Below are positions 1 through 64,000 of a DNA stretch of 64,000 nt, in pieces. The DNA lies in contig PGYK01000008.1 of NCBI GenBank assembly GCA_002839605.1, positions 124,001 through 188,000 of the forward strand, in the 5' to 3' direction. The notes beneath the pieces were generated by a model. That model saw only the letters and a list, made by a program, of their open reading frames with translations. It was not told where the DNA came from and did no database searches. Source of the DNA: Methanomicrobiales archaeon HGW-Methanomicrobiales-3. GTDB lineage: Archaea > Halobacteriota > Methanomicrobia > Methanomicrobiales > Methanospirillaceae. Both the position numbers and the translations under genes were made by a program. Every line of letters starts with the position of its first letter. Position 1 is the first letter of the stretch.

Positions 1-228
1 GCCATCTTCTCGCTTGCCGACCAGGCATTCGGGATCGCTGCCAACTGCTGCGGCACACACCGCGTTGCAGTCTCGGTGAGCATCCAGTATATCGCTCCGG
101 CAAAAGGGCTGCTGGTTGCAGAAGCCCGGCGGGTTGCCGACAATGGTTCCTGCGATACCTATCGGGTTCTGGTATACGAAGGAGACCGGACCGTTGCCGA
201 GTTCACCGGCGTTGCGTTCCGGGTATGA
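1..228 (+). CDS. Hotdog-fold thioesterase (PaaI-like), 3' end only
   Basis: Frame 1 is open from the window edge to a TGA at 226-228, giving the last 75 residues of a protein whose start lies outside. The visible part has the order DQAFGIAAN, a VSIQY strand, a helix-rich middle and a closing strand ending in FTGVAFRV. This is the usual C-terminal half of PaaI/YbdB-type acyl-CoA thioesterases, where the Asp of the D-x-A helix lies near the active site. Known members hydrolyse (hydroxy)phenylacetyl-CoA or similar acyl-CoA esters; the substrate here cannot be read. It is convergent with the next gene across about 200 bp that hold no other gene. Confidence 0.75.
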   Translation, partial: AIFSLADQAFGIAANCCGTHRVAVSVSIQYIAPAKGLLVAEARRVADNGSCDTYRVLVYEGDRTVAEFTGVAFRV

Positions 229-430
229 GGAGATAAAAAATCCCTATGGCGGTTTTCGTTACCGGATGTTTTGGATCGACCGGGTTGTTACTCCTGACCT
301 GTTGAGGGTAATAAACGAAGTGTTGCCTGCGAAGTGTCCTGTTGATGCGACAGGACTGTCCCAGAAAAATCACCCATAACCCCACTGGTTTTCCCTGTTA
401 AATATCGAAGTGCAGAAACCCGGTAAAAAA

Positions 431-1537
431 TCAAAACCCGTTCTGCGCCGGATCCAGCAGGATTTCGTTCGGCAGCCCCGCAAGCGCGACTGCGCCCAAA
501 GCCCCGATAACGCCATTGCCGCCAGAGAGTGAGACCCTGAACCGCTCCGCGGTTGCTTCGGCAACAGTCCGGGCGATCACCTGTTCGCGCACCATCTTCC
601 CGTACTCCCGCAACCCGGCTGGAATGATGAATCCCGAACGGACTGCAATACCCCACTCTTTGGAGAGTGCTTCATCTGCCACAAATTTCCTGGTCCGGTC
701 AACAAGGGTATCAAACGTGTCCGGCATCACCGCGACTTCGATGAAACTTGCAGAGTTCCCGGCCGTCTTATTGAACACTGCCGGGTTGAGCATGGCGATG
801 TGGTGGCTGATGGGGAGGATCCCCTTGATGCTTGCAAGGTGGTTAAGGAGCGCAAGCGCAAGGGCAAATGTTGCCCCGCCGTCTTTTGTATCGGTATCAT
901 CAATCCCTATCGTCACCTGGGTCAGCGCCCGTGTCCAGACCTTTCCCTTGACCAGATACCCGTCGTGCCGTGGTTCGACCCGGAGCACTCCGTCCGCCCG
1001 TGCCATCATGTCAGACAGCGAATACGCCGGCCCGCCAATGGAATGGATGTGCTGGACGATGGCATCCCCGTCACGCGAGATCCCGGTTACGCCCACAGCC
1101 GGGAGTGGTGAAAGGCCTACTGTGATCTCCTGCATGCCGATACGGGCGGTCTCTTCAAGCAGTGTACCGTCTCGTCGCACGGTAGAGAGTGCCCCTCCCG
1201 CAAGGGCGTGGTGGTGCCCGCAGAAGGCAGCGCAAGCCCCGCTCATGCAGTCATGGTAGATCTTCACGAGATCGCCATCAACGGTTGTGAAGATCCGCTT
1301 GCAGGTGCTCGAAGGCATTGCGCTGATAGCCGCATAGCGTGCCGCACTCCTGCCCCGTTTTTCTTCCCGGACGAGCACGCAGCCTTCGCGGAGGAGCCGG
1401 TTCACCCAGTCCTGAGCGGTGCTCCTCGGGATTGCGGCCGATTTCTGGATGTCGGTGACCGTAAAGTACCCGTTGTCGAGCGTGAACTGCCGCATCAGGC
1501 GCAGGTAATCCCGGCGGTGCTCAAGCACGCTTGTCAT
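431..1537 (-). CDS. Winged-helix / TiaS-like (GIDDTD) domain protein
   Basis: This 368-residue protein has an N-terminal winged helix-turn-helix (about residues 15-70, with SAAIPRSTAQDWVNRLLREG), a middle region with a Cys/His-rich stretch (CAAFCGHHH), and a C-terminal half beginning with GIDDTDTKDGGATFA. The GIDDTD signature belongs to the TiaS family, which agmatinylates the anticodon cytidine of tRNA-Ile2, but the zinc ribbon and OB domains of true TiaS are not seen. A methanogen-specific relative, such as methanogenesis marker protein 11, is an alternative I cannot confirm. The start overlaps the end of the homoserine dehydrogenase gene by 17 bp, so the two are probably co-transcribed. 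A role in RNA modification or regulation is inference. Confidence 0.6.
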   Translation of the reverse strand: MTSVLEHRRDYLRLMRQFTLDNGYFTVTDIQKSAAIPRSTAQDWVNRLLREGCVLVREEKRGRSAARYAAISAMPSSTCKRIFTTVDGDLVKIYHDCMSGACAAFCGHHHALAGGALSTVRRDGTLLEETARIGMQEITVGLSPLPAVGVTGISRDGDAIVQHIHSIGGPAYSLSDMMARADGVLRVEPRHDGYLVKGKVWTRALTQVTIGIDDTDTKDGGATFALALALLNHLASIKGILPISHHIAMLNPAVFNKTAGNSASFIEVAVMPDTFDTLVDRTRKFVADEALSKEWGIAVRSGFIIPAGLREYGKMVREQVIARTVAEATAERFRVSLSGGNGVIGALGAVALAGLPNEILLDPAQNGF

Positions 1538-2507
1538 AATGGTTCCTGATATACAGCAGGTCCCCGATGATGGCGCTCGCGGTCTCGACCGACCCGGCTC
1601 CCCGCCCGATCAGCGTGATCTCCTTTGCCATGTCGGTTTCGAGCGTGAGTGCATTCAGGGTCCCTTCTACCACCAGCGGGTGGTTCTTCGGGATGATCCG
1701 CGGCGAAACCCGGAGTATATGCTTCCGCGGAATGGCTTCGGCAATCAGGCGGATGGTGCACCCGTCCTCTTCAGCCAGGCGCAGGGCATCCGCAGTCAGG
1801 AGATCGATTCCCGTCCGCTCGACATCATCAAGGGTGGCTCCGTTCCCCCAGATGGTGTTTGCGAGGATAACCAGTTTGATTGCCGCATCGATACCCTGCA
1901 CATCATAGGTAGGGTCGGCCTCCGCGTACCCCAGTTCGCGGGCTTCGAGCAGGGCCTGATCGTAGGTGAGTCCTTCGTCTGCCATCCGCGTCAGGATATA
2001 ATTGCAGGTGCCGTTGAGTATGCCGTAGATTGCCAGGATCTCGTTACCTGCAAGGCCGTGCTCCAGCAGGTGCATCACCGGGATTGCACCGGCAACTGTT
2101 GCCTCATACCGGAGGGCAACTCCTTTCTTCTGTGCAAGGGCACGCAGTTCCTTACCGGCAAGGCATATCGGGCCTTTGTTGGATGTGACGACATGCTTCT
2201 TCCGGTTCAGTGCCGTTTTGATATACCCAATGGAAGGCTCCCCGGTCAGGGCATTGGTCGGGGATACTTCAACCAGCGCATCGTAATCAGCTTTTTTGAG
2301 GAGTTCAGTAACTGATACCCCTTCGTCACCGCAGCGGCCGGACTTTTTCTTGCGGGCAAGGAGAGTATGTATATCAATACCATCTGCGTCCATGCACACG
2401 CTCGTTGAATCAGCAACCGCGGTGATGGTGATCCCGAGGTCTTTTTTTGCCACCATCTCCGCAACGCCCCGGCCAACCGAACCAAGGCCGATGAGTGCGA
2501 TCTTCAT
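1521..2507 (-). CDS. hom: Homoserine dehydrogenase
   Basis: This 328-residue enzyme starts with a Rossmann GLGSVGRGVAEM loop for NAD(P). It continues with the catalytic-domain blocks VVTSNKGP, YEATVAGAIPV, GILNGTCNYILTRM and ELGYAEADPTYDVQGIDAA, which are diagnostic of homoserine dehydrogenase. It reduces aspartate semialdehyde to homoserine on the way to threonine and methionine. There is no C-terminal ACT domain in the protein itself. A separate ACT protein is encoded just upstream with an ATGA start/stop overlap, which suggests that feedback sensing is supplied in trans. Length and start agree with the family. Confidence 0.95.
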   Translation of the reverse strand: MKIALIGLGSVGRGVAEMVAKKDLGITITAVADSTSVCMDADGIDIHTLLARKKKSGRCGDEGVSVTELLKKADYDALVEVSPTNALTGEPSIGYIKTALNRKKHVVTSNKGPICLAGKELRALAQKKGVALRYEATVAGAIPVMHLLEHGLAGNEILAIYGILNGTCNYILTRMADEGLTYDQALLEARELGYAEADPTYDVQGIDAAIKLVILANTIWGNGATLDDVERTGIDLLTADALRLAEEDGCTIRLIAEAIPRKHILRVSPRIIPKNHPLVVEGTLNALTLETDMAKEITLIGRGAGSVETASAIIGDLLYIRNHYDKRA

Positions 2508-2995
2508 GCAACATCCTCCAGCGGTTCGAGAAGGAGAAGGGATTTCTGCCGGGCAACCGTGCGGAGGATGGTCATGGCTGCGGCCATGTCTTTCTTACTC
2601 ACCGCTTTGATGGTGATTCTTGAAGAGGATCGTTCGTTCACTGCAGGCATACTCATGGATAGATCACTCACTTCGGCAAATCCCGTTGAATCGATCCGGT
2701 CAACCGTATCGGACAAGTCCGTGTGCATCAGGTGACCGATAAGGATGACCGTGCGCTTGAACAGAAGCCGTTTTTTCCCGATGCGCTGAATATGGACTCC
2801 CTGCTCCTTGAGAAGGGCAATCAGCTTATCGAGTCTGCCCTCCGGGAGTTCAAGCACGATCTGCACATTTAACGTGTCCTGGTCCAGTTCGGGCTCGCGC
2901 TGGTGAATGACAGCAATGATATTTCCCCCGACATCTGATATCGGCTTGAGGGCAGCAACCAGCTGGCCCGGGGAGTCCTTCATCTCGAGTTTCAT
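2504..2995 (-). CDS. ACT-domain amino-acid-binding protein
   Basis: The protein has 163 residues from the ATG at 2995; a TTG at 3007 would add four residues but has a worse ribosome-binding position. An ACT domain fills the N-terminus (MKLEMKDSPGQLVAALKPI, VGGNIIAVIHQRE). A second ACT-like fold follows, with a PEGRLDKLIALLKEQGVHI helix, and then a C-terminal region. ACT domains bind amino acids such as threonine and regulate partner enzymes. The gene overlaps hom by 4 bp, so it is most simply the regulatory subunit of homoserine dehydrogenase; this role is inference from context. The roughly 320 bp upstream hold no convincing gene. Confidence 0.8.
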   Translation of the reverse strand: MKLEMKDSPGQLVAALKPISDVGGNIIAVIHQREPELDQDTLNVQIVLELPEGRLDKLIALLKEQGVHIQRIGKKRLLFKRTVILIGHLMHTDLSDTVDRIDSTGFAEVSDLSMSMPAVNERSSSRITIKAVSKKDMAAAMTILRTVARQKSLLLLEPLEDVA

Positions 2996-3318
2996 GGATA
3001 CCTGCAAGAAACCACCTTAAATGTGTAGTTGACCTGCCTTCAAGATAAGTCTTTATTTTCGCGGCGGTAGTATGGCAGGGATTTTGATCTGATCTCTTCA
3101 AAAAAGCAAAACACTTTTGCACTTTCACGTGGGTAAAAAAAAGTCATTGTTTTACGGGATTCATTGGCCAAAGGTGTTGCATGAGCTGTTGCGGGGATGT
3201 GTCATCAGGAATGGTAAAAACCATCACGACAGGATTTTCCTGCCATCCCGCCTTTTATAGCCCACATAATTGGGATTTGGGCAAATCCCCCTCAACGATG
3301 AGCCAAAAAAGAGCCGGG

Positions 3319-4140
3319 TTACAGTCTCCGGAGTTTCCGGTCAACTTTTTCAAAGAAATTCCGTTTTACATCCACAAATAATGCCGGCTTTTCGTGACGG
3401 ACAATTTCGATGGTGCTGGTTGTTCCCAAATCAAGGGTCTGCTGGCCGTCGATGACAAGGTGGGCCGGTTTTGAACTGTCAATACGGATCTCAAGCTTCC
3501 GGTTGCTGCTGATGAGGTGGGGCCGGGACGAGAGCATGTAGGGTGCAAGGGGGACGAGCAGGAACCCCTGGATCCGTGGATCCACGATAGGACCTCCGGC
3601 GCTCATGGCATATGCGGTGGATCCCGTGGGCGTACTGATCAATAGACCGTCTGCCCGGAACTGTTCGGCCATTACGCCATCCACGATTATTGTGAAGCGG
3701 AGCATCTTTGCCGGCCGCGTGGTCACAATAAGTGCTTCGTTTAAGGCGGCTCCCAGCACAGCGTTATCCATGCAGAGGGAGATCCGCATGCGTTCCTCAA
3801 CAGTAAATCCGCCGGGAAGCTGCCGGATGAAATCCAGGGCGTCACCCTGCTCAAGATCGGCAAGGAACCCCACTTCACCCCAGTTTATGCCAAGAACCGG
3901 TGCGGGGTTCTGCATCTGCTGGATGGTTCTGAGGATTGTCCCGTCACCTCCTACAACCGCAACCATATCGGCAACTGCGGTTACAAGGGGGATCCCCGCT
4001 TCACCGATTACTTGTGCGGTATCCTCATCATAAACGGTATCGCACCCCGCTGACCGGAAAATATCAGCAATCTTCCGGGCAAACCCGAGTGCTTCGGCAT
4101 TATCGATCCGGGATACAATGAGCACTTTCACGTATCTCAC
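3319..4140 (-). CDS. nadK: NAD kinase
   Basis: This 273-residue protein has the NAD kinase GGDGT motif at residues 64-68 and the second signature [15 protein letters not shown]. It phosphorylates NAD(H) to NADP(H) using ATP or polyphosphate in the cytosol. The start codon is GTG at 4140, overlapping the TGA of the upstream phosphatase gene (GTGA), so the two genes are translationally coupled. In some archaea the NAD kinase and phosphatase are fused into one polypeptide; here they are separate but adjacent, which supports a shared role in NADP pool control. Confidence 0.95.
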
Positions 4141-4913
4141 CTCAGGTACTCGATCACTTTGTGGTGCAGTATGCCGTTTGTGGCAATTAAGCTCCTGCCG
4201 ACCGTTACATCTTCGGGAAAATCTATTGCTTCCCCTTCAAGGTCGGTCACAATCCCCCCGGCTTCGGTGCAGATTAGCATCCCGGCTGCCGCATCCGTGA
4301 CCCGGAGTGTGCCCCGCAGATCAATGAACGCATCGATCCGGCCGGCACCAACATAGCAGAGCTCCAGTGCAGAGGCTCCAAGAAGCCTCCAGCGCCGGAT
4401 CTTCTGGCCAAGATGCATGACGCACGTGGGATCGAACTTGCGCCCGTATACGCTGATGGCGCAGGTATCGAGCGAAGCCACATCAGAGACCCGGAGTTTT
4501 TTTCCGTTCAGAAATGCGGACTTCCCCTTCTCCGCGGTGAAGGTCTCTCCGGTTGCAAGGTTCCGGACAAAACCTTTTGTCACGACCCCGTTTTCGGCAT
4601 AAGCGATCGACAGGGCATAAAACGGGATGCCGGCAACCGCATTGAATGTGCCATCCACCGGATCGAGAAAGATCGTCCCCCTCCCCTCATCAAACCGGAT
4701 CTTGCCCGCCTCTTCGCTGATCAAAAGACTGCACAGCGCGTTCTCATGGAGGAACTCAACAACCACATCTTCGGCAACCTGGTCGATCTTTTTTGTCGGA
4801 GTCCGATCGGCGCCCATTTTGACGACCTCTCCTCCCGCTGCTTCCCCGACATACGGCTGGATTGCCTCGTGAACCCTGCCTGCCACCTGTTCGCACGCAA
4901 CAAAAAAATCCAT
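4137..4913 (-). CDS. suhB: Inositol monophosphatase / archaeal fructose-1,6-bisphosphatase (class IV)
   Basis: This 258-residue enzyme of the Li+-sensitive metal-dependent phosphatase family has ISEEAG (residues 65-70, metal-binding Glu), DPVDGT (84-89, metal site) and a later [10 protein letters not shown] block with the third metal-binding Asp. Archaeal members act both on inositol-1-phosphate and on fructose-1,6-bisphosphate, and also on NADP(H) when linked to NAD kinase. The gene is directly upstream of nadK with a 4-bp overlap, so NADP phosphatase activity is a reasonable additional hypothesis. The gene symbol is by family analogy. Confidence 0.9.
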
Positions 4914-4937
4914 ACCGGCAAAATCCTTATTCTTACG

Positions 4938-4950
4938 CTGTATTTATGTA
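4938..4950 (+). promoter_or_regulatory. Likely TATA box of the aIF5A gene
   Basis: A TATTTATG-like element at 4941-4948 lies about 65 bp before the aIF5A start, leaving a leader of about 40 nt. The leader ends in an AAGGTGAG ribosome-binding site eight bases before the ATG. The position fits archaeal promoter spacing; this is a visual call only. Confidence 0.4.
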
Positions 4951-5011
4951 TTGCAATAAAGATAAATTACTATCACATTTACGCTATTGTGAATTTTAAG
5001 GTGAGATCCAG

Positions 5012-5389
5012 ATGAAGGAACAGACTGAAATCGGAAAGATCAAGGAAGGCCGCTATATTGTTATCGAGGAAGAACCGTGCAGAGTTGTTGCCATTGCCAC
5101 ATCAAAGCCCGGCAAACATGGTGCGGCAAAAGCCCGTATCGACGCTATTGGGATCTTTGACGGGGTCAAGCGGTCCATCGTCTCCCCGGTTTCAGCAAAG
5201 ACCTATGTCCCGGTGGTCGAGCGCAAGAGTGGCCAGGTACTCTCCATTGCCGGCGACATGGCCCAGCTCATGGATATGAAAGACTTCTCGAATTTCGAGA
5301 TCCTTATCCCCGATGACAAGAAAGGTTCCATCGAAGTCGGGAAAGAGTACATGTACATCGAGTCGATGGGCAAGAAGAAATTTGATTGA
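5012..5389 (+). CDS. eif5A: Translation factor aIF5A
   Basis: This 125-residue protein has the IF5A loop SKPGKHGAAKARI. Lys35 in the GKHG context is the residue that becomes hypusine or deoxyhypusine in archaea. The C-terminal OB-like domain carries QLMDMKDFSNFEI. aIF5A binds the ribosome E site and relieves stalling, especially at polyproline. A strong AAGGTGAG ribosome-binding site precedes the ATG. The gene is monocistronic, with T-rich termination signals right after it. It is divergent from the phosphatase-nadK operon. Confidence 0.97.
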   Translation: MKEQTEIGKIKEGRYIVIEEEPCRVVAIATSKPGKHGAAKARIDAIGIFDGVKRSIVSPVSAKTYVPVVERKSGQVLSIAGDMAQLMDMKDFSNFEILIPDDKKGSIEVGKEYMYIESMGKKKFD

Positions 5390-5395
5390 AATAAT

Positions 5396-5417
5396 CTCTT
5401 TTTTAATAGTGTTTTTC
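5396..5417 (+). terminator. Oligo-T terminator after aIF5A
   Basis: Two T tracts (5399-5404 and 5412-5416) follow the stop codon within 30 bp. Archaeal RNA polymerase stops at such U-rich stretches without needing a hairpin. The next gene is on the opposite strand and converges here. Confidence 0.5.
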
Positions 5418-5443
5418 CTGTTCGCAGGGCTACGGGCAGACCA

Positions 5444-6307
5444 TCATTGGGATGATTCGGATGTGCTGTTTTCAAGGTACCGGGTCGGGACCTTAAAATC
5501 GATCGTGTAAGAATCCAGGGTCTGCGCATTGATGATGAAGAAGTAATTCCTCTCGCCTTCAAAAAAACGCTCTTTCCAGGGGCGGGGATCAGGGATGGTG
5601 ATGCTTGTATCATACCCCACAGGCTCGACAGTTTTGCCGGCCCAGAGATCCTTGTCGATCCCTCCCGGGGGTGTGATCGTTCTGACAATCCTGTTGGGGT
5701 CATTCCCGTCCATCACCTGGACGGTGAACTGGGGGATGGTGACCGAGTAGGATCCCTGCATCACCGTCTGGGAACTCCCGCTTCCTTTCATGCCACTGAG
5801 TTTTGGCCCGGTCACGGTACTGGTACTCATTGTCTGATCTTTTCCCGCTAGTGAACCCGAAGGCTCGACCGTATACCAGAGTTCCCAGTACGGGTAGGGC
5901 ATGTAGATGGTCTGGGATGTACCGCTGTACCGGCCGGTAATCGATCCCAGTGTTGTCAAGCGGGTATCGAGAGGTGTGTGGTCAAACCGTGTACCGCCCG
6001 GTAAAGACTGGTTGAACGACACGCCATACTGCGCGGGGTCAACAAACTCAATGGTACTCATGCCCGGGTCCCAGGTTGGCCGGGGTGTCGGAGTCGGGAT
6101 GGTTGTGGGGGGGGTGATTGCCGGAGTTGCCATGACTACCGGTGTATATTCAGGCTGTGTGACCTCAGGAACGGGGGTTTCAACCGGTGCAGGTGTCGGG
6201 AGACCGATATCGATAGCCTCACCGGTTGCCATGGGCTTGATGACCAGCGCTACGATAAGGATGATCACAAGAGCCAGTGCCCCGTATAAAATGTCCTGCT
6301 TCTCCAT
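5444..6307 (-). CDS. Membrane-anchored protein with Pro/Thr linker, unknown function
   Basis: This 287-residue protein has one N-terminal transmembrane helix (about residues 8-25), then a Pro/Thr/Val-rich linker (about 35-75), and a mostly beta-strand C-terminal domain of about 200 residues predicted to be outside the cell. I recognise no family. It is convergent with aIF5A and divergent from the archaellin operon, sharing a 286-bp promoter region with it. Whether it belongs to the motility system or only neighbours it cannot be decided from sequence. Confidence 0.7.
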   Translation of the reverse strand: MEKQDILYGALALVIILIVALVIKPMATGEAIDIGLPTPAPVETPVPEVTQPEYTPVVMATPAITPPTTIPTPTPRPTWDPGMSTIEFVDPAQYGVSFNQSLPGGTRFDHTPLDTRLTTLGSITGRYSGTSQTIYMPYPYWELWYTVEPSGSLAGKDQTMSTSTVTGPKLSGMKGSGSSQTVMQGSYSVTIPQFTVQVMDGNDPNRIVRTITPPGGIDKDLWAGKTVEPVGYDTSITIPDPRPWKERFFEGERNYFFIINAQTLDSYTIDFKVPTRYLENSTSESSQ

Positions 6308-6515
6308 TCCGGTATCCTGCTTTTTTTGTTTCGTTACATAAATACATGTGAAATCTACATATAATCAATGGTGTTTTACCACAGATGAGCTCCGGTTGAG
6401 GTGTCTGCGCGGAAGAAGATATTAAGCGATTTTCCTGGAGTAATGGCAATATTGCTTCTGAATTTTGTCGCAAAATTATCAAATGGGAAAAACCAGGATC
6501 TGGGATTACGCAACA

Positions 6516-6524
6516 TTATAAATA
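6516..6524 (+). promoter_or_regulatory. TATA box of the archaellin operon
   Basis: TTATAAATA at 6516-6524 is close to the archaeal consensus. Transcription would start near 6548, giving a leader of about 45 nt that ends in an AGAGGTGAG ribosome-binding site before the ATG at 6594. Confidence 0.6.
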
Positions 6525-6593
6525 CAATAAGCGCTTTTTAACACACATGGGCTCTGGAATATTCCAGTGTCCACTCTGAAAAGAGGTGAGAAC

Positions 6594-7166
6594 ATGAAAT
6601 CATTACACCATGATGAAGACGGGTTCACCGGTCTTGAGGCGGCGATTGTGCTCATCGCATTCGTTGTCGTAGCGGCCGTGTTCTCGTATGTCGTATTAGG
6701 CGCCGGGTTCTTTACAACCCAGAAGGCGCAGGAGTCGGTACACACCGCAGTCGGCCAGGCAACTTCCGCTGTTGAACTATCGGGACCTGTAATGGTACAG
6801 GCCGGGGCCGGTAACACTGTGTCCAATGCATCATTCTACTTACAGCTTGCTGCTGGTGGTGCTTCGGTTGATGTTAGCAAGATTGGTTACACGGTCAGTA
6901 CTTCCAAAAAGGTAGTGACCATTCAGGGAACTGACCCGCAGGTTATTGTTGTTTGGTTAAAAACAACTTCTCCTGGAAACCTCCTTGAGCCTCGTGAGAT
7001 GGTCCTTATCGATCTTGATCTTGCTGCCATGGGATTCTTGGAAGCTGACATGACCGTCAACGATAAGATTAATATTGAAGTCAAGCCCCCGGTAGGGTCA
7101 TCTCTTCCTATCTCAAGAAACCTTCCAGCGGCATTGAACGACGACATCTGGTATGAGGTCTATTAA
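6594..7166 (+). CDS. arlB1: Archaellin (major archaellum filament protein) 1
   Basis: This 190-residue preprotein has a class III (type IV pilin-like) signal: a short charged leader MKSLHHDEDG, then FTGLEAAIVLIAFVVVAAVF. Cleavage by the archaellin peptidase (FlaK/PibD) after Gly10 is expected. The hydrophobic helix of about 30 residues builds the filament core, and the rest is the outer beta domain. I chose ATG 6594 because AGAGGTGAG lies just upstream; an in-frame TTG-type start further up would spoil the leader. The next archaellin begins 11 bp after the stop. The peptidase gene is not in this window. Confidence 0.95.
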   Translation: MKSLHHDEDGFTGLEAAIVLIAFVVVAAVFSYVVLGAGFFTTQKAQESVHTAVGQATSAVELSGPVMVQAGAGNTVSNASFYLQLAAGGASVDVSKIGYTVSTSKKVVTIQGTDPQVIVVWLKTTSPGNLLEPREMVLIDLDLAAMGFLEADMTVNDKINIEVKPPVGSSLPISRNLPAALNDDIWYEVY

Positions 7167-7177
7167 GGAGGGTGAAA

Positions 7178-7804
7178 ATGATGAAGAACATTTACTCAGA
7201 AGATGCATTCACTGGCCTTGAAGCTGCGATTGTCCTTATTGCCTTCGTGGTTGTTGCGGCCGTGTTCTCGTATGTCGTATTAGGCGCCGGGTTCTTCACG
7301 ACCCAGACCGCACAGGCAACCGTCCACACGGGCGTTGCCCAGGCAAGCTCAAGCCTTGAAGTTGTCGGGAACGTAATGGGTATCTCAAATGAAGGTGATC
7401 AACTCTCGTATGCCAATATCAGTGTTGCACTGACTGCGGGTGGAACTGCGATGGATCTCGACCAGATGGTTGTCTCGTACACAGATAACAATGGTGGAAG
7501 AAATCCTAATGTGAATGCGACACCTGGTCTTGGTTGCGCTGCATTAACATTAGGCCTCGATGAAGATGTTGCAGCAGCAGCGGATACACAATGGTGTGTT
7601 GCTCAGAAGATCAATGACAGGAATCCCGCATCGCCAAACAACCTGCTTGAACTGAATGAGATCTGGGTTATTGCAATTCAGACTCCCGATTCCGCTACTG
7701 TGAACACGAAAATCACTTTCAATATGCAGCCCTCCGTTGGAGCAGTTCTTCCTATCACACGGACTCTTCCAGGCGGATTAAACAAAGTACAGGGAATCTA
7801 CTAA
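7178..7804 (+). CDS. arlB2: Archaellin 2
   Basis: The product has 208 residues from ATG 7178, preceded by GGAGGG at 7167-7172; a GTG at 7172 would lie inside that ribosome-binding site. The N-terminal helix FTGLEAAIVLIAFVVVAAVF is identical to that of archaellin 1, but the leader is different and ends in SEDA, so the residue before the cleavage site is Ala instead of Gly. The outer domain diverges strongly and carries two Cys residues (near GCAALTLG and QWCVAQ) that archaellin 1 lacks. It is probably a second filament subunit, possibly minor or assembled in a distinct zone. Confidence 0.93.
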   Translation: MMKNIYSEDAFTGLEAAIVLIAFVVVAAVFSYVVLGAGFFTTQTAQATVHTGVAQASSSLEVVGNVMGISNEGDQLSYANISVALTAGGTAMDLDQMVVSYTDNNGGRNPNVNATPGLGCAALTLGLDEDVAAAADTQWCVAQKINDRNPASPNNLLELNEIWVIAIQTPDSATVNTKITFNMQPSVGAVLPITRTLPGGLNKVQGIY

Positions 7805-7823
7805 TCCTCTCTTTTTTTTTAAA
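7805..7823 (+). terminator. Oligo-T terminator between archaellin and motor genes
   Basis: A run of nine T residues (7812-7820) follows the second archaellin stop. It would end most transcripts of the highly expressed filament genes before the motor genes. Confidence 0.55.
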
Positions 7824-7950
7824 CGATCTGGAAATACGTAGTTCCGGGCATTTTTATCCCACTTGCAAATTGTTTTGCGAAGGGGGAATATACAAAAGCG
7901 TCAGCAAAAACTCTAAATAATTCATTTCCCAGCCCCATTCCCGATACGAA

Positions 7951-7962
7951 CGTTTATTAATC
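7951..7962 (+). promoter_or_regulatory. Candidate promoter of the archaellum motor operon
   Basis: A TTTATTAA element lies about 35-40 bp before the ATG at 7992, so a transcript from it would be nearly leaderless. An alternative AT-rich element is at about 7911-7920. No clear ribosome-binding site precedes the ATG, which agrees with leaderless expression. Confidence 0.4.
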
Positions 7963-7991
7963 AAAAATGTAATATAACCATCTGATACTCT

Positions 7992-8930
7992 ATGGCGGTT
8001 AACCAGTCGCAGGTCGATCACATCATCACCGCCGCATCAGAAGATGATCCGGAAGTGAAGCTCCAGAATCTGGAGCGCGAGGTCGACCTCATCAAGACAT
8101 CCATCAAACGGCTCCTCATGGATATACGGGAGCGGATGAATGAACTGGAAAACCCGTTTACTCTCGCTGCAACCGGTGCCACTGCCGGCGTACCAGCACC
8201 TGCCGGTCCTGCATATGATATTGAAGGGGACATCGGCGACGCGAAAAAATCCGCACTCGAAGCCCGCGAGGCTGCTCTTGATGCCCGCGAATCGCAGATG
8301 GATGCGACCAGGGCAAAGATGGAGACGGAAGGGAAAAAAGATGTTGCAGAGAAGAAACCTGAACCCCCCTCCCCTCAGCAGGAAGAGCGGCGGGCAATGG
8401 ATGAGGAGATGCTCACCCTTTTAAAATCCCAGATGGTTGTTCCCCAAAAGAGTACACCTGTACCTGCTGCACCGCCCCAGACTCCCACAAGCGAGAAACT
8501 CCGGCTCCAGAAGGTGTACAAACTCTTCAAATGGACCAACCAGTCCGTGCGAAAGTTCGGACATGACCGGCTGGAGATCATGCTCGATTCTTACCGGGCG
8601 ATGGGGTACATCACCAAGGAATCGACTGACGAGATCCGGGAGATCTCTCGGCTGATGCCGGCAAACCTTGGTGAGGAACACGAAGTCGGCCCGGACGAAT
8701 TCGTTGCCGAGCTCTATGCCCTCAACCGGATTCTTGCTCCCAATGATACATCGCTTGACCGGGATATGATCGAGGTCATGATGGAGCAGCGCCAGTCAGA
8801 GCCCGGATCATCAGAAAAAATATCTGAAGAGAGTGTCGATCTCTCAAGCCTTTCGCGGAGCGAGAGAAAGTCTTCAGCCCGGAAAAATGAGAAAGATGAA
8901 GAGTGGATGAACCTGCCCGACCGGATATGA
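7992..8930 (+). CDS. arlCE: Archaellum cytoplasmic protein ArlC/D/E (FlaC/D/E type)
   Basis: This 312-residue protein has an N-terminal coiled coil (LQNLEREVDLIKTSIKRLL), a low-complexity Ala/Glu/Lys linker, and a C-terminal domain (about 180-260) with WTNQSVRKFGHDRLEIMLD, the hallmark of the FlaD/E domain. In other euryarchaea the FlaC and FlaD/E proteins form the cytosolic ring below the motor and receive the chemotaxis signal through CheF. Here one fused gene replaces the two or three separate genes of Methanococcus. The linker length and the C-terminal charged tail are unusual but conserved domains are intact. Confidence 0.85.
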   Translation: MAVNQSQVDHIITAASEDDPEVKLQNLEREVDLIKTSIKRLLMDIRERMNELENPFTLAATGATAGVPAPAGPAYDIEGDIGDAKKSALEAREAALDARESQMDATRAKMETEGKKDVAEKKPEPPSPQQEERRAMDEEMLTLLKSQMVVPQKSTPVPAAPPQTPTSEKLRLQKVYKLFKWTNQSVRKFGHDRLEIMLDSYRAMGYITKESTDEIREISRLMPANLGEEHEVGPDEFVAELYALNRILAPNDTSLDRDMIEVMMEQRQSEPGSSEKISEESVDLSSLSRSERKSSARKNEKDEEWMNLPDRI

Positions 8931-8933
8931 TCA

Positions 8934-9407
8934 ATGTCTGCTGAGACATTCACCACCGCGATGTTTCTGATAACTGCCATCATAGCTGCGGGTGTCCTTG
9001 TCAACGCAGTGTTTCCGATAGTTTACACCATGGCCGGAACGTTCTCTTCCGCTTCGCACGAATCCGACCAACGGCTCCGCACGGATTTCAAGATCATCGC
9101 AACCTATGCAAGCGGGACAAACGGACAGATCTGGCTGAAGAATGTCGGGAGTACCCGGATTCCTGCCTCGGAGGTTGTCAGGTCGGATGTATTCTTCGGG
9201 GCTGTCGGAGATTTCGACCATCTCATGTATGATGCCGGCTGGACTGCAGAACTGAGCGACATCAACGCCAACAACTACTGGGACTCCGGCGAAACCCTCA
9301 AAGTATCGGTTGTGGCCACGAAACCAGTCTCTTCGGGAAATGTCGTCTACTTCCAGTTCGTTCTCCCGAACGGTGTGTGGAGATCGATAGAATTTACTGC
9401 GAGCTGA
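8934..9407 (+). CDS. arlG: Archaellum stator-associated protein ArlG
   Basis: This 157-residue protein has one N-terminal transmembrane helix (about residues 8-32) and an extracytoplasmic beta-sandwich of the archaellin-like FlaF/FlaG fold. The RLRTDFKIIATYA segment and the position two to three bases after arlCE match FlaG. ArlG caps ArlF filaments and helps to anchor the motor stator in the pseudoperiplasm. The two genes FlaF and FlaG are similar, so the G/F assignment rests on the helix and the strand after it. Confidence 0.8.
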   Translation: MSAETFTTAMFLITAIIAAGVLVNAVFPIVYTMAGTFSSASHESDQRLRTDFKIIATYASGTNGQIWLKNVGSTRIPASEVVRSDVFFGAVGDFDHLMYDAGWTAELSDINANNYWDSGETLKVSVVATKPVSSGNVVYFQFVLPNGVWRSIEFTAS

Positions 9408-9413
9408 TATCCG

Positions 9414-9902
9414 ATGGCTGTTGCTGAAATCATCGGGGCTGCCATCGGCGTCCTTCTCCTGGTCGTGGTTGCCTATATCCTTGTCGGCAGTACGTTAACG
9501 ACAGCTGAAGTTGTAGTTGCCGCTCAAAACGATCTCACCCTGCAGCACGAACAGCGGCTGCGCACCAGCCTTACTATCACGAGCGAAATTCCGCCCGATG
9601 ATTTTGCGTTTAACTTCAGCGTGAAGAATACCGGAAGTGAGATTATTTCCAACTTTGCGCACATGGATATCCTGACGAGTGATGGTGCCGAATTGGGTTA
9701 TACGGCCTATACCTACCAGAAAGAGGGGATGCCCGGTCCCGGGTACTGGTCCGTAACCCGCATTGAGAACGACTACCTCCACCCAAACTCTTTAGACCCG
9801 GGTGAGTCCATGTGGTGTATGGTAACATTCTCGGGAAATCCGCCGATATGGTTCCAGGTAACCACGGCTAATGGCGTATCTGCCTCGGCATACCTAATTT
9901 GA
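9414..9902 (+). CDS. arlF: Archaellum stator protein ArlF
   Basis: This 162-residue protein has an N-terminal membrane helix (about 5-25), the segment QNDLTLQHEQRLRTSLTITS typical of FlaF, and then a beta-sandwich domain. ArlF binds the S-layer and acts as static part of the rotary motor. It starts 6 bp after arlG and ends 22 bp before arlH, inside one operon. No processing leader is evident. Confidence 0.82.
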   Translation: MAVAEIIGAAIGVLLLVVVAYILVGSTLTTAEVVVAAQNDLTLQHEQRLRTSLTITSEIPPDDFAFNFSVKNTGSEIISNFAHMDILTSDGAELGYTAYTYQKEGMPGPGYWSVTRIENDYLHPNSLDPGESMWCMVTFSGNPPIWFQVTTANGVSASAYLI

Positions 9903-9924
9903 TACGAGAGAAAAGGAGATTCAA

Positions 9925-10656
9925 ATGGCAAACATTTCTGATCTGATGGGTGGCGAGGACCGGCAGATCATCTCGACTGGCAATAGCGAGCTTGACAAGA
10001 AGATAGCCGATGGCCTTCCCCTCGAATCCCTGACCCTGATCGAAGGGGAGAACGATACCGGTAAAAGCGTGCTCACCCAGCAGATCATGTGGGGCGCGAT
10101 GAAGCAGGGTTTATCCGTTGACCTTTTTACCACCGAGAGCACCAGCAAGAGTTTCATCAAGCAGATGGAGTCGATGAGCCTTGACATCTCCGAATATTTT
10201 GCCTGGGGCTATATCAAGGTCTTTCCGCTGCACGTTGTCGGGTTTGAGTGGAAGAAAGAGGAGATGGCAGGTCTTCTCTCCCAGCTCATTGCACATATCC
10301 AGAAAAGCAAGTCCCAGGTAATTGTCGTTGATTCATTGACGCTTTTTACGGAGTATGCTGAGACGGATTCTATCCTGACATTCTTCACCAACTGCAAATC
10401 CCTTGTCGATCACGGGAAAACCATTCTTGTAACCCTCCACACGTACGCGTTTGAGGAAGACACCCTTGTCCGGATACGATCCATCTCTGACGCACACCTG
10501 AACATGAAAAAAGCCCTTGTCGGGGATAAATATGTCATGGTCATGGAGGTGAACAAGGTCCGGGGAGCGCGGAAGACGACTGGAAACCTTGTCAGTTTCG
10601 AAGTCCACCCGGGATATGGTATGAAAGTCATCCCCATGAGCTTTGCGAGGGTCTGA
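9925..10656 (+). CDS. arlH: Archaellum ATP-binding protein ArlH
   Basis: This 243-residue RecA/KaiC-like protein has Walker A GENDTGKS at residues 41-48 and a Walker B-type strand QVIVVDSLTLF. ArlH binds ATP and interacts with ArlI to assemble and switch the motor at the cytoplasmic membrane. AAAGGAG precedes the ATG at a good distance. Its TGA ends one base before the arlI start. Confidence 0.95.
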   Translation: MANISDLMGGEDRQIISTGNSELDKKIADGLPLESLTLIEGENDTGKSVLTQQIMWGAMKQGLSVDLFTTESTSKSFIKQMESMSLDISEYFAWGYIKVFPLHVVGFEWKKEEMAGLLSQLIAHIQKSKSQVIVVDSLTLFTEYAETDSILTFFTNCKSLVDHGKTILVTLHTYAFEEDTLVRIRSISDAHLNMKKALVGDKYVMVMEVNKVRGARKTTGNLVSFEVHPGYGMKVIPMSFARV

Positions 10657-10657
10657 T

Positions 10658-12526
10658 ATGAGTTCGCCCTCAATGGCGGTCAACCTCCCCTTCAAGCCCG
10701 AAGTACTTGACACCACCATTGATTTTTATTCAGATATCGAGTCAAGCGCCCTTTTCAAGATGCTCCCGGCAAATGCCAAGGAGTACGTCAAGGCAAGCCC
10801 CCACCTTCTCGAATACCTCCATGTTTTTCCGGTCAACACCTACGGCATCCCGCTCTTCCTCTCCGAGCTGAAAAAAGACCTCCGGACAATGAAGAGCCCG
10901 AACATCATCTACCCGGTCAACGAGACCACCTTTGTCCATATCCTCCCGGACCCGGATGATGTCCGGAATTATTACATCCCGATCGAGCCCTCATTCCTCC
11001 ACAGCGTCAACCAGATGCTCCCGGTCATCGAGACCAAGCTGATCGATATCATCGATGGCCTTGAAGAGGATCCGATAAGCGACAAGGAACGGGCGGAGGT
11101 CATCAAGAAGATGCTCGCCTCCGTTGCTGTTATCCGGCCAAAAGGTATGGACATCTCCACGCTGACCGGAACCTCGGGCGGACAGCAGGACCTCAAATCA
11201 AAGATCACCACGTTCCTGAACACGGATTTTTCCGCAAAAGACAAGATGAAGAAGGTCAAGAGCAAGCACCAGATTCCCATGACGCCCGATGGCAAGGTCA
11301 TCCTGACTGATGAGGAATACCGGGCCATCGAGTATCTTCTCATCCGCGACAAGATTGATATGGGCGTCTTAAAACCGTTCCTCTCCGACCCGTATATCGA
11401 AGATATCTCCTGCGACGGGATCGGGCCGATCTTTATCGAGCACAAGATCTTCAAGGGCCTCAAATCCGTTATCGAATTCAAGGTGTCCAGCGAACTCGAT
11501 GAGTTTGTGGTCAACATGGCAGAACGGATCAAGCGCCCGATCACCTACCGGAACCCGGTTGTTGATGCAACCCTGCTCGACGGTTCCCGTATCAATATCG
11601 TGTACGGCACGGCAATCTCCCGGCACGGCAGTAACTTCACCATCCGTAAAGTAAACGAGGTTCCGTTATCCATTCTCAACATTGTCGAGAGTAATGGGAT
11701 CGATTATATGGCTGCGGCATATCTCTGGATCTGCGTGGAGTACGGGATGTCGCTCTTCGTCTCCGGCGAAACCGCAAGCGGCAAGACCACGCTCCTCAAC
11801 GCAATCACCACATTCATTCCCCCAGAGAACAAGATCGTGACCATTGAAGACACCCCCGAACTCAATGTTCCGCACCGCAACTGGATCCGGGAAGTTGCGC
11901 TTGCCAAGGGTAAGGGCGAGGGTGGCGGTGCTGCGGGGGAAGTATCCATGTTCGATCTCCTCAAAGCTGCCCTGCGTCAGCGCCCGAACCAGATCCTTGT
12001 CGGTGAGATCCGGGGGGTCGAGGGATCTGTCGCCTTTGGTGCCATGCAGACCGGTCACCCCGTGATGAGCACGTTCCACGCGGCATCGGTTGAGAAACTG
12101 ATCCAGCGTCTTTGCGGGGACCCTATCAACATTCCCCGGACCTATGTCGATAATCTCAACCTCGTCGTCATCCAGAGCGCGGTCAAGCGCCCCGACGGGC
12201 AACTGGTACGGCGGATGATCAGCGCCAACGAGCTGGTCGGGTTCAACCCGGAAACCCAGGGGTTCACCTTTGTGCAGATGTTCACATGGGAACCGGTGTC
12301 CGACACATTCGTCTGGACCGGTAAGGGCAGTTCCTTCCTCCTCGAGAACAAGATTGCAACCATGCTCGGGATGCCCGACAGTAAAAAATCGGAGATTTAT
12401 CTTGAAGTGGAAAAACGGGCCAAGATTCTCGAGCGGTTGCACAAGGCGGGATATACGAAATTCTGGGACCTGTTCCACATGATGACCAAGATCAAGAAAC
12501 AGGGGCTTCTCACCATTGGCTCCTGA
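10658..12526 (+). CDS. arlI: Archaellum assembly and rotation ATPase ArlI
   Basis: The product has 622 residues from ATG 10658, with GCGAGGG about 8 bp upstream; the longer frame would start at a TTG inside arlH. It is a type II/IV secretion superfamily ATPase with Walker A GETASGKTT near residue 370, Asp/His boxes, and Walker B QILVGEIRG near 447. The N-terminal domain of about 250 residues includes the membrane-interacting part. ArlI hexamers drive both filament assembly and rotation. Length is slightly above the usual 550, owing to the N-terminus. Confidence 0.97.
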   Translation: MSSPSMAVNLPFKPEVLDTTIDFYSDIESSALFKMLPANAKEYVKASPHLLEYLHVFPVNTYGIPLFLSELKKDLRTMKSPNIIYPVNETTFVHILPDPDDVRNYYIPIEPSFLHSVNQMLPVIETKLIDIIDGLEEDPISDKERAEVIKKMLASVAVIRPKGMDISTLTGTSGGQQDLKSKITTFLNTDFSAKDKMKKVKSKHQIPMTPDGKVILTDEEYRAIEYLLIRDKIDMGVLKPFLSDPYIEDISCDGIGPIFIEHKIFKGLKSVIEFKVSSELDEFVVNMAERIKRPITYRNPVVDATLLDGSRINIVYGTAISRHGSNFTIRKVNEVPLSILNIVESNGIDYMAAAYLWICVEYGMSLFVSGETASGKTTLLNAITTFIPPENKIVTIEDTPELNVPHRNWIREVALAKGKGEGGGAAGEVSMFDLLKAALRQRPNQILVGEIRGVEGSVAFGAMQTGHPVMSTFHAASVEKLIQRLCGDPINIPRTYVDNLNLVVIQSAVKRPDGQLVRRMISANELVGFNPETQGFTFVQMFTWEPVSDTFVWTGKGSSFLLENKIATMLGMPDSKKSEIYLEVEKRAKILERLHKAGYTKFWDLFHMMTKIKKQGLLTIGS

Positions 12527-12527
12527 T

Positions 12528-14147
12528 ATGGCTGAAATCACGGATGGTGCGGCAAAGAAGCCCGCGGCGAGAGAGGTTCCTTTCGCGTCAACTATCGAAG
12601 GTATCAAAGAGAAGATCGCGCAGATTTCCGAAGATAAAAAAATGGGTCCGGATCTCCTCTTCACCAATACCTACATGGCATCCCTTGCCATTGCAGATGC
12701 TTCCCGGCCCGAGATCTTTTCCTATACCGCAAACCGGAAAGAGTATATATCCTCCAAATATCTCACCAAAGTGGACACGTACGTCCAGAAATGGGGATTT
12801 AGTTATTCTGAATCCCTGAGCATCGTTGCCGATCGCGTCAACAACGCGATCTTAAAAAGCATGCTTGCCCGGTATGCAAATGCGATTGAATCGGGCGTTC
12901 CCGATGACGATTTTTTGAAAAATGAACTCTCGACCATCCGGAGCGTATACCGGAGCCAGGTTGAGCAGGGAATCGAGCTGACAAAACAGTGGGGCGATGC
13001 TTACGTTGCAATGCTCCTGTCAGCCACGGTCATCGCAGTCACCCTCATGATTTCCATTGCGATCTATTCCCCCACAGGAATGGAGAGTACCCTGAATATG
13101 GCGTATGGGATCGTGCTCGTTATCTGTGTTGGCGGCAATGTTCTCATGTACCAGTCTGTCCCCTATGATGCCAAGTCCCATGGCCTTACCGGGCGAGCCT
13201 CCAAAGAACAACAGACCATTCATTCCATGGAACGGCTCATCGTCCCCCTGACCATTGGAGCCGTGGTCATTATGGGGTTATTGGGGGTAAGCGCCGGCCT
13301 GATTTATCTTTTGATCGGCATCCTCATGGCCCCCCTGGGTCTTATCGGGTTTATCGATGATGCAAACATTACCGTGAGAGATACGGACTTTTCTACGTTT
13401 ATCAGGAGTTTTGGCGCTATCATGGGGGGTCAGGGAACAACAGCAGTCTATGCCCTGGCAACCATTGATCGGAAATCCCTCACGGCTCTCGAGCCGCTTA
13501 TCAATGCCGTCTACTCCCAGATGAACCTCGGGCTGGATTCCCGACAGATCTGGGACAAATTCATTGCAGATTCGGGCAGCAACCTCATCAACAAGTACCT
13601 CAACATCTATCTCGACACCATCACGCTTGGCGGACCCCCGGAACCTATCGGGACCGTTGTGGGGTCATCAATTCTTGAACAGACACTCCTGCGGGAGAAG
13701 AAAGACATGCATGCACGGAGTTTCATCATCCTGCTCGTTCCCATGCACTGTGCGATGGCCGGGATCCTCATCGCCCTGTACCGCATCATGGTTGTTCTTA
13801 CGGGATCAGTTGGCACCATGATGGAGCAGTTCCAGCAACAATCAGCCTCTGCCTCGGGAAGCATTGCTGGCGGGGGAATGTCTGCGGGCGGTGCACTGGG
13901 GGGTCTTACTATGTTCAGCAATTTTCCTGAACAGGAGATGGGGACTTTTGTTGTGATCTGCCTTACCATTATCACGGTATCCAACATCATCGCAGCCCGG
14001 GTTGTGGGCGGAGGAGATCGGTATATGTTTTATTTCTATACAGCGATATTCTGTATATTGACCGGCATGATGCTTCTCGTCACCCCAATCGGTGTCGGGC
14101 TGTTCTTCAGTCCTGAAGGGCTCCAGAACATGGGGACAACTGCTTAA
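12528..14147 (+). CDS. arlJ: Archaellum platform membrane protein ArlJ
   Basis: The product has 539 residues from ATG 12528, with only one base between the arlI stop and this start. It has two GspF/PilC-like cytosolic domains and about nine hydrophobic helices in clusters (about residues 165-215, 240-285, 405-430, 465-535). ArlJ is the membrane platform above ArlI. The cytosolic loop has the conserved FIRSFGAIMGGQGTTAVYAL segment. The stop is followed 22 bp later by the next gene of the same operon. Confidence 0.95.
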   Translation: MAEITDGAAKKPAAREVPFASTIEGIKEKIAQISEDKKMGPDLLFTNTYMASLAIADASRPEIFSYTANRKEYISSKYLTKVDTYVQKWGFSYSESLSIVADRVNNAILKSMLARYANAIESGVPDDDFLKNELSTIRSVYRSQVEQGIELTKQWGDAYVAMLLSATVIAVTLMISIAIYSPTGMESTLNMAYGIVLVICVGGNVLMYQSVPYDAKSHGLTGRASKEQQTIHSMERLIVPLTIGAVVIMGLLGVSAGLIYLLIGILMAPLGLIGFIDDANITVRDTDFSTFIRSFGAIMGGQGTTAVYALATIDRKSLTALEPLINAVYSQMNLGLDSRQIWDKFIADSGSNLINKYLNIYLDTITLGGPPEPIGTVVGSSILEQTLLREKKDMHARSFIILLVPMHCAMAGILIALYRIMVVLTGSVGTMMEQFQQQSASASGSIAGGGMSAGGALGGLTMFSNFPEQEMGTFVVICLTIITVSNIIAARVVGGGDRYMFYFYTAIFCILTGMMLLVTPIGVGLFFSPEGLQNMGTTA

Positions 14148-14169
14148 AAAATTGTGTGAGGTTATGGTT

Positions 14170-15477
14170 ATGGATATCCGGGTACGCAGGTTTTTGATGT
14201 TCTGCACCATCCTTACCGTGGGGCTCCTCCTCTTATTCATCGATGTTACGTTAATCCAGCTCCTCCTCCTCCTCGTTCTCCTGGCAGTTGTCCTCCCGTT
14301 CCTGCTCGGGCTCGTGACCATAGCCGAAGTCCGGGCTGCGTTTGAGAACTTTAAGGAGAACCGGCTCAAAAAGATCGGGATCCTCAAAAAACTCGACGAG
14401 ATCAAACTGTTCGAGAAGAAAGGAGGAAAAACGCCGGAGCCTCCCACAGCAAAGGCTCCAGCTAAACCGGCAGCCGCCCCGGCAAAGCCCGCTGCCCCGG
14501 CCGGGAAAATGCCGTTTGCTTCCCAGATCGGGTCCCTTGTAGCCTCGATACAATCACTTGGTACGATCATTACGGAACGGACCCGGCGTGAACGGAAGGT
14601 TGCCGACATCAATAAGATGCTGGATTCAACAATCAGCGAGAAAGTTGAGAAGAGTGCGGTTCCTGCAAAATCCCCGGCCGGGGATACTCCGCTCCCCGCT
14701 CCGGGTGGTGCAGGATCCGGATCCTCTGCGGATGCCGATCCATTCCTCTCTCTTTCCGGGGATGAGTTTGATTCCGGCCTCCTGGACGGGCTGGATGAGG
14801 GGGATCTTGCTATGCCCGGCATGCCGGGTGAAGAAGAGGTGCCCACCGGAGCCGGACTATCCGATGATATGTCCCTTCCCGAGCCCGAACTCTCGATGCC
14901 GGATCTTGAGATGGACGCGGCTGCTGCCGACATCCTAAAAGCGAATGCGGGGGATGAGGAACCTGACGGGTTCAGCGGGCTTGAAACCGCTGGCGACAGC
15001 GATACGGATTTTGGCGATCTTGACAACATCAGTCTCGATGATGTCGACCTTGATGCAGATCTCGATTTCGAGGATTCCGAAAGCACGGGTGAGGAACCTG
15101 CCCCGGAAAGTCCACAACCTGCGACTGCCCCTGCACCTGTGGAGGAGGGGGAACCCTCCGGTGCAGTCAAGACCACCTGGATCCCATCTGACGCACCCGG
15201 GGATGCAAACATGGGAGATGACCAGATCGGGATGCAGTCCGATATGGCAGCCTTTGCGAGTTCGAGCGGGGGAACCGATGAAGATCTGCTCAGCTCCATT
15301 GCATCCGATGTCAAACATGTTGCAAAAGAGAAGGACTTAAGTCTCCTGCGGGAACTCAAGGATTTCAAGGCCCCGGCAGAGCAGATCGAAAAAGAGCTCA
15401 CCGACATGTACCAGCGGATGAGTGTTGTCCAGAAACCAAAAGACAGAACCGATCCCGCTACCAATGAAATAAAATAA
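14170..15477 (+). CDS. Two-helix membrane protein with acidic tail, between arlJ and cheF
   Basis: This 435-residue protein from ATG 14170 has GTGAGG eight bases upstream. Visible parts are: two very hydrophobic helices (about residues 6-24 and 29-50), a basic helix after them, an Ala/Pro/Lys linker, a predicted helix with SIQSLGTIITERTRRE, a long Asp/Glu/Ser-rich disordered region (about 180-345), and a C-terminal helical segment with SSIASDVKHVAKEKDLSLL. I know no named family. Its place inside the archaellum-chemotaxis operon suggests a membrane scaffold connecting the motor and the CheF/CheY output; that is inference. A long open frame exists on the opposite strand but is a shadow. Confidence 0.8.
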   Translation: MDIRVRRFLMFCTILTVGLLLLFIDVTLIQLLLLLVLLAVVLPFLLGLVTIAEVRAAFENFKENRLKKIGILKKLDEIKLFEKKGGKTPEPPTAKAPAKPAAAPAKPAAPAGKMPFASQIGSLVASIQSLGTIITERTRRERKVADINKMLDSTISEKVEKSAVPAKSPAGDTPLPAPGGAGSGSSADADPFLSLSGDEFDSGLLDGLDEGDLAMPGMPGEEEVPTGAGLSDDMSLPEPELSMPDLEMDAAAADILKANAGDEEPDGFSGLETAGDSDTDFGDLDNISLDDVDLDADLDFEDSESTGEEPAPESPQPATAPAPVEEGEPSGAVKTTWIPSDAPGDANMGDDQIGMQSDMAAFASSSGGTDEDLLSSIASDVKHVAKEKDLSLLRELKDFKAPAEQIEKELTDMYQRMSVVQKPKDRTDPATNEIK

Positions 15478-15540
15478 CCCGATTGTCAATATTATGGGAA
15501 CAGGAAATCAACCAGGGAAAGAAGATCGTTTGAGGATCCC

Positions 15541-16350
15541 ATGAAAGAAGTTCCGGTCAAGATCGAGCACAACAAACAATGGGTTGTCGTCAAGCTGGGC
15601 GTTGGCGAAGACCGGCTGGTCATCCCGGCACCGGTCAACAAGGAGATCCTTTTCAAGACCGTGCTGGATGTTGCCGAACGTAAGAATGTCCTCATCATCA
15701 CTGCCAAAACCGATGCCGAGGCAACCTACAAGATCCTCTCGGTCGACAAAGTCCTCTCGATCTTAAAGAAGATGATCCTTGCCTCCTGCAACGCCTACCG
15801 GCTGATGGCATACTTCATGTCCCCTGCCATCAAAGGCGGTGTGATGGTCAAGGATGCCCAGTGGGAGAAGGGAAGCGTTGTCGTCGTTCACACCGGCATC
15901 TGGTTTGTCAGCGCCACAAAACAGATCTGTGTGCCGACAAATGATGTCGCCGCAATCGAGCTCACCAAGCGGGAAGTGCAGGGAAAACCCACCGATGTTG
16001 TCAAGATTGACCATCTCGAGAACAACGAAGTGGCATCCAGTCTTGTCTTATGCCCGCTCTCCACCCTGCAGGTTCTCTACAATTTCTTAAAAGAGACCAC
16101 CAAAAGCATGGATATGAAAGGAACCGAGCTTGACGGTGTCGACCAGCAGGTTGCCATGCTCATCTATTCCGGCATGGACTCCCATGCCATCGAGAACATG
16201 CTCAACATCCCGCATAAACAGCTTGAGGTCATCTATGACAAGATCCTCAAACTCGGTCTTGCCGAAGTCACCATCATAAGGCGGGAAGTCCAGCTGACCA
16301 CAAAAGGGGTTCGCTATATCTCTGATGCCACAAAATCCCAAACAAACTGA
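15541..16350 (+). CDS. cheF: Archaeal chemotaxis adaptor CheF
   Basis: This 269-residue protein belongs to the DUF439 family, defined by Halobacterium CheF1/CheF2. It has an N-terminal beta-rich domain and a C-terminal winged-helix region (MLIYSGMDSHAIENMLNIP onward). CheF binds phosphorylated CheY and the archaellum protein ArlCE and so carries the switching signal to the motor. It starts 63 bp after the preceding gene; GAGGAT lies just before the ATG. Its position next to arl genes and cheY is the standard one. Confidence 0.93.
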   Translation: MKEVPVKIEHNKQWVVVKLGVGEDRLVIPAPVNKEILFKTVLDVAERKNVLIITAKTDAEATYKILSVDKVLSILKKMILASCNAYRLMAYFMSPAIKGGVMVKDAQWEKGSVVVVHTGIWFVSATKQICVPTNDVAAIELTKREVQGKPTDVVKIDHLENNEVASSLVLCPLSTLQVLYNFLKETTKSMDMKGTELDGVDQQVAMLIYSGMDSHAIENMLNIPHKQLEVIYDKILKLGLAEVTIIRREVQLTTKGVRYISDATKSQTN

Positions 16351-16377
16351 TTTCTTTCCTCGATTTTCCCATAACAG

Positions 16378-16387
16378 TTTTATGTAA
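16378..16387 (+). promoter_or_regulatory. Candidate internal promoter of cheY
   Basis: TTTTATGTAA at 16378-16387 lies about 30-35 bp before the cheY ATG in the 66-bp gap after cheF. This predicts a nearly leaderless cheY transcript that is independent of the archaellum operon. Confidence 0.4.
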
Positions 16388-16416
16388 TGATCTCCCAATC
16401 AGGTACTTGATCGTCA

Positions 16417-16779
16417 ATGGGAAAGATTCTGATCGTGGATGATACCCTCTTTATGCGAACCCTTCTGAAGAATATCCTGTTCTCAGGGGGACACACCATC
16501 GCCGGTGAGGCAGGAGACGGGGAAGAGGCGATAGCCAAGTACAAGGAACTGAAGCCGGATCTCGTCACCATGGACGTTGTGATGCCCAAGATGAACGGCA
16601 TCGAAGCACTCAAAGGCATAAAAGCCCTGGATCCGGCAGCCCGGGTTGTTATGTGCACGGCTGTCGGCCAGGAACAGATGGTAAAACTGGCCATCAAGTC
16701 CGGTGCCAAAGGGTACATTGTCAAACCCTTCCAGGCTCCAAAAGTGCTCGAAGAAGTCAAGAACGTTCTGGCATCCTGA
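16417..16779 (+). CDS. cheY: Chemotaxis response regulator CheY
   Basis: This stand-alone receiver domain of 120 residues has the acidic pocket VDD at 8-9, phospho-acceptor Asp53 (TMDVVMP), Thr/Ala switch position and Lys in YIVKPF. Phosphorylated by CheA, it acts through CheF on the archaellum. It is followed 5 bp later by cheB, whose N-terminal receiver is very similar, so the two may have arisen by duplication. Confidence 0.97.
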   Translation: MGKILIVDDTLFMRTLLKNILFSGGHTIAGEAGDGEEAIAKYKELKPDLVTMDVVMPKMNGIEALKGIKALDPAARVVMCTAVGQEQMVKLAIKSGAKGYIVKPFQAPKVLEEVKNVLAS

Positions 16780-16784
16780 CCATT

Positions 16785-17825
16785 ATGGTAAAACTCCTCA
16801 TTGTGGATGATTCCGTTTTTATGCGGACGGTCATCCGGGATATCGTTTCAAAAGATCCGACCATCGAGGTAGTGGGAACGGCATCAAACGGGATCGAAGC
16901 GCTTGAAAAGATTGCAGCTCTTGAACCCGATATCATTACGCTCGATATCGAGATGCCCCGGATGACCGGAATCCAGGTACTTGAGGAGCTTCGGAAGGTA
17001 AAAAAACGCCCCCGGGTCATGATGCTCAGCTCGCTCACCTCTAAAGATGCCGAGATGACCACCCAGGCTATCCGTCTCGGTGCTGATGATTTCATGCTCA
17101 AGCCAAAGGATATCCCCCACGTCAGGGAGATCGGTGCCGAACTGGTATCCAAAATCCGGCACCTTGTCACACTTCCGGTCAGAAAACCCGTCATTCACCG
17201 GACGGAAAAACTCCAGGCTGCAAAGCGGGTTGTGCTCATCGGTTCCTCTGCCGGTGGCCCGCCGATGCTCGACACCCTGCTTGCAGCAATCCCCGGAGAT
17301 CTGCCGGCCGGCATTGTGGTGACCCAGCACATGCCCCCCGGCTTCACCGCCCCCCTTGCAGAACGGTTCAACCGCATTGCAACCATGCAGGTGAAAGAGA
17401 CCGAGAACGGGGATCTGGTTGAAACCGGGAAGATTCTCCTCTCAAAAGCCGGCATCCACACGATCGTAAGCGGGGTTCTGGATGAAAAAAATACCAAAAA
17501 CGGCCGTATTGTCCATTCCAATGCTCCCCCAATCCACGGGGTACGGCCGGCTGTTGACAAAACGTATGAATCCGCCGCCCAGGTGTTTGGCAAAAACATT
17601 GTCTCGGTAACCCTGAGCGGTATGGGAAACGATGCCGGAGAAGGAGCTCTTGCCATTAAGCAGGCAGGGGGCATCAACCTGGTTTGTGAAGAGAAGGACT
17701 GCCTTGTCTATGGCATGGCACGATCGGTCATTTCCAAAAATGCACAGGACAAGATCCTTCCCTTGAACAAACTTGCAGAAGAGATCGAAAGAGTAGTGCT
17801 CCAGATGGAGGCAGGCAATGTCTGA
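16785..17825 (+). CDS. cheB: Chemotaxis protein-glutamate methylesterase CheB
   Basis: The product has 346 residues from ATG 16785; the frame is open further upstream into cheY but has no better start. It has an N-terminal receiver with phospho-acceptor Asp54 and a C-terminal methylesterase with the catalytic triad visible as SSAGGP (Ser), VTQHMPPGF (His) and GMGNDAGEG (Asp). It demethylates and deamidates receptor glutamates for adaptation. The last 8 bp overlap cheA. No cheR, cheW or receptor gene is in the window, so those partners must be elsewhere. Confidence 0.97.
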   Translation: MVKLLIVDDSVFMRTVIRDIVSKDPTIEVVGTASNGIEALEKIAALEPDIITLDIEMPRMTGIQVLEELRKVKKRPRVMMLSSLTSKDAEMTTQAIRLGADDFMLKPKDIPHVREIGAELVSKIRHLVTLPVRKPVIHRTEKLQAAKRVVLIGSSAGGPPMLDTLLAAIPGDLPAGIVVTQHMPPGFTAPLAERFNRIATMQVKETENGDLVETGKILLSKAGIHTIVSGVLDEKNTKNGRIVHSNAPPIHGVRPAVDKTYESAAQVFGKNIVSVTLSGMGNDAGEGALAIKQAGGINLVCEEKDCLVYGMARSVISKNAQDKILPLNKLAEEIERVVLQMEAGNV

Positions 17826-19755
17826 ATTTGAGGCGTATCGGGGACTATTTGTCGCGGAGTCACGGGAGAACCACGAGAACCTGGTCAAGAACCTCCTGAT
17901 TTTGGAAAAAGGTTCCGACCAGAATGCCATTGATGAGATCTTCCGCTCATGCCATACCCTGAAAGGGGCTTCGGCATCCATGGGCTATGCCGAGATGGAG
18001 CGGCTGTGCCATGCGATGGAGGATGTATTCCAGCTCGTCCGGAGCGGAACTGCGGAGATCACCCAGGATCTGGGTGACCTCCTGCTTGCCTGCTCCGATC
18101 TTCTTGAACAGATGATTGACGATGTTGAGGGCGGGGGAGACACCTCTTCTTTAAACCCGGATGATCAGGTCAATTCTCTTAAAGAATGGATCGGGCAGCG
18201 GGGAGGAAAACCGGAGAAGAAAGGTGCAGCACCTGCCGCTCCTGCCCTGGAATCCCCAGCATCTCCTGTAAGTGAACCCCTCCCGCTTGAAGGCAATGTT
18301 CCCGAATTTGAGATCACGGTCACGGTTGCAAGCGAATGCATGATGAAAGATGTCCGGGCAATGCTTGCAATCGGGAATCTTGAATCCCTTGGCACCATCC
18401 TCACCATCAACCCGTCAAAGGAAGCCATCGATGAGGGGAATTTCGATGGCGTTCTCAAGCTCAAAATTGCAAGCGATGCCGGTGAAGAAGCACTCAAAAC
18501 CGCTGCGTCCGGAACAGAGATTGCAGCTGTTGACGTAAAAGCAGTGGTGAAACAGGAAGCCCCTGCCGTAAAGAAACCCGTGGATAACGACAAAAAACCC
18601 GCGGCTGCTGCTGACAAGAGCCGCGAGATCAAGAACCTCCGGGTTGATATTACCCAGCTGGACCACATCATGAACCTGGTCGAAGACCTGGTCATCAACC
18701 GCGGGCGTCTCAAGCAGATCTCCGAACAGCACAAGATCAAGGAGCTCGGGGAAGCTATCGGAATGGTTGAGCGGTCGGTCTCCGAGCTCCAGAACCTGAT
18801 GATGAACATCCGCATGATCCCCTTAAACCAGATCTTCAACCGCCTGCCACGGGTTGTCCGCGATGTTGCCATCTATGACAAAAAGGAGGTTGAATTTGTC
18901 ATCGAAGGTGGGGAAACCGAGCTAGACCGGAGCGTGATGGACGGCCTCAACGATCCGCTCCTGCACCTCATCAGGAACGCCGTCAACCACGGGATCGAGT
19001 CGCCCGATGAAAGGGAAAAAGCCGGAAAGCCCCGGAAAGGGTTTGTCAAACTCTCGGCACACCGTGACCGGGACAATGTCATCATCGAGCTTGTCGATGA
19101 CGGTGCCGGTGTCAATGTTGAGAAGGTCAAGGCAAAAGCGGTTGAGCGGGGACTGGTAACAAAAGAAGTAGCTGACACGTACACGACCGAGCAGGCAGTC
19201 GATCTCCTCTTCCAGCCGGGCTTCTCCACGGCTGACAAGATCTCTGATATCAGTGGCCGTGGAGTTGGTCTCGATGTTGTCAAGCGTTCCATTGAGTCGC
19301 TCAAAGGCACGATAAGGGTCGAGACCACGCCGGGGAAAGGCAGCCGTTTCGAGCTCCTTCTTCCCCCCACGATGGCAATTGTCGATGTCATGATCGTCCG
19401 GATCAATGGACGGCGCCTGGGCATTCCCATCAGCAGTATTGTGGAAGTTGCAAATTTCAAACGCGACACCACCCATTTCATCGGTGAGGGTGAAGCCGTT
19501 CTCTTAAGGGATGAAGTGATCCAGCTCATGTGGCTCAACGATATGGTGGGCGAATCGGAGGTCTGCGAGATCTTAATCGTGGTCCAGTACGAGAAACGCA
19601 AATGCTGTATCCCGGTGGACCTTGTCGAAGGCAAGCAGGAAGTCGTGGTCAAACCATTGAGCAAGCTCATCGGCAACACCCGGGGCGTAAGCGGGATCAC
19701 CATTTTAGGAGACGGGGAAGTCGTACCGGTTCTCGACGTAAACACCATTGTTTAG
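17818..19755 (+). CDS. cheA: Chemotaxis histidine kinase CheA
   Basis: This 645-residue kinase shows the canonical order. The Hpt domain has phosphorylated His46 in SCHTLKGAS. A CheY-binding P2-like region lies around 160-240, followed by an Ala/Lys linker, the dimerisation helices around 265-330, HATPase boxes (N: LIRNAVNHGIE; G1: DDGAGVN; G2: ISGRGVGLDVVK), and the C-terminal CheW-like domain from about 510. It phosphorylates CheY and CheB in response to receptors. It overlaps cheB by 8 bp and is followed by cheC 10 bp later. Confidence 0.97.
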   Translation: MSEFEAYRGLFVAESRENHENLVKNLLILEKGSDQNAIDEIFRSCHTLKGASASMGYAEMERLCHAMEDVFQLVRSGTAEITQDLGDLLLACSDLLEQMIDDVEGGGDTSSLNPDDQVNSLKEWIGQRGGKPEKKGAAPAAPALESPASPVSEPLPLEGNVPEFEITVTVASECMMKDVRAMLAIGNLESLGTILTINPSKEAIDEGNFDGVLKLKIASDAGEEALKTAASGTEIAAVDVKAVVKQEAPAVKKPVDNDKKPAAAADKSREIKNLRVDITQLDHIMNLVEDLVINRGRLKQISEQHKIKELGEAIGMVERSVSELQNLMMNIRMIPLNQIFNRLPRVVRDVAIYDKKEVEFVIEGGETELDRSVMDGLNDPLLHLIRNAVNHGIESPDEREKAGKPRKGFVKLSAHRDRDNVIIELVDDGAGVNVEKVKAKAVERGLVTKEVADTYTTEQAVDLLFQPGFSTADKISDISGRGVGLDVVKRSIESLKGTIRVETTPGKGSRFELLLPPTMAIVDVMIVRINGRRLGIPISSIVEVANFKRDTTHFIGEGEAVLLRDEVIQLMWLNDMVGESEVCEILIVVQYEKRKCCIPVDLVEGKQEVVVKPLSKLIGNTRGVSGITILGDGEVVPVLDVNTIV

Positions 19756-19765
19756 GAGACAGATT

Positions 19766-20377
19766 ATGAAACTATCAACTGTTCAGGCAGACGCGATCCA
19801 GGAACTCGGGAACATCGGGGCGGCACATGCGGCAACCACGCTCTCCCAGATGCTCGGGAGTGCAGTCGAGATGAGTGTTCCGGCCATCAAGGCCATCGAT
19901 ATCTCGGAACTCGGATCGTATATGGGCGAAGAGGCTGCTGCCATGGTAGCATTTGAACTCCAGGGAGAGATCGCACACGGGGGATATATCGTGTTTTACA
20001 TATCCCGCGAATCAGCTATCCGCCTCACCAACACCATGCTCGGTCTCACCGATATGAACCGGCCCATGAACGAGATGGACGAGAGTGCACTCCTTGAAGT
20101 GGGCAACATCATGGTCTCGGCATTCCTTGACGCCACGGCGGAACTGCTGGGATTCATCATGCTCCCGTCTCCGCCGGCCCTCACCATTGACATGGCCCAT
20201 GCTGCGATGTCATCCCTGGTTGCCCAGATGGGTGAGGAGATCGATGAGGTGCTTCTCTTCTCTACCGAGCTGGTCTGCGAGGAGCATAAGATCGACAGCG
20301 ACATCATTATGATGCCGGAGAATACAACACTGGCACGCATCGTGGAACTGATGGAAAATATGATGAAAGGTATCTGA
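19766..20377 (+). CDS. cheC: CheY-P phosphatase CheC
   Basis: This 203-residue protein from ATG 19766 has GGAG eight bases upstream. Both phosphatase signatures are present: QELGNIGAAHAAT near residue 11 and LLEVGNIMVSAFL near residue 111, each with the required Glu and Asn. CheC dephosphorylates CheY-P and is stimulated by CheD. The neighbour downstream is cheD, as in most archaea and in Bacillus. Confidence 0.95.
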   Translation: MKLSTVQADAIQELGNIGAAHAATTLSQMLGSAVEMSVPAIKAIDISELGSYMGEEAAAMVAFELQGEIAHGGYIVFYISRESAIRLTNTMLGLTDMNRPMNEMDESALLEVGNIMVSAFLDATAELLGFIMLPSPPALTIDMAHAAMSSLVAQMGEEIDEVLLFSTELVCEEHKIDSDIIMMPENTTLARIVELMENMMKGI

Positions 20378-20396
20378 CTCCCTGTTTGTGAAACCT

Positions 20397-20888
20397 ATGG
20401 CCGACGCACTCAAACCTGACGAACAAACGGCGATGATAGGTATTGGCGAGTACCGGGTAGGTTCATTTCCGATGATGACCATCGGTCTTGGGTCCTGCAT
20501 CGGGCTCACGCTCTATGACGAGAGTTCAAAAATCGGTGCCATGGTTCATATCATGCTCCCGGACAGTGCCGGAAGACAGGATCGTCCGGGAAAATATGCA
20601 GATACCGCTATACCCCTGCTGCTAAAAGAACTCGGCATCAAGGGCGCAAAGACCAAATCGCTCATCGCCAAGATGGCCGGCGGCGCATGCATGTTCGAGT
20701 ACTTCGGCACCAATCTCAATATCGGTGAGCGGAACGCAGAACGGGTCAGGGCGATTCTTAAAGAGCAGGGGATCCCCTTAAAAAAGGAGGATGTCGGCGG
20801 CAAGGTCGGCCGGTCCGTCACGTTCTTCCCGGCAAACGGCGGGAAAATTACCATTCGGCGGGCGGACGGGACCACCGGTGAACTCTAA
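20397..20888 (+). CDS. cheD: Chemoreceptor glutamine deamidase CheD
   Basis: This 163-residue protein from ATG 20397 (a GTG nine bases upstream is possible) has the deamidase Cys in GLGSCIGLTLYD and the His in AMVHIMLP, followed by AGGACMF. It deamidates receptor glutamines and binds CheC. The last 11 bp overlap the start of the downstream propeller gene, which begins with GTG at 20878. Confidence 0.95.
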   Translation: MADALKPDEQTAMIGIGEYRVGSFPMMTIGLGSCIGLTLYDESSKIGAMVHIMLPDSAGRQDRPGKYADTAIPLLLKELGIKGAKTKSLIAKMAGGACMFEYFGTNLNIGERNAERVRAILKEQGIPLKKEDVGGKVGRSVTFFPANGGKITIRRADGTTGEL

Positions 20889-22134
20889 CCCGTTCTCTCT
20901 TCTCATTCTCATCCTTCTCATCCTGTCACCGGCAGCTGTCGCTCAACCGGATGGAACGGCCTTGTCCCCCACCGACCCGGTCGGGAAAACCACCCCCGTC
21001 CCTTTCACCATCACGCTCTTCATCCCCTCCTCCAACATGATCCATTCCGACCAGGTACTTGACCAGATCAATACTCTTGACGGGAAGGGTGTGCTCTTTG
21101 GAACCTCCTTTGGGCTTTCGGAGTATAATGGCACCTGGTCAACCCGGCATATCAACCGCGACAACATATCTGAGGGGCTCATGGACGAGTATATCACGTC
21201 CATAGAGTTTGATTATGAAGGAGATCTCTGGATCGGATATTCCGGGGGAATCCAGATTTACAATGGGATCTTTTACCAGACCCTCCGGGATCAGCAGCTC
21301 TTCAAGGACCCGCGGATCCAGGATCTCCAGCGATGGCACGATGATATGTGGGTTGCAACCGGAAATGCCGGCCTCCACCGTTTTCGTAACGGGGCCTGGA
21401 CCTGGTTCCAGCCCATGACCAAAAATGGCCCGGAATTTTATGAAGTCCGGGAGATGGTGATGGACACCCACAGTGACTCCCTGCTCCTTGCCACGGCAGA
21501 TAACGGGCTCTGGATTGTCAAATCCCCTGATGATCCGGTGGTGTTTGAACAGATCGCACCAAAACGGGGAACCTATGGCCAGATGACCCATGTAAAGCGG
21601 GACCCGATGGGCGGCGTCTATTTCTTTAACGACACAACGGTGGTGCATTACTCACCGGATGCGGGTTTTGTTCCCGTCCTGACTGCCCGTGACCTGACCT
21701 TCGCAGACATCGAAATCAACGATCTCTCGGTCGATCGCTATGGCACCATCTATATTGCAACCGATGATGCGATCTTCATCTGGAAAAACGATCAGGTATA
21801 CCGCCGTCTCAGCCGGTTTGAAGGGATCGGGACGTCCGAAGTGGTACGAACCGTAACTGTTGATTCCCAAAACCGGGTCTGGTTCTCAACTGCCGGCCAT
21901 GTCGGGTATTACCATGAAGAACCGGACGGGCAAAGTCCAATCCTGGTAGAGACCACCGTGCCGGAGATAACCCCCGATTTACCGGTGTTCACCCCGACTC
22001 CCCCTCCGGTAGAAACGCCTGCCGTGATAACGGATGAGGATGCAGGATCCCGTACCGGGGGGCTTGCCCCGGTTCTCGATCCCATCATCCACGCAATCCA
22101 GGCGATTCTTGCAAAACTGGGCATTGTGGTTTAA
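20878..22134 (+). CDS. Secreted beta-propeller protein coupled to cheD
   Basis: This 418-residue protein from GTG 20878 lies inside the end of cheD. The N-terminus is a clear signal peptide (SLLILILLILSPAAVA, cleavage near residue 21). The body has repeated blades of the two-component-regulator propeller type, seen as DLWIGYSGGIQIYNG, DMWVATGNAGLHRF, LLLATADNGLWIV, TIYIATDDAIFIW and RVWFSTAGHVGYY. A Pro/Thr linker and a short hydrophobic C-terminal helix (about 395-415) follow and may anchor it. Such propellers are usually sensor parts of hybrid kinases. A free-standing one translated with the chemotaxis operon could be an extracellular ligand-binding or archaellum-associated protein; that is inference. 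Confidence 0.8.
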   Translation: MNSNPFSLLILILLILSPAAVAQPDGTALSPTDPVGKTTPVPFTITLFIPSSNMIHSDQVLDQINTLDGKGVLFGTSFGLSEYNGTWSTRHINRDNISEGLMDEYITSIEFDYEGDLWIGYSGGIQIYNGIFYQTLRDQQLFKDPRIQDLQRWHDDMWVATGNAGLHRFRNGAWTWFQPMTKNGPEFYEVREMVMDTHSDSLLLATADNGLWIVKSPDDPVVFEQIAPKRGTYGQMTHVKRDPMGGVYFFNDTTVVHYSPDAGFVPVLTARDLTFADIEINDLSVDRYGTIYIATDDAIFIWKNDQVYRRLSRFEGIGTSEVVRTVTVDSQNRVWFSTAGHVGYYHEEPDGQSPILVETTVPEITPDLPVFTPTPPPVETPAVITDEDAGSRTGGLAPVLDPIIHAIQAILAKLGIVV

Positions 22135-22212
22135 GGGACGAAAGACTGCTCTGGCGATATGGGGATGAATGGGGGGTTCATATCCGGGGCATAAAAATCG
22201 CCTCGTCTTTTA

Positions 22213-22378
22213 ACTTTGTTGAAATACACATGAACCAATGAGGTTCACACCCGAACGATGAAAATAACCGGAAAGTAAAACAGACGTCCTCGCCCGTATC
22301 CTTGCGCTCCTTATGGGGGCGGCAAGGCCCCCAACATCGCGCAATGGTCGGGCTGCGGAAGCGATGGTGTCCCTTATG
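22213..22378 (-). repeat. R2 dispersed repeat, copy 1
   Basis: This unit of about 165 bp is shared with 34551-34712 and 38051-38218. On the minus strand it contains a G-C hairpin with the core GGGGGCCTTGCCGCCCCC, followed by CATAAGGAGCGCAAGG. It ends with a module TTTTCATCGTTCGGGTGTG. Conservation includes the hairpin, which suggests a structured RNA or a mobile miniature element. Confidence 0.7.
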
Positions 22379-22439
22379 ATCTTCTTGCGGGATTTTTGAA
22401 CAGGTGATTTCCCGGGATATTTTCCTGAAAAAAACCGAA

Positions 22440-22480
22440 TTGAGGCCGCCGCGGGGCGCCCTTCGGGGCGGCGGCAGGGC
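22440..22480 (-). repeat. R1 GC-rich palindromic repeat, core only
   Basis: GCCGCCGCGGGGCGCCC, a TTC loop and GGGGCGGCGGC form a strong hairpin. It is the reverse orientation of the core at 29522-29567 and 38341-38357. Confidence 0.7.
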
Positions 22481-22525
22481 ATCGTAATAAACATGCAAAA
22501 TCTCTGGAAATGGATGCCGATGATG

Positions 22526-22647
22526 ATTTTCATGGAAAAACACTTGAAATGATTATGGGCGCAAACTGCCCCCATACCGCCAATCAGATGCCTGCCGCTG
22601 AAGAAAATTGGCGCCCCGCGGCGGCTTCAATTACCGGTTTCCCGAAC
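22526..22647 (+). repeat. R1 dispersed repeat, longer copy
   Basis: The copy consists of a TTTTCATGGAAAAA lead, GATTATGGGCGCAAACTG hairpin arm, GATGCCTGCCGCTG, and the GCGCCCCGCGGCGGCTTCAA core. It is shared in order with 32402-32494 and 38250-38370. Confidence 0.7.
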
Positions 22648-22807
22648 CGGAGATCGCCCCACAGTATCCCGCGAGAGACCCTATGCCGGGGAACACGCCT
22701 GTTCATTTCTCGTTGGTTTTTCATCATTCCGCTGAGAACCCGATTAATTCATACCGAATGTACGGGTGCAGTCTTCCTCTCTAAAAAGCAAAGCCCAAAA
22801 AGAAGAC

Positions 22808-23998
22808 TCACCGTTTCTTAAGTTCCACGAAGCAGAACTGTTCGATCGCATCCAGCAATGCTTTTTTTGCCCGCCTCACCCGCACGTCCTCACTTGAGGA
22901 AAAATCGGCTGCTATGTACCGGAGCACGGTTGCAAAATACTGCAGGTCTGAAAATTCCCGCTCGAAATCAGCCAGCCGGTTGAACGCTTCCTTAGGCTCG
23001 CGGTTGAGGAGCTCGAACGAGAAATCGAAAAGCTCGATTATCTGTGCCGGCATCCCTTTTGAGAGCGCCAGTTTCCGGAAACTGTGGTAGGTCATCTTCT
23101 TTGTTGTCAGGAGGGAGAGCTTGAGCCCGAGATAGACTGGTTCAAGTTCATTGGGGTACTGCTTGATGAGCTGGTTGACAATCCCTGCCGCCCCGCCGGC
23201 ATCACGGTTTTCCAGCTTGTAGTAATACATCTCCCGCAGGAAGGTGATGTCCGTGTAGAAATGCTCCGAGCCGATATCGAGGAGGCGTTTCCGCATCACC
23301 GAATCGTTGGTCAGGGCAGCGTTTTTCAACCCGATCTCCAAAAACCACTTCTCGCTCGGGAACCATTCAAGCCCGATCAGGATCATCTGCCAGAAGATCT
23401 TGTCAAGAAATGCCGGATCATCGATTTCCAGCTGCCGGATCTGGCCAACGCCCGGTTTTATCCGGGCTAGGTTGATCATCAGTTCCCGGGCAAGAAGTTC
23501 CATCTCGCCCGGACGGTGGTTCCGGATCGATTCATCGTCTTTCTTGAACTCCCGGAGGGAGAGGGTATAATAGCAGAAAGCAACCGCGGTGCCCAGTTTG
23601 GCATCAAGAGTGGCATATTTTTTCAAGTACTCAAGGGCATGGACATAGTCCCCGACTTTGAGGAGCTTTAACCCGACAACAATGTTGATACCCACTTCCG
23701 CATTCTTCCGTTTCTTGAAACGGATGGCATTGGTCATCACCCGTTTGACAAAATCAAAGTCATCGATATTTTTACTGGTGTCGAGCACCTTGAAGGTGAT
23801 GCTGTCCACGAACTCGTCATGGGCTTCATCGGAGAGGTTGGGAAAAGAGTTCTCAAGGGCAGAGATGACATACCCGTAAAAGACCGGAAGGTTTGCATCG
23901 ACTTTTACGGTATTGCGTTCGATATAGCCGGAAAAATCCCTCTGCAACAGGTGCAGCTTGTCGTACACTATCGCGTCCGAAAGCTTCTCCTCCCGCAT
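22808..23998 (-). CDS. Alpha-helical repeat (TPR-like) protein, unknown function
   Basis: This 396-residue protein is almost entirely helical and soluble, without signal peptide. Helix pairs such as GLKLLKVGDYVHALEYLKKY and later QLIKQYPNELEPVYLGLKL suggest a TPR-like solenoid, but I cannot assign a known family. It is co-directional with the ABCE1 gene 47 bp upstream, so it may be co-expressed with it. Its codon use looks like its neighbours. Confidence 0.75.
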   Translation of the reverse strand: MREEKLSDAIVYDKLHLLQRDFSGYIERNTVKVDANLPVFYGYVISALENSFPNLSDEAHDEFVDSITFKVLDTSKNIDDFDFVKRVMTNAIRFKKRKNAEVGINIVVGLKLLKVGDYVHALEYLKKYATLDAKLGTAVAFCYYTLSLREFKKDDESIRNHRPGEMELLARELMINLARIKPGVGQIRQLEIDDPAFLDKIFWQMILIGLEWFPSEKWFLEIGLKNAALTNDSVMRKRLLDIGSEHFYTDITFLREMYYYKLENRDAGGAAGIVNQLIKQYPNELEPVYLGLKLSLLTTKKMTYHSFRKLALSKGMPAQIIELFDFSFELLNREPKEAFNRLADFEREFSDLQYFATVLRYIAADFSSSEDVRVRRAKKALLDAIEQFCFVELKKR

Positions 23999-24045
23999 AT
24001 AGGGAGAATGGCATGTTAAAATATTAAAAGGTAGCAGGGCGGAGG

Positions 24046-25818
24046 TTATGCCTCATCCTGCGAATAATAGTAAAATTCGCCCAGCCCTTTCTGTTCCCGG
24101 TCAAGGTAGGACTCCGGTTTGTTGATCCGGGGTCGGCCGGTCTGGTCGCGCCGGAACGTGACATCGAGTTCGCGTAAGAACCGGTTCATGCCGTCCCGCA
24201 TCGGGAAGGGACCGGTTGCCGTACCGCTCATGCCGGGTTCGCCTTCAAAGACCAGGATCCGTTCGCTGATCATGTCGATTAAGTAGATGTCGTGGTCGAT
24301 GACCATGATCCCGGCCTCCTTTCCTTCGGCATGGTGCTTGATCATCCGGGTCACCTTGACCCGCTGCTCGACATCGAGATGGGCGCTCGGTTCATCGAGA
24401 ATGTACAGATCTGCATCCCGTGCAAGACAACCGGCAATTGCCACCCGCTGGAGTTCTCCGCCGCTCAAGGTATCGACCGAAGACTGGAGGATCGGCTGGA
24501 GCGCGAGCGCCTCGATGATCTCGTGCTGGAACATCGATGAATCAAACTTCGTGGTGCACCGGCGCAGGTACATCTCGACACTGTCGGAAGTATCGGCCTT
24601 GATGTACTGGGGTTTGTAGGAGATTTTGAGCGAGGTCTCCATGGTGCCCGTGGTCGGAGTCTCGGCCCCGGCGAGAAGTTTGGCAAACGTGCTCTTGCCG
24701 ATCCCGTTCGCACCCACAATCCCGAGGACTTCTCCTGCACGGATGGTGCCGCCCGAGACCGTGAGGCCGAAGGACTCAAACTGTTTGGTCATCGGGGGGA
24801 TAACGAATAAGTCATTCCGGTCAGATCCCTTGTCATGCGCCCGCTTCTCAAAGACCACCTGTGTGTCCCGGAAACGGACGTTCTCCTCGTTCAAGAACCC
24901 TTCAAGGTACTGGTTGATCCCGACCCGGACGCCCTTGGGCCGGGTGATGATGCCAAAGACCGATGGTTTGCCGTACCCGACATGCACGGTATCGGCAAGC
25001 ATATCGAGAATGGCAAGGTCGTGCTCAACGATCATAACCGGGCGTTCGGTTGCAAGCTCCCGGATAAGTTTGGCAGCAGCAATCCGCTGGTAGATGTCAA
25101 GGAACGGGGTGATCTCATCAAAGAAGTACAGGTCGGCTTCGCGGGCAAGGCATGCCGCGATTGCCACCCGCTGGAGTTCTCCGCCGCTCAGCGTGCCGAT
25201 GTCGTGGTCGAGGATGGCATCGAGTTTGAGGACCGGCAGGATCTCTGCTAACTTATTCCGCTCATCCGTGGTCTTCAGCAGCGCCCGGACGGTGCCCTGG
25301 AAGACTTTGGGAATGAAATCAATGTACTGCGGTTTTGACGCTATCTTCAAGCTCTTCTTCGAGACCGTCTGGAGATAGTCGAAGAGCTCGGTGCCGGCAT
25401 ATTGCTTGAAAATCTCCTCCCATGCAACTTCTTCGTCAAAGTTTCCGAGATTGGGGCGGAGCTGGCCCGAGAGGATCTTGATAGCCGTACTCTTCCCGAT
25501 ACCATTGGCGCCGAGGATGCCGGTAACTTTACCGTCCATTGGGGCGGGCAGGCCGTACAGGGCAAACCCGTTCTTCCCGTACCGGTGGGTGGGGTGCTCC
25601 AGCTCTTCCGGCAGGCTGATGATATCAATGGCATCGAACGGGCATTTCTTGATACAGATGCCGCACCCGACACAGAGTTCCTCGGATATGACTGCCTTTC
25701 CCTCCGGCCCGATGACCACGGTTTCATCCCCGGTCCGGACCCGGGGGCAGTAGATGATGCACTCGGTACCGCACTTCTTTGCGTGGCAGCGATCCTTATG
25801 GACAATGGCTATTCTCAT
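24046..25818 (-). CDS. abcE1: Ribosome recycling ATPase ABCE1 / Rli1
   Basis: This 590-residue protein has an N-terminal domain with two [4Fe-4S] clusters (CHAKKCGTECIIYCP and CVGCGICIKKCP). Two ABC ATPase domains follow, with Walker A GANGIGKS near residue 105 and again near 360, and the signature LSGGELQRVAIA in both. ABCE1 splits 70S-type archaeal ribosomes after termination or rescue, acting together with aRF1 or aPelota. Pelota and RqcH are encoded just upstream on the other strand. Confidence 0.98.
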   Translation of the reverse strand: MRIAIVHKDRCHAKKCGTECIIYCPRVRTGDETVVIGPEGKAVISEELCVGCGICIKKCPFDAIDIISLPEELEHPTHRYGKNGFALYGLPAPMDGKVTGILGANGIGKSTAIKILSGQLRPNLGNFDEEVAWEEIFKQYAGTELFDYLQTVSKKSLKIASKPQYIDFIPKVFQGTVRALLKTTDERNKLAEILPVLKLDAILDHDIGTLSGGELQRVAIAACLAREADLYFFDEITPFLDIYQRIAAAKLIRELATERPVMIVEHDLAILDMLADTVHVGYGKPSVFGIITRPKGVRVGINQYLEGFLNEENVRFRDTQVVFEKRAHDKGSDRNDLFVIPPMTKQFESFGLTVSGGTIRAGEVLGIVGANGIGKSTFAKLLAGAETPTTGTMETSLKISYKPQYIKADTSDSVEMYLRRCTTKFDSSMFQHEIIEALALQPILQSSVDTLSGGELQRVAIAGCLARDADLYILDEPSAHLDVEQRVKVTRMIKHHAEGKEAGIMVIDHDIYLIDMISERILVFEGEPGMSGTATGPFPMRDGMNRFLRELDVTFRRDQTGRPRINKPESYLDREQKGLGEFYYYSQDEA

Positions 25819-25838
25819 AATTATCCCTTAAAAAATGG

Positions 25839-26204
25839 TTATTTGGGGATGGCAGTGAGAAGGATGGTCCAGGTCATGAACCAGAAGGCAAAGGTCATGA
25901 ACCCCTGGTAGAACCAGTCCTTGCCACCGAGTTTTGTCGTGTCCATCCCCGAGAGCATGAAGATGTGCTTTTGCAGGACGATTCCGGCAAGCATCAGCAT
26001 GAACCCTAACAGACCATCGGTCTGCATGCCATCCGCGGACGGGATTCCGCCGGCATAATAGGATACTCCCCCGGTTAAGATACCCATGAAGCTGGCAACC
26101 AGCGTCCGCTTGATGCGGTTGATATGCTCGGCCTGCTTGTCTTCCCGGGTTTTCTGCTTCTTGGGCTGGACCGGCTGTTTTTCTGTGTTCTCTCCTTCGC
26201 TCAT
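25839..26204 (-). CDS. EMC6-like small membrane protein
   Basis: This 121-residue protein has a charged Lys/Gln-rich N-terminus (about 30 residues) and three hydrophobic helices (about 38-55, 65-85, 98-118). The layout and the phrase TLVASFMGILTGGVSYYAGG fit the archaeal EMC6/Rab5IP-like family, relatives of a subunit of the eukaryotic ER membrane protein insertase. It lies 20 bp upstream of ABCE1 and is divergent from RqcH across 62 bp. Family assignment is from memory of the pattern and is only moderately certain. Confidence 0.6.
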   Translation of the reverse strand: MSEGENTEKQPVQPKKQKTREDKQAEHINRIKRTLVASFMGILTGGVSYYAGGIPSADGMQTDGLLGFMLMLAGIVLQKHIFMLSGMDTTKLGGKDWFYQGFMTFAFWFMTWTILLTAIPK

Positions 26205-26266
26205 CCCGTTACACCAGTAGTCTTATTTTTTAGTGCGCAAGCCATATGTAATTTGGTACAAACGCG

Positions 26267-28153
26267 ATGGCATCCGAACAGGGAATGAGCGGGATCGACG
26301 TGAAGGCGATGGTGTCCGAGCTGGCAGAGAAGCTGCCGCTCTGGATCGACAAGGTCTACCAGTTCGACACCCGGACGCTCGCGATCCGCATGAACGGCGA
26401 GAACAAGGCAAAATACCTGTTCCTCATCGAGGCAGGGAGGCGTGCCCATCTTGTCACTGCACTGCCGGATCCTCCCAAGAACCCGCCCCAGTATGCCATG
26501 CTGCTCAGGAAATACCTTTCGGGCGGAAAGGTGCTCAGCATCCGGCAGCACGGGCTTGAGCGGATCCTCATCTTCGAGATTGGCAAAGGTTCGACAACCT
26601 ACCGGCTCAATATCGAACTCTTTGACGAGGGCAATGTCATTCTCACGGGCGAGGATGGAATAATCGTCAAGCCACTCCGGCATCACCGGTTCAAGGATCG
26701 GGAGGTTGTGCCGGGTGCAGCATACACTCTCGGTGCCACGGACCCGACCGCATCCGAAGAATCGCTTGCTGCGTTTTTGAAAGCCGATGACCGCGACCTT
26801 GTCCGGGCGCTTGCCATCGGCTGCATGCTCGGGGGAGCGTACGCGGAATATATCTGTACGCAGGCCGGGCTCGATAAGAGCATCCCCGCATCTTCTGCCG
26901 ATCCCGCACGACTTTATGCCGCAATCGGCGGGCTCTTCGATACGGTGTTACACAGCCGCTCTCCGGTCATCACCGGTAAGCACTGCGAGCCTGTCAATGT
27001 GGAAAATGCCGAAAATGTCTGGACCTATCCCAGTTTTTCCGAAGCACTGGAAGTTTTCTACCCGCTGACGAAAAAAGAGAAGAAAGCAACGGCCCGGCCG
27101 TTCATCCCCAAGGAAGACCGGATCCGTAAGCACCAGGAAGCAGCGATCAAAAAATTCGATGAAACGGTGAAAAAGACCGACGAGATCGTTGCTGCCATCT
27201 ACGAGAACTACCAGTTCATCGCAAACCTGATCTCAACGCTCGATTCTGCAAGCAAACAGCTCTCGTGGCAGGAGATCGAGAAACACCTGCGGGGAGCAGA
27301 GTCCGCTGATGCCAAAAAGATTATCCGGTTCTTCCCGGATGAAGCGGCAGTGGAAGTCGATATCGGCAAAAAAGTGAAGATCTTTGTCCACGAAGGGATC
27401 GAACAGAACGCCGGCCGGTATTACGATATCATCAAGAAGTTCAAAAAGAAGAAGGAGGGTGCCCTTGCAGCCATGGCAAGGACCGTGGTTAAAAAGCCCC
27501 AGAAGCGCCGCGATTTCGTGCCCATGAAGAAACTCTGGTACCACCGGTTCCGCTGGTTTACCACCAGCGACGGGATCGTGGTGCTCGGGGGCCGGGATGC
27601 CTCGCAGAACGAGGAACTGGTCAAGAAATATCTTGCCGGCGGGGACCTCTTTGTCCATGCCGATGTCCATGGCGCGAGCGTGGTCATTGTGAAGGGCACA
27701 ACGGAGCGGATGGACGAGGTAGCCCGGTTTGCCGCATCCTACTCCGGTGCATGGCGGAGCGGTCATGCCTCGGCCGACGTCTATTCTGCCCTCCCGAACC
27801 AGGTGAGCAAGACCCCCGAATCCGGGGAGTTCGTTGCCCGGGGGTCCTTCATCGTCCGGGGGGAGCGGACGTACTACCGGAATATCCCGCTCGCGGTTGG
27901 TATCGGGCTCATGCTCGAACCAAACGCTGCGGTCATTGGCGGTCCTCCGTCTGCTATCCGGGAAAAGACCAAAGCATACGTGGAACTCCGGCCCGGCCAG
28001 TTCGAGCCCAACGATGCGGCAAAGAAAGTGCTGCGTATCTTAAAGGAGAAGACCGGAGAGGATGAGGCGAAAGCGCTGAAGAATATCCTCAACACCGAAG
28101 CCGTTGCCGCGTTTGTTCCGCCCGGCGGGTCCGATATCAAAGAACAGCCATGA
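26267..28153 (+). CDS. rqcH: Ribosome quality control protein RqcH (NEMF/Rqc2 homologue)
   Basis: This 628-residue protein has an NFACT-N domain with the conserved YAMLLRKYL, a middle coiled coil (about 280-330, KFDETVKKTDEIV), and a C-terminal NFACT-R domain (VLGGRDASQNEELVKKYL, DLFVHADVHGAS). In bacteria and eukaryotes this protein binds the split large subunit and recruits tRNA-Ala to tag stalled chains. Archaeal homologues are thought to do the same. An ATG at 26285 is a possible shorter start. It overlaps aPelota by 4 bp. Confidence 0.93.
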   Translation: MASEQGMSGIDVKAMVSELAEKLPLWIDKVYQFDTRTLAIRMNGENKAKYLFLIEAGRRAHLVTALPDPPKNPPQYAMLLRKYLSGGKVLSIRQHGLERILIFEIGKGSTTYRLNIELFDEGNVILTGEDGIIVKPLRHHRFKDREVVPGAAYTLGATDPTASEESLAAFLKADDRDLVRALAIGCMLGGAYAEYICTQAGLDKSIPASSADPARLYAAIGGLFDTVLHSRSPVITGKHCEPVNVENAENVWTYPSFSEALEVFYPLTKKEKKATARPFIPKEDRIRKHQEAAIKKFDETVKKTDEIVAAIYENYQFIANLISTLDSASKQLSWQEIEKHLRGAESADAKKIIRFFPDEAAVEVDIGKKVKIFVHEGIEQNAGRYYDIIKKFKKKKEGALAAMARTVVKKPQKRRDFVPMKKLWYHRFRWFTTSDGIVVLGGRDASQNEELVKKYLAGGDLFVHADVHGASVVIVKGTTERMDEVARFAASYSGAWRSGHASADVYSALPNQVSKTPESGEFVARGSFIVRGERTYYRNIPLAVGIGLMLEPNAAVIGGPPSAIREKTKAYVELRPGQFEPNDAAKKVLRILKEKTGEDEAKALKNILNTEAVAAFVPPGGSDIKEQP

Positions 28154-29178
28154 AAGCCGAGTACGGGGAACTCAAAGGGAACTTTGGCGAAGTCAGACTC
28201 CTGCCGGAGAGTATCGACGATCTCTGGCACCTGCAGCACCTGATCGCGGAAGGTGACCTGGTTTTTGCCACCACGTTCCGGAGCGTGGATACAACAGCCG
28301 ACAAGATCCGGCCCGAGAAGGTGGAGAAGCGCCCGGTCCGGCTCGGTATCCGGGTAGACCGGGTGGAGTTCTCGGAGCACGGGGTCCGGCTTCGTATCTT
28401 TGGGATCATCGAGCACGGGATCGATATCGGGGCCCACCACACGCTCAATGTCGAGACCGGCTATGAAATTTCTGTCATAAAGGCATGGCGTCCCCTTGAC
28501 CGCGAGCGGATTGCCCGGGCCGTGAAAGCATCGGTGTATGGCGTTATCCATATCCTGACTATTGAAGAAGGCGAAGCCGAGCTCTTCCGGCTCCGGCAGT
28601 TCGGTCCCGAGAGTGTCATCACGGTGACGGCCGGCAGCGGCAAAGGGGCTGAGTCCGAATCGCGGACCGGGTTCTTCGACCAGGTCAACGGGTATATTGC
28701 CGATATTTCCGGTCCGCTCATCATTGCCGGTCCCGGGTTCATCAAGGACGATTTTGTCCGGTACGCGAAAGGGAAATCGTCAGCAGGTGCCGGCCGGGCG
28801 GTGGTTGTCGAGACACGGCGGATCGGCCGGGGTGCCGTGCAGGAAGTTATCGGCAAGGGCGCTCTCGATAAGCTCTTCGACGATCTCCAGCTCTCCCGCG
28901 AGGTGCAGATGATGGATGAGGTTCTTATGCGGATCTCAAAGGACGGGGCGGTCACCTATGGCAGGGCTGAAGTTGCGCAGGCGATTGAGTTTGGTGCTGT
29001 CGAGCAGGTGCTTATCGTTGATTCGCTCCTGCACGACCCGGAGATATTACGCATCATCGAGACCGCGGAGTCCATGCGGGCAACGGTCGTCGTCCTCTCA
29101 AGCCAGTTCGAGCCGGGCGAACGGCTCACAGCGCTTGGCGGGATTGCGGCGCTGCTGAGGTATACGCTTACGCGATAA
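28150..29178 (+). CDS. pelA: Ribosome rescue factor aPelota (Dom34)
   Basis: This 342-residue protein has an N-terminal Sm-like domain (about 1-130), then the eRF1-like middle and C-terminal domains, but no GGQ motif, as expected for Pelota. It recognises ribosomes stalled with an empty A site and, with aEF1A and ABCE1, releases them. The ATGA overlap with rqcH shows translational coupling. It is preceded by no other start in reach. Confidence 0.96.
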   Translation: MKAEYGELKGNFGEVRLLPESIDDLWHLQHLIAEGDLVFATTFRSVDTTADKIRPEKVEKRPVRLGIRVDRVEFSEHGVRLRIFGIIEHGIDIGAHHTLNVETGYEISVIKAWRPLDRERIARAVKASVYGVIHILTIEEGEAELFRLRQFGPESVITVTAGSGKGAESESRTGFFDQVNGYIADISGPLIIAGPGFIKDDFVRYAKGKSSAGAGRAVVVETRRIGRGAVQEVIGKGALDKLFDDLQLSREVQMMDEVLMRISKDGAVTYGRAEVAQAIEFGAVEQVLIVDSLLHDPEILRIIETAESMRATVVVLSSQFEPGERLTALGGIAALLRYTLTR

Positions 29179-29291
29179 GGGACACCTCCCGACGGCTCCG
29201 ATTCCTGGTTTCCCGAACCGGAGATTGTCCTGCCGTAACCCGCGAGGTGGCCTGAATCGGGGATTGTTCAAAGAAGTCTTTCGCTCCCCAG

Positions 29292-29338
29292 TGTTTTTCA
29301 TGCTTCGGGATTGAATGGTTGTTCATACCCGTTTCTCC
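29292..29338 (+). repeat. R2 3' module, solo copy
   Basis: GTTTTTCATGCTTCGGGATT followed by GTTCATACCCGTTTC. The same module ends R2 copies and recurs at 29655-29706 and 35049-35096. Confidence 0.55.
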
Positions 29339-29369
29339 AGAGCAGGTTTTTTCACATGAATTCCAATTC

Positions 29370-29452
29370 ACGGCCATGCTCCACGGGGCGAGGGTCGACA
29401 GACCCCGAGCGCCCGTGGCTCCATCGCAGATCAATCTATGATATCTGGTAGG
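29370..29452. repeat. E hairpin repeat, copy 1
   Basis: CCACGGGGCGAGGGTC, a short loop and GACCCCGAGCGCCCGTGG form an imperfect hairpin with a stem of about 17 bp. The copy at 34782-34861 is in the opposite orientation and the similarity continues into the flank (ATCATAGA-T-GATTTGCGATGG). Confidence 0.7.
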
Positions 29453-29517
29453 TTTTCCCATGAAAAACGTGAGTTGACATTATCATTGGAGTACGCTGCC
29501 ACTATACCCCCAGATGT

Positions 29518-29568
29518 GATGAACGGTCGCCGCCCCGAAGGGCGCCCCGCGGCGGCTTCACTTCGGTT
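29518..29568 (+). repeat. R1 repeat core
   Basis: GCCGCCCCGAAGGGCGCC followed by CCGCGGCGGCTTCA; reverse complement of the core at 22440-22480. Confidence 0.65.
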
Positions 29569-29654
29569 ATATTCTCATTTCTATGGTTACACATACACCA
29601 TTGCCCTAAAAAAGAGGGTGCGTGTAATGAGCCGATCCCGATATCCTGTTGCCC

Positions 29655-29706
29655 AGTGTTTTTCATGCTTCGGGATTGAACCGCTGTTCATGCACCTTTC
29701 TCAAGA
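29655..29706 (+). repeat. R2 3' module, second solo copy
   Basis: TTTTTCATGCTTCGGGATTG followed by GCTGTTCATGCACCTTTC; differs from the copy at 29292-29338 at few positions. Confidence 0.55.
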
Positions 29707-29772
29707 GGCGACCGGATAATAGTCGAAATGAGTTTGCATAAAAAAAAGTGTAGGTGGTGGCACGCATTCTGG

Positions 29773-30837
29773 TTACTGGATGGTTAGTGTCCCAGAACTC
29801 GTTGCAAGGACTGTCCCGGATGAATCCATAACAGATACGGTATAAACTCCGGCACTTGCTGCGGGAATATTGAAATATCCTTTGGCCTTATACGTCTCGG
29901 CAGAGATTATATTTGCGGTTATTGTCATGGGACCAGATAATTTCATTCCTTTTGCGGCTGTAAGGTTTGTCCCAAGTATAGAAACCTCCTTGTATGCTTC
30001 TCCATTACCTGTTGTAAGAACCGAATCCAGTATTGAAGTGATAGTCACCAGACTTGTCGCTGCGGATGATGTCGTAGTCGTTGTGGTTGTTGTTGCAGTT
30101 CCCTGCTGGACACGAAACGCATTCTGGAATGTGTCATATTGCCCGTCCGAATTCTTCACGATCAGGTCCCACATTTCAAGCGAAGCATCCGCCGGGATCG
30201 TAAATTTGCATGTGATGAGCGTCGGGGTGACCACAACATCCGTTGCATGGATCTGCGAACTTCCCTTTTTGAGGGTAACGTTTGCGCCGGAGAGGAAATT
30301 CAGTCCGGTCAGCTCGGTTATTGAAACGGTTTCCCCGGTCTTACCCTTGTCTGGCTCAACACCCGAGATCTTGGGTGCATAGCCTTTTGTGGTAGTCGCA
30401 GTAGTGACCGTTGAACCTTTTGTGGTTGTCGTGGTGATGACGGTTGTCGTTACCGTTGTTGTGGATCCTACGGGAATTGACGCCACGGCAACGGTGCGGA
30501 TCTTTTCTGTATAGGTTCGCTCGATCATCGACCGCTCGATGAGATCCGTTTTGGAATCAAGACGATACCCGAGGCTGCCGTCACTGTTGGGGTAGACATA
30601 GGCCCGCTCGTACTTGTCAGATCCGGCATCGTACCTGATGATGAGCACGGCCGTCCCGGCCGTTGATTGCGGGTTCTTCACCAGATCCCCGGCACCATAG
30701 AGCGGACCTGCTGCCGTGGTAACTGCGGGTGCTGCATCGGCCGGAGGTGCCGCCGCTTCATCCGAACATCCGGCAACAAGCGCCGCAAAAAGCACCAGCC
30801 CGGCAAAAGCCAGAGCTCTCCAAGAAATCTTTTCCAT
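29773..30837 (-). CDS. Thr-rich surface lipoprotein with IPT/TIG-like domains
   Basis: This 354-residue protein from ATG 30837 has a lipoprotein signal peptide with lipobox ALVAGC (Cys about residue 20). A domain of about 90 residues follows, then a very Thr-rich stretch (about 120-150), an IPT/TIG-like immunoglobulin domain (ISGVEPDKGKTGETVSI onward), a second Thr-run, and a second IPT-like domain. Thr-runs may carry O-glycans. The open frame extends further upstream but only as antisense of the FKBP gene. It is probably anchored in the membrane and exposed beyond the S-layer; ligand unknown. Confidence 0.8.
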   Translation of the reverse strand: MEKISWRALAFAGLVLFAALVAGCSDEAAAPPADAAPAVTTAAGPLYGAGDLVKNPQSTAGTAVLIIRYDAGSDKYERAYVYPNSDGSLGYRLDSKTDLIERSMIERTYTEKIRTVAVASIPVGSTTTVTTTVITTTTTKGSTVTTATTTKGYAPKISGVEPDKGKTGETVSITELTGLNFLSGANVTLKKGSSQIHATDVVVTPTLITCKFTIPADASLEMWDLIVKNSDGQYDTFQNAFRVQQGTATTTTTTTTSSAATSLVTITSILDSVLTTGNGEAYKEVSILGTNLTAAKGMKLSGPMTITANIISAETYKAKGYFNIPAASAGVYTVSVMDSSGTVLATSSGTLTIQ

Positions 30838-30919
30838 ACACTTTGTTTTGCTGTTAATGGTATAAGAACACCTTTCCGGTAAAGGCGAAAAAGATGAAAA
30901 AAGGGATGGTATTTTAAAA

Positions 30920-31597
30920 TTATTCTTCTTTCTTCTCGGGCTTTTTGAACGTCTCGACAAGAACGATCTCGGAGATGCCCTTGATATATTCAAACCCTTC
31001 ATGGATGATCCGGCCGCGCCAGAGAAGCCAGCGGCGGTCATAGATGATTCCCGGCGGGAGGGTGATGGTCGCCTTGTCGCCATCCATTGCAATTTCCATC
31101 TCGCGGCCGGCATAGAGCCGCACGAGACCCTTGAGCTGTTCGAGAGGCTCGGTTGCCTTCTCTTCGATCTTATAGGTATAGGTGAGGGTGGCACCGGCAA
31201 GCGGGGCATTGAAGTCCACGATCACCTTGTTGCCGATGACATCGACAACGGTTCCCTCGCCCTGCTCGCCCAGCTTGACTGCCATGCCACGGACCGGTTT
31301 CTCCTTGAACTGGTTCTTGGGGAAGGACTGGATACGCTTGGGGTCGCGCTCGCCAAATGCCTTCTCCGGCGTGACCGTGACCGTTGCCTCGTCTCCTACC
31401 TTCTTGCCGACAAGTTCCTCGTCAAGGCCGAGAATGACGTGTTTCTGGCCGACACAGATGGTTATGGGGCCGTAGACCGCGTTCGGGCTGTGGATACCGG
31501 CAGTCTTTGCTTCGTCCTCGTATGTGGTATCGAAAACATTGTCGCCGACCTTTCCGGTATAGCTCAGTTTAATAAAATCTCCTTCTTTGATTGCCAT
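30920..31597 (-). CDS. FKBP-type peptidyl-prolyl cis-trans isomerase (long archaeal type)
   Basis: This 225-residue protein of the SlyD-like branch begins GDFIKLSYTGKVGDNVFDTTY, with the IF (insert-in-flap) chaperone domain around residues 85-135 (QFKEKPVRGMAVKLGEQGEG, FNAPLAGATLTYTY). A C-terminal extension of about 75 residues is typical of archaeal FKBP26. It catalyses prolyl isomerisation and holds unfolded proteins in the cytosol. It is a single-gene unit; the metal-binding His tail of bacterial SlyD is absent. Confidence 0.93.
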   Translation of the reverse strand: MAIKEGDFIKLSYTGKVGDNVFDTTYEDEAKTAGIHSPNAVYGPITICVGQKHVILGLDEELVGKKVGDEATVTVTPEKAFGERDPKRIQSFPKNQFKEKPVRGMAVKLGEQGEGTVVDVIGNKVIVDFNAPLAGATLTYTYKIEEKATEPLEQLKGLVRLYAGREMEIAMDGDKATITLPPGIIYDRRWLLWRGRIIHEGFEYIKGISEIVLVETFKKPEKKEE

Positions 31598-31652
31598 GTT
31601 TCACCTGACTATATTAAGTCGTAATCAAGACAGATAAAAGTGTGGCACATCC

Positions 31653-32189
31653 ATGCTCGAAGTTGAACTCAAGGTGAAGATCCCCTCGCTCGATCCGGTC
31701 CGCGACCGGCTCAAAGAGAAGAATGCACAGTTTTTTGGAAGGGTGCATGAGCACGACATCTACTATAATGCCCCGCACCGCGACTTCGGGGTAACGGACG
31801 AAGCTGTCCGGGTCCGGTATACGGACGATCATGCGGTGGTCACGTACAAAGGACCCAAGATCAAAAAGTTCGGCCTCAAAGCCCGCGAAGAGCTCAACTT
31901 TGCCGTTGAATGCGGAAAAACGTTTGAGACCATGCTCGACCGTCTTGGGTTTTTAAAAACCCTTGAAGTGAACAAGTGGCGGGAGAACTACAAACTGGAG
32001 GCAGCATCCATCTGCCTCGATTCGGTGGACGGGCTCGGCACATTTGCCGAGATTGAAGTCATCACCGAAAACGAGAATGACAACCCGACCGCTGTCATCG
32101 AGAAAATTGCCCGGGAGATCGGCGTTGTGGGCGAACCGCTGCTTGAGTCCTACCTGGAACTACTGCTGGCAAAGAAAGCAGGACACTGA
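31653..32189 (+). CDS. cyaB: CYTH-domain protein (CyaB-like, class IV adenylyl cyclase family)
   Basis: This 178-residue protein begins with the ExExK signature (Glu3, Glu5, Lys7) and has the further strands VRVRYTDDHAVVTYKGPK and FAEIEVIT that complete the triphosphate tunnel. Family members are adenylyl cyclases or thiamine/inorganic triphosphatases; archaeal members often have the latter type of activity, so the cyclase name is only a family label. It is divergent from FKBP with 55 bp between the starts. Confidence 0.88.
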   Translation: MLEVELKVKIPSLDPVRDRLKEKNAQFFGRVHEHDIYYNAPHRDFGVTDEAVRVRYTDDHAVVTYKGPKIKKFGLKAREELNFAVECGKTFETMLDRLGFLKTLEVNKWRENYKLEAASICLDSVDGLGTFAEIEVITENENDNPTAVIEKIAREIGVVGEPLLESYLELLLAKKAGH

Positions 32190-32401
32190 TTTCAACCCAT
32201 GCCATCCGGATCCCTGTTCACGTAACCGGAACCATTTTTTTAAGGATTCATGAATTTACGGAAATATCTGCCGGGACTGATTGCAGGAAACGAAATCCCT
32301 TGACGGAAAAACTACCTGCTTGTGGCAGCAGTTCTGAGGCAGGGGGGGCCTGAGGGCATTTGTTCCCCGTGTATTATTCGAATTTTTCGCTGTTTTAAGA
32401 A

Positions 32402-32494
32402 GACAATGATGGGGGCTGATGCCCCTATACCCCAAAAACGATACCAGCTGCCGCTCCCGTTTGGGCGCCCCGCGGTGGCTTTAATTACCGTATA
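32402..32494 (+). repeat. R1 dispersed repeat
   Basis: It has the same order of hairpin, CTGCCGCTCCCGTTTGGGCG core and short T-rich end as at 38283-38370; in the core CCGCGGTGG replaces CCGCGGCGG. Confidence 0.7.
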
Positions 32495-32509
32495 AAAACA
32501 ATGATCCCC

Positions 32510-32580
32510 CCGCCCGTAGAACTGCCTGCCTGTGGCGGCAGTTCGAAAGGGAAGGGGGGTCTGGGGGGCACCTGCTCTTT
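32510..32580 (+). repeat. F hairpin repeat (pair with 32300-32370)
   Basis: AACTGCC TGCCTGT GGCGGCAGTT is a hairpin followed by a G-run segment AAGGGAAGGGGGGTCTGG. The upstream copy has ACTACCTGCTTGTGGCAGC and a G-run. Confidence 0.55.
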
Positions 32581-32687
32581 ACAGATGAGCCTGAGAATTC
32601 CGCTTTCGCTCACATTCAACAAAAACATAAGAAAAGATTAGCGGGGCAGGCCACATACCGGGCCTCCCCCGTTTTTGCACTGCCTGC

Positions 32688-33329
32688 CTAGATAGTGAGC
32701 AGTTCAACCTTGATGTCCCGGGCTTCGGTGCCGAAGTGGAGCATCGCACAGTAGCCATCCATTGCCGGGCCGGGGTTGATGACCTTGACACCGTCAACGT
32801 CAATTACGCCCCGCTGGTCGTGGAGGTGGGCGCAGCAGACAATATCGAAAGCCTTCATGTGGTTCCGGATACTGTGGCTGCCCACGTGCTCGCCGTTTGC
32901 CTTGTCGAGGGTCTCGAACGGGGGAGCATGGCAGAGGAGAATGTTGTGCATACTCTTCTCCATCTTTTTCATCGCGCTGTTCATCACGTCATCTATCTGC
33001 TTGTCGGTAAGCTCGAACGGGGTGTTGAACGGGGTCGGATTGGACCCGCCAACACCAACGATGGTCATTTTGCCAAGGTTCATGTGATGACCGTGCATGT
33101 TCACGGTATCAGAGTGTTCGAGCACATCGAGGATCTCACGGGGATCGCAGTTGCCGGGCACTGCAAAACACGGCACATCGATGCGTGAAAGCACGTCATC
33201 GACCGCGTCAACTGGACCCATATTCGTAATATCACCTGCAATAAATACCGCTTCTGGATTCAGCTCCAGAAATGAATCAATTTTACCGAATTGACCATGG
33301 AGATCTGCTATCAATAGCACATCCGTCAT
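32688..33329 (-). CDS. Metallophosphoesterase (YfcE/MJ0936-like)
   Basis: This 213-residue calcineurin-like phosphoesterase has the metal ligands in IADLHGQF, AGDITNMG, GNCD, LLCHAPP and CAHLHDQRG, all in the usual order. Archaeal homologues hydrolyse phosphodiesters and some act on cyclic nucleotides; the natural substrate is unknown. The start overlaps the stop of the upstream radical SAM gene by 4 bp (ATGA), so they are an operon. Confidence 0.88.
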   Translation of the reverse strand: MTDVLLIADLHGQFGKIDSFLELNPEAVFIAGDITNMGPVDAVDDVLSRIDVPCFAVPGNCDPREILDVLEHSDTVNMHGHHMNLGKMTIVGVGGSNPTPFNTPFELTDKQIDDVMNSAMKKMEKSMHNILLCHAPPFETLDKANGEHVGSHSIRNHMKAFDIVCCAHLHDQRGVIDVDGVKVINPGPAMDGYCAMLHFGTEARDIKVELLTI

Positions 33330-34444
33330 GGTATATCATTTGAAGGGCGTCTAAAAAACCTTATCTCAGGGTCGTTCCATGACCCGGTCACCTTCCCCGT
33401 CAGAGCAAGACTGCCGCAGAGTTTTTCGGTCTCCGGAAGCAGGGAACGCGCGGGAAGATTTGCGAGCGGAGTTCCGGGCAGGGGAATGAACCGGTGGACA
33501 TGGATGGTGCCGGTCCGGGCAACGGCCCGGATGAGATCCAGGCTCTGGCGCTGGTCATCATCGGTCTCGAACGGCAGCCCGACAATGAAGTCGACAACGG
33601 GTTCGAAAGAAAAGTCCGAGAAGAGGTCAAGGGCAGCAAGGACATCGGCTACGGAATGACCCCGCCCGAGTTTTTTGAGCACCGCGTCGCTCCCGGACTG
33701 CGCCCCGAAGTGGAGTTTTGTGTTGGCGCAATACCGGTGCACGAGCGCTAAGGATTCTTTGCAGATACTCTCCGGCCGGACCTCGCTTGGGAACGTGCCG
33801 AAGAAGATCTGGTTTTTGCATGCCTTAAGGAGCGCTTCGACCTTGTCCCACCGGGGATGGATCCCGTCAGAACCGTACGCGAACGCGTTGGGCGAGACGA
33901 ACCGGGCTTCCTTGTGCCGGCTGGTATACCGGACAATCTCATCCACCGACCGGTGCCGCATGCAGTGACCGAAGATCCGGGGCGTCTGGCAGTACCCGCA
34001 GGAGAACGGGCACCCGCGCGAGATCTCGACATACCCTTTGATCTCGGAAAATGCCGGGTATGCATCCAGCCGCACACCGGTATCGGCCGGCTGGTACCAA
34101 CCGCCTTTCATGACACCCGGGATCTTTCCCCCGCCTCCCTTCTGAATATCCGCAAGAAGCCGGGGCAGGGTGAACTCGCCTTCGCCCACGATGACGTAGT
34201 CGGCATATGCCGCTACCTCTGTTGGAAGGGCGGTTGCGTGCGGTCCCCCGACAATGGTCAGGCAGCCGGCAGACGCAATCTCATCCTGGTACTGTGCAGC
34301 ATTGAGCGAGTTGAGGCTGTAACAGGTGATGTCGTCGTCTGGTCCGTCCACCCGGTTGAGGGCAAATCCTTCCTTTTCGCAGGCAGCAGCAAGTACCGCG
34401 TACGAGTTCCGCGCTGCATGGATGTGCCGCCAGTTCACCTGCAT
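33326..34444 (-). CDS. B12-binding/radical SAM protein, MJ_1487 family
   Basis: This 372-residue protein from ATG 34444 has an N-terminal B12-binding-like domain (about 1-125; TIVGGPHATALPTEVAAYAD, VGEGE). The radical SAM core follows, with the cluster motif RGCPFSCGYCQTP and the GLPFETDDD strand. It matches the methanogen-associated MJ_1487 family; the reaction is not known to me. The frame is open far upstream, but that part runs through the R2 repeat at 34551-34712 and is not protein. It is coupled to the phosphoesterase gene. Confidence 0.85.
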   Translation of the reverse strand: MQVNWRHIHAARNSYAVLAAACEKEGFALNRVDGPDDDITCYSLNSLNAAQYQDEIASAGCLTIVGGPHATALPTEVAAYADYVIVGEGEFTLPRLLADIQKGGGGKIPGVMKGGWYQPADTGVRLDAYPAFSEIKGYVEISRGCPFSCGYCQTPRIFGHCMRHRSVDEIVRYTSRHKEARFVSPNAFAYGSDGIHPRWDKVEALLKACKNQIFFGTFPSEVRPESICKESLALVHRYCANTKLHFGAQSGSDAVLKKLGRGHSVADVLAALDLFSDFSFEPVVDFIVGLPFETDDDQRQSLDLIRAVARTGTIHVHRFIPLPGTPLANLPARSLLPETEKLCGSLALTGKVTGSWNDPEIRFFRRPSNDIP

Positions 34445-34550
34445 GATTATCAGAGTTCTTTGCCGGGAGAGGAAAAAAGCGCTCCGGAGCGTATGGTATG
34501 GAGCGATTCGGATAGGGCATGCATTTCGAAAAAAATTCGTCGTTTTTCTG

Positions 34551-34712
34551 TTCTGGTGAACTGAGTATGAACGGGAGTTCGCACCCGAAGCATGAAAATG
34601 CCTGGCAGGTAAAACAGACTTCCTCTTCCGCATCCCTGCACACCTTATGGGGACGGCAAGGCCCCCATCGTCGCGCAATGGTCGGGCTGCGGAAGCGATA
34701 GTGCCCAATATG
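34551..34712 (-). repeat. R2 dispersed repeat, copy 2
   Basis: Compared with copy 1, the hairpin keeps its G/C stem with fewer pairs (GGGGGCCTTGCCGTCCCC) and the flanks CGCTTCCGCAGCCCGACCAT are the same. Confidence 0.7.
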
Positions 34713-34781
34713 GCGTGCATGCAGCACTCAGACTGACGATTCCTGGGATATTTTCATGAAAAACTGCTCTATTGAAAAGCT

Positions 34782-34861
34782 GCCAGAAATCATAGACTGA
34801 TTTGCGATGGAGCCACGGGCGCTCGGGGTCTCATCGACCCTCGCCCCGTGGAGCGGGCCGT
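34782..34861. repeat. E hairpin repeat, copy 2
   Basis: CCACGGGCGCTCGGGGTC, loop TCATC, GACCCTCGCCCCGTGG; reverse orientation of 29370-29452, with flanking ATCATAGACTGATTTGCGAT also shared. Confidence 0.7.
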
Positions 34862-35048
34862 AAATGGGCGCCAGAAACAGAATGATAGAACCGGGGGTCA
34901 AGGGGGCTTGCCTCCGCAGGCTGCCTCCCCCTCTCTTGGGAGAGAGGGGGTCCCCCTCGCAATTCCACAAAAGGACACTGGGGAATGTTTTCCCCTGAAA
35001 AAAACTGGATCGGGTTAACAATCTCTCTAAAAAGAATGGCGTTCGGGT

Positions 35049-35096
35049 ATATTTTTCATGCTTGGGGTGTGAAAACCCGCACATGTGCGTTTCTAA
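35049..35096 (+). repeat. R2 3' module, third solo copy
   Basis: TTTTTCATGCTTGGGGTGTG, then ACATGTGCGTTTC. It lacks the rest of R2. Confidence 0.5.
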
Positions 35097-35227
35097 GGCA
35101 TGGAAAACAGAAATTGGGGCTGCCGCGAGAGTGTCCCGCGGTGATGACTGACAAGCGAAGCATAGCTCAAAAGCGATTTAGTATCGCGGCGATTGAATCG
35201 TAAAAAGAGAGAAGAAAATCCTGTTGC

Positions 35228-35701
35228 CTATCCGCGGCTCCGGTACGGGCTCAGAACATCATTGGTCTTCTTATAATCCCCGTTGTCGAACGTGATGTAG
35301 ACAACTACGCGATCGGTCTGCTTCGTGCCTTCGATCTCAATGGATGCACCCTTGTTTGGCGGGATTGTGCCGGTCTTCATACCCCCGTTGGCAAGGTACA
35401 CCGTCACATCGATCTTCTTGACATGGATCTGCCCCATTCCCCCGTCAAATTCGATCGGGATCTTTGCCGCATAATCCTTCTCTTTCACGATAACGGAGAC
35501 TTTGTTCTGGTCCGGCAGTGCGTCCGTTGGCGAGGGAACGAGATTATCCGTTGCAGGCGCTGCTGTCGCTGCCGGGTTCCCGGCAGGTACTGCCGTTGCC
35601 GTACCAGCGGGTGCCGGGGCAGAGGAACTGCCAGTACAGCCGGCAAGGAGGACTGCGGTGCAAACAAGAACTACCAGAAGACCGTACGATCTGAATTTCA
35701 T
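35228..35701 (-). CDS. Small surface lipoprotein, unknown function
   Basis: This 157-residue protein has a lipoprotein signal peptide (lipobox VLLAGC, Cys22). An Ala/Pro/Thr linker (about 25-60) and a C-terminal beta domain of about 95 residues (VSVIVKEKDYAAKIPIEFDG onward) follow. I recognise no family. Methanomicrobiales encode many such short lipoproteins. The upstream gene is co-directional after 60 bp and unrelated in function. Confidence 0.75.
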   Translation of the reverse strand: MKFRSYGLLVVLVCTAVLLAGCTGSSSAPAPAGTATAVPAGNPAATAAPATDNLVPSPTDALPDQNKVSVIVKEKDYAAKIPIEFDGGMGQIHVKKIDVTVYLANGGMKTGTIPPNKGASIEIEGTKQTDRVVVYITFDNGDYKKTNDVLSPYRSRG

Positions 35702-35761
35702 ACAGGAGAACTGCGAGCCCGGGTTATTTGAGTATTGTGATCGATAAATAAAAGATGCGGT

Positions 35762-36169
35762 TCAGGACGTCTCGCATGCAACCTCGCCCGAATCCCCGTT
35801 GACCGTGACCCGGATGCCGTCTTTGAGGGTGCCTGGCGGAAATTCTATCCTGTCCACCATGGGAATATTCCCGATGATTGCGCCGGTTGCAATGATCGCC
35901 TCTGCTTCCGCGTTGATGATGGCAGCCGGTGCATGCCCGTTCTGGCTTAACGCGTAGAGAACATAGGAACCGACCGTGGATCCCTTCCCGTACGGAAATA
36001 CCAGTACCGTTCCCGCAATAGATCTCCCATTCAGCGGGTGCCCTTTCTCAACAATGATGCCGGACTCCGGGTCCACGCCCGAGAGAAACGATATCGGCGC
36101 GGGGCTGATGAGGAGTGGTCCGCTCCCGGTCCCGCGTGCAATGCCTCTTCCTTTGTATAGCAAAATCAC
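35762..36169 (-). CDS. Phosphomevalonate dehydratase, small subunit (DUF126, aconitase X swivel)
   Basis: The 135 residues match the DUF126 swivelling domain: a SGPLLISPAPISFLSGVDP segment, GKGSTVGSYVLYAL and a closing beta strand. With a large AcnX subunit (DUF521), not present here, it dehydrates mevalonate-5-phosphate to trans-anhydromevalonate phosphate in the archaeal isoprenoid pathway. The start is GTG at 36169. The gap to the divergent PAN gene is only 38 bp, so the two promoters overlap. Confidence 0.85.
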   Translation of the reverse strand: MILLYKGRGIARGTGSGPLLISPAPISFLSGVDPESGIIVEKGHPLNGRSIAGTVLVFPYGKGSTVGSYVLYALSQNGHAPAAIINAEAEAIIATGAIIGNIPMVDRIEFPPGTLKDGIRVTVNGDSGEVACETS

Positions 36170-36172
36170 ACC

Positions 36173-36200
36173 ACATAAATGGTTGAAAGTGAAGATATAA
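36173..36200. promoter_or_regulatory. Overlapping divergent promoters of DUF126 and PAN-1
   Basis: ACATAAAT (36173-36180) lies about 30 bp before the PAN-1 ATG, and on the other strand TTATATC (36200-36194) lies about 30 bp before the DUF126 GTG. Both spacings point to leaderless transcripts. Confidence 0.45.
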
Positions 36201-36207
36201 GATTGAT

Positions 36208-37368
36208 ATGGAAGAGACTGCCGTCAATAACTCAGCATCTTCATCAGAGCTCAAATACCAGATCCAACTCAACGAGCTCGAAGCCACCATGCTCGACCTG
36301 AAGGTGAAGGTTGACGATCTCACCAAAGAGAACGGCCAGCTCAAGCGCGAGAACAACCAGCTCAAGCGCATGCCGCTCTTTGTCGCCGTTGTTGTTGATA
36401 TCCTCGAGAACGGCGAGATCTATCTCCGCCAGCAGGGCAACAATCAGGAGTACCTCACCCATGCGCCCGAGGACCTCCGCCCGCTCTTAAAGCCGGGTGC
36501 GAAAGTTGCCGTGAACAACGCCCTCTCGATCGTAAAAGTCATCGGCAACATCTACGACTCCCGGGTCCGCGTCATGGAACTGGTCGACAAGCCGCAGGAG
36601 ACCTATGCGGACATCGGCGGGCTCACGGATGTGATCCGGGAAGTCCGGGAAGCGGTCGAGTACCCGTTGACCAACCCGCAGATCTACGCAAATGTCGGTG
36701 TGGAGCCACCCAAGGGGGTCCTGCTCTTTGGTGCCCCGGGTACCGGCAAGACCCTGATTGCAAAAGCCGTAGCCCATGAAGCCAGGGCCAAGTTCATCCG
36801 GATGTCGGGAAGCGAACTGGTCCACAAGTTTATCGGCGAAGGTGCAGGGCTTGTCCGGGAACTGTTCCAGCTTGCGCGGGAGCATGACAAGGCGATCATC
36901 TTCATCGACGAGATCGATGCTGTCGGCAGCATGCGGACCAATGACGGCACCTCGGGAAGCGCCGAAGTGCAGCGGACGCTCATGCAGCTCCTTGCCGAGA
37001 TGGACGGATTTGACAACCGCGGCAACGTGCGGATCATGGCCGCCACCAACCGGGCCGATATGCTTGACCCGGCGCTCCTCCGTCCCGGCCGGTTCGACCG
37101 GCTCATCGAGATCCCCCTTCCGGACAAGGACGCCCGGCTCCAGATCCTGAAGATCCATTCAAGGAAGATGCACCTTGCCGATGTAGACTTCGAGTCCATT
37201 GCCGCCAAAGCCGAGAATTCCACCGGTGCGGAACTCGAATCAATCTGCCGCGAAGCCGGTATGATGGCGGTGCGCCGCGAGGGAGAACGCGTTGAGATGG
37301 CGGACTTTGCTGCAGCGGTGCGCAAGGTCAAGAACGAAGCGGTGGCCGAGAACCGCATGTATACCTGA
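36208..37368 (+). CDS. pan: Proteasome-activating nucleotidase PAN-1
   Basis: This 386-residue AAA ATPase has an N-terminal coiled coil (about 17-52), an OB domain (about 55-115), Walker A GAPGTGKT, Walker [10 protein letters not shown], the pore-loop region and the second region of homology [20 protein letters not shown]. It ends in RMYT, a HbYX-type tail (hydrophobic-Tyr-any) that docks into the 20S proteasome. PAN unfolds substrates for the proteasome in the cytosol. A second PAN is encoded at 39036-40346. Confidence 0.94.
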   Translation: MEETAVNNSASSSELKYQIQLNELEATMLDLKVKVDDLTKENGQLKRENNQLKRMPLFVAVVVDILENGEIYLRQQGNNQEYLTHAPEDLRPLLKPGAKVAVNNALSIVKVIGNIYDSRVRVMELVDKPQETYADIGGLTDVIREVREAVEYPLTNPQIYANVGVEPPKGVLLFGAPGTGKTLIAKAVAHEARAKFIRMSGSELVHKFIGEGAGLVRELFQLAREHDKAIIFIDEIDAVGSMRTNDGTSGSAEVQRTLMQLLAEMDGFDNRGNVRIMAATNRADMLDPALLRPGRFDRLIEIPLPDKDARLQILKIHSRKMHLADVDFESIAAKAENSTGAELESICREAGMMAVRREGERVEMADFAAAVRKVKNEAVAENRMYT

Positions 37369-37417
37369 TGCAGTTCTCCTGCACCGGTACGGCCGTCCTG
37401 TTTTTTCGGAGATCCGG

Positions 37418-37909
37418 ATGAACATACTTTTGATCCAGCGGGATGGAACCGATCTCCACCATACCCTCTTCTCGTCCGAGACCAGCCGGCTGGTTTTGCG
37501 GTTCTACCACCCGAAGAAACGTTCCTGCGGGGTCCTTGTTACCTGTTCGACGTTGAGCAGCGCCCTATCGCTCGTTGCCGAGCTCCGCTGGTACATCCGG
37601 CGGTATGTCCGGGAGCCGCTCTTTGAACTGGAGCCGGGAATCTATTTCACGCACCAGCTGGCGCAGGACGTGTACTTTGAACGGACAGCAGTCCTCGGGC
37701 CGGGCTGGAAGTTTCGGAAACTGTACGGGTTCAAAGACGGAAAAGTACTCAGCTCGGTTCCCATGTCGCCCGGTTCCACGCTGGACGAATACCAGCAGGA
37801 ATATGCCGGCGTGGACAAGACCATTGAGATCTGGTGCACGCAGGACGAGGTGGAGGAAGGCGAACTCATGGAGAGCGCAGATGATCCAAACGACCGTGCC
37901 GGCCCATGA
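37418..37909 (+). CDS. Conserved hypothetical protein downstream of PAN-1
   Basis: This 163-residue protein from ATG 37418 has GGAG eight bases upstream. It looks mixed alpha/beta and soluble, with Trp/Tyr/Arg-rich middle (RWYIRRYVREPLFELE) and an acidic C-terminus. It has no motif I recognise. The gene follows PAN-1 after 49 bp in the same direction, so co-transcription and a role around proteolysis are possible but not shown. Confidence 0.6.
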   Translation: MNILLIQRDGTDLHHTLFSSETSRLVLRFYHPKKRSCGVLVTCSTLSSALSLVAELRWYIRRYVREPLFELEPGIYFTHQLAQDVYFERTAVLGPGWKFRKLYGFKDGKVLSSVPMSPGSTLDEYQQEYAGVDKTIEIWCTQDEVEEGELMESADDPNDRAGP

Positions 37910-38050
37910 TATTCGCACCCGTCAAAGAACGTCCGGATCCGGAAATATCTCGTGTACCGGATGGACACCAATGGGATCCCTTGTAAAATACCAGGTCCGG
38001 TTATAACGAACCCGGAGGATTTTTTCACGTAAGCGGAATGAAAAATCTGC

Positions 38051-38218
38051 TCTGTTGAAACGAGCATGGACCCACACGGTTCACACCCAAACGATGGAAA
38101 ATGCCCTGCAAGGAAAACAGACGTCCTCGCCCGCATCCTTGCGCTCCTTATGGGGGCGCCACGAGCCCCCAACGCCCGCGCAAAGGTCGGGCTGCGGGTG
38201 CGATAGCCGCCCATTATA
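38051..38218 (-). repeat. R2 dispersed repeat, copy 3
   Basis: The hairpin sequence changes to GGGGGCTCGTGGCGCCCC while the G/C stem stays, in favour of conserved pairing. CATAAGGAGCGCAAGGATGC is identical to copy 1 except near the end. Confidence 0.7.
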
Positions 38219-38249
38219 GTTTCCATGCGGGACTCTCAAACCGGTAGTT

Positions 38250-38370
38250 TCCGGGAAATTTCATGAAAAAAACCATTGAAGTGATTATGGGGGCTGATGC
38301 CCCCATACCCCCATTAAGATGCTTGCCGCCGCTCCCGTTTGGGCGCCCCGCGGCGGCCTCAATTTCTGCT
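38250..38370 (+). repeat. R1 dispersed repeat, longest copy
   Basis: TTTCATGAAAAAAACCATTG, a perfect hairpin ATGGGGGC-TGAT-GCCCCCAT, spacer ATTAAGATGCTTG, and the core TTTGGGCGCCCCGCGGCGGC. Confidence 0.75.
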
Positions 38371-38633
38371 TTGCGAAAACAATTTTTATCAGTGTGTCCC
38401 GTAGTGGTAATGCGGAGGCATCGGATGCGCCCCCGCCCCCCCTTCGGGACAGGACTGGCGAGAAGGGTGGTGACAATTTTCCAGAATGAGGACTTCACCC
38501 GAGCAAAAAAAAATACAAAGAGATTTCCGGATAATCCGGTTGCAAGGATGGCGTTCTTTCATGACGGGTGGCAGTATACATTCCCGGGACCGCAGGGCAT
38601 TTTGTGGCTGTCGACTGCCACAACCCTGTTGAT

Positions 38634-38750
38634 TCAGTCCCGCAGCAGCATCCCGATGAGGAAAAATCCGCCTGCCAGAAGAAGGATCGGGACCCGTTCG
38701 ATGATCCGGATTATTGCTGAAATGTCGTCTACTACATCAATGGTGAACAT
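38634..38750 (-). CDS. 38-residue single-helix membrane peptide
   Basis: ATG 38750 is preceded by GGGAGCAGG nine bases before. The peptide starts MFTIDVVDDISAIIRIIERV and continues with a hydrophobic helix (PILLLAGGFFLIGMLL) ending in a charged RD. It lies two bases after the stop of the next small gene upstream, so the two form a mini-operon. Function unknown; the amphipathic-plus-transmembrane pattern is like small regulatory or stress membrane peptides. Confidence 0.5.
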   Translation of the reverse strand: MFTIDVVDDISAIIRIIERVPILLLAGGFFLIGMLLRD

Positions 38751-38752
38751 TC

Positions 38753-38899
38753 TTACCTGCTCCCTTTGAATTCCACGGTGCCGGAATAGACATTGTTCAG
38801 GATTTTGTTAAGTGTCTCCTGCTGTTCAGGTGTTGGCGGATACTGCTGGTCACACTTCACGGTCTCGATCTGTCGGATTACGTCGCCAATGTTTGTCAT
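38753..38899 (-). CDS. 48-residue small protein, unknown
   Basis: It starts at ATG 38899 (MTNIGDVIRQIETVKCDQQY) and ends in TVEFKGSR. Short but codon use is like neighbouring genes, and the stop is arranged with the next gene start and ribosome-binding site. It is the first gene of a mini-operon of two small proteins. The region upstream (38900-39035) has no PAN-directed start; PAN-2 ends at 39036 in the same direction. Confidence 0.5.
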   Translation of the reverse strand: MTNIGDVIRQIETVKCDQQYPPTPEQQETLNKILNNVYSGTVEFKGSR

Positions 38900-39035
38900 G
38901 TCAGTATTCCTGCATGTGATTGATACAAAATTGGCCCGTTCTGGATATATAATCGCAAAATAGCCGGGGTTGATGGATGGTACCGGGAAGGATGCCCGTT
39001 GAACCGGGAAGTTCAAAGAAAAGGTGGGTTGAGGT

Positions 39036-40346
39036 TTAAGCAAACATCGTGCCCTGGAAGTCAACCATTCCACGGTTGAAGTCAAGGCCGACCTTTGCAA
39101 TCGCTGATTCGAAATCTTCCTGCCGGATCGCGGAGCGTTCCTTCCGTATTGCAAACATCCCGGCCTCCATGCAGATTGCACGGAGATCAGCGCCGTTCTT
39201 GCCGTCCGTCATTCGGGCAACGGATACGAGATCGACATTGTCGTCTATGTTCAGGGACCGGCAGTGGACTTTTAAGATGGAGAGCCGGCCGCTCTCGCCG
39301 GGCAGTGGGATCTCGATGATCCGGTCGAACCGGCCGGGCCGGAGCAGGGCCTTATCCAGGATGTCGATCCGGTTGGTTGCACCAATGATCTTCACATCGC
39401 CCCGGTTCTCAAATCCGTCCATGCCTGCCAAAAGCTGCATGAGCGTCCGCTGGACCTCGCGGTCTCCGGACGTATTTGCCTCCGTGCGGCTTGCGCCAAC
39501 GGCATCGATCTCATCGATGAAGATGATGGTCGGGGCCTTCTTCTTGGCAAGATCGAAGAGCTCGCGGACGAGTCGTGCGCCTTCCCCGATATATTTCTGG
39601 ACCAGTTCCGATCCCACGACCCGCATGAAATGGGCGTTGGTCTCGTGCGCCACAGCCTTTGCAAGGAGGGTCTTACCCGTGCCCGGCGGCCCGTGGAGGA
39701 GCACCCCCTTGGGCGGGTCAATACCGATATTCGCAAAGAGTTCGGGGCGCTTCAAGGGGAGCTCGACGGCCTCCTTGATCTCGTTGATCTGGTGCTCCAG
39801 CCCTCCGATATCCGCGTAAGTCTCGTGCGGGGAGTCGACCAGCTCCATGCCATACACCTGCGAGTCAAAGGAGCTGGGCAGCAGTTCCACGATTGCAAGC
39901 GACTGCTGGTTCAGGCTGCACCGGGCGCCGGGTTTCAGGTCATCTGCATTGATGGAGGGCGAACTCCGCACCAGGAACCGGGGGCCTGCGCTGCTCCGGA
40001 CAATGACCCGCGACGCATCCACAACGTCGGTCACCGTCCCGATGATCAGCGGCGGGGTCCGTAGCTGCTCGCTCTCGCTCTTGAGCTTCCGGACCTCGCG
40101 CTCGTACCGGATCTTCTGGGTCTCGATATACCGCTTGTCGGCCTCCACCTGTCGCAGCTGCTCGCGGAGTTCAAGGTTCCGCGACTCAAGGTTCCCTACC
40201 CGTTCCATCATCTGGACTTCCAGGTCGTGCTTGTCGCTCTCGATCTGGCCCAGCTGTTCGCGGAGCTGCTCGGACAGGTTCCGGTAGAGCCTGTACAGTT
40301 CTTCCGGCGTCTGCGGATCCGGAGACTGGTGGATGATATCGCCCAT
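39036..40346 (-). CDS. pan2: Proteasome-activating nucleotidase PAN-2
   Basis: This 436-residue AAA ATPase from ATG 40346 has a longer N-terminal coiled coil (about 18-95) than PAN-1, an OB domain, Walker A GPPGTGKT, Walker [10 protein letters not shown] and [20 protein letters not shown]. The tail is TMFA, an aromatic but not Tyr version of HbYX. Two PAN paralogues also occur in haloarchaea, where they are differently regulated. The gene is divergent from MBF1. Confidence 0.93.
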
Positions 40347-40480
40347 GGCGTGCCTCAGCTGATATATATCAGGACAACCTTTAAAGTGTTTGTGAAAAGG
40401 CAACCGGCGGTGGCCGGGAAAAGCGTGGTGTTCCGGGCACGAGGATTAATACCTCCCGGGATAATTTCTAAGTTGAGTTT

Positions 40481-40996
40481 ATGCAGTGCGAAATGTGTGG
40501 AGAAGTAATTCGCGGCGCCCCGAAACTGGTGAGGGTCGAGGGTGCCGAGCTGCAGGTCTGCAGCAAATGCGAAAAGTTCGGCACGGAAGTACAGCAGGTG
40601 CGGCGTACCGGTATGGCGGCGTCACGGCCTTCAACCCAGAAACAGGGCAGGCCCGGTGTGGTGGCGGCCACCCCTTCGGCATACCGGAAGCGTGACCTCT
40701 TCGATTACATGGATGGCGAGATTGTGGATGATTATGCCGCCCGCATCCGGCATGCCCGCGAGGAGAAGGGGCTCTCCCAGAAGGATCTTGCCATGCAGCT
40801 CATGGAAAAGGAGCATCTCATCAAGAAGATCGAGAGCGCAGGACTGATCCCGGAGGATGCGGTGCGCAGGAAACTGGAAAAAGCGCTCGATATCCGGCTT
40901 GTCGATACCATCGATTCAGATACCGAGAAGAAGACCGAGAGCAGGATCACTCCCACGCTTGGCGATCTCACCATTATCCGGAAAGCAAAGAAATAA
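40481..40996 (+). CDS. mbf1: Archaeal multiprotein bridging factor MBF1
   Basis: This 171-residue protein has an N-terminal zinc ribbon (CEMCG at 3-7 and CSKC), a linker, and a Cro/C1-type helix-turn-helix (about 85-140; RIRHAREEKGLSQKDLAMQL). aMBF1 associates with the small ribosomal subunit and may affect translation or transcription. It is divergent from PAN-2 with about 135 bp between. Confidence 0.93.
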   Translation: MQCEMCGEVIRGAPKLVRVEGAELQVCSKCEKFGTEVQQVRRTGMAASRPSTQKQGRPGVVAATPSAYRKRDLFDYMDGEIVDDYAARIRHAREEKGLSQKDLAMQLMEKEHLIKKIESAGLIPEDAVRRKLEKALDIRLVDTIDSDTEKKTESRITPTLGDLTIIRKAKK

Positions 40997-41167
40997 TCCT
41001 TTTTTCATTCGCAAACTCCCGCCTGCTGGTGAACCCGCTGCTTCTCAACAAGGAGCGGTCCGGCCACGTCCGATTTTTTTGCTGCCGCCCGCCTGAACCC
41101 GCAAAAGTATCGCGACGGTTGCATTAAAATAGCAATATCTATTATCGGGAAGATCAAAAATTATGCC

Positions 41168-41776
41168 ATGCATCCAAAACCAGTCATGCTCTGCATGGGA
41201 ATTTTCCTCTGTGTACTGCTTTTTTTCGCCGGTTGCACGACAACGCAGGCGCCCCCCGCGTCTCCGGCTCCTGCACCGGTAACCACGGTTACCGAATCAC
41301 CGGAAACCCCCCTGCCGGCAACTACCGGGACGCAAGCACCCGTGACGCCGTCTCCTGAGATTACCAAAAAGTCGGGCACCGTGATCTTCTCAGAATCCGG
41401 TAAAGTCTCCCCGTCAACCTACAAGACCTATGATTTCCGTGCAATGGGCGAACCGCTCCAGAAGATGGGGACGAGCTACACCATCATCATCAAGGCAGAG
41501 CAACCCGTGCTCGGGTACGCGGTCACCACCTACCAGGCAGACCAGCTCACCGGCGACATCATGATCCCGAAGTATGTGTCCCATTCCGATAAGATTCAAT
41601 GGGGACTCATCGAGCCGTATATGGTGATGGAGAAGGCGACGGACGATTCGAAAACCTTCAGCGTGGAGAAGGAAGCGTTTTACGCGTACGTGATTGACGG
41701 GCGGTGGATGCAGTCTGATGACGATTATGCATCAACCGAACCTTTCGGGTACACGCTCACCATCATGAAACCGTAA
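41168..41776 (+). CDS. Surface lipoprotein, unknown
   Basis: This 202-residue protein has a lipobox LLFFAGC (Cys23), a Pro/Thr/Ala linker of about 45 residues and a C-terminal beta domain (GTVIFSESGKVSPSTYKTYD onward). This resembles the lipoproteins at 35228 and 59082 in build but not in sequence. Upstream is AT-rich with a possible TATA near 41128-41140. Confidence 0.75.
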   Translation: MHPKPVMLCMGIFLCVLLFFAGCTTTQAPPASPAPAPVTTVTESPETPLPATTGTQAPVTPSPEITKKSGTVIFSESGKVSPSTYKTYDFRAMGEPLQKMGTSYTIIIKAEQPVLGYAVTTYQADQLTGDIMIPKYVSHSDKIQWGLIEPYMVMEKATDDSKTFSVEKEAFYAYVIDGRWMQSDDDYASTEPFGYTLTIMKP

Positions 41777-42161
41777 CGGCGCATCCCGGTAAATGGATTT
41801 TTCACTATTATTTTTTCTGGCACACCTACCGTTCCAGCGTTCTTTTTTGCTTCCGGCTTAATTCCAGTGGAACTCCCGGGTCCGGTGACACTCCATCCCC
41901 CTCCGGATTTGTTCCGGGTTTTTTGGGAAACCGGTAATTGAAGCCGCCGCGGGGCGTCCTCCGGGGCGGCGGCCGTTCATCACATTCGGGGAGAAAATAA
42001 CAGTGTACCCTCGTCATGCAATCGGGATATAAGGGCAGTTTGATCCCATCATCCCTTCAAAAGTTTTTCAGCAGAGCAAAAAATTCCCCGCCGCGGGTTT
42101 TTTGGAATTTCGCTCCATTAAAATAAAAATAATCGCCCTCCCGGGACGGGCCAAAAAAATT
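41777..42161. repeat. Intergenic region with reverse R1 copy
   Basis: At about 41925-41985, GGGAAACCGGTAATTGAAGC, then CGCCGCGGGGCGTCCTCCGG and GGCGGCGG, is the reverse complement of the R1 core with its right flank at 22605-22647. No gene seen in the rest. Confidence 0.6.
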
Positions 42162-42617
42162 TTACCGGGTAGTCTTTCTCTTCAGCAATGTGCTCTTCTG
42201 GTTGTCTTTCCATCCCCCGGTTGAGTCCCGGAGTGAGGAGTCGCCACGGCGGACTTCCATCTTGAACGTTCCATCGGATTGCATGATCCGGACCATTGCA
42301 GGTGCAGGTTCTGCAACCGGAACCTCCGGCCGGGATGCGCTTTTTGGCCGGATTACGGTGGTGTTCCCCCCGGGGGTTCCGGCCGGTGCGGGTTCTGTCT
42401 CTGCTGGTGAGGACATCTCTTCCGGATTGCTATCCTGTGCCGGAACTTGGCTCTGGTAGTGCGCGGCATCCCGGGTCATCTTCATGCTGACAGACTTGAG
42501 GTCAAGCAAATCGGCAAGCAGCGTCCTGATCTGCGTTTCCATCTCGCGGCACTTTGTTTCAAGTGTCGCGATCCGTTCTTGTGCATCATCAGGTAAAGAA
42601 TCGTCCACTATCTTCAT
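42162..42617 (-). CDS. Coiled-coil protein, unknown
   Basis: This 151-residue protein from ATG 42617 has GGGAG six bases upstream. A coiled coil spans about 13-50 (ERIATLETKCREMETQIRTL), followed by a disordered Pro/Ala/Glu part and a basic C-terminus (STLLKRKTTR). I recognise no family. Confidence 0.55.
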   Translation of the reverse strand: MKIVDDSLPDDAQERIATLETKCREMETQIRTLLADLLDLKSVSMKMTRDAAHYQSQVPAQDSNPEEMSSPAETEPAPAGTPGGNTTVIRPKSASRPEVPVAEPAPAMVRIMQSDGTFKMEVRRGDSSLRDSTGGWKDNQKSTLLKRKTTR

Positions 42618-42928
42618 AACGGTCTCCCATGAACCCGGATGTATCACGGTTACCCGTGTGTTATCCAGTATACAGAATAGTACTGGTGATCGCTGACATG
42701 ATAAGATGCGGTGTCGGTTGCGGTCGGGATAAAATTCCCCGTTCTCCTGTTTACGCGAAAAAATCCTTGCGGATTACCGTAAAAGTGAGTTGCCGAATCT
42801 GTTTTTTCCGGGTCACGGGTTTGCCATCCAGCTCAGAATAGTCTGGTGCAATCCCGATCCCGAAATGGATATGGTTAAGAGGGAAAAACACCAAAATGAA
42901 CCAGTCAATAGAGCAGCGAGGTTATGAT

Positions 42929-43066
42929 ATGCCAACGAGTAAGAAACAACTGGTGAAACTGAATCAGGCAAAGAAGGTCAAGGCAGAAGAACTCTCAAAG
43001 CAGGCGGCTGCGGGGAGCAAAGAAGCCCAGAAGAAACTCAAGAAACTTGAGAAGAAGCTCAAGTGA
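42929..43066 (+). CDS. 45-residue Lys-rich helical protein
   Basis: ATG 42929 has GCGAGG nine bases upstream. The peptide (MPTSKKQLVKLNQAKKVKAE and on, ending in KKLKKLEKKLK) is about one third Lys and is predicted to be one amphipathic helix. It could bind nucleic acid or ribosome; this is a guess. The surrounding 42618-43317 has no other supported gene. Confidence 0.45.
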   Translation: MPTSKKQLVKLNQAKKVKAEELSKQAAAGSKEAQKKLKKLEKKLK

Positions 43067-43317
43067 GTTTCCCCTCCATTTTTTTAAGATTTTCGGAATA
43101 GCCAGAGCCGGATGATGGCGGGCTTGTGCTGTGATACCCGTTTTTTACCCTGAAACAAGAAATCCGCCGGATTTTTCGGTGGGTAAGAGACCCGATTTTT
43201 TCCTGACGGTTACAGTGGGCACGGGTTTGAGGAACCATATACCTCCCCCGCGTACGATTGTGCGGGAAGAGCCCAGTGCAGATCCTGTCGCATCACCCAT
43301 GCAGAATTCCGGCCGGA

Positions 43318-44613
43318 TCAGTCTTCGGGCTGGAGGCTCTTTTTTAAGGTCTCCACATCTGCTGCCAAATTCAGCACCTGCATCTTTTTACAGCAGTTCG
43401 GGCAGAGGGCAACGGTGTTCTCAATCGTATCCGTACCGCCATCCGCGAGCGGAACGATGTGGTAAACTTCCAGGAAGGGATCCCCGTCAGTGGTAGCGAA
43501 CGGGGCCGGTCCCCTGCAGAGCTGGCAGACGCCCCCGGCCCTGCGCCTTGCATACTCTGCCACGTGTTCGTCGGTTTCGTATACTTCCGAGACAACCGTA
43601 TGTTTTTTGTCATCCTTGAGAGAGTACCGGGCCTGGAACTCGAGTTCGTCCATGGAGAGCCGGCGTAGTGGACGTATTGCGGGCGCGGGTTCGGGCACGG
43701 TAACGGGCGTGGCCGATGTCGGGTGCCGGGGGTGCTTTCCCCCGATGAGCTGGAGGGGGAAGATGTACACATCCCGGGGGTTCTGGTCACGGTCCGGCTG
43801 CCGGGACCGGTAGGGGCTGTCGGTGAGTTCCACTTCGCCAACGTAGGTATATTCCCCCTCATGGAAAACTTCGAACAGGTGGAGGACGGTGCCGTTCTCT
43901 TTTGAATCGGCAAGGGCCCGGTTCTGCTGGAGCGAGAGGCTCTGTTCGCCGGAAAGCCCCATGCCGGTGTAGTGGAACGATCTCCCGATCCATTTGTCTT
44001 CGCAGGCGGACCGGGTGTGGTCCGAGATGAGGACGAGGCTGTTGGTCGAGAGCGAGCGGCGTATTGTTCCCTGCGGGCTGCACCGGAAGGCTGCGCTGAG
44101 TGTCTCGTTGTCAGTGACCTCGCCGGCAGCAAAGGGCAGCGCTCCTTCCGCTGCGGCTTCGCGGGTGAGGACTCCTTCCAGTTCCACATCAAAGTGGCCG
44201 GGCTCCGGCCGGGCACTGAACTGGAGGCAGGGGGTCTCTTCGGATTCCCCCCGGATCTTTTTGAAAAATTCAACCCACTGCGGAAATTCGTTGTTCAGGA
44301 CCGCGGCAAAATCCGCTCGCCACATCATCCGGGTCAGGGGGGGATCGTGGATGGTCTTCTCGATGAACGCATCGAACCGGCGGCTGGCATGCCAGAAGAC
44401 GATCTTCCTCTTCTCCCCGGGCGTGAGGTTCTCAACGGAGAAGAATGCCCGGACCTGTGGCGGGAGGGTCATCTCCCGGAACAGGAAGACGGCCCGGTCG
44501 GTCTTCTTGACCGCGGCAATGCCCGGCTCGATGACCCATGACATATCCTCGCTGCCATCCGAAACATCAGCCGGATCCTTTTCCGAAGTAAGTATCTCCT
44601 CAATCTCAAACAT
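43318..44613 (-). CDS. SRA-like/HNH endonuclease (ScoMcrA-type restriction enzyme)
   Basis: This 431-residue protein from ATG 44613 has an N-terminal helical part, and a middle domain with FHYTGMGLSGEQSLSLQQN and LFEVFHEGEYTYVGEVEL, typical of the SRA-like base-sensing domain of HNH nucleases. The C-terminal HNH region has CQLCRG, EVYHIVPLADGG, and CPNCCKK (two zinc pairs plus the catalytic His). Relatives cut DNA with modified or phosphorothioate bases. It marks the left edge of the accessory island. Confidence 0.8.
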   Translation of the reverse strand: MFEIEEILTSEKDPADVSDGSEDMSWVIEPGIAAVKKTDRAVFLFREMTLPPQVRAFFSVENLTPGEKRKIVFWHASRRFDAFIEKTIHDPPLTRMMWRADFAAVLNNEFPQWVEFFKKIRGESEETPCLQFSARPEPGHFDVELEGVLTREAAAEGALPFAAGEVTDNETLSAAFRCSPQGTIRRSLSTNSLVLISDHTRSACEDKWIGRSFHYTGMGLSGEQSLSLQQNRALADSKENGTVLHLFEVFHEGEYTYVGEVELTDSPYRSRQPDRDQNPRDVYIFPLQLIGGKHPRHPTSATPVTVPEPAPAIRPLRRLSMDELEFQARYSLKDDKKHTVVSEVYETDEHVAEYARRRAGGVCQLCRGPAPFATTDGDPFLEVYHIVPLADGGTDTIENTVALCPNCCKKMQVLNLAADVETLKKSLQPED

Positions 44614-44746
44614 GGGGTCTCCTGATTTTTTGGTCCGGTTTTGTTGGAGTGAGTCTGTTGATGAGACTGTAGACCGGCAAGAGTTAAGGATTTTTTTACC
44701 CGGGGGTTTGGAACATTGGGGGCAAAATTCTTCGATTCTTTGGGAG

Positions 44747-45216
44747 TTATGCCAATAATGAGGGGGAGTGTAACTTTTCGGATCTCCGGTTTGGGCTGAT
44801 CTGGGCCCGAATCGGGTTTTTCCCATCAGAAAAATGAGAATGAGAGGGAAACGGTTCTTTTATTCCCCGGTTTCTTCGTTCATCTGGACCCGGATCTGCC
44901 TTTTCAGGACCCGGCAGTTCATCCCGTATACTGATCCAGAGCAGGTGCCAGTCTACCCGGAAATACCGGTGGGTAACGATGTTACGGACACCGGCAAGAC
45001 CACTCCAGTCCACTTCCGGATGCCGGAATACCATGGAATCGGGAAGATTCTTTGAGGCTTCACCAATCACCTGAATATTCCTAAGAATTGCGTCCTTTGT
45101 CCGTTCGTTTAGCCAGAAGTTCTTCTAACGAAATATCCTGGCAGAATGTCTCAATCTTTTCTTTTTGACTGGAAAATATCATACAGCAAAAGGGCAGATG
45201 ATCGTTTCTCAGACAT
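44747..45216 (-). pseudogene. hepT: HepT (HEPN toxin) with two frameshifts
   Basis: The first frame starts at ATG 45216 inside the MNT gene end (MSEKRSSALLLYDIFQS) and leaves phase at an A5 run (about 45162-45166). The second frame (KIETFCQDISLEELL) leaves phase at an A3 run near 45108-45110. The third frame carries NERTKDAILRNIQVIGEA and the HEPN RNase motif RNIVTHRYF and runs to 44747. Removing one A at each run restores one continuous HepT protein. HepT is the RNase toxin neutralised by MNT through AMPylation. It is either inactive or an assembly error. Confidence 0.65.
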
Positions 45217-45502
45217 ACACGACCTCGTGCATGACCTTGTCACGAATGAGGGGGTGGAGGCCATCCGGAGTAACGAGATCGATCTTCAGGTTGAGACGGT
45301 CAGCAATCAGGTTCTGTAAGTGTACGAACGCCATCATACCGATGGATTGGTCAAATTCAACAACAAGATCGAGGTCGCTCTCTTTTGTCTGGTCATTTCT
45401 TGAATATGAACCAAAAACCCCGATCCGTTTTACGTGATACTGCTCCCTCAGCTCGTGCCTCATGCTGCGCAGCTGATCCAGTATCGCGGAATAGTCCTGC
45501 AT
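45209..45502 (-). CDS. mntA: MNT-type minimal nucleotidyltransferase antitoxin
   Basis: The 97 residues include GSYSRNDQTKESDLDLVVEF, the nucleotidyltransferase motif with two metal-binding Asp. MntA adds AMP to the HepT toxin near its active site and switches it off. The last 8 bp overlap the start of hepT. The gene is intact although its partner is broken. Confidence 0.85.
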   Translation of the reverse strand: MQDYSAILDQLRSMRHELREQYHVKRIGVFGSYSRNDQTKESDLDLVVEFDQSIGMMAFVHLQNLIADRLNLKIDLVTPDGLHPLIRDKVMHEVVYV

Positions 45503-45607
45503 GCTCTTAAGGGAACTATTGGTATTCCTTGTATATCAGCAATATGGAGGAGCGGGATGGAAATGTGTGCATGCGACCCTTGCACAATGGAATGGATCCC
45601 TTTTTTC

Positions 45608-45937
45608 TCATATCCGGTAGAGTTCAGCCATCTTCCGGTTTACCTCAGAACGGATCTCCTGCGGGAGCTCGCCAATTGTACCGGCAACCATTGTTTTGAT
45701 TATCGTTGTGATCTTGTCGAGCCTGATGACAGAATCTGTTTTAAGACCGGTTTTTAAAAATTCCGGCATTGAACGGGTCAGAACAATACCGGCCGGGGCG
45801 GGGGAGTCTGGTATTTTTGATGAGATGAATGCAACAACGATATCGGGATCATGGTCCAGCAGGACTACTGCAGGCCGCAATTTTGTTGCACTGAAGTCCG
45901 TATAGGGAAATGGGACAAGAACGACTGCGCCTTTCAT
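45608..45937 (-). CDS. MazF/PemK-type toxin
   Basis: This 109-residue protein has VLVPFPYTDFSATKLRPAVV, the usual start of MazF/PemK mRNA interferases with the conserved Arg-Pro-Ala. The remainder has the SVIRLDKI strand. It should cleave mRNA at short sites. The upstream antitoxin overlaps it by 4 bp. Confidence 0.82.
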   Translation of the reverse strand: MKGAVVLVPFPYTDFSATKLRPAVVLLDHDPDIVVAFISSKIPDSPAPAGIVLTRSMPEFLKTGLKTDSVIRLDKITTIIKTMVAGTIGELPQEIRSEVNRKMAELYRI

Positions 45938-46125
45938 TTATACGCTGCCCTGATGTCGTGAACGCTGTAGAGGTCAGGTTCCTCATCGAGAAATTTGTAG
46001 AGTGCCCGCTCAGACAGGGTCATGATCCCGATTGTCTCACGTTCCTGCAGGATGATGTCGAGTTTCCTTGAGATCTCCTCGACCTGTGCACGGATCTCTT
46101 TTACATCGGCTTCGATGTTCATCAT
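45934..46125 (-). CDS. Antitoxin of the MazF-like toxin
   Basis: This 63-residue protein has a coiled-coil N-terminal half (EADVKEIRAQVEEISRKLDI) and a C-terminal tail with LSERALYKFLDEEPDLYSV. ATGA overlap with the toxin gives the usual antitoxin-first order. The family name is not known to me; the role is from position. Confidence 0.65.
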   Translation of the reverse strand: MMNIEADVKEIRAQVEEISRKLDIILQERETIGIMTLSERALYKFLDEEPDLYSVHDIRAAYK

Positions 46126-46528
46126 GATCTTTTTCCCTGACCAATACGTAGGTGCCGGTGGATAAAAGGATTTGTCGTAACGGTTATGGATAATCCTGGC
46201 AGTGAGGGTCTTTCTATTATGCGGAGGTTAAGGCACTTCATGGGGGGCTTTAAAGAACCTGAAATGGTTGGTCAAAGACAAGAAGATCATCTCCGTCTTC
46301 AGGTCCCGAAACCTCTGGCACTTTTCATCTTCATGGGTATACTCGTGTGATGTTTATCCGGGCGAATAATGGTTTACGATTTCCGCCGATCCGGAAAAAC
46401 CAATACGGCTATCATCTGGTTTATCAGGCCGGGCGAAAAAAACCGGGCCACGATTTATTTTTCCGGAGAGATCAAAATATCTACCATACGGATACAACGT
46501 AAAACTCAAAGTCTGGAGTAAGAAGGGC
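46126..46528. other. Gene-free spacer
   Basis: About 400 bp with no supported gene or known repeat. It separates the MazF pair from the SET gene, and only short frames without start signals are seen. Confidence 0.4.
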
Positions 46529-47044
46529 ATGCTGGCGGATTTATTCGAGGTAAAGGAGACGACAGACAAGGGGAAGGGGTTGTACGCCCGGCAACTGGTA
46601 CCAATGGGGACGATCATCTGTTTTGAGTCGGCCGGGTACCGGATCATTCCGGCAGAAGAATATGAGACAATGTCTGATTTGGCAAAAGAGCACGTGTATC
46701 AAAGGGTTGACGGCACGTATCTCGCGCCGTCCGACGATTCAAAATATTTCAACCATTCCTGCAATGCCAATGTCCTGGACTCCCGGCTCGGTTTCGATAT
46801 CGTTGTCCGGGACATCAAAAAAGGCGAAGAGGTGACCTATGATTACCGGGCCTTCTCCTTTAAGGAGATGGAATGCCATTGCGGGGCAAAAAACTGCTGC
46901 GGGTTTCTCACGTACGAGCACCCGGCCCCGGAGAAACTCCGGCTCTTCTGGGCAAAGAAAGTTGATTCTGCACTCCGGCAGGTGAACAAGGTGGAACAGC
47001 CGCTTGGCGAGAAAGTCCGGTACAGGATCGGGGTTACGGAATAG
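46529..47044 (+). CDS. SET-domain protein lysine methyltransferase
   Basis: This 171-residue protein has a complete SET core: KGKGLYARQL near the start, NHSCNAN at 75-81 (AdoMet pocket knot), and GEEVTYDY at 99-106 (catalytic Tyr). A post-SET zinc motif CHCGAKNCCG follows at 116-125. SET proteins methylate lysines; archaeal examples modify Sul7d or histones in vitro, but the target here is unknown. It sits among toxin and restriction genes and is likely acquired. Confidence 0.85.
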   Translation: MLADLFEVKETTDKGKGLYARQLVPMGTIICFESAGYRIIPAEEYETMSDLAKEHVYQRVDGTYLAPSDDSKYFNHSCNANVLDSRLGFDIVVRDIKKGEEVTYDYRAFSFKEMECHCGAKNCCGFLTYEHPAPEKLRLFWAKKVDSALRQVNKVEQPLGEKVRYRIGVTE

Positions 47045-47176
47045 GGGCGGATCCATGATCCGCGGGCACACGATGGAAAATTGAAACGGTGTGCCGGGGT
47101 TCTCTCGTTGAAGCGAGCGGGGCCCCCTGTTCCTGATCTGCCTGCCGGGAGGGTATCCCGGATACCCGAATCCGGG

Positions 47177-47353
47177 CTCTCAGCGGGCTCCGATTGCCCT
47201 CTTTTCACTCCGCCCGGATCATTTTCATGCAAAAGAGGGTTTATTCCGTACATGCGTTTGGAATCCGGGTCCCCTCCTTCGTTTCCCGGCGATTCCGGCT
47301 GGTTTACGAGGCCGTGTAAAACGAAAATAGAGCTATAATACGTGGCAAAAGTC
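47177..47353. repeat. Direct repeat G, copy 1 (left of rhuM)
   Basis: About 175 bp related to 48801-48978. The last 78 bp (47276-47353, from CCTTCGTTTCCCGGCGATTC on) are identical except one base to 48901-48978. It lies 174 bp beyond the rhuM stop. Confidence 0.85.
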
Positions 47354-47527
47354 AGGGTGGGGCGGGCAATCGGAGGTATGCCGCGAACCATGTGGCCGGA
47401 AGGGGTTTTTGGGGGTTTTCCGGATCCGGGGGCTACGACGGGGAATGAACACCAGGATCGCTGCCGGCAGTTCTTCACCGCCGCCCATCGACAAACGCGT
47501 GGTATTTCGGGCACGACCGGGCAACTG

Positions 47528-48610
47528 TCACCGGCTTCTTTTCCGACCCTGCACTTTTCTCTCAATCTGCCGTGCAGCCTGCTCAAACTCCGGGTCCGGT
47601 GCTTCAGATTCTTCTGCTATCCTCCGGGCCGAGAATTTTTCATACTCTTCCAGGGCAAGAGCCTGCGCAACTTCCATCGAAACAGATCCCTTGTCATCCA
47701 GGATCTCCTGCTCGTTGAATTTCAGGAACGCATCGAGCTTCTCTCTCCATTCGCGCATGTGGACCGGCTTCTGCCGTTCAGCCTGCATCTCGGCATAATC
47801 GAGATACATCGTGATGATCCGGTTCAGTTTTTTGATCTCGGGTTCGCTGAGATAATTCTTCGCAACGGTAACATCGCCTTTCCTTACCTTCGCACCTTTC
47901 CATGAGGTCAGTCCCATGTTTGGCCGCGATGCGTCTGCCCGCTCCGCGATCATCTCCGCAGCAGTCCGGCCGGTGATCGCCCAGTGAAGCTTGTTCTGCA
48001 CGGCCCGGAAAAATTCAAGGGTTGCCTCAGCGTGCGGGTCGTAGTCGATGGCAAGCGCGTAGATGTCCCGGATCTTCTGGTAGAACCGTTTCTCCGATGC
48101 CCGTATGTCGCGGATGCGTTCAAGCAGCTCATCGAAATAGTCCGCCCCGATGTTCCGGCCCTCCTTCAGCCGCTCGTCATCGAGCACGAACCCCTTGACA
48201 AGATACTCCCGCAGCCGTTCGGTTGCCCACCGGCGGAACTGCGTGCCCCGGTGCGAGCGGACCCGGTAGCCGATGGCAAGGATCATGTCGAGGTTATAGT
48301 ATTCGACGGTCCGTTTAACAGTGCGGGATCCTTCGGTTTGAACTGTCAAGTATTCCTTGACTGTTGCAGCCTGCGAGAGTTCTCCGTCCTCCAGAATATT
48401 CCGGATATGAAGGCTGATATTCTGTTTTGTCGTCTGATACAGCTCCGCAATCAGGGCCTGCGTGAGCCAGACCGTCCCCTCATCGAGCCGGACTTCGATG
48501 CGGCTCGTCCCGTCTTCGCTCTGGTAGAAGAGGACCTGGGATCGTACGGCCGGTTCCGGAAGTGGGGGGGCATTCATTGTTTGTAATGAGTTCCGGCCGT
48601 GGGCACTCAT
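47528..48610 (-). CDS. rhuM: RhuM-family (virulence-associated) protein
   Basis: This 360-residue protein has the RhuM core: VWLTQALIAELYQTTKQNIS, VEYYNLDMILAIGYRVRSHR and FRRWATERLREYLVKGFVLD. The C-terminal region has the Fic/DOC-like spacing WAITGRTAAEMIAERADAS of long RhuM proteins. RhuM was described in Salmonella SPI-3 and is common on islands and prophages; the mechanism is unknown and it may be a DNA-binding or toxin-like protein. A start at 48577 is also possible. It is flanked by direct repeat G on both sides. Confidence 0.88.
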   Translation of the reverse strand: MSAHGRNSLQTMNAPPLPEPAVRSQVLFYQSEDGTSRIEVRLDEGTVWLTQALIAELYQTTKQNISLHIRNILEDGELSQAATVKEYLTVQTEGSRTVKRTVEYYNLDMILAIGYRVRSHRGTQFRRWATERLREYLVKGFVLDDERLKEGRNIGADYFDELLERIRDIRASEKRFYQKIRDIYALAIDYDPHAEATLEFFRAVQNKLHWAITGRTAAEMIAERADASRPNMGLTSWKGAKVRKGDVTVAKNYLSEPEIKKLNRIITMYLDYAEMQAERQKPVHMREWREKLDAFLKFNEQEILDDKGSVSMEVAQALALEEYEKFSARRIAEESEAPDPEFEQAARQIERKVQGRKRSR

Positions 48611-48800
48611 AAAGGGTGAGGGTGCAGGGTGAAACTGTGCCGGGCGGGAGAGATGGTGGCGGGTTTCCGTAAGGAGGATTCCTGACCGTGGCTATCTTTC
48701 GAAGAATGCACCGGCATTCATTTCCTCTTCATGGTCTGGCGACCAGTCGGACGTCGGAGCGTGATCCCCAAAAAAGGGTCTCTCTCAGGGTCGGATCCGG

Positions 48801-48978
48801 GCCCGCAGCGGGCTCCGATTGACCACTTTTGCCTCCGCCCGGATCAATTTCATGCAAATGTGGGGGTATTCCGTACAGGGGTTTTGCATCCGGGGCATAT
48901 CCTTCGTTTCCCGGCGATTCCGGCTGGTTTGCGAGGCCGTGTAAAACGAAAATAGAGCTATAATACGTGGCAAAAGTC
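48801..48978. repeat. Direct repeat G, copy 2 (right of rhuM)
   Basis: It has the same orientation as copy 1 and lies 190 bp before the rhuM start. The shared unit includes CGAAAATAGAGCTATAATAC, which on the minus strand reads as an AT-rich promoter-like element. Confidence 0.85.
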
Positions 48979-49177
48979 GGGGGCTCCTGGGGTAAAGGAG
49001 GGGTCGGAGGAAAAGAGGGCGGGATTTTGGGGGGGTCGCCCGATCGGGGATCGGGCGGTTATGGGGAGCGTGTCTGCCTTTGCCTAAATGATAGTACGGA
49101 TGGATGAAAAGTATCCGGGTGGTGGCCCGATCCATTCCGGCCCGGAGTCTTTTTTCTTTTCCCGTCTTAAAAAAACA

Positions 49178-49438
49178 TCAATACGCTTCATCGTGATGGG
49201 AATAGTCCACGAGAGTTATTGTCTGGTTTTTCTTGTCGATTTTGTACAAGAGAATAAAATGCCCTATGTGCAGGCGCCAGTATCCTTTTAGTGGTTTTTT
49301 CAACGGCTTCCCAATCTCCGGATTTTCGGCAAGTTCCCGGAGTTTCTTCTCAATTTGAGCGAATCGTGTGGAATCCTTCTGCCACATTTTCCGGAATTTG
49401 GCCTCGACTTTGGGATCCGGCACAACCGAATAGGTCAT
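49178..49438 (-). CDS. RelE/ParE-type toxin
   Basis: This 86-residue protein shows the RelE pattern: KKLRELAENPEIGKPLKKPL, then GYWRLHIGHFILLYKIDKKN and the basic/Tyr C-terminus DYSHHDEAY. It should inhibit translation by ribosome-dependent mRNA cleavage. It overlaps the upstream partner by 4 bp. Confidence 0.85.
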   Translation of the reverse strand: MTYSVVPDPKVEAKFRKMWQKDSTRFAQIEKKLRELAENPEIGKPLKKPLKGYWRLHIGHFILLYKIDKKNQTITLVDYSHHDEAY

Positions 49439-49761
49439 TGTTTGATGTTCCGGATAAATTCTTCCATCGATGGATAGGTTTTTCCTGTTTTCTTCGCAAG
49501 TTCTGAATCAATCGCTTTAATTTTTCTCACATACGCCGGCCTGATGGCAGATTCCGGGGGATAGACGGCTTCATCAATTTTTTCTTCGATGTGTTCGAGC
49601 CTGGCAAGGATATCTGATAAGAGTTTTTCGATCTTCTGGTTACCGGGCGTTCCGGGAACCGATTCCATCACGCACGGAATTGTTTCACTAACCGCTGTTG
49701 GTTTTTGAACAGGTTTTGCTTTCGGGACTTTCTCTGGCTTGATGGGATCGGTATATTTCAT
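49435..49761 (-). CDS. Antitoxin of the RelE-type toxin
   Basis: This 108-residue protein has a Pro/Lys-rich N-terminus, a coiled coil (KIEKLLSDILARLEHIEEKI) and a C-terminal segment SMEEFIRNIKQ. Its place before the RelE gene with ATGA overlap is the evidence for its role. The coiled coil is similar in style to the 63-residue protein at 45934. Confidence 0.7.
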   Translation of the reverse strand: MKYTDPIKPEKVPKAKPVQKPTAVSETIPCVMESVPGTPGNQKIEKLLSDILARLEHIEEKIDEAVYPPESAIRPAYVRKIKAIDSELAKKTGKTYPSMEEFIRNIKQ

Positions 49762-49917
49762 GCCAATAGTCTCATTGGATTTTTCTCTTCAATATTCTTT
49801 TTGTCGGGATTTTCGGAGGGGAAGATAGTGATGCCATAGTTTTTGTCACCCGGGTTGCAGGCGCAAACCTGGCATCTTAATCTCTTCCGGGTACAATCTC
49901 ACTAAAAGGCTCCACCC

Positions 49918-52900
49918 ATGAAATCGCTCCCTCATGGTCTCTATGAACAACTGATCAATACTCATCTTGAAGAGAAACTTCGCGGGCAGAGTATCAGCAA
50001 GGATTCACTGAAAAACTTTGATTCTTCCGTTCTTCTCGCCCAGTACCTTGGCCCGGTCCTGAAAAAGTCTCTTGAATTTCTGGAAGATTCCCAAGGCTCA
50101 ACGATCCCGGAACAGATCGCGTGCTGCAATGAGATCATCCGGCTCCTTGCAACGATCACCAACGAAGAATGCCTCAGCCAATGTACGATTCCGGATGATG
50201 GCGAAATTCTTCTCTCAATCGGAAACGATACGGTATCACCATCCCGTTCATCCCGGCCCGTCACTCCTCTTTCGCAGAGCAGCCTCTTCACCGGTTCGGC
50301 TCTTGAACCGAGCCTGATCCAGGAGCTCAAGGCCGAGATCCTGTCAGCGGACCGGATCGATATTCTCGTATCGTTCATCAAGTGGAGTGGGATCCGGCTC
50401 CTCATGGACGAACTCAAAACTTTCAGCGAGCAGGGCGGGCGGTTGCGGGTCATCACCACCGCGTATACCGGCGCAACGGATATCCGGGCCATTGATTTCC
50501 TCTCATCGCTTCCCAACACGGAAGTCCGGATTTCGTACGATACCGCCCATACCCGGCTGCATGCCAAAGCCTATTATTTCGAACGGGACTCCGGGTTCTC
50601 CACCGCGTACGTCGGTTCATCGAATATCTCAAATCCTGCGATCACGTCCGGCCTTGAGTGGAACGTGAAGCTGACGGAGAAAGATTCGAAGCCGCTGATC
50701 CGGAAGATCCAGGCATCGTTTGACAGTTATTGGAATGATCCGGAATTCCTGCGATACCAGGAGAAAGACCGGGCAACATTTGAGGAGGCTGTGCGGAAGG
50801 AACGGCGAGGATCCGCTGATGAGGGCATGGCGTACTTCTTCGATATCATTCCTTTTCCATTCCAGAAAGAGATCCTTGAACGGTTGGTTGCGGAGCGGAC
50901 GATCCATAACCGGTACAAGAATTTAGTTGTTGCAGCGACGGGGACCGGGAAGACGGTTATATCAGCTTTTGATTTCAAGCGTTTCCGTGAGAAAAATCCT
51001 CAGGCCCGGCTCCTCTTTGTTGCTCACCGCGAGGAGATCTTAAAGCAGAGCCTCCACACGTTCCGGGGAATTCTCAAGGATCAGAACTTTGGCGATATCG
51101 CAATCGCCGGGAAAATTCCCGCCCAGGTCGATCATCTCTTCATGTCGATCCAGACCTTCAACAGTTCCGGGTTTTCCGACCGGACCCCTCCCGGGTTTTA
51201 CGATTTTCTCATCGTGGATGAATTCCATCACGCGGCTGCGGCTTCGTACCAGCGTCTCCTTTCGCATTACACGCCAGCGATCCTGCTCGGGCTGACCGCA
51301 ACCCCGGAGCGGATGGACAACCTGGACATATTAGGATATTTCGATGGCCGGATTGCCGCAGAGATCCGGCTTGCGGAAGCCATCGGCAGAAATCTCCTTG
51401 CCCCGTTCCATTATTTCGGTGTCGCGGATTCGGTTGATCTCGATGATGTGGAGTGGACCCGGGGACGCTACAACCAGGGCGTGCTCTCGAAACGCTATAC
51501 GGGCAATGACGAGCGGGCCGGGCTCATAGCCGATTCGATCAGGAAATATGTGACGGATATTGACGAGATCATTGGTCTTGGGTTCTGCGTCAGCATCGAG
51601 CATGCAAAGTACATGGCGGAGATCTTCACAAAAATCGGGATTCCCTCGCTCTCCTTAAGTTCCGACAGCCCGGATGACGTGCGGAGATCCGTCCAGCAAC
51701 GATTGCGGGCAAAGGAGATCCGGTTCATCTTCGTGGTTGACCTGTATAACGAAGGTGTGGATATTCCCGAAGTGAACACGATCCTCTTCCTGCGTCCCAC
51801 CGAGAGCATGACGGTCTTCCTCCAGCAGCTGGGCCGGGGCTTGCGGCTTAATGAGGGAAAGGAGTGTCTCACGGTGCTCGACTTTGTCGGGCGGCAGCAT
51901 GCGAATTACCATTTCGATGCAAAGTACCGGGCGCTGCTTGCCGATGCCCGCGTGCCGGTTGTCCAGCAGATCCGGGAAAATGCATTCTCCCTCCCCCGGG
52001 GCTGCTTCATCACGCTGGAGAAAGTGGCCCAGCAGAAGGTGCTTGAACATATTGAGCGGGCGCTGACGAAGTGGAAGGGGCTGGTGCAGAAGGTTGGCCG
52101 GTTTGAAGCAGAGTCCGGAAAGACGCTGGATGTTAGAAATTTCCTTGAGTATCTCGATCTCGAACCCCGGGAGATCTATGGGAGATCAAGCTTCCGGCGT
52201 CTCTGTGCAGAAGCGAATCTCTGCGAAGCCCCCACGCCCGAAGAGGAGGGACGTTTAACAACGACGGCGAAGCGTTTGCTCCCGCTCAATTCTGTTGCAC
52301 TGATCCGGTTCATCCGCCAGAGTCTCGCAACCAAAGATTTCACCGGCACCTCAGATCCCCGGCGCGATTCCTGCCTTGCCATCCTTTACTATTCATTTCA
52401 CTCGCAGCCTCTCGCAGAGACCGCGTATCCCGATCTCCTCACCAGCATGCAGCCGTTCCTTGAGAAGGACTGGATGGTGCGTGAGATCGACAGTCTCCTT
52501 GCCTATCTCGAAGACAAAACCGAAGTCCTCGAAGCCCCACTCGATCTCGGCTTCCCCACCGGGCTCTCCCTGCACTGCACGTATTCCCGCGATCAGGTCT
52601 TCGCCGGCCTCGGCCACTGGATTCCTGAAAAGATCAATGTTCACGGCAAACGCGAGGGTGTCCTGTATCTCCGGGAGAAGAATCTGGATGTGTTCTTCAT
52701 CACGCTCAACAAATCCGAGAAGCACTTCTCGCCGTCCACCATGTACAACGATTACGCCATCAGCGAGCGGCTCTTTCACTGGCAGTCCCAGAGCACGACA
52801 TCGGCATCGTCGCCGACCGGTCAGCGTTATATCTCCGGGAGTTCGAAGGTGCTGCTCTTCGTCCGGGAGTTCAACAAGGTCGGGAATGTCTCGCAGCCGT

Positions 52901-53022
52901 TCGTGTGCCTGGGGACGGCCCGGTATGTCTCGCATACCGGTAGCAAGCCGATGAGCATTGTGTGGCGGCTGGATGCGGAGATCCCGGCCGGGGTTATGCG
53001 GATGGCGGGGAAGGGGATGTGA
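49918..53022 (+). CDS. PLD-like / SF2 helicase / DUF3427 protein
   Basis: This 1034-residue protein has an N-terminal PLD nuclease-like domain (about 130-270; RLHAKAYYF near 213 and VGSSNIS). An SF2 helicase core follows, with Walker A ATGTGKT near 342, DEFHH near 434, LTATPERMD and QQLGRGLRL, and then a long C-terminal DUF3427 domain (about 700-1034). Only one HxK motif is seen, as is usual in this family. Such proteins are common in bacterial defence islands and probably cut or unwind invading DNA. The last 180 codons are duplicated at 56005-56553 and the last 57 at 54206-54377. Confidence 0.9.
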   Translation: MKSLPHGLYEQLINTHLEEKLRGQSISKDSLKNFDSSVLLAQYLGPVLKKSLEFLEDSQGSTIPEQIACCNEIIRLLATITNEECLSQCTIPDDGEILLSIGNDTVSPSRSSRPVTPLSQSSLFTGSALEPSLIQELKAEILSADRIDILVSFIKWSGIRLLMDELKTFSEQGGRLRVITTAYTGATDIRAIDFLSSLPNTEVRISYDTAHTRLHAKAYYFERDSGFSTAYVGSSNISNPAITSGLEWNVKLTEKDSKPLIRKIQASFDSYWNDPEFLRYQEKDRATFEEAVRKERRGSADEGMAYFFDIIPFPFQKEILERLVAERTIHNRYKNLVVAATGTGKTVISAFDFKRFREKNPQARLLFVAHREEILKQSLHTFRGILKDQNFGDIAIAGKIPAQVDHLFMSIQTFNSSGFSDRTPPGFYDFLIVDEFHHAAAASYQRLLSHYTPAILLGLTATPERMDNLDILGYFDGRIAAEIRLAEAIGRNLLAPFHYFGVADSVDLDDVEWTRGRYNQGVLSKRYTGNDERAGLIADSIRKYVTDIDEIIGLGFCVSIEHAKYMAEIFTKIGIPSLSLSSDSPDDVRRSVQQRLRAKEIRFIFVVDLYNEGVDIPEVNTILFLRPTESMTVFLQQLGRGLRLNEGKECLTVLDFVGRQHANYHFDAKYRALLADARVPVVQQIRENAFSLPRGCFITLEKVAQQKVLEHIERALTKWKGLVQKVGRFEAESGKTLDVRNFLEYLDLEPREIYGRSSFRRLCAEANLCEAPTPEEEGRLTTTAKRLLPLNSVALIRFIRQSLATKDFTGTSDPRRDSCLAILYYSFHSQPLAETAYPDLLTSMQPFLEKDWMVREIDSLLAYLEDKTEVLEAPLDLGFPTGLSLHCTYSRDQVFAGLGHWIPEKINVHGKREGVLYLREKNLDVFFITLNKSEKHFSPSTMYNDYAISERLFHWQSQSTTSASSPTGQRYISGSSKVLLFVREFNKVGNVSQPFVCLGTARYVSHTGSKPMSIVWRLDAEIPAGVMRMAGKGM

Positions 53023-53357
53023 TACATCTGCTGGGGTGGAGGGATGACGATACAGGATTTTCCCTCATAATTTTTCTCTCCGGAATATCCGCAACAGAAC
53101 TGCTTGTAAGTCGGACCAGCCAGAGTTACACGCGATTGTTATCGTTTAATTCTGTCCAGCAGAAATTAGATTGGTGCGCCAGTGATTCGGGATACGTTGG
53201 GCAGCGCTGTAAAGGATTTCCTGGTAAATAATGAACCCGTACAATCTCATCCGCGGCCGGATTGCAGAACGGGCACATCATTTCGGGCACCATGCTTCGA
53301 GCCCCCGGACCCTGAAAAAAATCGCAAAAAAATCTAAAAGGGGAGAAAAAAAGGAGA
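53023..53357. other. Gene-free spacer after the helicase
   Basis: 335 bp with no supported gene. It lies between the helicase stop and the end of the PIN toxin unit. Confidence 0.4.
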
Positions 53358-53567
53358 TCACTTCTCGGACTTCTTCTGCCGGCGCTCTTTAATCCCGGCC
53401 ATAATCGTATCGAAATCCTGGGTAAGCCACTGTTTGCGCTCTTTTGTATAGTCCCCGCTCCCGTGGGTATAACTCTGGATGAACCGGATTGCATCGGAGG
53501 GCCCGAGGTTTTTCACCAGCACCTGGAACCCCTTGATCCTGATCTCATTCAATGTCTTCGCTTCCAT
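53358..53567 (-). CDS. Small partner of the PIN protein (possible antitoxin)
   Basis: This 69-residue protein has the pattern TLNEIRIKGFQVLVKNLGPS, then RFIQ and GSGDYTKERKQWL, that often accompanies PIN genes in methanogens. It is downstream of the PIN gene and overlaps it by 23 bp, the reverse of the usual order. Function as antitoxin is inference. Confidence 0.65.
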   Translation of the reverse strand: MEAKTLNEIRIKGFQVLVKNLGPSDAIRFIQSYTHGSGDYTKERKQWLTQDFDTIMAGIKERRQKKSEK

Positions 53568-54012
53568 CCGTTGTCACCTCCATCAGCCACTGCACGGGAT
53601 TATGTACTCTGGTAGTAATCTTGTCTTTATTCTTCTTAATAGATTTTATCAGCGAGTCATCAGTTGTCAGGAAAATCGCACCAGCAGATCCAGCACAGGC
53701 CAGGTGAAGGGCATCAAAGGGGGACAGACCGAACCGGTGATATCCCCGGGCGATGGCTTCAACCTCTGCATCAATGACTACGCGACTCTTCGTAAACTGG
53801 AGAACACTTTCAACACGTTCCCTGCGTTCTTCATCAGATATCTCAAAAATCTCTAATTCAATTGCTTCGCTTCCCACGAGTTCCCAATCAGTCATACAAT
53901 GTTTGAGAATCTCGGTAATCGCCTCAGTCTCAATCCGGATCCGATGAATCGTCTGGTCATCAAACGGCCTGCACAGGCAGCAAACGTCCAGATAGATCCT
54001 TAATGGTGTCAT
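53545..54012 (-). CDS. PIN-domain RNase (VapC-like toxin)
   Basis: This 155-residue protein has PIN acidic residues: YLDVCCLCRPFDD (first Asp), a middle Glu, LSPFDALHLACAG (Asp) and FLTTDDSLI (Asp). It resembles archaeal PIN proteins with the CCLCRPFDD start, perhaps a tRNA- or rRNA-cleaving toxin. It sits between copies 1 and 2 of the helicase 3' repeat. Confidence 0.82.
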   Translation of the reverse strand: MTPLRIYLDVCCLCRPFDDQTIHRIRIETEAITEILKHCMTDWELVGSEAIELEIFEISDEERRERVESVLQFTKSRVVIDAEVEAIARGYHRFGLSPFDALHLACAGSAGAIFLTTDDSLIKSIKKNKDKITTRVHNPVQWLMEVTTDGSEDIE

Positions 54013-54088
54013 CCCGTTTTTCTATTCTCATTCAGTATCAATAAATGATTGGATCAGGTCGGCAGCATGTCCCGCTCGCTAGACAATA

Positions 54089-54191
54089 AAGCCGGAAAAA
54101 ACTAAAACCGCACTCTGCAATGCAACGGACCGGGTCCGGGATTATCCGAAAAAAGCTTTGCGTGAAGCAGTGATCAATGCGCTTATCCACA
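54089..54191 (+). pseudogene. Fragment of an AlbA_2/RecG-like gene
   Basis: About 100 bp match 55289-55391 (residues 252-286 of the intact protein), ending in ATCAATGCGCTTATCCAC. No start or stop of its own. Confidence 0.75.
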
Positions 54192-54205
54192 CGGAGTTTG
54201 AAAGA

Positions 54206-54377
54206 GCTGCTCTTCGTCCGGGAGTTCAACAAGATCGGGAATGTCTCGCAGCCGTTCGTGTGCCTGGGGACGGCCCGGTATGTTTCGCATAATGGGAGTA
54301 AGCCCATGAGCATTGTATGGCGGCTGGATGCGGAGATGCCGGCCGGGGTTATGCGGATGGCGGGGAAGGGGATGTGA
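54206..54377 (+). pseudogene. Fragment: DUF3427 helicase 3' end, copy 2
   Basis: Matches the last 57 codons and the stop of the helicase gene (52851-53022) with about a dozen differences. It follows the AlbA_2 fragment after 14 bp, in a different reading frame. Confidence 0.8.
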
Positions 54378-54533
54378 GGTGACGCGGTAACCAAAGCAGA
54401 GAAACGAGCCGCATGATTTTGCTGAGATATCGTGGCACGATCCGCATTTCCGGACTATTATCCATAAATCAATAACATACAAACTCGTATTCTAAAAACA
54501 GGATTTAAAAAAAAAAACGGGAGTACCTGCATA

Positions 54534-55940
54534 ATGGATAATCTCTCCGAACTTATCCGGAATGGCGAAGGAGAAAGCGTGGAATTCAAGGAGCAGTGGA
54601 ACGACCACGGCCTCGAAGCGCTTGCCTCATTCGTCAATACCAAAGGCGGGACGCTCCTTGTCGGGGTGAGGGATAATGGAACCGTCACCGGCTGGAACGG
54701 TGATGACCGGGCACAGCAGGTCATCATCAACCAGATTGTCGAGACCCTCCGGGTCCAGCCGGAGGTTTCTGTAGAGCGACACCAGGGTAAACCCGTGCTT
54801 GTTATCAGGATGAAGCGCGGTACAACTCTTGCCACCTGCCGGGGCAGGTATTTCCAGCGGGTCGGCAATACAACCCGCGAGATTCCGGCAGAGCAGCTGG
54901 GGCGTTACTTTATCGCTAAACTTGGTGTTCAGTGGGACAGCATTGCTGACAATTATACTTTTGATCAGATCGATCCCGAAGCGGTCCGGCGCTTTCTCGA
55001 ACTTGCAAAAAACCGGCTCCCCTTTGCCCGTGAGGATGAATCGATAGACATCCTCCTGCAGAAACTGGAATTAATCCGGGACGGAAAAATCACCCGTGGA
55101 GCGATACTGCTGTTTGGGAAAAATCCCCAGGCTTCGTTTACCTCTGCCCTGATTCACATGGGCCGGTTCAGGGACGCTATTACCATCATCGATGACAAAC
55201 TGCTGAAGGGCAATCTCTTTTCACAAGTGGATGCAGCAGTGCAATTGTTCCAGCAATACATGCAGGTCCGGTATGAATTCGGTGAAAAGCCGGAAAAAAC
55301 TGAACCGCTCTCAGCGATGCAACGAACCGAGATCTGGGATTACCCGATCAAAGCTTTGCGTGAAGCGGTGATCAATGCGCTTATCCACCGGGATTATTTC
55401 CAGACCGGCGCCGAGATCCAGATCCGCGTCTACGATGACCACGTGGTGATCACGAATCCCGGGGGTCTTCCGGAGGGGATGACGGTCGATGAACTCCGCC
55501 GGGAAGGACATCGTTCACTACCACGGAATACACTGCTCGCCCAGGTTTTTTATTATGGGGAACTGCTGGAGAAGTGGGGCACGGGAACGAGTCGTATGAT
55601 TACACTCTGCCAGGACCACGGGATTCCCGAACCGGTATTTTCTGCACATCCGGATTGGTTCAGCGTGACCTTTGCCAAAGATTTCTACACGGATGAGCAG
55701 CTTCTCGCAATTGGGCTTTCCGACCGGCAGGTTCAGGCCGTGCGGTATGTGAGGGATCAGGGGGTAATCACGAACAAAGCCTACCGTGAACTTACCGGGG
55801 TAATTGATCGGACTGCTCTGAGGGATCTGAATGATCTCTGTACGAAGGGAATTTTCCTGAAACGGGATAAGAAGGGCAGGGCTACAGAGTATGTCCTGGT
55901 AAAAAAGAATCCCGACAATCCCGACATTAGCCCGACATAA
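54534..55940 (+). CDS. AlbA_2 (Schlafen-type) / RecG-like ATPase-domain protein
   Basis: This 468-residue protein has an N-terminal AlbA_2 domain (about 1-130; ESVEFKEQW, GGTLLVGVRDNG). It continues with the RecG-like C-terminal half with the GHKL-like motif EAVINALIHRDYF and NPGGLPEGMT, and ends in a winged helix and an NPDNPDISPT tail. It is usually called an ATP-dependent DNA helicase-related or transcriptional regulator and is frequent in defence islands. The frame behind its TAA stays open into a second DUF3427 copy. Confidence 0.87.
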   Translation: MDNLSELIRNGEGESVEFKEQWNDHGLEALASFVNTKGGTLLVGVRDNGTVTGWNGDDRAQQVIINQIVETLRVQPEVSVERHQGKPVLVIRMKRGTTLATCRGRYFQRVGNTTREIPAEQLGRYFIAKLGVQWDSIADNYTFDQIDPEAVRRFLELAKNRLPFAREDESIDILLQKLELIRDGKITRGAILLFGKNPQASFTSALIHMGRFRDAITIIDDKLLKGNLFSQVDAAVQLFQQYMQVRYEFGEKPEKTEPLSAMQRTEIWDYPIKALREAVINALIHRDYFQTGAEIQIRVYDDHVVITNPGGLPEGMTVDELRREGHRSLPRNTLLAQVFYYGELLEKWGTGTSRMITLCQDHGIPEPVFSAHPDWFSVTFAKDFYTDEQLLAIGLSDRQVQAVRYVRDQGVITNKAYRELTGVIDRTALRDLNDLCTKGIFLKRDKKGRATEYVLVKKNPDNPDISPT

Positions 55941-55968
55941 TCCCGACAATCCCGACATATATCCCGTT
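55921..55968 (+). repeat. CCCGACA microrepeat around the AlbA_2 stop
   Basis: Five CCCGACA units (three before, two after the TAA) lie in about 45 bp. Slippage here could change the reading frame or the stop. Confidence 0.7.
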
Positions 55969-56004
55969 ACGAACCCGCCAAACCCGTCACGATCTTATCT
56001 ATTG

Positions 56005-56564
56005 TCCGTGAGATCGCCAGTCTCCTCACCTATCTCGAAAACAAAACCGAAATCCTCGAAGCCCCGCCAGGCCCCGGCTTCCCCACCGGGCTCTCCCTCC
56101 ACTGCACGTATTCCCGCGACAAGATCTTTGCGGGGCTCGGCCACTGGACTCCTGAAAAGATCAATGTTCACGGCAAGCGCGAAGGTGTCCTGTATCTCCG
56201 GGACAAGAACCTGGATGTATTCTTCATCACCCTCAACAAATCCGAGAAGCACTTCTCGCCGTCCACGATGTACAACGATTACGCCATCAGCGAGCGGCTG
56301 TTTCACTGGCAGTCCCAGAGCACGACATCGGCATCGTCGCCGACCGGTTTGAGGTACGTTAACGGTACTTCGAAGGTGCTGCTGTTTGTCCGGGAGTTCA
56401 ACAAGATCGGGAATGTCTCGCAGCCGTTCGTGTGTTTGGGGACGGCCCGGTATGTTTCGCATACCGGGAGCAAGCCGATGAGTATCGTGTGGCGGCTGGA
56501 TGCGGAGATTCCGGCGGGGGTTATGCGGATGGCGGGGAAGGGGATGAGTGGATACGTCGTTTAA
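56005..56564 (+). pseudogene. DUF3427 helicase 3' end, copy 3, in frame with AlbA_2
   Basis: About 180 codons match residues 855-1034 of the helicase (52484-53022) without frameshift. The original TGA is replaced by AGT, adding five codons to a TAA at 56562-56564. It is in the same phase as the AlbA_2 gene, with only the TAA at 55938 between. It has no start of its own unless ATG 56268 is used. Confidence 0.8.
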
Positions 56565-56912
56565 CCCTCAATACCCCCTCCTCACCGGCACAACCCCTCG
56601 TACCCCGCCACCCGTCCCCCCATAATGATCAATCACTGAATCAAACGCCATACGCCAACTTTGTCCGACCGGCATTGTTCTTCTCGCGGTCAATCAGCAG
56701 GGAATTGATCTTTTTGTAACTCTCCGATCTGCAGGGGCACATCCACGATGGATAATCATTGCCTCACTGCATTAAATATTCGGATTTGGTTCGGGTTGTT
56801 TTTCATTAGTCACGAACGATAATTTTCCCACCCCATCTGGCATTATTCAACATACCGGGAAATTGCGGCAAAAAATCAAAACGCATTTAATAAAAACCTG
56901 TAATGCAATCGA
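56565..56912. other. Spacer with C-rich and AT-rich parts
   Basis: The first 70 bp are C-rich (CCCTCCTCACCGGCACAACC), like the region after the next gene (about 59015-59040). The last 100 bp are AT-rich and contain a TTTAATAA element at 56886-56893 as promoter of the M13 gene. Confidence 0.45.
56885..56894 (+). promoter_or_regulatory. Candidate promoter of the M13 peptidase gene
   Basis: ATTTAATAAA lies about 35-40 bp before ATG 56928. There is no ribosome-binding site, in keeping with a short-leader or leaderless transcript. Confidence 0.4.
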
Positions 56913-56927
56913 TTGTTCGATGGTTAT

Positions 56928-58997
56928 ATGGAATTATCAGCGCTACTGACAAAAAAAATCCTTGCGATTATTGCCATTATTCTCTGTCTTGTTGCAGTTT
57001 TTGTAATTCTTTATCCCGCAAATTCAACTCGTCCAACTGAGTCTCATCAATACATTCAGAATGAGATCTCCCAGGTGGAACTTGTTCCGGAAATGCGGAA
57101 CATAGACACATCGACAATGGATACAACGGTTCAGCCGGGGCGTGATCTCTACCGGTTTGCAAATGGAAAGTGGCTGGATGCGCACCAGTTTTCAAAACCA
57201 GAAGAAAATGATGGTGAATCGATGGAGAGCCAAGTCATCTTTACGAATATGACCATTCGAATCATGGAAAAACTTGAAGAAAAAAATGCGGCCGGAACGC
57301 TATCAGAAAACGAACGGAAAATGTATGCTTTCTATCTTTCAGGATTAAAGGCAGAACACTGGCCTGCAAAGAATCTGTCTCCCATTCAGTTCCTTCTCGA
57401 CGACATTTGCCGCATTAAAACCAAAGAGGATGTTCAGGAGGTATCGGTAGAGTTAACCAAATATGGAATAAAACCGTTTTTTGCGTTCTATGCGGATTCG
57501 GACAGACAAGTTCCTTACTTTTATACTGGTTATCTCGCTCTTCAGGGTCCTGGAATGCCTCGCGAATTTTTTTACGAAAAAAATGAAAACACGCGTGAAT
57601 TCGAATCTCACTATAAATCCTTCATACGTTTCTGCCTGATGGAGGCTGGTTATCCGGAAGATGGACTTAATGAGAAAGTCAATGCGGTTTATAGTATTTC
57701 GAAATCACTCAAAGAAAAGACAAAAGGCAAGGCGAGGAAATTCACCCTGTCGGAATTACAAGAAAAACAGGCGCAGAAATATCCCGAACCTGTTTTTGAT
57801 TGGGAAAAATTTCCTGAACAGATTGGGAATCGGGAGATTACTACAATTACTGTCTATGACGATCAAGAAATCCCCGTAATCGAATCAGTTCTCGCAAAAT
57901 CATCGGTCGAAGATCTCAAAGCCTATATGACATTCCGGACGATGTCCTATTATTCAGCCTATGCGGGGGGAGACTATTCTGCAGAAAATTTCAATCATTT
58001 CTCTGAAATAAAGGGACAAATAGAACGGGAACCCTGGAAAAATTCAGTAATTCAAGCCGAAAAGGTTGCCCTCGCAGATATCGTTGCGGAAGAATTTAAC
58101 GATGAATACGTTTCTGATGAAGCGATAGCGGATGCGAAATACATTGGATCGCGGATAAGAGAAGTAATTATTGCAAAAGTTACGAATAAGAGCGGGTTAT
58201 CAGAAGATGGTCGGCGTGAAATTATTGAAAAGATCCAATCGATGTCCATCAACATTGCCCGTCCTGAACAGTACCTGGATTATTCCGCGTTAACCGTTGA
58301 TGACTCGTCGTATATGACGAATATCCTCAATAGTAATTATTTCCATTTCTATCACGGAATAATGGGAATTGAAAAGATCGGGGAATTTGTCGACAGGCAA
58401 ATATGGCCAGTAAATTCTTTGTCTAACTCCTGGCATGTTTACCGTGCTAACGCGGTTTATATCTCGCCCTTAGCGCTCCAGTCCCCGAAATATTCTGTCA
58501 ATGCAGATCCGGCAATAAAATATGCCGTACTTGGTCGATTGATAGGCCATGAAATTGGACATGGTCTGGATTATGATGGGATCTACTACAATTCCGATGG
58601 ACTCAAACCGCGCTGTATTACGGAAAGTGACTACACGGTTTTTAAAACAGATTATGAGAAGTTCATCCGACAGTATGCAATCTATGAAGAGAATAATCCG
58701 TTGAGTGTTTCCACAGCAACAGCAAAAGATGAGATTATCTCTGATGTGTATGGATTCGAAGCTGCATACGAAGCATACAAAACTGCAGAACCGGTTTCGT
58801 TCGCATCGAAGGATTCAACGGGTTACACGGGTGCACAACGGTTTTTTATTGCATATGCTCAAGGGATGAGAGAATCTCCCGTTAATGAGTACAACTACTA
58901 CATTCGTGTTCTGAATCCGAAATATCCGACAAGTGCATGTCGGGTGAATGGAAGTTTGTCGTCATATGGTTACATGAATTTCTCTAGTCTTAGTTGA
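56928..58997 (+). CDS. M13 (neprilysin-family) zinc metallopeptidase
   Basis: This 689-residue protein from ATG 56928 (a TTG 15 bp upstream is less likely) has an N-terminal membrane helix (about 8-35). The M13_N domain starts with PGRDLYRFANGKWL, and the catalytic domain has HEIGH at 541-545 (two zinc His and the catalytic Glu), EIISD at 602-606 (third ligand Glu), the NAVYISPLALQSP block and RVNG near the C-terminus. It should cleave peptides outside the membrane. The gene is clearly more AT-rich than its neighbours, a sign of recent transfer. Confidence 0.9.
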   Translation: MELSALLTKKILAIIAIILCLVAVFVILYPANSTRPTESHQYIQNEISQVELVPEMRNIDTSTMDTTVQPGRDLYRFANGKWLDAHQFSKPEENDGESMESQVIFTNMTIRIMEKLEEKNAAGTLSENERKMYAFYLSGLKAEHWPAKNLSPIQFLLDDICRIKTKEDVQEVSVELTKYGIKPFFAFYADSDRQVPYFYTGYLALQGPGMPREFFYEKNENTREFESHYKSFIRFCLMEAGYPEDGLNEKVNAVYSISKSLKEKTKGKARKFTLSELQEKQAQKYPEPVFDWEKFPEQIGNREITTITVYDDQEIPVIESVLAKSSVEDLKAYMTFRTMSYYSAYAGGDYSAENFNHFSEIKGQIEREPWKNSVIQAEKVALADIVAEEFNDEYVSDEAIADAKYIGSRIREVIIAKVTNKSGLSEDGRREIIEKIQSMSINIARPEQYLDYSALTVDDSSYMTNILNSNYFHFYHGIMGIEKIGEFVDRQIWPVNSLSNSWHVYRANAVYISPLALQSPKYSVNADPAIKYAVLGRLIGHEIGHGLDYDGIYYNSDGLKPRCITESDYTVFKTDYEKFIRQYAIYEENNPLSVSTATAKDEIISDVYGFEAAYEAYKTAEPVSFASKDSTGYTGAQRFFIAYAQGMRESPVNEYNYYIRVLNPKYPTSACRVNGSLSSYGYMNFSSLS

Positions 58998-59081
58998 TTT
59001 TTTTTAATTCCATTTTTCCCCCCTCACCCCCCGCACAACCAACCCGGCCGGTTTATCAGCCCCCCTCACAAATATCTCGGC

Positions 59082-59525
59082 ATGAAGACCGCATATGTTC
59101 TCCTTATCATCATCCTCACAGTGCTCGCCTGTGGCTGCACGTCAGCACCGCAGGCAGCACCGGCTGCCACGGCAGAACCAGCCGCACCGGTAACCCCGGA
59201 CCTTGTCGGAACCTGGACGGGTCCCATGACCGGCTACCAGGAAGATATCGGGTTCACCGATTATCACCAGAAACCGATGTCCATGGTGGTTACCGAACAG
59301 CAGGGCAGGATCTTTGCCGGGCACCTGGTCATCACCCTGAGCAATGCGACACGGACAACGCCCTTTGCCGGAGTTATCGCAAAAAACGGGAAGACCTTTT
59401 CCATGGTTGAGAACGAGAACGGGTACAGCCACGGGGAGATCATTGCAGATGACGCAATCGAACTGACCTGGATGACGGACAAGACGCCGATCGGTGCTGC
59501 ACTGGATACGCTGAAGCGCGAGTGA
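59082..59525 (+). CDS. Small surface lipoprotein, unknown
   Basis: This 147-residue protein has a signal peptide with lipobox LACGC, a short Ala/Pro linker and a beta domain beginning VGTWTGPMTGYQE, which is like the fold of small calycin/lipocalin-type lipoproteins. No specific family known to me. It stands alone; after it the sequence has T-runs. Confidence 0.7.
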   Translation: MKTAYVLLIIILTVLACGCTSAPQAAPAATAEPAAPVTPDLVGTWTGPMTGYQEDIGFTDYHQKPMSMVVTEQQGRIFAGHLVITLSNATRTTPFAGVIAKNGKTFSMVENENGYSHGEIIADDAIELTWMTDKTPIGAALDTLKRE

Positions 59526-59854
59526 ACCCCGGCTCTCTTTTTTGTCATTTTTCCGATAACCTTCGATAGCTCCCTGCGTACCGGCAAGTTTACGCGGGAA
59601 TATCAGATCCCGGTCCGGCTCCGGGAGTTGGCGATCTCATGCGGGTCCCCGAACGATACCCGGGTGACGACCCAGCCCGTTCGTCTCCGCAGGCGCACGC
59701 TCGCCCGCTCACCCCAATCTCGCGTTTCTCTTAAAAAAGGTATGAGAATATCTCTTTTTTCCGGAGGTTGATTTTTTTTAAATCGGGAGACACTCCCAGG
59801 AATCTCACCGTTTTTTTTTTCCAAAAATGGGATGAACAACGTGCATCGCCACGT

Positions 59855-60274
59855 TCAATCCATCAGTTTCATTTCGATCACCTTTTGCAGGGTAGCCAGA
59901 TCCTTTTCTGATCTCACCTCGATCTGGATGGTCCGGCCCTCTGCATACTTTTTTGCTTTTGCTATGCTCGTCCTGACAGAACCGGGCAGATCGCTCGATA
60001 AAATCAGGTCAGAGGCCTTCTCCCCGAACGTAACTGATACCCGGAAATGCTGGTCGCAGGGAATAACAAACAGGACATTTCGTTTTCCGGTGAACATCTT
60101 CAGGATCCAGCCCGATTTTTTGTTGTAGAACTTCCATTCGGTTTTGAGATTCCCGAACTCATTGTCGATGAATTCTGCGATCGAATCAAGGCAGGTTCTG
60201 GTAGTGCCCAGGGCATTCGCGAGCATCAGATTGTCTGGTTCAACCTGGTTATCCGAAAAGATACTTGCAGACAT
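59855..60274 (-). CDS. DUF3788 protein
   Basis: This 139-residue protein has the DUF3788 pattern: TEWKFYNKKSGWILKMF, NVLFVIPCDQHFRVSVTFGE and a C-terminal helix. The biochemical function is not known; the fold is thought to be ligand-binding. It is often found near regulators. It starts about 230 bp from the next small frame on the same strand. Confidence 0.8.
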   Translation of the reverse strand: MSASIFSDNQVEPDNLMLANALGTTRTCLDSIAEFIDNEFGNLKTEWKFYNKKSGWILKMFTGKRNVLFVIPCDQHFRVSVTFGEKASDLILSSDLPGSVRTSIAKAKKYAEGRTIQIEVRSEKDLATLQKVIEMKLMD

Positions 60275-60502
60275 AATTCCATGATTCCGGGTTTGATCTG
60301 GAAAGATGAATCACTTTCCTTTTTTTTTAAATAGCCAAAAGACCCTGCGAATGTCAAAAAATACAGATGACTACGAACGATGCCAGCTGAACCCCTGAGA
60401 CATGCAGCCAGGGTACCAGGATAATCCGGTGTATCGGTTCACGTCTCCGGCATCCTGCGGATATTTTCCGGTTGAATGCTCCGGGACAATAAAGGAAAAA
60501 AA

Positions 60503-60652
60503 TCAGCGGGCCCGGGGGACCGGGCAGAGGTTGCCGATCTGGTTGATGGAATACGCGGCAAGGATGGCATCGTCATCGAGATTGTTCTCCCGTATCCCAA
60601 TCCTGCTCAACTTGTCACGGATTCTTCGTATCTTGGTTGCAGTACTAATCAT
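60503..60652 (-). CDS. Possible 49-residue small protein
   Basis: ATG 60652, peptide beginning MISTATKIRRIRDKLSRIGI with an acidic middle (LDDDAILAAY). No strong ribosome-binding site. The codon use is like real genes, but without homologues it stays doubtful. Confidence 0.3.
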   Translation of the reverse strand: MISTATKIRRIRDKLSRIGIRENNLDDDAILAAYSINQIGNLCPVPRAR

Positions 60653-60720
60653 AGGATAACCCTTACTTGGGCGGTGACACGATAAAGCGATGGGTGAAAA
60701 TAGATGTATACCGGGCCGGG

Positions 60721-61224
60721 TTACTTCCCGCCCGGGACCCCTTTTGACCCGCGAAGGATCCCGACCGTTCCCGTCCGGACAAACTCCTTGATCCCGTACT
60801 GGCGCAGGAGCGTCTCCATGGCATTGATCTTCTCCGTGTCGCCAATTACCTGAAGGATGATCGATTTCGGGCTCACGTCCACGATTGCGGCACGGAAGAT
60901 CTCGGCGATCTGCATGATCTCGGCGCGGGAGGTACCGAGTTCTGCGGTCACCTTGATGAGCGCCAGTTCCCGTTCCACCCGGGGGCTGCCGGTCAGGTCC
61001 GAGACCTTGATGACATCGATGAGCTTGTTGAGCTGCTTCATGATCTGCTCGACCTTGTCATCATCGGCAATCGCAACGATCGTGATCCGGCTCATGCCCG
61101 GCTCCTCGCAGGGGCCGACCGCAAGGCTCTCGATATTGAACCCGCGGCGGCTGAAGAGCCCCGAAACGCGGGACAATACCCCGGCCTTGTTCTCGACAAG
61201 GATGGAGAGCGTGTGCTGCTTCAT
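60721..61224 (-). CDS. ilvN: Acetolactate synthase small (regulatory) subunit
   Basis: This 167-residue protein has an N-terminal ACT domain (LSILVENKAGVLSRVSGLFS) with the valine-binding site and a C-terminal ACT-like domain. It activates the large subunit and gives valine feedback. Its start overlaps the ilvB stop by 4 bp. No ilvC follows. Confidence 0.95.
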   Translation of the reverse strand: MKQHTLSILVENKAGVLSRVSGLFSRRGFNIESLAVGPCEEPGMSRITIVAIADDDKVEQIMKQLNKLIDVIKVSDLTGSPRVERELALIKVTAELGTSRAEIMQIAEIFRAAIVDVSPKSIILQVIGDTEKINAMETLLRQYGIKEFVRTGTVGILRGSKGVPGGK

Positions 61225-62894
61225 CGCGGGTGACCCCCGATCATCTCGTTAATAGCAGCACCGGCCGGCACCATCGGGAAGACATTCTCTTCCCGCTCGA
61301 CCCGGAAGTCGATGACGAACGGGCCGTTGCAATCAAGCGATGCCTGCAATGCCGGCTTCACATCTTCGGGCGATTCAACCTTGATTCCTTCAATGCCGTA
61401 CGCATTCGCGATCTTCACAAATTCAACGGCAGGCAGCTCCGTGTACGAGTAACGGCGGTCGTAGAAGAGCTCCTGCCACTGCCGGACCATGCCGAGATAG
61501 CGGTTGTTCAAAATCGCGATCTTGACCGGGATGTTGTAGTGCGCAATCGTCCCGAACTCCTGGATGTTCATCTGGATGCTCCCGTCGCCAGCAACATCGA
61601 AGACCGGGAGATCCGGCCGGGCAAAGTGGGCGCCCATCGCCGCCGGCAGCCCATATCCCATCGTGCCAAGCCCGCCGCTCGTGATCCACGTGCGGGGATG
61701 TTTGAAGCTGAAGTGCTGGGCCGTCCACATCTGGTTCTGGCCAACCTCCGAGACGATGACGGCGTCGCCGCCTAACATCTCGCTCATCTGCCGGATAATG
61801 AACTGCGGGTGGAGACCGCCGTCATCCGGGCACTTGAGCGGGTGGTGCTGCTTCCAGTGCTGGATCTTCTTAATCCATGCATCGTGGACCCCAGTCTTCT
61901 TCAAGCAGGTCAGCATGTCGGAAAGCACGGCTTTTACATCCCCGACTATCGGGACATCGACCCGCTTGTTCTTGCCGATCTCGGCCGGGTCCACATCGAT
62001 ATGGATGATCTTTGCGTTTGCCGCAAACGTCTCGGTCTTGCCGGTGACCCGGTCATCGAAACGGACGCCGATGGCAAAGAGGAGATCGCATTCCGTGATC
62101 GCAAAGTTGGCATACTCCGTGCCGTGCATGCCGAGCATGCCAAGGTTCAGCGGGTGGTCGCCCGGAATCGCGCCTATCCCCATCAGGGTGGTGGTGATCG
62201 GGATGCCGAGCATGGTGGCAACCTGGATCAGTTCGGCCGACGCGTTCGAGAGGATGACCCCGCCGCCGGCATAGATGACCGGCCGCTCCGCTTTGGCAAT
62301 GAGCTGGAGGGCTTTCTCGATCTGGCGCTTGTGGCCGTGATACGTGGGGTTGTACCCGCGGAGCTCGACTTTTTCGGGCACCGGGACATCTTTTACGGAG
62401 CTGGTACTCACATCCTTGGGAATATCGACCAGCACCGGGCCGGGCCGGCCGGTTCCGGCGATGTAGAATGCCTCCTGGATGGTCCGGCTGAGGTCCGCGG
62501 TGTTCTTGACCAGGTAATTGTGCTTGGTTATCGGCAGCGTGATGCCGGTGATGTCCGATTCCTGGAACGCGTCGTTCCCGAGAAGGTTTGTCGGGACCTG
62601 CCCGGTAAGGGCGACGATTGGAACCGAGTCCATGTACGCGGTTGCAATACCGGTGACAAGGTTACAGGCTCCGGGGCCCGAGGTTGCGAGGCATACCCCT
62701 ACACGACCGCTCGCCCGTGCATACCCGTCTGCGGCATGCGCTGCTGCCTGTTCGTGCCGTACGAGAATGTGCCGCAATGACGAGTCATAGAGTTCATCAT
62801 AGATCGGCAGCACTACACCGCCCGGGTACCCGAAGATGATCTCGGTCCCTTCGCGCTGCAGTGATTCAACGAGGATTTTTGCCCCGGTCTTCAT
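61221..62894 (-). CDS. ilvB: Acetolactate synthase large subunit
   Basis: This 557-residue ThDP enzyme has GYPGGVVLPIYDEL near the start, catalytic Glu48 in RHEQAAAHAADGYARA, the FAD-domain middle and the ThDP motif GDGSIQMNIQEF to NN. It condenses two pyruvates to acetolactate, or pyruvate and 2-oxobutyrate, for valine/leucine/isoleucine synthesis. It overlaps ilvN and the upstream synthase by 4 bp each. Confidence 0.97.
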   Translation of the reverse strand: MKTGAKILVESLQREGTEIIFGYPGGVVLPIYDELYDSSLRHILVRHEQAAAHAADGYARASGRVGVCLATSGPGACNLVTGIATAYMDSVPIVALTGQVPTNLLGNDAFQESDITGITLPITKHNYLVKNTADLSRTIQEAFYIAGTGRPGPVLVDIPKDVSTSSVKDVPVPEKVELRGYNPTYHGHKRQIEKALQLIAKAERPVIYAGGGVILSNASAELIQVATMLGIPITTTLMGIGAIPGDHPLNLGMLGMHGTEYANFAITECDLLFAIGVRFDDRVTGKTETFAANAKIIHIDVDPAEIGKNKRVDVPIVGDVKAVLSDMLTCLKKTGVHDAWIKKIQHWKQHHPLKCPDDGGLHPQFIIRQMSEMLGGDAVIVSEVGQNQMWTAQHFSFKHPRTWITSGGLGTMGYGLPAAMGAHFARPDLPVFDVAGDGSIQMNIQEFGTIAHYNIPVKIAILNNRYLGMVRQWQELFYDRRYSYTELPAVEFVKIANAYGIEGIKVESPEDVKPALQASLDCNGPFVIDFRVEREENVFPMVPAGAAINEMIGGHPR

Positions 62895-64000
62895 GTTCGT
62901 CCCTCAAGTAGCCTGTTCATGCCGGCGATCATCGCCTCGACACTTGCCATGATGATGTCGGTGCTGGCGCCGCGTGAAGTAATTATCTTCCCGTCCTTAC
63001 TTAACCTTACGGTCACGTCAACAAGGGCATCGGTACCGCCCCGGATCGCGTCAACATGGTATTCTTCGAGCTGGATGTCGGCAACGTCCCGGACAGAGTT
63101 GCGCAGGACCTGCATGGCAGCATCGACCGGGCCGTCCCCGGTTGCTGCCCCGGTGATCTCCTGGCCGTTGACCATCAGCGTCACGCTTGCTGTCGGGATC
63201 ATGTGGCTGCCGGAGTTTGCCGTGAACTGCCGCAGTTTTAAAAACGGGTGGCACTGGAGGGCAAGGACCGCTTCGGCAACCGCCATCAGGTCGGTGTCGG
63301 TGACCCGTTTGCCATCATCGCCCAGTTTCTTGATCCGTTTGACGATCTCCCTCAGCTGCTTCTCATCGGCATGGTAGTTCATCTCCGAGAGCGCGGCTTC
63401 CACCGATGCTGACCCGGAATGCTTGCCAAGCACCATCCGGCGTTTCCTTCCCACCATCTCGGGTTTGATGGATTCGTAGGTGGACGGCTCCCGCATCACG
63501 CCATGGGCATGGATGCCGCTCTCGTGCGTGAAGGCCATCTCGCCGACCACGGCCTTGTTGATGGGCAGCGGTACGCCGGAATGGCGCGAGACGAGCGTGG
63601 ATAAGGAGAAGATCTCCTCTTTTTTGATCCGGGTCTGATAGCCGTACAGGATCTCGAGCGCCATCACCACTTCCTCAAACGGGGTGTTGCCCGCCCGCTC
63701 GCCAAGGCCGTTCACGGTGACATGGGCGCAGGAGGCGCCGTTTTTCAGGGCCGCCATTGTGCTTGCGAGGGCAAACCCGAGGTCGTCGTGGCAGTGGATG
63801 GAGAGCGGGGCGATCTTTGCAAGCGGCGGGATGAACGCAGCAGCCTTCTCCGGAGTAAGGAGTCCTACCGTGTCGCAGAAGCAGAGCCGGTCGGCTCCGC
63901 GCCGGACACCCTCAGTAAAGAGTTCCTGCAGGAACTGCTGGTCGGCACGGCTCGCGTCCTCGCCCGAGAGTTCCACGATGAGCCCCCGGCTCTTCGCGTA
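62891..64000 (-). CDS. 2-isopropylmalate / citramalate synthase family, 5' end missing
   Basis: The visible 369 residues (the start lies beyond the window) show the HMGL-like TIM barrel: CDTVGLLTPEKAA, SIHCHDDLGFALA (metal His pair), GLGERAGNTPFEEVV. The family linker ESGIHAHGVM and the C-terminal LeuA dimer/regulatory domain (from about residue 260) follow. LeuA makes 2-isopropylmalate for leucine; CimA makes citramalate for isoleucine. Methanogens have both plus AksA, and I cannot decide which from sequence. The neighbour ilvB favours a branched-chain role. Confidence 0.9.
   Translation of the reverse strand, partial: YAKSRGLIVELSGEDASRADQQFLQELFTEGVRRGADRLCFCDTVGLLTPEKAAAFIPPLAKIAPLSIHCHDDLGFALASTMAALKNGASCAHVTVNGLGERAGNTPFEEVVMALEILYGYQTRIKKEEIFSLSTLVSRHSGVPLPINKAVVGEMAFTHESGIHAHGVMREPSTYESIKPEMVGRKRRMVLGKHSGSASVEAALSEMNYHADEKQLREIVKRIKKLGDDGKRVTDTDLMAVAEAVLALQCHPFLKLRQFTANSGSHMIPTASVTLMVNGQEITGAATGDGPVDAAMQVLRNSVRDVADIQLEEYHVDAIRGGTDALVDVTVRLSKDGKIITSRGASTDIIMASVEAMIAGMNRLLEGRT

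Follow-up and report, generated by a model that had tools for sequence, protein, structure and literature searches.

Two types of archaellum gene cluster, arl1 and arl2 (fla1 and fla2), were defined by Desmond et al., and the loci of Methanospirillum, Methanosarcina and Archaeoglobus are of type 2 (PMC1914349). The ArlX protein of Thermoproteota has a single transmembrane (TM) helix and a ring-forming cytosolic part, which binds both ArlI and ArlH; the ArlC/D/E proteins have no TM helix (PMC8978795). Since ArlC/D/E have no membrane anchor, how the soluble motor ring of the euryarchaeal archaellum is held to the membrane is an open question. In the present study, we analyzed a window of 64,000 nucleotides from Methanomicrobiales archaeon HGW-Methanomicrobiales-3 (contig PGYK01000008.1, positions 124,001 to 188,000), in which an uncharacterized gene, hereafter gene X, lies within the archaellum locus as follows.

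7992-8930, + strand: arlCE-like switch protein gene, with a weak PF04659 match
8934-9407 and 9414-9902, + strand: arlF/G, two minor archaellin-like stator genes
9925-10656, + strand: arlH
10643/10658-12526, + strand: arlI
12528-14147, + strand: arlJ, arl2-type platform protein (NF004703, 682 bits, over the cut-off), directly 5' of gene X
14170-15477, + strand: gene X, encoding an arl2 archaellum protein of 435 aa with a membrane anchor
15541-16350, + strand: cheF (PF04283, 1.2e-12), directly 3' of gene X and heading the che block
16417-20888, + strand: cheY, cheB, cheA, cheC and cheD, which with cheF form the block missing after gene X in six relatives
20791-22134: two-component-propeller ORF (PF07494), 3' of cheD

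The profile matches of both neighbors confirm the position between arlJ and cheF given by the first-pass annotation of this DNA, and the end of arlJ is 22 nt from the start of gene X. Located 5' of the arl operon, at 6567-7804, are two genes for major archaellin-like proteins whose N-terminal stretches (FTGLEAAIVLIAFVVVAAVFSYVVLGAGFFTTQ) are nearly identical. The ATG of gene X at 14170 is preceded, 8 nt upstream, by GTGAGG (14156-14161), and the orthologs begin at the equivalent start (MKES-RR). In comparisons with three relatives, the changes are mostly at codon position 3 of the gene X frame (266 versus 123 and 98 in L002). Because the substitutions are concentrated at this position, the overlapping ORF of 540 aa on the minus strand (13842-15464) was rejected as spurious, and the ORF at 14170-15477 on the plus strand is a real coding gene.

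No Pfam or NCBIfam family matched gene X; weak Pfam matches (LapA_dom and others) were dismissed as hits to the hydrophobic N-terminus or to composition. Neither PF04659 (Arch_fla_DE) nor PF04283 (CheF) matched gene X, PF04659 was not among the families listed for 40 members, and the library profile searches gave no match to ArlX. A profile search of the PDB gave no credible solved relative, and a fold search with the low-confidence AlphaFold2 model (mean pLDDT 60) returned nothing. Thus, the search for an unrelated family that might account for the gene ended with no clear hit. A search of the literature on genes 3' of flaJ/arlJ, on arl2 and on ArlX returned no description of gene X; it may be an uncharacterized arCOG among the 191 listed in the T4P census (PMC4858521). 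It is a previously unnamed, uncharacterized protein of the arl2 archaellum locus, with the following predicted parts.

14191-14316, + strand: two TM helices (residues 8-26 and 31-49; hydropathy 2.5 and 3.2), a predicted hairpin with both ends cytoplasmic
14317-14643, + strand: residues 50-158 (net charge about +10), with a basic juxtamembrane segment and a long helix predicted at 117-158 (42 residues)
14587-14625, + strand: motif A (RERKVADINKMLD), KxxxIDxxLD-like, inside the 42-residue helix and present also in Archaeoglobales and Methanocella-like orthologs
14644-15249, + strand: residues 159-360, an acidic and disordered linker with 52 D/E versus 4 K/R (net charge -48)
14737-14793, + strand: motif B (DPFLSLSGDEFDSGLLDGL), inside the acidic linker, resembling hDxxLLxEM of Archaeoglobales and Methanosarcinaceae-like orthologs
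15256-15432, + strand: conserved C-terminal module (CTD; residues 363-421, about 50 residues), three short helices

The two membrane helices and the long acidic disordered region had been noticed in the first-pass annotation, and both were recovered here: AlphaFold2 agrees with hydropathy in placing TM helices (3-23 and 28-46, pLDDT 84-90), two TM helices are found in 38 of the 40 Methanomicrobiales orthologs, and most of the linker scores below pLDDT 60. A conserved C-terminal helix had also been proposed; the conservation stands, but a single helix does not, since the module has three (371-381, 391-397 and 403-421), with L392, R394, K397 and L410 nearly invariant. AlphaFold2 gave confident predictions only for the TM hairpin and the first juxtamembrane helix, together with part of the long helix and parts of the CTD. 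The CTD is the best conserved part of a fast-evolving protein whose sequence is overall little conserved.

On its predicted topology, gene X appears ArlX-like in architecture: like ArlX (FlaX) of Thermoproteota, it belongs to an arl2-type cluster and would have an N-terminal membrane anchor and a cytosolic remainder. The two were compared by description, and we do not claim identity. ArlX replaces ArlCDE, whereas gene X follows arlJ and coexists with an ArlCE-like protein; furthermore, ArlX has a coiled coil needed for its ring of ~30 nm, whereas gene X of the window has two TM helices and a long acidic linker. ArlC, ArlD and ArlE are likewise fast-evolving, cytoplasmic accessory proteins of euryarchaeal archaella, but gene X differs from them in its membrane anchor, in having no PF04659 match and in being a separate gene beside the ArlCE-like gene. 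In the bacterial type IV pilus and type II secretion systems, PilN and GspL are inner-membrane anchors that link the secretion ATPase to the platform, and may be analogs of gene X; however, no sequence or fold similarity was found, and gene X has no large extracytoplasmic domain.

We surveyed 135 Methanomicrobiales genomes with completeness of at least 90%, using the NF004703 cut-off for ArlJ. Gene X was found in 113 and ArlJ over the cut-off in 112, the 113th genome having an ArlJ split between contigs; the other genomes have no full arlJ, and no gene X was found in them. In all 40 loci read, which cover all six families, gene X is directly 3' of arlJ; its start is no more than about 60 nt from where the arlJ match ends, and cheF and cheY normally come next. 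Absence from the arl loci of close relatives, which would have spoken against the gene, was thus not what the survey found: gene X is a conserved protein, present in all of the Methanomicrobiales arl loci surveyed. In one locus (L042, genome G036, 10012-11748), an IS-like element with a transposase-like ORF of 388 aa and perfect terminal inverted repeats of 13 nt interrupts gene X, leaving the CTD as a separate ORF; a genome of the same genus (G110) has an intact gene X. In a single-contig genome with intact ArlJ (L069; G011:C1:1365965-1367202), gene X consists of two overlapping ORFs as a result of a frameshift, which could be either an assembly error or a real pseudogene. Two CheF-like genes in tandem follow gene X in L037 (G147; 1381-2911 relative to the end of arlJ).

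From the position between arlJ and cheF and from the predicted helices and acidic region, the first-pass annotation proposed a tether to CheF/CheY or to a cytoplasmic polar plate. In the chemotaxis version, the linker or the CTD would keep CheF, CheY-P or the chemoreceptor array close to the motor; cheF adjoins gene X in most Methanomicrobiales loci, and motif B (LSxDEFDxxLL) superficially resembles the EIDALL peptide of FliM/FliY that binds CheY-P (PMC9126983). We searched for CheF with PF04283 and the CheF of the window itself, and also for the CheW domain. No CheF was detected in six genomes (G003, G023, G120, G121, G037 and G052), all of which keep gene X beside arlJ, and no CheW domain was detected in four of them (G003, G023, G120 and G052), while G121 and G037 have CheW genes elsewhere in the genome. 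At these six loci the cheF-cheD block is absent, and gene X is followed by genes from beyond cheD (the propeller ORF at 20791, the ORF at 22808 or the ABC ATPase at 24046). Some of the CheF-less genomes are incomplete MAGs, yet the junctions are contiguous, and G121 is a single contig. In G118 the loss was only apparent, a Pfam miss, and a CheF with 73% identity is present. Furthermore, no cheF was found within the stretches read of the Methanosarcinaceae-like, Methanoliparum and Methanocella-like loci. CheF (DUF439), a folded adaptor of chemotaxis, occurs together with che genes, whereas its neighbor gene X persists without them, which argues against a tether to CheF/CheY. As a candidate FliM-like CheY-binding motif, motif B was set aside; it is kept in CheF-less Methanoregulaceae (G121, G003 and G023), and archaeal CheY-P binds CheF through a surface other than that for the FliM peptide (PMC9126983). 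Furthermore, haloarchaea use CheF, yet the genomes whose only clusters are arl1-like yielded no gene X. We therefore consider a chemotaxis tether very improbable. The propeller ORF (20791-22134 in the window) still adjoins gene X in some of the che-less genomes (L224 and L226).

As a proxy for the arl2-type motor, we used an ArlJ score over the NF004703 cut-off, and low-scoring ArlJ was taken as arl1-like. In the phylum sample, the CTD profile of gene X found a match in 52 of 56 genomes with arl2-type ArlJ versus none of 60 with only arl1-like ArlJ (Fisher p=1e-28, a value that overstates independence because the genomes are related). All four arl2 genomes without a profile match belong to one Methanosarcinaceae-like family (f8), and the three loci read each have a divergent gene at this place. 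Where a genome has both clusters, gene X or an X-like gene is at the high-scoring ArlJ (G178, G185, G228 and G309; loci L118, L119 and L201 were read). No such gene was found after arlJ in the arl1-type loci read (among L205-L220), which is consistent with an earlier remark that haloarchaea have no gene of this type at this place. Our results show that gene X tracks the arl2 motor, not chemotaxis; as it stands beside arl2 ArlJ and is kept after the loss of chemotaxis, it belongs to the motor rather than to a chemotaxis link. One arl1-like locus (L216, G209), in the family of the Archaeoglobales hits, has a HEAT-repeat-like gene and a CheF gene directly after arlJ; HEAT_PBS proteins have been reported only in haloarchaeal che regions (PMC2666748).

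The same distribution bears on the possibility that gene X is a polar-cap or positioning factor, which would join the motor to a cytoplasmic polar plate or recruit the cluster to the pole. A membrane anchor with a long acidic disordered region carrying short motifs would be typical of hubs or tethers, and tomograms resolved no connection between polar cap and motor (PMC8978795). However, polar caps have been reported in Thermococcales and Halobacteria, which are arl1-type groups, whereas gene X tracks arl2, and such a role seems unlikely to us.

Outside the order, arl loci were sought by a contig scan queried with an arlI alignment. Orthologs of gene X were found directly after arlJ in Archaeoglobales, Methanosarcinaceae-like, Methanocella-like and Methanoliparum loci (the first three labels come from named records where these overlap, and are otherwise inferred), except in L116, where the gene is between arlH and arlI, and in L109, where it lies some 650 nt farther downstream. 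They are 200-395 aa in length, with one TM helix and the CTD; an Archaeoglobales ortholog of 214 aa has the identical order of elements, but a single TM helix. By hhalign, the CTDs of Methanomicrobiales and of the outside ortholog groups match at 97-98% (E 1e-12 to 1e-14; CTD only, 98%, E 1.6e-14). Motif A scores significantly above shuffles in many Archaeoglobales and Methanocella-like members, and motif B is weak as a PSSM outside the order, although the alignment shows DxxLLxEMxTA. Genes of UBA203-type Methanosarcinales match the CTD at 87%, those downstream of arlJ in ANME-1 at 27%, higher than every shuffle, and one Methanosarcina type, taken alone, scores within the null.

Chloroflexota archaella are reported to be without CheF (PMC12488501). 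Among 34 bacterial arl loci, we picked by eye 20 in which the gene after arlJ has a similar C-terminal pattern; a CTD-only profile made from these found the gene in 7 of the 14 loci held out, at E values up to 2.4e-3 and with no hit to a reversed decoy, and a longer profile including the acidic tail found more, although part of that signal may be composition. The gene directly follows arlJ, and in loci with a relocated arlJ it follows arlI instead; thus, a bacterial family exists at the position equivalent to gene X. Homology between this family and the archaeal CTD is no more than suggestive. Alignment of the whole tails by hhalign gave 60% (E 9e-5), partly from composition, as the acidic linker is shared, and the CTD-only score of 15.7-17.4 is inside the null range (mean 8.9, maximum 18.0), so we make no claim of homology. 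In ANME-1, in some Methanosarcina and in many Chloroflexota loci, the arlJ-downstream genes have no TM anchor; if these are true relatives, anchoring is not the universal function. The arlJ-downstream gene of one Chloroflexota locus (L162, 11348-12273) is in two tandem copies, and five others (L173, L177, L182, L183 and L189) have two ArlI-like ATPases in tandem.

These positions might suit an assembly regulator, that is, a membrane-tethered modulator of ArlI/ArlH in the switch from filament assembly to rotation. Gene X comes where the H-I-J core ends, the X-like gene of Chloroflexota loci with a relocated arlJ comes after arlI, and the CTD, the best conserved part, is small enough for a docking module. 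However, no catalytic or regulatory domain was recognized in gene X, and this explanation is rather unlikely. Gene X might instead merely lie in the operon, as an unrelated passenger or as a diverged copy of ArlD/E or ArlX. This would fit the low overall conservation, and the ArlC/D/E families are known to diverge strongly (PMC4858521); the conserved position and the co-occurrence with arl2-type ArlJ, together with the ArlCE-like gene already present upstream (7992-8930) and the lack of a PF04659 match in gene X, make this improbable.

We favor the explanation that gene X probably encodes an unrecognized structural or assembly subunit of arl2-type archaellum motors, as its conservation, position, distribution, retention after the loss of chemotaxis genes and modeled architecture suggest. 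The N-terminal hairpin may anchor the protein in the membrane around the ArlJ platform, and the basic segment with the long helix may run along the membrane or mediate self-association. The acidic linker would be a flexible spacer carrying motifs A and B as short binding motifs, and the CTD may dock on a cytosolic part of the motor of arl2 loci, that is, ArlI, ArlH or the ArlC/D/E-type switch ring. Mirror-tree comparisons of the CTD with ArlCE, ArlF, ArlG, ArlH, ArlI, ArlJ, CheF and CheY gave weak correlations throughout and name no partner. Because gene X has a membrane anchor, which is missing from the euryarchaeal ring, we propose a scaffold that would secure the soluble motor ring to the membrane platform, the role proposed around ArlI/ArlH/ArlJ for ArlX in Thermoproteota.

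A wider possibility, which we offer tentatively and hold to be somewhat less than an even prospect, is that every arl2 archaellum outside Thermoproteota, in archaea and in recipient bacteria, needs an accessory gene beyond ArlC/D/E and ArlF/G. Its product would be an acidic protein that evolves fast and often has a membrane anchor. The gene would come next after arlJ (or after arlI in loci with a relocated arlJ), and the short C-terminal module of the protein would clamp the ATPase or the switch ring to the membrane platform.

Descriptions of the archaellum present a small machine whose list of parts is short and settled. A component that accompanies arl2-type ArlJ in the phylum, and that escaped notice because of its fast sequence evolution, would change that list. 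Gene X is a concrete target for studies of the methanogen motor, and it may explain part of what moved with archaella to bacteria.
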